Below, piece by piece: positions 1 to 22,483 of a stretch of 22,483 nt of DNA (the stretch's first letter is position 1; each line of letters begins with the position of its first letter). A program made the position numbers and the translations under genes. The DNA lies in IMG/VR virus record IMGVR_UViG_3300028840_000945, positions 1 to 22,483 of that record; one strand, written 5' to 3'. This DNA is from a virus. The notes under the pieces are model-generated. The model saw nothing but the letters and a program-made list of their open reading frames with translations. It searched no databases and was not told where the DNA came from.

Positions 1-974
1 ACAATGGACTGCAGCACTATGCAGCCATTCTAAGAAGTACCTTACTTGCTGAAAAAGTTAATCTGCACGTCCTGGGGAATGCAGACACACCTTCAGATGT
101 ATATGCTAAAGTAGCTGAAGGAGCAACCGAATACTTTGAAACTCATACTGCCACTTATATTCGTGAGCAGGTGCTTAACACAAAAGCTAAAAGACGTGAT
201 CAGATTAAACTTAAAACTGTTAAAGAACTTCAGAAAGCTTGGTTAGATGCTTCCCTCGCCGTACGTCGTAAAACAGTTAAGCGTCCCACAATGACTCAAG
301 CCTATAGCGTGACTAAATCTGGTGCTCGTGATCAGATGAAAGAGGATGCTATGGATAAGTACAAACTATCAGATGATGCAGAGAAGTTCTTCGGTACCGT
401 TATAGGGGCCGGATTCGATGCAGGTCTGGACAAACATTGCTCAGCTGCTGTAAAAGGTATGGATTTCCTTAAGGCGATTGCTAAGTCAGTTCCTGGTGAA
501 TTGACATGGACAACTCCGATGGGGTTTACTGTACGTCAGCAGTACAACAAGATTGAGAAGTTCAGAGTACACTCAACAATTGGTAAGAAAAAGACTTCAA
601 TCCAATATGATAAGTACACTGATGAGATTAATACCAACAAACAAAAAAGTGCTATTGCACCTAATTTTATCCATAGTCATGACTCTGCTCATATGCTTAA
701 GGTTGTTGAAGATACATGTTCAAAAGAGGATTTCATTCCTGCTTTTTTCATGATCCATGATTCCTTTGGTACTTATGCAGGACAGGCTGAAACACTTAGC
801 GTACAGACACGGAACTCATTCGTAGATATGTACACTGAGAACGATGTATTCAAAAACCTTCAGGATGCCGCAGAAGAACAGGGTGCAACTAATGTACCTC
901 CACTTCCAGTCACTCCTAAGGAAGATTTATTTGATCTTGAAGATGTGAGAAAAGCAACTTATTTTTTCTGTTAA
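1..974 (+). CDS. T7-like single-subunit RNA polymerase, C-terminal part (5' truncated by window)
   Basis: The open frame runs in from the window edge (first full codon at 3) and ends at TAA 972-974. The GTG at 171 is internal, not a start. The first residues, NGLQHYAA, match the segment just after the first catalytic Asp of T7 RNA polymerase (SGIQHFSA in T7). Downstream are the fingers motif with KRPTMTQAYS (Lys 279-281 and Tyr 303-305 align with T7 K631 and Y639), the specificity-loop region, the INTNKQKSAIAPNFIHSHD block, and IHDSFG with the second catalytic Asp at 759-761. The tail resembles that of T7 but ends YFFC instead of FAFA. The enzyme transcribes phage genes from its own promoters. 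In the specificity loop the T7 R746 position is Arg (564-566), whereas the N748 position is His (570-572), so its promoter should differ from that of T7. A terminator follows immediately. Family assignment is very secure; promoter specificity is inferred. Confidence 0.97.
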   Translation, partial: NGLQHYAAILRSTLLAEKVNLHVLGNADTPSDVYAKVAEGATEYFETHTATYIREQVLNTKAKRRDQIKLKTVKELQKAWLDASLAVRRKTVKRPTMTQAYSVTKSGARDQMKEDAMDKYKLSDDAEKFFGTVIGAGFDAGLDKHCSAAVKGMDFLKAIAKSVPGELTWTTPMGFTVRQQYNKIEKFRVHSTIGKKKTSIQYDKYTDEINTNKQKSAIAPNFIHSHDSAHMLKVVEDTCSKEDFIPAFFMIHDSFGTYAGQAETLSVQTRNSFVDMYTENDVFKNLQDAAEEQGATNVPPLPVTPKEDLFDLEDVRKATYFFC

Positions 975-983
975 TATTAACAT

Positions 984-1021
984 GCCCGTCAGTCTCTTAA
1001 AGGGATTGGCGGGCCTTTTTT
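984..1021 (+). terminator. Rho-independent terminator after the RNA polymerase gene
   Basis: An 8-base-pair stem (984-991 with 1007-1014, one G-U pair) is followed by a run of seven T from 1016. It lies between the polymerase stop codon and the reductase ribosome binding site, and would stop host-type or phage transcription after the polymerase gene. This structure also argues against starting the reductase at the upstream in-frame ATG at 982, because that would put the terminator inside the gene. Confidence 0.85.
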
Positions 1022-1038
1022 GCGTTTTAGGAGACTTT

Positions 1039-2646
1039 ATGAACGAAAATCAAGCGAAAGTACTGGCAAATCGTATTGCATCATTCCCTGGAGAAACTTG
1101 GGAACAGGTAGTTGATCGGGTAGTGAAACATGTTATCTCATGCGAAGACTACCACGAAGCTGTTGAAATGGAACGGGATTTCAAAGAGATCATGCTTAAC
1201 ATGTGGTTCCTCCCTAACTCTCCATGCTTGAGGAATTTTGGAGCTAATAACGGTAATGGATCAGCTTGTTTCGTACTACCAATTGAAGACTCAAGACAAT
1301 CGATATTTAAGACCCTCTCAGATGCTGTCGAAGTTCAGGCATTAGGTGGTGGAACCGGATTCAATTTCTCTGAGATCCGTCCAAAAGGATCGTTGATAAG
1401 TTCAACTAATGGACAGGCCTCTGGTCCTCTCTCTTTCATCGGTGTGTTTGATTATACTGTTGGAAATGTGATAGCTCAGGGTGGTGTCCGTAAAGGTGCC
1501 AATATGGCCGTTTTAGATTGTACGCACCCTGACATATTCGAATTTGTTAAAGCGAAGAGTATCGAGGGAAAATACTCCAATTTCAACTTCTCTGTAGGAA
1601 TCACTGATGACTTTATGAATGCAGTGCGCTACAATGAAAATTGGATATTACACCATCCGAAAGGTAACACACAAAATACAATAAAAGCAAGAGAATTATG
1701 GAATTTAATTATTGAATGTGCACATCGTAACGGGGAACCCGGAGTTGTGTTCTTAGATACTATAAATAAGGATAATCCATATGAAGCGATTAAAGCCACA
1801 AATCCCTGCGGTGAGCAACCACTGCCACCTCACACATCCTGCGTGCTCGGATCATTAAATTTGAGGGCAATACCGCCTGAGAAATTGATGTTCACGGTAA
1901 GGACTGCAGTTCGTTTTCTAGACAACGTGATTGAGACAAATAATTATCCGGTTAAAGAGATCGAGGAGAGAACAAAACACTACAGGAATATCGGACTAGG
2001 TGTGATGGGGTACCATGACTGGCTGATCAAACGTAACACAGTGTATGGATCAGATAAGGCTCTGGAGGATACTCGTGAGCTGATGAGAAATATACAGAAA
2101 GAGGCCGAGAATGCTTCGATGGACTTAGCAGTTCTGAAAGGAAAAGCACCATGCGGCTCAGAGCGTAGAAATGCCAATTTAACAACGGTTGCTCCAACTG
2201 GTAGTCTTAGTATGCTTGCAGATTGTAGCGCCGGCATTGAGCCTTATTTCGCCTTTGAATTCGAAAAACAGTGTATGGACCAATCTATAACTGTAAAGTC
2301 CTCTATTATGGAGGAAGCTTATGATGATTGTACACTGGTGACTGCACAGGATGTAAGTCCGGCGGATCATCTTAGGACACAAGCATGTTTTCAGGAATTC
2401 ATTGATGCAGGTATCTCGAAGACCATCAACCTTCCGAATGACACATCTCAGTTCGCTATAGACAAGATCTATCGGAGTGCTTGGATTCAAGGGTGTAAAG
2501 GAGTGACTGTGTATCGGGATGGATCAAGACAGCATCAGGCTCAGTCGGTTGCTACCTGTCCTACCTGTAAATCCCCTTTGGTTAAGATTGAAGGATGTGT
2601 ATCCTGTTCTAATCCTGAGTGTGGATATTCTGCATGTAGTATATAA
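1039..2646 (+). CDS. nrdJ: Adenosylcobalamin-dependent (class II) ribonucleotide reductase
   Basis: 535-residue protein that converts ribonucleotides to deoxyribonucleotides using a B12-derived radical. The start at 1039 is chosen over the in-frame ATG at 982 because TTAGGAG lies just upstream of 1039 and the segment 984-1021 forms a terminator. Visible motifs: FLPNSPCLRN and GSACFVLPIEDS (redox Cys), an NGQASGPLSF loop, GGVRKGANMAVLDCTHPDI, the active-site NPCGEQPL, APTGSLSMLADCSAGIEPYFAFEF (the class II form of the barrel motif) and KTINLPNDTS. The C-terminus carries a Cys-rich ribbon (CPTCK...CVSCSNPECGYSAC) that in this family helps re-reduce the active site. No small subunit or activase gene is seen, as expected for class II. 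The phage would depend on cobalamin from its host. No B12 riboswitch could fit in the 64-base upstream gap. Confidence 0.95.
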   Translation: MNENQAKVLANRIASFPGETWEQVVDRVVKHVISCEDYHEAVEMERDFKEIMLNMWFLPNSPCLRNFGANNGNGSACFVLPIEDSRQSIFKTLSDAVEVQALGGGTGFNFSEIRPKGSLISSTNGQASGPLSFIGVFDYTVGNVIAQGGVRKGANMAVLDCTHPDIFEFVKAKSIEGKYSNFNFSVGITDDFMNAVRYNENWILHHPKGNTQNTIKARELWNLIIECAHRNGEPGVVFLDTINKDNPYEAIKATNPCGEQPLPPHTSCVLGSLNLRAIPPEKLMFTVRTAVRFLDNVIETNNYPVKEIEERTKHYRNIGLGVMGYHDWLIKRNTVYGSDKALEDTRELMRNIQKEAENASMDLAVLKGKAPCGSERRNANLTTVAPTGSLSMLADCSAGIEPYFAFEFEKQCMDQSITVKSSIMEEAYDDCTLVTAQDVSPADHLRTQACFQEFIDAGISKTINLPNDTSQFAIDKIYRSAWIQGCKGVTVYRDGSRQHQAQSVATCPTCKSPLVKIEGCVSCSNPECGYSACSI

Positions 2647-2956
2647 GGAGCGCCCGCGCGCGTACCTTATTATATAGAGAGTAACTGAATATCGGGTAAA
2701 TCAAAAAAGTTCCCTGGCGATATCGGCTTTAATTACAGATAGTTAAGGCCGATTTTTGCCAAAAAAAATTCCATTCCGACCAAGATTTGAAAATTGAGCT
2801 CTGAAGACGCCCTATTGACGCTGGTTTCGGCTGTGCGCACGTTTGAATAGAATAAACAATCACTGACATGGGGTAGGTGATTTAGTAGTTTTATTTGGGG
2901 ATAACAGGGGCAGCGGGAGACCCCTTGTATTTAACTTAACCTTAAGGAGTATAATT
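2647..2956 (+). other. 310-base non-coding gap with terminator and several hairpins
   Basis: I find no convincing coding frame here. The stretch opens with an unusually GC-rich alternating segment (2650-2662) that can fold as a GCGC/GCGC hairpin (2650-2653 with 2658-2661) flanked by GG/CC. A terminator follows at 2722-2757. Further down are a perfect GTGCGCAC palindrome (2834-2841), an AATCAC/GTGATT stem (2858-2863 with 2877-2882) and a GGGAGACC string (2915-2922) that recalls the start of T7 class III transcripts, although no T7-type promoter precedes it. The gap separates the reductase from the next gene block, so it is the most likely place in the first half of the window for a promoter, but I could not define one. 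Confidence 0.6.
2722..2757 (+). terminator. Rho-independent terminator after the reductase gene
   Basis: An 11-base-pair stem (2722-2732 with 2743-2753, one G-U pair) with a 10-base loop is followed by a T run at 2753-2757. It would end transcripts coming from the RNA polymerase and reductase genes. Confidence 0.85.
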
Positions 2957-3130
2957 ATGACACATGAAGAAGCTCAAATTTTGGTTGATATGTTTAATGG
3001 TGGTAATTATGTCCATGCAGATGACATCGATTACGACGTACACCACAGAGATTTTATCTTTTCAGACCAGATCAGAGAAGAGATCGAAAAAGACGGATAC
3101 CGTATTTTACCATTTGATCCTGCAGAATAG
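2957..3130 (+). CDS. Small acidic protein, 57 residues, unknown function
   Basis: ATG at 2957 sits 8 bases after AAGGAG, the ideal spacing, and the frame reads MTHEEAQILVDMFNGGNY to ...RILPFDPAE before TAG. Composition is acidic with no membrane segment. Codon use (GAT, GAC, ATC, GAA) looks like that of the neighbouring genes. It overlaps, in another frame, the first 55 codons of the transglycosylase-like frame that begins at 2964, so at least one of the two starts needs care. I do not recognise the family. Confidence 0.6.
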   Translation: MTHEEAQILVDMFNGGNYVHADDIDYDVHHRDFIFSDQIREEIEKDGYRILPFDPAE

Positions 3131-3554
3131 AATCAAATCAGTATTAACCAAATATGGTCTACCTTATGATTCTAATGTGATTCAACTGCTACTTGGAACA
3201 GCAGCACATGAAAGTCATTTGGGTAAATGGATGAAACAGATCAATGGACCAGCTCTTGGTCTATTTCAAATGGAACCGAATACAATCAAAGATATACAAG
3301 AGAATTACTTAAAGTATAGGCCTCAATTAAGAAGGCAATTATTAGATGTCTCCAATATCTTAGATACTTCAGATTTCATTTCGAATATTGATCATCAAAT
3401 TGTTTATGCAAGATTACATTATTTAAGAGTGTCTTCCTCAGTACCTGTGTCTCTATGGGGACAAGCTGTGTATTGGAAAACATACTGGAACTCCTATAAG
3501 GGGAAAGGAACAGTTAAACGTTACGTGGAGGACTATAGGAGATTAGTTAAATGA
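2964..3554 (+). CDS. Lytic-transglycosylase-like phage protein (start uncertain)
   Basis: 196 residues from ATG 2964. The conserved core begins near residue 53 and contains GTAAHESHLG (candidate catalytic Glu83) and GPALGLFQMEP (97-105), the pattern of SLT/lysozyme-fold enzymes that cut peptidoglycan. It could serve in lysis or in penetration of the cell wall. Residues 1-24 would give a basic start followed by about 16 hydrophobic residues, like a signal peptide or signal-arrest anchor. However, the ribosome binding site is better spaced for the overlapping small gene at 2957, and the codons upstream of residue 50 look less natural in this frame. Alternative starts are TTG 3114 or another near-cognate codon coupled to the end of the upstream gene, giving about 146 residues. 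Fold assignment is moderate; the role is inferred. Confidence 0.7.
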   Translation: MKKLKFWLICLMVVIMSMQMTSITTYTTEILSFQTRSEKRSKKTDTVFYHLILQNRIKSVLTKYGLPYDSNVIQLLLGTAAHESHLGKWMKQINGPALGLFQMEPNTIKDIQENYLKYRPQLRRQLLDVSNILDTSDFISNIDHQIVYARLHYLRVSSSVPVSLWGQAVYWKTYWNSYKGKGTVKRYVEDYRRLVK

Positions 3555-3682
3555 AAATTGAACGTACAAGAAGTAACGTACTTCGGTATAGAGTAGTAGT
3601 AGATAGGGTAGTAATTTTGACCAAAACGAAAGAAAGAGCAGCTGAACTGGCCGCTATCGAAATGGCAAAAGGAGAGAAATAA
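3551..3682 (+). CDS. Small basic protein, 43 residues, unknown function
   Basis: ATG 3551 overlaps the upstream TGA by 4 bases (ATGA), with an AGGAG about 10 bases ahead. The protein (MKIERTRSNVLRYRVVV... ending MAKGEK) is rich in Arg and Lys. The predicted pattern is a beta hairpin followed by a helix. The stop lies one base before the SSB start, so translation of the two is probably coupled. No family is recognised. Confidence 0.6.
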   Translation: MKIERTRSNVLRYRVVVDRVVILTKTKERAAELAAIEMAKGEK

Positions 3683-3683
3683 C

Positions 3684-4316
3684 ATGGCAAAAAAATCAGC
3701 AACCGATCTGTTTTTGACACCTGCTGGAACTCTGAGTGGTTATGTAGCCCTTCAGGTACCAAGTGCAAAATATGATGCATACAACGCTACGATCCACATT
3801 GATATGGATGATGCAGGTAAGAAACTGCACGGCTATTTGAAAAAGCTACAGGCTTATGCACTTAAGAAGTTCGAGTATGATTCAAAATCAGACTGTCACA
3901 CTCCTTGGGAAGTTGACGATGATGTACTGAAAGTAAAGACAAAACTGAAAGCAACGATTAAGACTCGTAAGGGTGATGTAATCGAAAAGAAGATCGCCAT
4001 ATTTGATGCTGCCGCTAAGAAGGTAGAAAAGAACCTTAATATAGGTGAAGGCACTGTATGCCGTATCCAGATCTCTCCGTACTTCTGGGAAACTGGTAGT
4101 AAATGCGGTATCACACTGCAGCCTAGTGCAGTTCAGATTATTGAACTGGTTAAGTTTGAAGGCGGTGGAAAGTCTAATCCGTTTGAAGCTGTAGATGGTT
4201 CCTTTAAACCAGGTAATGATGATGTATTTGGTGACGATGATGACGACGATCTTGATGCTGAAATCACAGCTGTAGATGTCGATGATGACGACGACGATGA
4301 TGATATTGGATTCTAA
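3684..4316 (+). CDS. Single-stranded DNA-binding protein, T7 gp2.5-like
   Basis: 210 residues. The body has the gp2.5-type OB-fold pattern: TPAGTLSGYVALQVPSAKY near the start, a central region ending QISPYFWETGSKCGITLQP, and AVQIIELVKF. The C-terminal 40 residues are almost pure Asp, ending DDDDIGF. A long acidic tail with a terminal aromatic residue is the feature by which T7 gp2.5 contacts polymerase and helicase. The protein coats single-stranded DNA during replication and recombination. Its position just before the resolvase copies the T7 order (gene 2.5 then gene 3). The GAT/GAC repeats of the tail make a low-complexity stretch at 4217-4308. Confidence 0.92.
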   Translation: MAKKSATDLFLTPAGTLSGYVALQVPSAKYDAYNATIHIDMDDAGKKLHGYLKKLQAYALKKFEYDSKSDCHTPWEVDDDVLKVKTKLKATIKTRKGDVIEKKIAIFDAAAKKVEKNLNIGEGTVCRIQISPYFWETGSKCGITLQPSAVQIIELVKFEGGGKSNPFEAVDGSFKPGNDDVFGDDDDDDLDAEITAVDVDDDDDDDDIGF

Positions 4317-4336
4317 ATAGAAAGGAGGTAATTAGC

Positions 4337-4648
4337 ATGTTTAACTTAAATTCGTGGTGGTTACCTCTACTATTAAAGGTACGCTTCACCCGTATAATAA
4401 TGTGGATGGAGCGTACTATATTACAATTTATCGCTTGGAAGTGGATTCATGGTGATATTGCCGACTACACACAGATCAGATGCGATGCTTATCAACTTTG
4501 GAATAATGGGTACGATGCCTTCGAGATATCAGGTGCCCTTAGATTGCCAAGATGGCTAGTAACAAATTGGGTATCCATCTGGGAACTGTACATAGCAGTA
4601 CTGGGGGATCAGGATGGGGAAACGAGTAAACGTAGCGAAGGATGTTAA
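4337..4648 (+). CDS. Hypothetical protein with a possible helix-turn-helix
   Basis: 103 residues with a strong GGAGG ribosome binding site ahead of ATG 4337. The first half is rich in Trp, Ile and Leu with interspersed Arg (WWLPLLLKVRFTRIIMWMER) and could be a membrane-associated amphipathic segment. Residues 50-78 (AYQLWNNGYDAFEISGALRL then PRWLVTNWV) look like a helix-turn-helix. The 3' end overlaps the resolvase gene by 35 bases in another frame, so the last dozen residues are constrained by that gene. I do not recognise the family; it could be a small DNA-binding or membrane protein. Confidence 0.6.
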   Translation: MFNLNSWWLPLLLKVRFTRIIMWMERTILQFIAWKWIHGDIADYTQIRCDAYQLWNNGYDAFEISGALRLPRWLVTNWVSIWELYIAVLGDQDGETSKRSEGC

Positions 4649-5120
4649 AGAACTCGGATTTAGATCAAAATTTGAATATATTATAAACAAACAACTTATT
4701 GAAGCAGGATTAAAGTTCGACTATGAAGGGGCAAACAACACGATCTATTATGTAAAGCCGGTAGAAGTTAAAAGGTATGTTTCAGACTTCTTACTGGAGA
4801 ACGGGATAATAGTAGAATGTAAAGGTTTTTTCGATGCACAAGATCGAAAGAAGCATGTGCTTATACATGAGCAATACCCTGAATTAGACGTACGTATTCT
4901 TTTTATGAATAGTAAGAACAAACTATCGAAACGTAGCCGGACCTCTTATGGCGAATGGTGCGACAAAATAGGAATACCATACGCAGATAAGATGATTCCA
5001 GAGAGCTGGCTGAAAGAGAAGAAGACGAAGAAAGAGCTTCTATCAATCAAACAAACGCTCAAGCGAATGAATAAAGAGTTCGCCTTGTGTACATACGCCG
5101 AAAGGGAACATAATGGGTAA
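4614..5120 (+). CDS. Endonuclease I / Holliday-junction resolvase, T7 gp3-like
   Basis: 168 residues aligning along most of T7 endonuclease I: GFRSKFEYIINKQL (T7 AFRSGLEDKVSKQL), DFLLENGIIVECKG (T7 DFLLPNGIFVETKG), DRKKHVLIHEQYPELDVRI, RTSYGEWCDKIGI and ADKMIPESWLKE. The catalytic set is complete: Glu21, Asp58, Glu68 and Lys70 match T7 E20, D55, E65 and K67. In T7 the enzyme cleaves branched DNA before packaging and helps degrade host DNA. The ATG at 4614 follows GGGGATCAGG inside the upstream gene. The last bases overlap the start of the phosphoesterase gene by 8. Confidence 0.95.
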   Translation: MGKRVNVAKDVKELGFRSKFEYIINKQLIEAGLKFDYEGANNTIYYVKPVEVKRYVSDFLLENGIIVECKGFFDAQDRKKHVLIHEQYPELDVRILFMNSKNKLSKRSRTSYGEWCDKIGIPYADKMIPESWLKEKKTKKELLSIKQTLKRMNKEFALCTYAEREHNG

Positions 5121-5949
5121 AAAATTAGATAAAGCAGTAGAAGTTGTTCTGGCCGGGACTACAGATCCTAAAAAAGTAATGAAACAAGCTCGTGTATCAG
5201 TTGCTACTGCTTATGCAGCTATCAGGGAAGCCGAGAACAAAATTGAAAAGGCAAGACTGTCATTACAGAGCATTCCTAAGCCGAAATCAAACGTTTTGGT
5301 TATTAGTGATACTCATGTACCATTTGAACATCCAAAAGCCATTGAGCATTGCTTAAGGACGCAGGAACGGTTTAAATGTGATACTGTTGTTCATATCGGT
5401 GACCTCGTTGATAATCATGCGGCATCTAGATTTGATAATGAACTGACAGCAATGAATGTAGTTGATGAACTTGAAGTGACACAGAAAGAAGTACAGCGGT
5501 GGGTTAAGGCTTTTCCGAATGTGAAGATCTGTCTAGGTAACCACGATCGTATTCCAGTTCGCCAGGCAAAGGCTCTTGGAATTTCTCCGCACTTCTTGAA
5601 ATCATTTAATGAACTGTATAATCTTCCTGATACTTGGGAAGCAAGCATGAGACACGTTATTGATGATGTGATCTATGAACATGGTGTTGGTTCTGGCGGA
5701 ATGTATGGTGCCAAGAACACATCCCTACAGTATGGTAAATCTTTCGTACAGGGACATACTCACAGGTTTGGTGGATCTTTCTATCATTACAGAGATGATG
5801 GATCATCCATGTTTGGTCTGAATGTTGGATGTCTGGCATCTGATGATCAATACAATTCAAACTATGCTGAGAACTACATCGGGAAGACTACTCTCGGTTG
5901 TGGTGTTGTTATCGAAGGACGTGAAGGACATTTTATTCCACTGGTATAA
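5113..5949 (+). CDS. Metallophosphoesterase with N-terminal helix-turn-helix-like segment
   Basis: 278 residues. Calcineurin-type metallophosphoesterase motifs occur in order: SDTH (65-68), GDLVDNH (96-102), GNHD (142-145) and GHTH (214-217), so both metal sites look intact. The first 50 residues (AVEVVLAGTTDPKKVMKQAR then VSVATAYAAIREAE) read like a small-terminase or resolvase-type helix-turn-helix followed by a helix. The enzyme should hydrolyse a phosphodiester or phosphomonoester; the substrate is unknown, with DNA ends or a nucleotide most likely given the replication-gene setting. ATG 5113 overlaps the resolvase end and has GAAAGGGA upstream. Confidence 0.88.
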   Translation: MGKKLDKAVEVVLAGTTDPKKVMKQARVSVATAYAAIREAENKIEKARLSLQSIPKPKSNVLVISDTHVPFEHPKAIEHCLRTQERFKCDTVVHIGDLVDNHAASRFDNELTAMNVVDELEVTQKEVQRWVKAFPNVKICLGNHDRIPVRQAKALGISPHFLKSFNELYNLPDTWEASMRHVIDDVIYEHGVGSGGMYGAKNTSLQYGKSFVQGHTHRFGGSFYHYRDDGSSMFGLNVGCLASDDQYNSNYAENYIGKTTLGCGVVIEGREGHFIPLV

Positions 5950-5958
5950 AGGACACAT

Positions 5959-6114
5959 ATGGAAGATAATGAAAGAAGTCTGGAATGTGAGATTGCGATA
6001 GCAAGATTATCAACATATCGTGATATTATTAAGGCTCTAGACAGCTTATCTGTAGATCCTTCTGTTGCTGTTAAGGAATTAGATAAACTGTTAGATGATC
6101 TTAAAAAAATATAA
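5959..6114 (+). CDS. Small helical protein, 51 residues, unknown function
   Basis: ATG 5959 follows AAAGGA by 6 bases. The sequence (MEDNERSLECEIAIARLSTY...ELDKLLDDLKKI) is Leu, Asp and Lys rich and looks like two amphipathic helices. It fills the gap between the phosphoesterase and the primase-helicase, with 9 and 15 bases on either side, so it is probably translated as part of the same message. No family is recognised. Confidence 0.6.
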   Translation: MEDNERSLECEIAIARLSTYRDIIKALDSLSVDPSVAVKELDKLLDDLKKI

Positions 6115-6129
6115 ACTAAGGAGCATGAG

Positions 6130-7782
6130 ATGTACGAAGATAATATAGAAAGTGAAGTGATTGAAGCGCATGTCTCATGTGATAAATGTGGTAGCTCCGA
6201 TGCTCGTTCGAATTACTCGGACGGGCACGGTTACTGCTATTCATGTGGACATTACTACCACCCTGAAGGTAAACCTTATACAGGAGGAACTAAACGTATG
6301 CCAGTAGATTTTACCCCTGTTGAGGGAACTGTAAAACCACTTAAAGTACGTGGGATTACAAAAGAGACCTGCCAAAAGTTCGGATATAAGATCGGAAAAT
6401 ACAATGGAGAGCCTGCTCACATTGCTAACTACCACAAAGATGGTAATTTGGTTGGTCAGAAAATAAGACTTGCAAATAAAGAGTTCCGCTGGAATGGAAT
6501 TAAAGAGCGTCCGCTGTTTGGGATGCATCTCTGGAAGTCCGGTGGTAAGATGATTGTGGTAACTGAAGGTGAAATAGATTGCCTGACAGTATCACAGGTC
6601 CAGGACAATCGCTGGCCTGTAGTATCAATACCACAGGGTGCCCAGGGCGCCAAACGAGCAATCTCAGATAATATCGAGTATCTAGAAGGTTTTGAAAGTG
6701 TTGTTCTGATGTTCGATCAGGATGAACCAGGACAGAAGGCTGCTAAAGAGTGCGCACAGTTATTAAGTCCAGGTAAAGCAAAGATAGCTTCACTTCCTCT
6801 TAAAGACCCTAATGAGATGTTACTTGCAGGAAAAGAAGATGCGATCAGATCATGTATCTGGAATGCTTCCGACTATGCTCCAGATGCTATTGTGAATATG
6901 GAAGATCTGTGGGAAGGTATCAATCAGAAAGTTGAAAGAGGATTATCATATCCTTGGCCTACGCTGACTGAGATAACTGATGGTGTACGGCTTCATGAGA
7001 TGATTCTATTAGGAGCTGGTACAGGACTCGGTAAGACAACATTCTTCAGGCAGATCATTCACCATTTTGTAATGGAACATAAGTTAGACGTAGGAATCGT
7101 TTTCTCTGAAGAGACAGTTGAAGAGACAGCAAGAGAGCTAGTAGCTCTTGAGCTTGAAGTACCACTGTCAAGAGAAGATGCTGATATGGAAAAGAAAAGA
7201 GAGGCATTCGAGAAATTCGGAAGCAAAGTACATATGATCAAGAACTTTCTCACCGTTGGTTTCGATGGGATTGTCAGCCGGATTCGTTATTTGCATCTCA
7301 GTAAGGGAGTACAGTACTTCTTTGTTGACCATGTAACAGCAATGGTATCTGGTGGTGACTTTGATAATGAACGAATTGCATTAGATAATATAATGACAAA
7401 ACTTCGGGACTTAACAACCGAACTTAACATAACAATTATGATGATATCTCATCTGACAACACCAGAGAAAGGAGCCCATGAAGAAGGAGCGAACGTATCA
7501 ATCAGACAGTTCCGTGGATCAAGAGCTCTTGGACAATGGCCGAACACAATCCTTGCTATTGAGCGTAATCAGCAGGATGAAGACGAGTCTAAGCGGCATA
7601 CAAGCATCGTTAAAGTGCTTAAGCATAGACCCAGAGGTTCAGTTGTTGGGAGGAAAATACCTCTTAAGTTTAATGAGAGAACCGCGAAACTAACAGAACT
7701 AAAATTTGATGAAGAACCAAAGTCAGCTGGTACTCCAGATACCTGGGAAGAAATCAGTGATGATGACTTTGATGCGTTCTAA
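6130..7782 (+). CDS. Primase-helicase, T7 gp4-like
   Basis: 550 residues; T7 gp4 is 566. The N-terminal zinc motif CDKCGSS...CYSCG (18-42) reads the primase recognition site. The Toprim primase core has VTEGEIDCLTVSQ and VVLMFDQDEPGQKAA. The RecA-like helicase follows, with Walker A GAGTGLGKTT and later FFVDHVTAMVS and MISHLT, typical of the hexameric DnaB/gp4 group. The protein unwinds DNA at the fork and lays primers for the polymerase encoded downstream. The C-terminus is acidic and ends DDDFDAF, like the T7 gp4 tail that docks on polymerase. AAGGAG lies 6 bases before the start. Confidence 0.96.
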   Translation: MYEDNIESEVIEAHVSCDKCGSSDARSNYSDGHGYCYSCGHYYHPEGKPYTGGTKRMPVDFTPVEGTVKPLKVRGITKETCQKFGYKIGKYNGEPAHIANYHKDGNLVGQKIRLANKEFRWNGIKERPLFGMHLWKSGGKMIVVTEGEIDCLTVSQVQDNRWPVVSIPQGAQGAKRAISDNIEYLEGFESVVLMFDQDEPGQKAAKECAQLLSPGKAKIASLPLKDPNEMLLAGKEDAIRSCIWNASDYAPDAIVNMEDLWEGINQKVERGLSYPWPTLTEITDGVRLHEMILLGAGTGLGKTTFFRQIIHHFVMEHKLDVGIVFSEETVEETARELVALELEVPLSREDADMEKKREAFEKFGSKVHMIKNFLTVGFDGIVSRIRYLHLSKGVQYFFVDHVTAMVSGGDFDNERIALDNIMTKLRDLTTELNITIMMISHLTTPEKGAHEEGANVSIRQFRGSRALGQWPNTILAIERNQQDEDESKRHTSIVKVLKHRPRGSVVGRKIPLKFNERTAKLTELKFDEEPKSAGTPDTWEEISDDDFDAF

Positions 7783-7793
7783 GGAGATATAAT

Positions 7794-8024
7794 ATGAGTA
7801 AAAGTCATAAGTTAGGCGAACGCTTTATAAAAATGAATGCCCTTAAGATACTTGTGGGTAGATCAAAATCAATGGAAATAAAGCTAATCGATCATGTAAA
7901 AGATGGTGTGTTAGTAGTCATTAATAAGGATAATGTCGACAAGAGTGTAGTACTTATGGATTCTGATAGAGTTACAATTGACGAGTCTGAAGTATTCGTT
8001 AAACAATTGCTGGAGAAACTATGA
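7794..8024 (+). CDS. Hypothetical protein, 76 residues
   Basis: ATG 7794 has AAGGAGAT ahead, and the stop overlaps the next start (ATGA, 8021-8024). The sequence runs from a basic first third into alternating beta-like stretches (MEIKLIDHVKDGVLVVINKD) and an acidic C-terminal helix. I see no catalytic or metal motif and no membrane segment. Its place between helicase and polymerase points to a replication accessory role at most. Confidence 0.65.
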   Translation: MSKSHKLGERFIKMNALKILVGRSKSMEIKLIDHVKDGVLVVINKDNVDKSVVLMDSDRVTIDESEVFVKQLLEKL

Positions 8025-8404
8025 AGAAACTTAATAACCTATTCACTGAAAAGATTGGACCAAAGCTGTGGGTGCTTACTAAACCACTTAAATTCGATGG
8101 AATTACCATTCCAGAAGGATTCGTTACTGATGGGGCTAGTGCTCCTAACGTTGCTGCCAGCATAGCTCCACCTATGGGATTTGCAGGAGCTGCAGCTGCA
8201 GTACTTCACGATTGGTTTTACAGTCTAGATTCAGGTAAGAGCAATATCTCACGTAAAGAGGCTGATAAAATATTCTATGAAACTATGAGATCCTGTGGTG
8301 TTGGATATTTCAGAGCCAAGGCAATCTACTGGGCTGTGAGAGCAGGTGGTAGTTTCTCATTCAAGAAATGCTATTCAAAAGAAAAACTCGAAGATAACCA
8401 ATAG
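8021..8404 (+). CDS. DUF1353 family phage protein
   Basis: 127 residues with the family's hallmarks: a beta start (KLWVLTKPLKFDGITIPEGF), VTDGASAPNV, AAAVLHDWFYS, EADKIFYETMRSCGVGYFRA and a closing AVRAGGSFSF. DUF1353 proteins are common in phages and have no settled function; conserved His and Asp residues (HDW) hint at a metal or catalytic site, which is inference. The start overlaps the upstream stop by 4 bases, so translation is coupled. Confidence 0.85.
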   Translation: MKKLNNLFTEKIGPKLWVLTKPLKFDGITIPEGFVTDGASAPNVAASIAPPMGFAGAAAAVLHDWFYSLDSGKSNISRKEADKIFYETMRSCGVGYFRAKAIYWAVRAGGSFSFKKCYSKEKLEDNQ

Positions 8405-8413
8405 GAGAAAATA

Positions 8414-8713
8414 ATGGGCGGAACTAAACATGACGCTCAGAAACCCCGTATGGATCTCATCCCGGCTGAATCCTTGGTCGGGATGGGTGAGGTACTTGGA
8501 TTTGGAGCTAAAAAATATGATGAACACAACTGGAGAAAAGGGATCGACCATAGTAGGCTTTTTGCTGCTGCTCAGCGTCATTTGTGGAAGTATTGGAATG
8601 GAGATACTCTCGATGAAGAGTCTGGTATCAGCCATCTTGCTCATGCCATGACTAATATAGCCATGATGATGGCAAGTCCTGATTATGATGATCGTTATAA
8701 GAAGGAGGAATAA
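8414..8713 (+). CDS. Predicted dATP/dGTP diphosphohydrolase-type protein (DUF5664-like)
   Basis: 99 residues matching the compact family formerly called DUF5664: KHDAQKPRMDLIPAESL, LGFGAKKYDEHNWRKG, RLFAAAQRHLWKYWNGDTLD and SGISHLAHAMTNIAMMM. The Glu, His and Asp residues across two helices suit an all-alpha MazG-like metal site. As I recall the family annotation, members split purine dNTPs into dNMP and diphosphate; in 2-aminoadenine phages a related enzyme, MazZ, feeds the synthesis of the modified base. Many ordinary phages also have it, so here it may simply tune nucleotide pools. The stop overlaps the DNA polymerase start by one base, tying the two in translation. Confidence 0.8.
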   Translation: MGGTKHDAQKPRMDLIPAESLVGMGEVLGFGAKKYDEHNWRKGIDHSRLFAAAQRHLWKYWNGDTLDEESGISHLAHAMTNIAMMMASPDYDDRYKKEE

Positions 8714-10512
8714 TGACAAGGTACACTTTTGACATTGAAACTAACGGATTATTAGATGATGTATCTGAATTACATTGTGTTGTAGCTGAAGATTTAGACA
8801 GCGGAGAAGTGCTTATTGGCACAAGCCGGGATAAAGCCGGTATGGATAAGATTATCCGGAAGCTCGAAAATGCTGACTTAATCATCGCTCACAACGGTAT
8901 TGGATACGATGTACCAGCTCTTGATATACTCGTTGGATTCGAGCCAAAAGGGTACGTATTCGATACATTAATAGCAGCCCGTTTAATATGGGCCGATATT
9001 AAAGGGCATGATTTTCAGAGGAATAAGAAAGGAAACTATCCTGCAAGACTTATTGGATCACATTCACTTGAGGCGTATGGTTATAGGCTTGGTGAATTGA
9101 AGGGTGATTTTGGTAAGCAAGAGAATGCTTGGGAAGTACTAACAGATGATATGATTACATATTGTGTACAGGATGTGAAGGTCTTAACAAAGCTGTACAA
9201 CTACATCCTATCAAAGAAATATTCCAAGCAAGCCCTCGATATCGAAATGAAGTTTGCAACCATCATTGAAGCACAGATCAGACATGGTGTTAAGTTTGAT
9301 GAAGACTTAGCTATTCAGACCATGCTTGAGATCAGATCAAAGATGGATGAGATAGGAGCGAAGCTTCAAGAAGCATTTCCTCCTCGTTATGTCTCACCAG
9401 ATCAAGGTAAAGTGAATACCAGTAAGGTAAACAATAAGAAACTTGGAAAGACAAAAGGATGTCAGTTTTGTAAGATCAAACTTGAGACATTCAATCCAGG
9501 ATCAAGATTACAGATAGGTCAGAGGCTTATCGATAAATATAACTGGTCACCTGATGTCTTCACAGAAACAGGAATACCAAAAGTAGATGAAACTATCTTA
9601 GCATCTCTAAAGTATCCCGAAGCACAATTAATATCAGAATACATGACACTGGCTAAACGTATTGGACAGATCAGTGATGGTCGACAGGGTTGGCTAAAGG
9701 CTGTTAAGAACGGGAGGATACATGGAAGAGTTAACACACTTGGTGCAGTTTCTGGAAGATGTACTCATTCAAGTCCAAACCTTGCTCAAGTTCCTGCCGT
9801 CCGGGCTGCATACGGTAGGGAGTGCCGTAGAATGTTTACTGCACCTCCTGGATATGTTATTGTTGGTTGCGATGCATCTGGCCTTGAGTTACGTGGTTTT
9901 GCTCACTATCTGTCTCCTTGGGATGGAGGGGCATATGCCAAGAAAGTTCTTGAAGAAGATATTCACTCATTCAACCAGCACGCTGCGGGCCTTCCTACAC
10001 GTGATATGGCGAAGACGATGATATACGGCCTACTATATGGCGCCGGAGATCAGAAGCTAGGTACAATCGTAGATGGAGGTATCAAAGAAGGTAAGAAGAT
10101 CAGATCCAAGTTTATGGCGATGCTCCCAGCTTACAAGAAGCTTGCGGAGACAATTAAAACCAGAATGAATAATACAGACAAAAAGAAACATGTCTTGAAA
10201 GGAATCGATGGAAGAATTCTTAAGCCACGTTCTGAGCATAGCGCTCTTAATCTACTTATCCAGTCTTCTGGTGCAGTTATCATGAAGGTAGCACTCATTG
10301 AGTGTGATAGGATGGCTAGAGAGGCTGGACTGGATTACCATTTTGTCTTAAATATCCACGATGAGTGGCAGGCAGAAGTTAAAGAAGAACATGCGAAACA
10401 GTTTGCGACTATATCCGAACAGGCTATTAGAAATGCTGGAGATATCTTGAAGTTCAAGTGTCCTCTAGATGGCGAAGCTAAGATCGGTAAAACATGGGAA
10501 GATACACATTAA
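8713..10512 (+). CDS. Family A DNA polymerase with 3'-5' exonuclease, T7 gp5-like
   Basis: 599 residues (T7 gp5 has 704). The exonuclease domain opens with FDIETNGL (Asp7, Glu9) and continues with HNGIGYDVPAL, GSHSLEAYGYRLGE and YCVQDV. The polymerase domain has the AKRIGQ thumb helix, GRCTHSSPNLAQVPAVR, motif A GCDASGLELR (Asp387), motif B RDMAKTMIYGLLYGAG and motif C NIHDEWQ (His549-Asp550), so both catalytic Asp are present. The roughly 75-residue thumb insertion that binds host thioredoxin in T7 is replaced by a shorter loop with a CQFC pair (Cys250, Cys253). GGAGGAA gives a strong ribosome binding site. This is the replicative polymerase; how it becomes processive is unknown. Confidence 0.96.
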   Translation: MTRYTFDIETNGLLDDVSELHCVVAEDLDSGEVLIGTSRDKAGMDKIIRKLENADLIIAHNGIGYDVPALDILVGFEPKGYVFDTLIAARLIWADIKGHDFQRNKKGNYPARLIGSHSLEAYGYRLGELKGDFGKQENAWEVLTDDMITYCVQDVKVLTKLYNYILSKKYSKQALDIEMKFATIIEAQIRHGVKFDEDLAIQTMLEIRSKMDEIGAKLQEAFPPRYVSPDQGKVNTSKVNNKKLGKTKGCQFCKIKLETFNPGSRLQIGQRLIDKYNWSPDVFTETGIPKVDETILASLKYPEAQLISEYMTLAKRIGQISDGRQGWLKAVKNGRIHGRVNTLGAVSGRCTHSSPNLAQVPAVRAAYGRECRRMFTAPPGYVIVGCDASGLELRGFAHYLSPWDGGAYAKKVLEEDIHSFNQHAAGLPTRDMAKTMIYGLLYGAGDQKLGTIVDGGIKEGKKIRSKFMAMLPAYKKLAETIKTRMNNTDKKKHVLKGIDGRILKPRSEHSALNLLIQSSGAVIMKVALIECDRMAREAGLDYHFVLNIHDEWQAEVKEEHAKQFATISEQAIRNAGDILKFKCPLDGEAKIGKTWEDTH

Positions 10513-10521
10513 GGAGATAAT

Positions 10522-10707
10522 ATGAAAAACGCTATTGTAGCTTTACTTGCAGGCATTATGCTCACAGGATGCACAGCATCACTCAGTGCTATCAAGCCAG
10601 CATATCAGGCAGCACGGGACGCTTATATCGAAGCTCGTGACAGTTATGTCGAAGTAAAAGAAGATATTGACTATGTACGTAAAGACATTGAAGGAGAATT
10701 AAGATGA
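10522..10707 (+). CDS. Small predicted lipoprotein, 61 residues
   Basis: A signal peptide with lipobox (KNAIVALLAGIMLTGC) predicts cleavage before Cys17 and lipid attachment. The 44-residue mature part (ASLSAIKPAYQAARDAYIEA, then RDSYVEVKEDIDYVRKDIEG) has a heptad-like pattern and is probably a single helix or coiled coil. AAGGAG precedes the start. It may sit in the outer membrane. It could be an Rz1-like spanin, but it is not proline-rich and no Rz partner is nearby, or a lipoprotein blocking superinfection. The exact role is unknown. The stop overlaps the next ATG (ATGA). Confidence 0.75.
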   Translation: MKNAIVALLAGIMLTGCTASLSAIKPAYQAARDAYIEARDSYVEVKEDIDYVRKDIEGELR

Positions 10708-10760
10708 GAGAATTTCTGAACGCATTAATGAATACTCACCTGAAACTGAGACTGCTGTAA
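10704..10760 (+). CDS. 18-codon minicistron ending at the ribozyme
   Basis: ATG 10704 overlaps the lipoprotein stop by 4 bases and has AAGGAGAA 6 bases ahead, the same arrangement as other coupled genes here. It encodes MREFLNALMNTHLKLRLL and ends at TAA 10758-10760, directly against the first bases of the hammerhead ribozyme. It is too short to judge as a protein; it may be a leader peptide that places ribosomes at the ribozyme, or a chance start. Confidence 0.4.
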   Translation: MREFLNALMNTHLKLRLL

Positions 10761-10822
10761 TTTCGAAACTCCCTTCGGGGAGTCTGATGTCTTAGGCAAG
10801 CATCACTGATGAGATAGCCTAA
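10761..10822 (+). ncRNA. Hammerhead ribozyme, type II, with loop I pseudoknot
   Basis: All conserved core bases are present in type II order. GAA is at 10765-10767. Stem III is a perfect 6-base-pair helix (10768-10773 with 10778-10783) capped by the tetraloop TTCG, including the required A-U pair next to the core. The cleavage-site base is C10784. Stem I is a perfect 5-base-pair helix (10785-10789 with 10801-10805). CTGATGA is at 10806-10812. Stem II is short (C10764-G10813, T10763-A10814), perhaps extended by AT pairs 10758-10762 with 10826-10830. Loop I carries TTAGGC (10792-10797), exactly complementary to GCCTAA (10817-10822) just after stem II, forming a pseudoknot that would supply the loop I contact that natural hammerheads need. 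Predicted cut: between 10784 and 10785. It lies 9 bases before the AAAGGAGG of the next gene. Confidence 0.9.
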
Positions 10823-10842
10823 AATAATTATAAAGGAGGTAC

Positions 10843-11025
10843 ATGAAGACCGCTGAAGAACTGTGTGAACGACTTGCTGAGATCCGTAAAGGATACGACT
10901 ATGTGAGAGAATTACGATCATCTCTACACATTGATGAGCTTGGTACTTATACCGAAAAGCTAGACAACATGTCGATCGCTTTACATTCCGAAGAATTAGA
11001 TATTTATCGTGAATTAAGGAGATAG
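10843..11025 (+). CDS. Small charged helical protein, 60 residues
   Basis: ATG 10843 follows a strong AAAGGAGG (10832-10839). The protein (MKTAEELCERLAEIRKGYDY to ...EELDIYRELRR) is rich in Glu, Leu and Arg and should be mostly helical. It is the first gene downstream of the ribozyme, so its message would begin with the cleaved end carrying a 5' hydroxyl. No family is recognised. Confidence 0.65.
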   Translation: MKTAEELCERLAEIRKGYDYVRELRSSLHIDELGTYTEKLDNMSIALHSEELDIYRELRR

Positions 11026-11035
11026 GAGAAAAATT

Positions 11036-11194
11036 ATGTATAGATGGATTACTGATGATTATTTAGATACAGAAGAAGCCCGGCGGGAAGCTGCCTCGGA
11101 CTTTGTTGAGGAATATTGTAGCCACTGCAAGCACCTGCTTGATGGTGACTGTGTTGAATGTTTTGGTGACGGATATTACTTTGAAGAGGAGTAA
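11036..11194 (+). CDS. Small Cys-rich acidic protein, 52 residues
   Basis: ATG 11036 has AGGAG ahead, and the TAA is two bases before the exonuclease start. The sequence MYRWITDDYLDTEEARREAA is followed by YCSHCKHLLDGDCVECFGDG. The CxxC...CxxC spacing suggests a small zinc-binding knuckle. The rest is strongly acidic. I do not recognise a family; it may be a small regulator of the adjacent nuclease or of a host protein. Confidence 0.6.
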   Translation: MYRWITDDYLDTEEARREAASDFVEEYCSHCKHLLDGDCVECFGDGYYFEEE

Positions 11195-11196
11195 CT

Positions 11197-12000
11197 ATGG
11201 CAACTAAAAAACGTGGGTTTAATCAGCTGTTAATCGATGCAGATGGATACATATTCAGCACAGCTTGCGTATGTGAAAAACCAAATCCTTTTGATCCTAA
11301 CGAACCTCCCGTAGTAGATGTAAACATGGGGCAGGCTATTCTACGGAAACGGTTCAATGAACTTTTTGACAGGCTAAGAGCCGACAGCTACATTATGTTC
11401 CTTTCCTGTAGGAGAGAAGAGGGACATCGTCGGTTAATGGTAGATGAAAGCTACAAAGCAAACCGGAATAATAAGAAGTCCCCGGCAGCGCTACAGCCTT
11501 TGAGGAAATGGGTAGAAGAGAATTATGAATGCATGAGTGTACCTCATCTGGAAGCGGATGATCTAATTGGTATTTATGCTACAGAGAAACAGACCACTTA
11601 CAATAGGATTATCGTGTCATTTGATAAGGACGTAATTGGTCTTCCAGGTAAGACGTATCATCCGAAGCAAGAAAAGAGGAGGATGGTAAAGAAGACAACC
11701 AGCTTTAAATTCTTTATATATCAGTGTATCGTTGGTGATACTGCTGATGGTTATAAGGGAATCCCAAGAGTAGGGAAAGTTGGGGCTAATAAATTCCTGG
11801 CTTCATGCCGGACATTACGTGAGATGTGGCCTAAACTTATTGAGTTCGCTGCATCGAAAGGATTAGATGAAGAATACATGCTTAAACAGGCTCGCATGGC
11901 GTATCTTTTGCGACATTGGAATTATGATATGGATACTGGCGAGATTCGGTTATTTGATCCGGAAGTCGATATTGAGAAGATGATAACTGGTGAATATTAA
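11197..12000 (+). CDS. 5'-3' exonuclease, T7 gp6-like (FEN/PIN superfamily)
   Basis: 267 residues. Conserved acidic motifs of flap nucleases appear in order: LLIDADGYIF near residue 12, YKANRNNKKSP, LEADDLIGIYAT, IVSFDKDVIGLPG and GDTADGYKGIPRVGKVGANK (the helix-hairpin-helix that grips DNA). In T7 the enzyme removes RNA primers and degrades host DNA into nucleotides. Unlike T7, it is separated from the polymerase gene by a lipoprotein, a ribozyme and two small genes. The start has GAAGAGGAG upstream inside the previous stop region. Confidence 0.93.
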   Translation: MATKKRGFNQLLIDADGYIFSTACVCEKPNPFDPNEPPVVDVNMGQAILRKRFNELFDRLRADSYIMFLSCRREEGHRRLMVDESYKANRNNKKSPAALQPLRKWVEENYECMSVPHLEADDLIGIYATEKQTTYNRIIVSFDKDVIGLPGKTYHPKQEKRRMVKKTTSFKFFIYQCIVGDTADGYKGIPRVGKVGANKFLASCRTLREMWPKLIEFAASKGLDEEYMLKQARMAYLLRHWNYDMDTGEIRLFDPEVDIEKMITGEY

Positions 12001-12017
12001 TATAGAGGAGGATGGTG

Positions 12018-13973
12018 ATGGAGATTAACAGTCCAATACTAAAAGATACTATTCATAACCTCGCACCATCCTCAGATTTAACAGTATCTGAGTGGGGAGC
12101 GAAGTACAGGGTAATGACCCAATATGATAGCCCCGCCGCTGGCCAACTGTTCGATAACAACAGAGTTCCCTATACAGTAGGGATTATGGATTCATTCTCT
12201 CAGCAAAGTGTGAGAATGATAGTGTTCAAGGCTGGAACTCAGATCGGAAAAACGAACATGATGATGAACATGCTTGGATGGGTTGCAAGTGAAAAACCTG
12301 GTCCAACCATGCTCGCATTACCTACAAAGGAATCAGTGGACAGATTCTCATCTGCCCGAATAGATCCGATGTTCAAAGCAAGTCCAAAGTTGAAACCGTT
12401 ACAGCAGAAGAAGTGGCGAACACAGCAGAAACACTTCAATGGTGGTGTGCTTTATCTTGCTACCTCAAATTCATCTGCTCAGATGTCCTCAGCATCAGTT
12501 GAGTATGTATTTGCTGATGAGTTGAAAGACTGGAAGTCCTCTGTTAATACTGGTGGATCAGATGCTGTAAAGTATCTACTTGATAGACAGAAGACTTTCC
12601 CCTACACTAAAAAAGCCGTATTGGTATCCTCACCTTCTGGTGAAGAATCAATGCTTGAAAAATACTATGACGCTTGCGAAGTCAAAGTACAATACCATGT
12701 AAGATGTCCGAAGTGTCAGTATCAACATGTGCTGAAATTTGAGAACATTGACTTTGGTGAAGAGTACTTTCCATTTGATGTTCCTAGAGAGAAAGACAAC
12801 AGTGATTACTGGGCAGCTGCCAGGAAACACGCTTGCTATATATGCCCTGAGTGTAGTCATAGAATAACCGATTACATGAAGCCAAAGATGAATCGAGCAG
12901 GAGAGTGGCTTACAGAAGATGGTGATCCTATTCCTAAAGATGCTGTGTCTATTGGATTCCAGCTGTCCTCTCTATACTCTCAAGACTTGAAGTGGGGTGA
13001 CATTGTTTTTGAATTCCTAGAATCACGTCAGGATCGGCATAAGCTCGAGAACTTCATCACCGGATGGTTGGGTGAATGTTGGACCAATGACGTAGTCGCT
13101 ACTAGTGAAGAAGAGCTTAGGAATAATATTATTGATCTTGATCCTGTAACAGCTCCAGTAGACACAATTGCTATCACGGCTGGTATTGACTGCCAGGCAA
13201 CTCATTTCTATTTCAGTGTCTGGGCATGGAATAAAGCAGGGGATGGAACGATGATTCACCATGGAATGTTAAATACATTCGAGGAAGTAAGTGATCTAGT
13301 CCATACTAATGAATATCCAATCTTAGGTACAGATGAAACCATGCAGATCTGGCGTGCTTCAATAGATACAGGTGGTGGAATGTCTACCAATGAAGCTGGT
13401 ATGGAGTACTCAATGACAGATGCTGCATATAGGTTTGTCAGAGAACATAGTAGAGGTAAGATATTTGCCGTAAAGGGTAATTCGGTTAAGATGGCTGGAC
13501 GTAGAGTTCAGATGTCCATGCTTGACAAATTCCCAAATGGTAAAGCAATGCCAGGTGGACTCGCTCTTTATTTACTTAACACAGAGGAGTTCAAGGAAAC
13601 ATTATTCTGGAGATTTGCAAGAGAAGAAGGTGAGCAGAATAGATTGGTATTCAATAAGGATGTCGATAAAACATGGTTTGCACACCTGACAGCGGAAAAG
13701 AAAGTTTTAAATGATAAAGATGTATGGGAATGGAAGCAGGTTAAGAAGCGTAACGATTACCTCGATACCTGCGTGTATAACTTAGCTTTAATTGATCCTC
13801 AGTTCGGTGGTGGACTTAAGGTACTCGGAAACAAGAGAGCCTCATTAAATAAGTCAAAAACAGTACAGGATCAAATGGCTGAACTTAACCATTTCGCACA
13901 GCAAAATAAAAAACCGCCAGCCTATAACCAACCGGTACGACGCCGGATAAGTGATGGGTGGCACAGGAGGTAA
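12018..13973 (+). CDS. Terminase large subunit, lambda gpA family
   Basis: 651 residues. ATG 12018 is preferred to ATG 12012, since GGAGG ends at 12011 and leaves no spacing for the earlier codon. Typical gpA start: SDLTVSEWGAKYR and DNNRVPYTVGIMDSF. The ATPase has the Walker A-like AGTQIGKT (72-79) and Walker B VEYVFADE with Asp167-Glu168. Two Cys pairs (CPKC and CYICPEC) flank a segment that may bind zinc, as in many gpA relatives. The nuclease half begins near AGIDCQATHFYFSVWAW, whose Asp should bind metal, and includes FAVKGNSV and DTCVYNLALI. It cuts concatemers and drives DNA into the prohead. No small terminase subunit is recognisable in the window. Confidence 0.94.
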   Translation: MEINSPILKDTIHNLAPSSDLTVSEWGAKYRVMTQYDSPAAGQLFDNNRVPYTVGIMDSFSQQSVRMIVFKAGTQIGKTNMMMNMLGWVASEKPGPTMLALPTKESVDRFSSARIDPMFKASPKLKPLQQKKWRTQQKHFNGGVLYLATSNSSAQMSSASVEYVFADELKDWKSSVNTGGSDAVKYLLDRQKTFPYTKKAVLVSSPSGEESMLEKYYDACEVKVQYHVRCPKCQYQHVLKFENIDFGEEYFPFDVPREKDNSDYWAAARKHACYICPECSHRITDYMKPKMNRAGEWLTEDGDPIPKDAVSIGFQLSSLYSQDLKWGDIVFEFLESRQDRHKLENFITGWLGECWTNDVVATSEEELRNNIIDLDPVTAPVDTIAITAGIDCQATHFYFSVWAWNKAGDGTMIHHGMLNTFEEVSDLVHTNEYPILGTDETMQIWRASIDTGGGMSTNEAGMEYSMTDAAYRFVREHSRGKIFAVKGNSVKMAGRRVQMSMLDKFPNGKAMPGGLALYLLNTEEFKETLFWRFAREEGEQNRLVFNKDVDKTWFAHLTAEKKVLNDKDVWEWKQVKKRNDYLDTCVYNLALIDPQFGGGLKVLGNKRASLNKSKTVQDQMAELNHFAQQNKKPPAYNQPVRRRISDGWHRR

Positions 13974-13977
13974 CAAA

Positions 13978-14199
13978 ATGGCAGTTAAAACTCTTGTAGA
14001 AAGAATCGAAGAAGTACAGCAGGCCATTACCGAATGTCTCACCTCCCAGGAATTGACCACACAGGCTGGTTCTGTTATGAGAGCCCGTCTTGACTTTCTG
14101 ACCAAGTACGAAAGACAGCTACTTGATCAGTATGAGTTAGAACAGGCAGGATCTACTGGTGGATTCCAGAACAAAGTGAGATTTAGGAGGGTGAGGTAA
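13978..14199 (+). CDS. gpW-like head-tail joining protein
   Basis: 73 residues from ATG 13978, which has CAGGAGGT 7 bases ahead; an in-frame ATG at 13951 lies inside the terminase and lacks a good site. The sequence is helical (LVERIEEVQQAITECLTSQE), has a LDFLTKYERQLLDQYELEQA helix and a basic C-terminus FRRVR. Size, terminal basic tail and location between terminase and portal match lambda gpW, which closes the head after packaging. Similarity is by pattern and position rather than strong identity. The stop overlaps the portal start by one base. Confidence 0.75.
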   Translation: MAVKTLVERIEEVQQAITECLTSQELTTQAGSVMRARLDFLTKYERQLLDQYELEQAGSTGGFQNKVRFRRVR

Positions 14200-15725
14200 T
14201 GACGATACTGGATATGAACGGAAACCCGGTTGAATCGAAAGTCCGTAAGTTCAGTAACGCTCCTCGTTACTCAGGTGCTGATTTAAGCCGACTTACGAAT
14301 GACTGGGTATCATCTTCTATGGACAAGGCAGATGCTAACTCTTGGGATGCGTATGCTCTTCGTGTACGGTCCAGAGACTTAATGAGAAACGACCCGGTTG
14401 CTTTTGCAGTAATTGACACCATGATCACCAATGTGATTGGATATGGGTTACAACTTCAGTCAGACATCAGTGCAAAGAAACTCGGAGTATCCGAAGAAAA
14501 AGCCGCCAAGATTCAGGATGCATGTGAAGATGTATTCTGTGAATGGTCTAAAAATGCTGACAAAGCTCGGGTACTGAACTTCAACGAGTATCAGAGACTA
14601 GCCTTTCAGAAGATTATGGTAGATGGAGAAGCTATTGTTCTTCCAACATGGGCCGAAGGTCCTAGGAAGGAATTTGGCAGATGTCTTCAGATGCTAGAGT
14701 CAGAGGAATTGGATACGAATTGGATACCGAATGATAAGACATTGAACGGGATTACGTTTGACACAGATGGAGCTCCCAAAACATATTGGCTGAAGAAGTA
14801 CAAGAAAACCGAAAGATTATCGACCTCTATGCGTCCACAGGCTATTAAGGCTAGGGATGAGATGGGAAGACCTAATGTTTTACATATTTTCGAAACTGCT
14901 AGACCGAACCAGACTAGGGGTTTACCTAAACTTACTCCGGTTATGTCTAAGTTCCAGGACTTCAACGAATACCTTGAAGCTGAGATTGTCTCTGCTCGTG
15001 TTGCGGCATGCTTGGCAGTATTTGTTCAGAAGAATGATGCCGTAAGTGCGGCACAGGCAATGGGTGCTGATGACTATGATTACTATGGTCAGAGACAGCA
15101 GGATATAGAACCTGGTGTTATTAACTATTTGGAACCAGGTGAGACCATTGAAGTTGTCGATCCTAAACGTAATGATTCAATTGGAGCTTTTACATCATCA
15201 ATTATGCAGATTGTTGGAATGGCTACCGGACTTCCATATGAACTCTTGGTAAAAGACTTCTCAAAGACAAACTATAGCTCCGCACGGGCTGCTCTTTTGG
15301 AAGCAAGACGTCAGTTTGAATACTATCGTAAATGGTTCGCAGATAAATTCTGTCAGCCGATATACGAGCTGGTTATTGAAGAAGCTTACTACAGAGGTAT
15401 GCTGCCAATTACCCAGGCTCAGTTCGATAGTAAATTCAGTCAGATCACAAAAGCAAAATGGAATGGATCTCCGTTTGGTCAGATTGATGAGGTTAAAGAG
15501 ACTCAGGCAGCTATCCTTAGGATTAATTCTGGTCTGTCATCGTATGCTGATGAGCTTACTGGTGATGGTAAAGATTGGAAGAATGTATTCGCTCAGAGAA
15601 AACGAGAGAATGAACTGTCAAAAGAATATGGATTAGGTTTTGAGTTATCTACTACTCTAAGTAAAGGCAAAACTCCAGGATCAGGAACAGGAGGTAACTC
15701 GAATGCCGACACCGAAGAAGAATGA
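14199..15725 (+). CDS. Portal protein, lambda gpB family
   Basis: 508 residues. Recognisable blocks are NAPRYSGADLSRL, LRVRSRDLMRNDPVAFAVID, NVIGYGLQLQS, NEYQRLAFQKIMVDGEA and the C-terminal FTSSIMQIVGMATGLPYELL, SSARAALLEARRQFEYYRKW and QPIYELVIEEAYYRG, all typical of the lambda portal family. Twelve copies should form the ring through which DNA enters and the tail attaches. GGAGGGTGAGGT precedes the ATG. The end overlaps the protease gene by 23 bases in another frame. The last 25 residues are a Gly/Ser/Thr-rich flexible tail. Confidence 0.95.
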   Translation: MTILDMNGNPVESKVRKFSNAPRYSGADLSRLTNDWVSSSMDKADANSWDAYALRVRSRDLMRNDPVAFAVIDTMITNVIGYGLQLQSDISAKKLGVSEEKAAKIQDACEDVFCEWSKNADKARVLNFNEYQRLAFQKIMVDGEAIVLPTWAEGPRKEFGRCLQMLESEELDTNWIPNDKTLNGITFDTDGAPKTYWLKKYKKTERLSTSMRPQAIKARDEMGRPNVLHIFETARPNQTRGLPKLTPVMSKFQDFNEYLEAEIVSARVAACLAVFVQKNDAVSAAQAMGADDYDYYGQRQQDIEPGVINYLEPGETIEVVDPKRNDSIGAFTSSIMQIVGMATGLPYELLVKDFSKTNYSSARAALLEARRQFEYYRKWFADKFCQPIYELVIEEAYYRGMLPITQAQFDSKFSQITKAKWNGSPFGQIDEVKETQAAILRINSGLSSYADELTGDGKDWKNVFAQRKRENELSKEYGLGFELSTTLSKGKTPGSGTGGNSNADTEEE

Positions 15726-16875
15726 AACACGCAAAGATTTTATTGACCGTTGCATTCCGTACGTAATTAAGGACGGAACTGCCAAGGATGGCAAACAAGC
15801 TTATGCCGTGTGTAGATCAATGTATGATCGAAAGGACAAAAAGAAAATGTCGAATGCAACCTTGAATGCGGACGTAAAGTGCTTTGCCCAGACCGACGGT
15901 GCTGAAAAAGAATTTGATTTCGAGCTGGTAGGCTATACCGGAAAGATTATGTCTCAGATGGGTCATAATTTTATCTTTGATCTTGATGGTATCGAAGCCA
16001 AAGATGGTGGGGTAATCATTTTGCGAGAACACGAACGTGATCGGATTGTTGGTCATGGTCAGGTATCTAAAGATGAACGAGGTCTGGTAGTAAGAGGTAA
16101 ATTCTCCCAGGCTACTAAAGATGGTAAAGAGATAAAAGCCATCCTGGAAGAGGGGATAGTACCTCTCCAGTGTTCCGTTGGGATTGCACCTGAATCAGTA
16201 AGAGCTGGAGAAGATGGAATGTCTATCAACGGGTTCGCTATCAACGATAGGGTTCAGGTTTGGGATAAAAGTTATGTGGGTGAAGTCTCTATCTGCTCAT
16301 GGGGAGTTGATACTGACACATCCGTAAGATCTTTTGCGAAGGAAATAGATATGGAAGATATCAAGAAAGAAGAAATCAAAGAAGAAGAAGTAAAGGCTTG
16401 TGAAGAATGCGGTAAGGACGTTTGCGAATGTGGAGACGATCATGCTGACGAATCTAAAGAAGAAGTTAAAGAAGAGAAAGTTGAAGAAAAGGCTGGAGAC
16501 GATACGGAAGAGAAGAAATTTAGCGCTGCTGACATGGACGCTGCTATACTCGCCGAAAGAGCAAGGGTAGCTGGTATCCTTGATGCTGGTGCTCCTCTGG
16601 AGCTGGCTCACAAAGCTATCACTGATGGTATGGATGAAGGAGCTGCTTACAAATTCTTCTGGCAGTCTGAGAAAAGCAAGAAAGACGTTGGTCTTGCTGA
16701 AATGGCTGCTGCTGCTCCTGTTGTTGAAAAAGTTATTGAAGACAAGAAAGATGCTGAGCCTGGATACACTGAACTTATCGAACTTGCAAAAGCCGAAGGT
16801 AAATCACACATGGACGCTATGGCTCACGTGATGAAAAACCACCCGGAAGCTTACGCTAAATTTATTGAGGGATAA
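15703..16875 (+). CDS. Prohead protease fused to scaffold domain
   Basis: 390 residues. The start at 15703 is supported by AGGAGGT inside the portal gene. Residues 1-48 form a basic Cys-containing segment (KKNETRKDFIDRCIPYVIKD), an add-on seen in several phage proteases. Residues 55-210 are the serine protease: ILREHERDRIVGHG (His110), GLVVRGKFSQATKDGKEIKA and VPLQCSVGI (Ser158) fit the HK97-type U35 family. From residue 217 the protein becomes a highly charged Glu/Lys scaffold (EEVKACEECGKDVCECGDDH is one odd Cys-rich stretch) ending in helices. The protease matures the prohead and the scaffold shapes it. An internal start at 16351 may make scaffold alone. Confidence 0.88.
   Translation: MPTPKKNETRKDFIDRCIPYVIKDGTAKDGKQAYAVCRSMYDRKDKKKMSNATLNADVKCFAQTDGAEKEFDFELVGYTGKIMSQMGHNFIFDLDGIEAKDGGVIILREHERDRIVGHGQVSKDERGLVVRGKFSQATKDGKEIKAILEEGIVPLQCSVGIAPESVRAGEDGMSINGFAINDRVQVWDKSYVGEVSICSWGVDTDTSVRSFAKEIDMEDIKKEEIKEEEVKACEECGKDVCECGDDHADESKEEVKEEKVEEKAGDDTEEKKFSAADMDAAILAERARVAGILDAGAPLELAHKAITDGMDEGAAYKFFWQSEKSKKDVGLAEMAAAAPVVEKVIEDKKDAEPGYTELIELAKAEGKSHMDAMAHVMKNHPEAYAKFIEG
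16338..16353 (+). promoter_or_regulatory. Possible internal ribosome binding site and start for separate scaffold
   Basis: GAAGGA (16338-16343) lies 7 bases before an in-frame ATG at 16351, codon 217 of the protease gene, exactly where the protease ends and the charged scaffold begins (MEDIKKEEIKEEEV). Starting here gives a 174-residue scaffold. Lambda makes scaffold Nu3 from inside gene C in the same way. This is suggestive only; AG-rich coding sequence can mimic such a site. Confidence 0.5.
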
Positions 16876-16877
16876 TT

Positions 16878-17324
16878 ATGCCGAGACGTGATGTACAATT
16901 GACCGTAGCCCTTGGCGCTGGCCCGAACACGACTCCAATTTCGGGGTCGTGGAATCAGGGCATTGCAGTAGCTGCTGACGGCCATGATGATTGGGGCATG
17001 CTGAAGGGTAAAGTTGCTTCAACTGGTGATGATATCATCGGATGGACTATTAAACCTCAATTAGAGGGTGATATTGCAACTCTTCGGACTATGTTTGACG
17101 GTACCATAGACGTAGAACTCGGTCCAGGTTATCCAGCTGAGCTGACAACTTGGGTAGGTGATCCTCTATGGCTGATGAATGATGAAAGTGGACGTTTAAC
17201 TAAAAACGGTGATCTTGTTCCTGCAGCACAGCAGTATTGTGCACTTGCCCTTGAAGCGGGTAAAGTAGAAGGAAATCGCTGTGAAGTTTACGTCTTTACT
17301 CAGAAAAATATTCTTAACAGATAA
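16878..17324 (+). CDS. Decoration-like head protein 1 (148 residues)
   Basis: First of seven adjacent genes with a shared pattern. ATG 16878 sits 3 bases after the protease stop, preceded by GAGGGATAAT. The N-terminus is Gly/Pro-rich and likely flexible (LTVALGAGPNTTPISGSW). The core has the array's signature in a weak form: IIGWTIKPQLEGDIATLRTM, then a FDGTIDVEL strand, a PLWLMNDESGRL strand pair, and a final ALALEAGKVEGNRCEVYVF. Such all-beta proteins between protease and capsid usually decorate the head lattice (lambda gpD position). It is the most divergent member, so membership is less sure. Confidence 0.65.
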   Translation: MPRRDVQLTVALGAGPNTTPISGSWNQGIAVAADGHDDWGMLKGKVASTGDDIIGWTIKPQLEGDIATLRTMFDGTIDVELGPGYPAELTTWVGDPLWLMNDESGRLTKNGDLVPAAQQYCALALEAGKVEGNRCEVYVFTQKNILNR

Positions 17325-17335
17325 GGAGTGAGGAC

Positions 17336-18028
17336 ATGGCAACTTTTTATGATCATGACTACTGGGAATTTACTGCCGATGTTACTTCCGCTCCTGTATA
17401 TGTAGGTACGGCTGTAGACTTCGTACGTAGAGTCGATGGTAATCCGATTCCGCTTGTAAAACCTGCTACTGCTGATAATGATGTATATGATGACAATGCG
17501 AGAACAACTTATATTGGAGTAGCAATGCAGGCTGGCGCAGTGGGTGATAGGATTACCTGTCGCTGTTGGGCTGCTGGTACAATGCCAGCATTGGTTGAAA
17601 CTGAGATCGATTTGGAAGCTGGAAGTGAGTTATATTGGGACGGTGCTAAGTTTGTATTGAATGATCCGGCTACCACAGAGTACACCACTACTGGGATAAG
17701 CGACAACGGAACTTCCGAACTTTATCTTGATGTAGCCGCAGCTGGATGGACCGCCAATGAGTGGCAGCATCATGAGCTTATCATAACTAGTGGTGAGCAC
17801 GCAGATGAAAGATTCATCGTTCACTCAAACACAGCTACACGAATTGTGATTGAAACTATCGATCTGGTTGATTGGACTTCTCCTATTACCTTCGAAATTT
17901 GTAACGACAACGAAGCTGGGTATGGTAGGAGAACAGCTGTAAACATGTCTAAAATTACCGGTACACCCGCTCCTAATGCTGAACCTCAGATTTGTGAACT
18001 ACTCGTATTAAAAGGAGGACGTACATAA
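17336..18028 (+). CDS. Decoration-like head protein 2, with inserted beta domain (230 residues)
   Basis: Starts after AAGGAGTGAGG. Residues 20-110 have the array pattern: a variable-head strand (VYVGTAVDFVRRVDGN), YIGVAMQAGAVGDRITCRCW, AAGTMPAL, LEAGSELYWDGAKFVLN. Residues about 118-188 are an insertion ending with SNTATRIVIETIDLVDWTSP, then the array's last strand returns as AEPQICELLVLKGG. A similar insertion occurs in protein 4 of the array. This insertion resembles a small beta domain found in various phage appendage proteins and may project outward. Role as head decoration is inferred from position and pattern. Confidence 0.7.
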   Translation: MATFYDHDYWEFTADVTSAPVYVGTAVDFVRRVDGNPIPLVKPATADNDVYDDNARTTYIGVAMQAGAVGDRITCRCWAAGTMPALVETEIDLEAGSELYWDGAKFVLNDPATTEYTTTGISDNGTSELYLDVAAAGWTANEWQHHELIITSGEHADERFIVHSNTATRIVIETIDLVDWTSPITFEICNDNEAGYGRRTAVNMSKITGTPAPNAEPQICELLVLKGGRT

Positions 18029-18432
18029 TGCCTACTCACAATATTTCAATGACATGTATAGCTAATGAAGATATCGATCTGTATGCTGCTGTTAAAATAG
18101 TACGAGAAGAAAATCCAACAGATGGACTTCCTGCCGTTGAGATGACAGATACAGCAACAGATATTGTATTTGGAATCTGCATGAATGCGGCACGGGCAGG
18201 TGAATTAGTAACTGTCCGTAATCCATTCAGTGGCATCCTTCCTGCTTATGCATACATCAATGTAGAACCTGGTGATAGATTAACACTCGGACTATCTCGT
18301 CCTGGGTCTTTCTCAAATAATACAGACGCTCAGTACAGTAGAAGTATAGCGTATGTTATGCAGATAGGGGACTCCTCTGATACTGAAGAGACCAGATGTG
18401 CTATTATCTTTACCAGAGCATACTACGTATAA
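18028..18432 (+). CDS. Decoration-like head protein 3 (134 residues)
   Basis: Overlaps the preceding stop by one base, with AAAAGGAGGA upstream. It shows the basic unit of the array without insertions: IANEDIDLYAAVKIVREEN, VFGICMNAARAGELVTVRNP, FSGILPAYAYINVEPGDRLT, and a last strand RCAIIFTRAYYV. The AGELVTVR box is the clearest form of the shared motif and is reminiscent of DUF2190-type capsid proteins, a comparison made from memory. It is likely a capsid surface protein. Confidence 0.75.
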   Translation: MPTHNISMTCIANEDIDLYAAVKIVREENPTDGLPAVEMTDTATDIVFGICMNAARAGELVTVRNPFSGILPAYAYINVEPGDRLTLGLSRPGSFSNNTDAQYSRSIAYVMQIGDSSDTEETRCAIIFTRAYYV

Positions 18433-18441
18433 GGAGAGAAA

Positions 18442-19065
18442 ATGGGACATAGAAATCATAATTTAAGCTATATTGCTGCGGCAGATATCCATGCCGGACG
18501 AGCTTTACAACTTCAGTCAGATGGAACAGTAAGAGAGCTTGAGGACATCAACCTTCCAATTATCGGCTGGGCACAGGAAAACGTTCATGCTGGATTTCCT
18601 GTATCAGTTAGATTGATGGTTGAGGGTACACTGATGGTTGAATTTGATCCGCTTGATGATTGGTCAATATCTGCCGGAAAGATGTTAGAACTTAGCAGGG
18701 ATACGCTTGGAACTGTTAGAACTCGCAGGAATGAGATATCTTCCACATCTACAACCGTAACTGTCGGTTCTGGGGAGGTAACTTTCAACAATGTTGAGGA
18801 TACCTTTGTAGTTGATGAACTTGTTGGCCTTACATGCTGGTTCCGTGATGGGACTAATGCCGGAAAATCCGGTATTGTAACTGCAAATGGAGTCAACTCT
18901 ATTACTGTACAAACTACCTTAACAACCTGGGAAGATGTTACTTTGGTAACTACTGGCGCGAATATGATGGGATATTCTCTGGAAAGACGGGAACCAGCAG
19001 ATACTACGAAGAAGTATATTCATGCACTTATTATCCGTCAGTTATCCATGTCTGAAAGACAGTAA
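18442..19065 (+). CDS. Decoration-like head protein 4, with inserted beta domain (207 residues)
   Basis: AAGGAGAG precedes the start. Unit pattern: IAAADIHAGRALQLQSDGTV, PIIGWAQENVHAGFPVSVRL, MVEGTLMVEFDPL, WSISAGKMLELSRDTLG. Residues about 100-171 are an insertion (VVDELVGLTCWFRDGTNAGK, then SGIVTANGVNSITVQTTLTT) that parallels the one in protein 2: a strand, a W or L anchor, a Gly-containing turn, and then a strand after an Asn. The array's final strand follows as KKYIHALIIRQLSM. Probably a head decoration protein carrying an extra outward domain. Confidence 0.72.
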   Translation: MGHRNHNLSYIAAADIHAGRALQLQSDGTVRELEDINLPIIGWAQENVHAGFPVSVRLMVEGTLMVEFDPLDDWSISAGKMLELSRDTLGTVRTRRNEISSTSTTVTVGSGEVTFNNVEDTFVVDELVGLTCWFRDGTNAGKSGIVTANGVNSITVQTTLTTWEDVTLVTTGANMMGYSLERREPADTTKKYIHALIIRQLSMSERQ

Positions 19066-19076
19066 GGAGATAAATA

Positions 19077-19523
19077 ATGGATGCAACAAGAGAAGTAACA
19101 ATAACAGGGAGAGCCAGAGTTGATTTTGAAGTTGGGGATGCTGTTTATATCTTCTACCAGAACAGCGAAGCGAACCCAACTGATATAGGTGTAAGCTTTT
19201 CAAAGCCGCCTACCTCAGGAAACGAAGGTAGAGTTGTACATGGAGCTGCTATTACAAATGCCAAAAGCGGAGAGTTAATGACAGTTCGCCTGGCATTTGC
19301 TGGAACTTTAGGAATTAAAGTAAACTGGACAGGCAATCTAACACCAGGTACTTTACTTTATCCGCCGGCAGAGTCCGCAGACTCATTATCTGCAATCCCT
19401 GGAGCATTCCGTACAAATGCGCTCGGGTTCTATGTTGGTAAAGATATTCATCCTGAGTCGGTATCCGGACAGATTTGCGAAGTTTTAATCGTTAGAGTCG
19501 GTCCTGACTATTCCGTAGTATAG
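19077..19523 (+). CDS. Decoration-like head protein 5 (148 residues)
   Basis: Starts after AAGGAGATAA. Unit pattern: ITGRARVDFEVGDAVYIFYQ, VVHGAAITNAKSGELMTVRL, AFAGTLGIKVNWTGNLTPGT, LLYPP, and a closing ICEVLIVRVGPDYSVV strand. The SGELMTVRLAFAGTL box matches AGELVTVRNPFSGIL of protein 3 almost position for position. No insertion is present. A capsid surface role is inferred. Confidence 0.75.
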   Translation: MDATREVTITGRARVDFEVGDAVYIFYQNSEANPTDIGVSFSKPPTSGNEGRVVHGAAITNAKSGELMTVRLAFAGTLGIKVNWTGNLTPGTLLYPPAESADSLSAIPGAFRTNALGFYVGKDIHPESVSGQICEVLIVRVGPDYSVV

Positions 19524-19535
19524 GGAGGTAGAATT

Positions 19536-19964
19536 ATGAATAAACCGTATGGCTCACTATTCGTTGAGCTGACAGAAGATATTGACTCCGGAATGAGGGT
19601 CCGAGCTACAGGAGAAAACCATACAGGTTTGTACCCTAAGGTAGAAAAAGCTTTGAATAAAGTAAAAGCTTGGTTTGGAATTACTTTAGAAGGTGGAAAA
19701 GAAGGTGATATTGTACCTGTATATCCGCCTTATTCCGGAACCGTTATGGCACGAGTCCTTGCAGATGTAAACCCCGTTAGAACTGGTGATTGGGTCTATA
19801 CAGATTCGTCTGGATATTTTACTACAACTACTGGGACTGGACGTATTCCTACGGCAATTATCGTAACGCCGTTGATGAATGAAGCACCAGCTCCAAATAA
19901 AATTGTTAAAGCAATGGTATTTGTTGGACGTTATCTTTATGATGGCGGCGGATATCAGCCTTAA
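19536..19964 (+). CDS. Decoration-like head protein 6 (142 residues)
   Basis: Starts after GGGAGGT. Unit pattern: SLFVELTEDIDSGMRVRATG, WFGITLEGGKEGDIVPVYPP, YSGTVMARVLADVNPVRTGD, WVYTDSSGYF, and a last strand VKAMVFVGRYLYDGGGYQP. It keeps the G-I/V-T-L then G-D/E box of the array but is diverged within it (EGDIVPVY). No insertion. A capsid surface role is inferred. Confidence 0.73.
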   Translation: MNKPYGSLFVELTEDIDSGMRVRATGENHTGLYPKVEKALNKVKAWFGITLEGGKEGDIVPVYPPYSGTVMARVLADVNPVRTGDWVYTDSSGYFTTTTGTGRIPTAIIVTPLMNEAPAPNKIVKAMVFVGRYLYDGGGYQP

Positions 19965-19973
19965 GGAGACAGT

Positions 19974-21071
19974 ATGCCTTATACAACTGGTGCGAAAACT
20001 TATACGGCCTATGAAGATATGCCGAAACACCGTATTGTTGTTCTTCGTAACAGTTCTACCGATCCGTTTGAAGTAGAGCTCGCCAATCAGGATTCTGAAC
20101 ATCTGTTTGGCGTGACTCTTACAGCTGCGAAAGCCGGAGAACTTATATCCGTCAGACCTTTTGATAATGACGGAACATTTGAAATCGAATCTGCTGGCAC
20201 TATCGCACATGGAAGTCGTGTCTATGTGTATGATGGGACCGGTAGAGTAAATGATGAGGTCAGGGTTCCAATTGTTGGTAGAGCCTTAAACTCTGCTACC
20301 GTTGGTCAGGTTGTCACCGTTGCTCTGACAAAAGATATGGTTTACACACTTCCGGCTGAAGATATAACCATAGAGGATACCGGTGATCATTATACATCTG
20401 ATAATGTTGAAGGTGCTCTTCAAGAAGTCGGTACATCTATCGATACCATTGAATCGGACATCACAACCATTGAATCTACTCTGACAGACCTGCAGGATAC
20501 CAAAACCATTATTGAGTGGTTTGATTTTGATGATGCAGTGTCAGCAGCTGGTGGGGGTAACGGTAGTCCTGCGTCTAGTAGGCTGATTCCGATACTCAGT
20601 GAATATGCTGACCCGACAGGTGCTGATGCTGGAAAACTCTATAGGCAGGATTTAGGTAGTGGATACTATGGTGCAACCTATATCAGGAATATTGCATCAG
20701 GTTCCCTGGATACCAGAGACTACTATATGAGCATGAATATCAGACCTCGTCACAAGATTCATACAGCTGGGGCTATATCTTTTAGATTATATGCCTCTCA
20801 GGAGTCTACCGCTGGATCTACTCATTTTCATCATAGAGTAACAGCGCGTGGAACAGCTTCATCATTTGATGTTACACCGTACAGTATCATTTATTTAAGT
20901 GGACAATCATCCGCCGGATGGCATACGGGTGTATCATTCACCGCTGGACAGTTATCGTTCGATCCATCATCTTTCATGGTCTTCATGAGGATAGAATCAG
21001 ATGGAACAACGAATACAACTTCTTTCTATGGTCTGGAAATGACCTATGAAACCGATATTAACGATTTGTAA
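19974..21071 (+). CDS. Putative head fibre: decoration domain fused to coiled coil and beta-rich tip (365 residues)
   Basis: Last and longest member of the array, with AAGGAGA ahead of ATG 19974. Residues 1-120 are the decoration unit (LFGVTLTAAKAGELISVRPF, TIAHGSRVYVYDGTGRVND, GQVVTVALTK). Residues 129-152 (DITIEDTGDHYTSDNVEGAL) match the short linker repeated in many trimeric tail fibres. Residues 153-177 have a heptad-like coiled coil (IDTIESDITTIESTLTDLQD). Residues 180-365 are a Ser/Thr/Tyr-rich beta domain with no Cys. The arrangement of capsid anchor, trimer stalk and tip implies a fibre on the head rather than the tail. The tip family is not recognised; receptor or glycan binding is possible. 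Confidence 0.7.
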   Translation: MPYTTGAKTYTAYEDMPKHRIVVLRNSSTDPFEVELANQDSEHLFGVTLTAAKAGELISVRPFDNDGTFEIESAGTIAHGSRVYVYDGTGRVNDEVRVPIVGRALNSATVGQVVTVALTKDMVYTLPAEDITIEDTGDHYTSDNVEGALQEVGTSIDTIESDITTIESTLTDLQDTKTIIEWFDFDDAVSAAGGGNGSPASSRLIPILSEYADPTGADAGKLYRQDLGSGYYGATYIRNIASGSLDTRDYYMSMNIRPRHKIHTAGAISFRLYASQESTAGSTHFHHRVTARGTASSFDVTPYSIIYLSGQSSAGWHTGVSFTAGQLSFDPSSFMVFMRIESDGTTNTTSFYGLEMTYETDINDL

Positions 21072-21186
21072 TTAAACAAATAAAATATAATTAAAAATAA
21101 TGATTTACTGATTCCGAAGGGTAACACACCTGGAAAAGTTAAATCACAATAAATTAGCGTAAAATACGCACAGAAAGGAAACTATT
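21072..21186 (+). promoter_or_regulatory. 115-base leader of the capsid gene, possible promoter region
   Basis: This is the only gap of size between the protease and capsid genes, where otherwise genes are 3-12 bases apart. It is very AT-rich at 21072-21103 and then has ACTGATTCCGAAGGGTAAC (21107-21125). A perfect hairpin GCGTA-AAA-TACGC (21157-21169) follows, 8 bases before the AAAGGAAA ribosome binding site. A dedicated promoter for the abundant capsid protein would be expected here, but I cannot point to a consensus because the phage polymerase's promoter is not known. Confidence 0.45.
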
Positions 21187-22191
21187 ATGCCTTCACCGAA
21201 ACTTAATACTGTTGTTCGTAGACCTGACCTTGGCGGAGCCGTTATTGAAATGCTGGAAGCTGCTGGCGAAATGGGCTACATTGGAACTACTCTTCTTCCG
21301 ATCCGTAAAGTTGGCGAAAATGCCGGCGTTTATCCGGTTATCCCGAAAGAAGCACTGATGAAAAATGTTAACCCCGCTCGTGCTCCGAAGTCTGCTTACA
21401 TTCGGACTAACTACGAATACGAACGTGGTACTTACATGACTTATGAGTACGGCGTTGAAGAAGTAATCGATGACGTTGAAAGAAAACTGTTCGACCAGGA
21501 AGCTCCTGGCATGGCTGATATGCTTGCTGCCAAAAGAGCCGCTGCCTTCCTTATGAGAGCTCAGGAAAGAAGGATTGCTAATATGTTCTTCTCCACTACT
21601 GCTGCCGCTCGTTTTGGTACTGTTTCTGTTACCAACGAATGGAATGATTACTCTAATGCTACTCCGATCACTGACGTTAAAGCTCAGCTCCAGAACTTCC
21701 GTCTTAAGAAAGGTCGGACTCCGGATGCCCTCGTAGTTAACTGGGAAGTATTCAACAACCTGACTCAGTGTACTCAGATCGTTGATCAGATTAAATATAC
21801 CTTCGGAGCTGCTCTTGATATCCGTAACCTGACTCCGTCTCAGATTGCTCAGGCTCTTGGTGTACCTCGTCTTATCGTTGCTGGTGGTCTGCAGGATACT
21901 GCTGGTTTTGGTCTTGACTCTACTATCGCTGACATCTGGTCTAATGAATATGCAGCTCTCGTTGCTCTTGATTCTATGAGAGAATCCAACTTGGGTAGCA
22001 CTTTTATGTGGACTCCGGATGCGAATGGCGTTGTTGTTGAGCAGTATCGTGAAGAAGCTGTTCGCGGTGACGTATATCGTGTTCGCCATTATGTTGGTGA
22101 AAACTTCACTGCATCTGTTGATGAAACTGGTACTATCGTTTCTGACGTTGCTTCTGATAACATCATCCTGTTCGACAATATCACTGGATAA
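21187..22191 (+). CDS. Major capsid protein, lambda gpE family
   Basis: 334 residues; lambda gpE has 341. Features of the family: RRPDLGGAVIEMLEAAGEMG, YIGTTLLPIRKVGENAGVYP, the E-loop-like YERGTYMTYEYGVEEVIDD, FLMRAQERRIANMFFS and the C-terminal VVVEQYREEAVRGDVYRVRH. It builds the icosahedral shell. Codon use is sharply different from the neighbours, with heavy use of GCT, GTT, CTT, CGT and CTG, as expected for the most abundant virion protein. Its own leader and terminator bracket it as a single transcription unit. A long open frame on the opposite strand is a by-product of this codon bias. Confidence 0.93.
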   Translation: MPSPKLNTVVRRPDLGGAVIEMLEAAGEMGYIGTTLLPIRKVGENAGVYPVIPKEALMKNVNPARAPKSAYIRTNYEYERGTYMTYEYGVEEVIDDVERKLFDQEAPGMADMLAAKRAAAFLMRAQERRIANMFFSTTAAARFGTVSVTNEWNDYSNATPITDVKAQLQNFRLKKGRTPDALVVNWEVFNNLTQCTQIVDQIKYTFGAALDIRNLTPSQIAQALGVPRLIVAGGLQDTAGFGLDSTIADIWSNEYAALVALDSMRESNLGSTFMWTPDANGVVVEQYREEAVRGDVYRVRHYVGENFTASVDETGTIVSDVASDNIILFDNITG

Positions 22192-22198
22192 GTTATAT

Positions 22199-22226
22199 AG
22201 GGCCCTCTTCGGAGGGTCCTTTTATT
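22199..22226 (+). terminator. Rho-independent terminator after the capsid gene
   Basis: A 9-base-pair stem (22199-22207 with 22212-22220, one G-U pair) capped by TTCG is followed by TTTTATT. The same C(TTCG)G cap occurs in the ribozyme's stem III. It would cut transcription between the capsid and the tail-connector genes. Confidence 0.9.
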
Positions 22227-22238
22227 AAAGGGGGAAAT

Positions 22239-22483
22239 ATGGCTCTGCCCACCCTAAAACAGCAAGTATTGGCTGATATGGACCTACTATTCGAGGATCC
22301 AATGCCGTGGCATGAAGACTGTGTTTATACTCCAATTGGGGGCTCGCCTGTTACCATTCCGTGTCATCTCTCAGGAGATATAGACACATTCTCTAATATG
22401 GAGCAGTATGTTGGCCGTGGAGAAGAAAACGCAGAGTTCTACTGCTGGTTCAAGAAGGCTGATGTACCAACCCCTCAGTGGAG
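22239..22483 (+). CDS. Head-tail joining protein, lambda gpFII-like (3' truncated by window)
   Basis: Open to the window end; 81 complete codons are visible from ATG 22239, after AAAGGGGG. The start (MALPTLKQQVLADMDLLFED) and VYTPIGGSPVTIPCHLSGD resemble the gpFII-type stopper/joiner family, whose members open with a short helix and then a beta barrel with the VYTP.GG..V motif. In lambda gpFII completes the filled head and receives the tail. Its place two steps after the capsid terminator fits that order. Moderate certainty because the C-terminus is missing. Confidence 0.65.
   Translation, partial: MALPTLKQQVLADMDLLFEDPMPWHEDCVYTPIGGSPVTIPCHLSGDIDTFSNMEQYVGRGEENAEFYCWFKKADVPTPQW

Follow-up and report, generated by a model that had tools for sequence, protein, structure and literature searches.

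The window, that is the whole 22,483-nt stretch of phage DNA that was analysed, begins with a T7-like RNA polymerase gene at 3-884 (PF00940, E 6e-58) and further encodes a ribonucleotide reductase, a primase/helicase, a DNA polymerase I-type polymerase and a 5'-3' exonuclease. After the exonuclease, the terminase large subunit, portal and major head protein families were identified. The T7-like RNA polymerase and replication genes (3-884) share the contig with terminase, portal and head genes in lambda-like order (12012-22191). The DNA polymerase and exonuclease genes are separated by a block of small genes, in which the element described here is located between an 18-codon and a 60-codon open reading frame (ORF). 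From 6130 to 21071 the sole intergenic gap of at least 20 nt is 10761-10842, and it holds this element, a predicted ribozyme, together with one Shine-Dalgarno sequence. The features surrounding the gap are as follows.

10522-10707, + strand: 61-aa ORF with a lipoprotein-type signal (LTGC), without a PHROG match
10704-10760, + strand: 18-codon ORF MREFLNALMNTHLKLRLL, ending in TAA at 10758-10760, with the Shine-Dalgarno sequence AAGGAG at 10691-10696 and a 7-nt spacer
10761-10823, + strand: predicted complete type II hammerhead ribozyme (RF02276 33.1 bits; covariance model R1 58.8 bits at 10760-10825)
10833-10839, + strand: Shine-Dalgarno sequence AAGGAGG of the downstream ORF, read from the sequence
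10843-11025, + strand: 60-aa ORF, its ATG 30 nt after CTGATGA and 58 nt past the predicted cut, without a PHROG match
11036-11194: small ORF between the 60-codon ORF and the exonuclease gene

The ATG of the 18-codon ORF overlaps the stop codon of the lipoprotein gene (ATGA), and its TAA lies 4 nt before the GAA of the ribozyme. Because a nearby stop codon is, alone, weak evidence, we only infer that the gene immediately upstream is this ORF and not the lipoprotein gene; the ORF is short and could have arisen by chance. In the first-pass annotation the element had directly separated the lipoprotein from the exonuclease gene. This had to be revised, as the actual neighbours are the 18-codon ORF (10704-10760) and the 60-codon ORF, and the exonuclease gene, which begins at 11197, is separated from the ribozyme by the small ORFs 10843-11025 and 11036-11194. 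A sigma-70 promoter was not detected at the ribozyme site, nor was a T7-type promoter motif repeated in the gaps in a simple 16-mer search.

Several other features of the window were recorded. The longest non-coding gaps, 2647-2963 (before a lysozyme-like gene) and 21072-21186 (before the major head protein gene), are candidate promoter regions. Just 3' of the major head protein gene, 22200-22226 harbors a terminator-like hairpin, GGGCCCTC-TTCG-GAGGGTCC, followed by TTTTATT. Six successive small proteins within 17336-21071 (17336-18028, 18028-18432, 18442-19065, 19077-19523, 19536-19964 and 19974-21071) share a look-alike motif around 'AKAGELxTVR' and are possibly tandem relatives of a decoration-type protein.

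Re-reading of 10761-10823 on the + strand identified all parts of a type II hammerhead.

10763-10764, + strand: stem II 5' strand (UC), followed by the core GAA; partner 10813-10814
10765-10767, + strand: core GAA (G12 A13 A14), read from the sequence and invariant in relatives
10768-10783, + strand: stem III, ACTCCC-TTCG-GGGAGT, 6 bp with a UUCG tetraloop, U16.1 at its end adjoining the cleavage base; read from the sequence, covaries in relatives
10784, + strand: cleavage-site nucleotide C17, predicted cut 10784/10785, positioned by homology
10785-10805, + strand: stem I, TGATG/CATCA, 5 bp with an 11-nt loop; read from the sequence, covaries in relatives
10792-10797, + strand: pseudoknot strand 1, TTAGGC in loop I, exact complement of 10817-10822
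10806-10812, + strand: core CTGATGA (C3 to A9), read from the sequence
10813-10814, + strand: stem II 3' strand (GA), counted as 2 bp, followed by the U-U mismatch and an A linker (10815-10816)
10817-10822, + strand: pseudoknot strand 2, GCCTAA in the tail, 4 nt after CTGATGA, complementary at 6/6 positions

No core base departs from the hammerhead consensus: CUGANGA and GAA are present, A10768-U10783 forms the A15.1-U16.1 pair, and position 17 is C, not G. The order of the parts is that of type II, with GAA, closed stem III, the cut, closed stem I and CUGAUGA following each other and the open ends lying at stem II. Three helices meet at the core, namely stem III with 6 bp, stem I with five Watson-Crick pairs, a possible additional U-G and an 11-nt loop, and stem II with C10764-G10813, U10763-A10814 and a U-U mismatch at the third position. 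Loop I contacts the stem II side through six Watson-Crick pairs at the offset that is usual in relatives; in most type II hammerheads this contact is a pseudoknot. The GAA, stem III, C10784, CTGATGA and the 6-base complement of loop I and tail were thus all found where the first-pass annotation had placed them. Its 'perfect stem I' at 10785-10805 is correct in position, but consists of the five pairs (plus possible U-G) around the loop instead of a perfect 21-nt stem. Stem II had been regarded as the doubtful part; this concern was not upheld, as many family members have a stem II of at most 2 bp, and a single pair in stem II, together with a 6-bp pseudoknot, was enough for one ribozyme to cleave at >1.2 per minute in 0.5 mM Mg2+ (PMC3088659).

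A 201-nt fragment was subjected to an Rfam cmscan, which matched Hammerhead_II (RF02276) over the full model length with 33.1 bits (E 2.3e-5). The check by type II covariance search proposed earlier therefore yielded a match, although one below the curated gathering score of 37 bits, which is a database cut-off and not a biological definition and which also excludes relatives with intact core and pseudoknot (e.g. L021 and L047). When Rfam was run over the whole window in gathering and E-value modes the element was missed, probably through filters, and RF02276 gave no matches over 16 related records, the window itself included. A covariance model (R1) was built from 39 aligned phage relatives, excluding the window. 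With filters off, R1 detected a sole significant match in the whole window, at 10760-10825 (58.8 bits, E 3.7e-14). A second hammerhead was not found in this search, the next-best match having an E of about 1. A minus-strand pattern candidate in the window was rejected, having loose stems and no R1 score. The same element, and no further one, is present in a second IMG/VR contig that is 99.9% identical over 10.8 kb, and a blastn search with the region found no match among 50,697 phage records. Since a 6-bp pseudoknot between the window loop and tail is expected in about 1% of shuffles, this pairing alone is modest evidence, and the claim is carried by the family.

Relatives were collected from viral contigs by a pattern comprising the type II core and a UUCG-capped stem III, which yielded at least 119 stretches; 39 of these, without the window, were aligned for R1 and for covariation counts. 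The core is invariant in the alignment because relatives were selected with a fixed core, a restriction that does not affect the helices, the pseudoknot or the gene context. The four helices were paired in 92.1% of cases, whereas shuffles reached 65.5%; doubly changed cells numbered 182, with 47 expected, and pairing dropped to 32-42% when partners were slid by 1-3 columns as a control. All four helices covary, stem III included: 6/6 modelled pairs of stem I, 5/5 pairs of the pseudoknot and 2/3 pairs of stem II, the latter being 98.3% paired and commonly 2-4 bp long (2 bp in the window). Of 65 relatives whose stem I is long, 52 have a pseudoknot of at least four Watson-Crick pairs (mean 17.9, maximum 27 with permuted tails); in relatives with a short stem I such a pseudoknot was no commoner than with permuted tails. 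The pseudoknot starts 3-4 nt after CTGATGA in 82 of 110 relatives, and 4 nt after it in the window. The cleavage-site base is C in 184 of the 185 hammerheads of the collected set. The pairings are therefore conserved in related phage hammerheads, and covariance and the match to the published type II consensus both support the proposed type II hammerhead and its loop I/tail pseudoknot.

Folding energies were calculated for the window RNA. The stem III hairpin amounts to -8.2 kcal/mol. In the nested minimum-energy fold (-19.3 kcal/mol) the loop I/tail pairing replaces stem I and part of the core is tied up; hammerhead stems I and III without the pseudoknot, which nested folding cannot score, reach -12.2 kcal/mol, about 7 kcal/mol above this minimum. 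According to this model a fraction of the RNA may misfold into the alternative structure. A similar gap was obtained for relatives (mean 6.1 kcal/mol), and it thus reflects a limit of nested folding or a common feature and no defect of the window copy.

Across relatives the ribozyme is strictly placed, preceded by a stop codon and followed by the ribosome-binding site of the next gene. A sense stop codon, counted for sense frames of at least 60 codons, lies 0-10 nt before GAA in 141 of 177 relatives (80%), compared to 4.5% at random sites and 11% at other CGAAAC sites. A Shine-Dalgarno sequence and start codon follow in 168/183 relatives, at a median of 28 nt after CTGATGA. The window fits this placement, with its TAA 4 nt before GAA and the start 30 nt after CTGATGA. 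A rule this sharp was not found stated in the open-access papers searched.

When R1 was applied to whole contigs, arrays of 24 (57-kb contig), 12 (contig of L115) and 10 (contig of L042) hammerheads were detected. In contig IMGVR_UViG_3300017605_000570 (L027), the 24 hammerheads lie on one strand within about 7.5 kb (about 9930-17470), roughly one per 300 nt. Hammerheads are also present in cultured Roseobacter phages. In CRP-3 (L140, MK613345) two of them, at 2272-2346 and 2919-2997, exactly separate the annotated genes gp57/gp56 and gp56/gp55, and CRP-7 (L141, MK613349) has one at 569-635. No RNA feature is annotated at the hammerheads in either record, and the annotated start of CRP-7 gp02 (619) falls inside the ribozyme match, so that this start may be misplaced.

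When the same pattern was run against bacterial and archaeal genomes (257 Gb), 32 matches were obtained, little above a rough chance expectation of about a dozen, which marks the subtype as mainly a phage element. A constant neighbour gene was ruled out, as the 163 downstream proteins of relatives fall into 147 clusters. A general association with T7-like RNA polymerase was likewise rejected, since only one of 44 other hammerhead contigs encodes one. None of 93 relatives of the DNA polymerase (mostly 35-49% identical, several on short contigs) has a counterpart at the same place, and the element is thus dispensable in this gene order; the ribozyme is gained and lost and is no fixed part of the replication module. 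The only hammerhead near any of these 93 polymerases (L210, 12548-12614, - strand) is encoded on the other strand than the DNA polymerase gene, at a distance of about 5 kb, and has the core CTGACGA and an intact pseudoknot.

As early as 2011, Perreault et al. (PMC3088659) described type II hammerheads that possess this pseudoknot and occur in a phage context, so the window element adds another member to a known kind. Like RF02276 and these published examples, it combines closed stems I and III with an open stem II, and has CUGAUGA and GAA, C at the cut, a loop I/tail pseudoknot beside a very short stem II, and a phage gene setting, the published ones often occurring in phage or prophage gene clusters. 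It differs in its score (33.1 versus 37 bits) and in its 5-bp stem I with 11-nt loop. Moreover, it occurs only once, among the replication genes of a phage that encodes a T7-like RNA polymerase, with no array and no integrase nearby. For clustered bacterial and prophage hammerheads, cleavage of polycistronic transcripts was reported both in vitro and in E. coli (PMC3088659). Compared to phage arrays such as that of IMGVR_UViG_3300017605_000570, the RNA, the stop/Shine-Dalgarno site and the gene strand are the same, whereas arrays contain up to 24 copies, about one every 300 nt, and the window one.

We consider it probable, at roughly 0.83, that the window encodes a genuine type II hammerhead that cuts the polycistronic message of the phage once, between C10784 and U10785. 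Its most likely role would be to cleave this message so that hairpins are left at both new ends. The cut, 58 nt before the ATG at 10843, would split a message for the polymerase, the lipoprotein and the 18-codon ORF from one for the small ORFs and the exonuclease. As the type II order sets the cut between two closed hairpins, each new RNA end would carry a hairpin: the UUCG-capped stem III would form the end of the upstream RNA, and stem I or a refolded, stronger hairpin the beginning of the downstream one. In vitro, self-cleavage of the hammerhead class leaves a 2',3'-cyclic phosphate and a 5'-hydroxyl, and 5'-hydroxyl RNA is no substrate for 5'-monophosphate-dependent decay. Exonucleases should be slowed by the hairpin ends and the 5'-hydroxyl, as should decay that depends on a 5'-phosphate, and the messages of the polymerase side and the exonuclease side could then be separately stable and dosed apart. 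In T7, RNase III sites cut long phage transcripts into smaller messages whose new ends carry hairpins. The role proposed for the window is similar, in that a phage transcript is divided and hairpins remain at the new ends. RNase III, however, is a host protein and leaves a 5'-phosphate, whereas the window RNA would cut itself and leave a 5'-hydroxyl.

Could the ribozyme be real, but chiefly regulatory? Ribosomes ending at TAA 10758-10760 would sit on stem II, GAA and some of stem III, restraining cleavage, and cleavage or refolding would then set access to the downstream Shine-Dalgarno sequence. The stop codon abutting the ribozyme in 80% of relatives, the start just past the pseudoknot tail and the predicted downstream product, which refolds into a hairpin before the Shine-Dalgarno sequence (-12 kcal/mol over the first 75 nt), are in line with such control; compact phage genomes alone would, however, also give this tight packing, and we regard a chiefly regulatory function as unlikely.

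Still less probable is a decayed or chance hammerhead-like sequence that has lost cutting. The score under the Rfam cut-off, the mismatched third pair of stem II and the alternative nested fold of lower energy point in this direction, but decay should cost pairs, and here the core is undeviating, all helices are intact, R1 matches with an E of 3.7e-14, and the element occupies the usual family site between stop and start. That the locus is no ribozyme but an intrinsic terminator, or a processing hairpin for RNase III or RNase E, appears hardly credible: a strong UUCG-capped hairpin does lie in the intergenic gap, but no U-run follows it, a terminator scan of 10200-11400 found none, 6 bp are short for a classic RNase III site, and neither explanation accounts for the core and the covarying pseudoknot.

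The 2011 study (PMC3088659) stopped short of proving a biological role for hammerheads of bacteria and phages. Coming back to cleavage of the phage message, we tentatively propose, as a broader idea that is somewhat less likely to be right than wrong, that phage type II hammerheads could serve as a general, self-contained gene punctuation. Singly or in arrays of up to 24, and exactly between stop codon and Shine-Dalgarno sequence, they would divide long transcripts so that every gene has a message of its own, with a hairpin at either new end, and the terminating ribosome might set the timing; the window would represent a phage with a T7-type RNA polymerase in which self-cutting would take the place of host RNase III. 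The stop-codon/Shine-Dalgarno placement rule makes the processing idea testable, and because RNAs of this kind also occur in the cultured phages CRP-3 and CRP-7, this can be done in infected cells. For the window itself, whose lone copy lies within a compact, T7-like block of replication genes, the prediction is a single precise RNA end, a 5'-hydroxyl at 10785.
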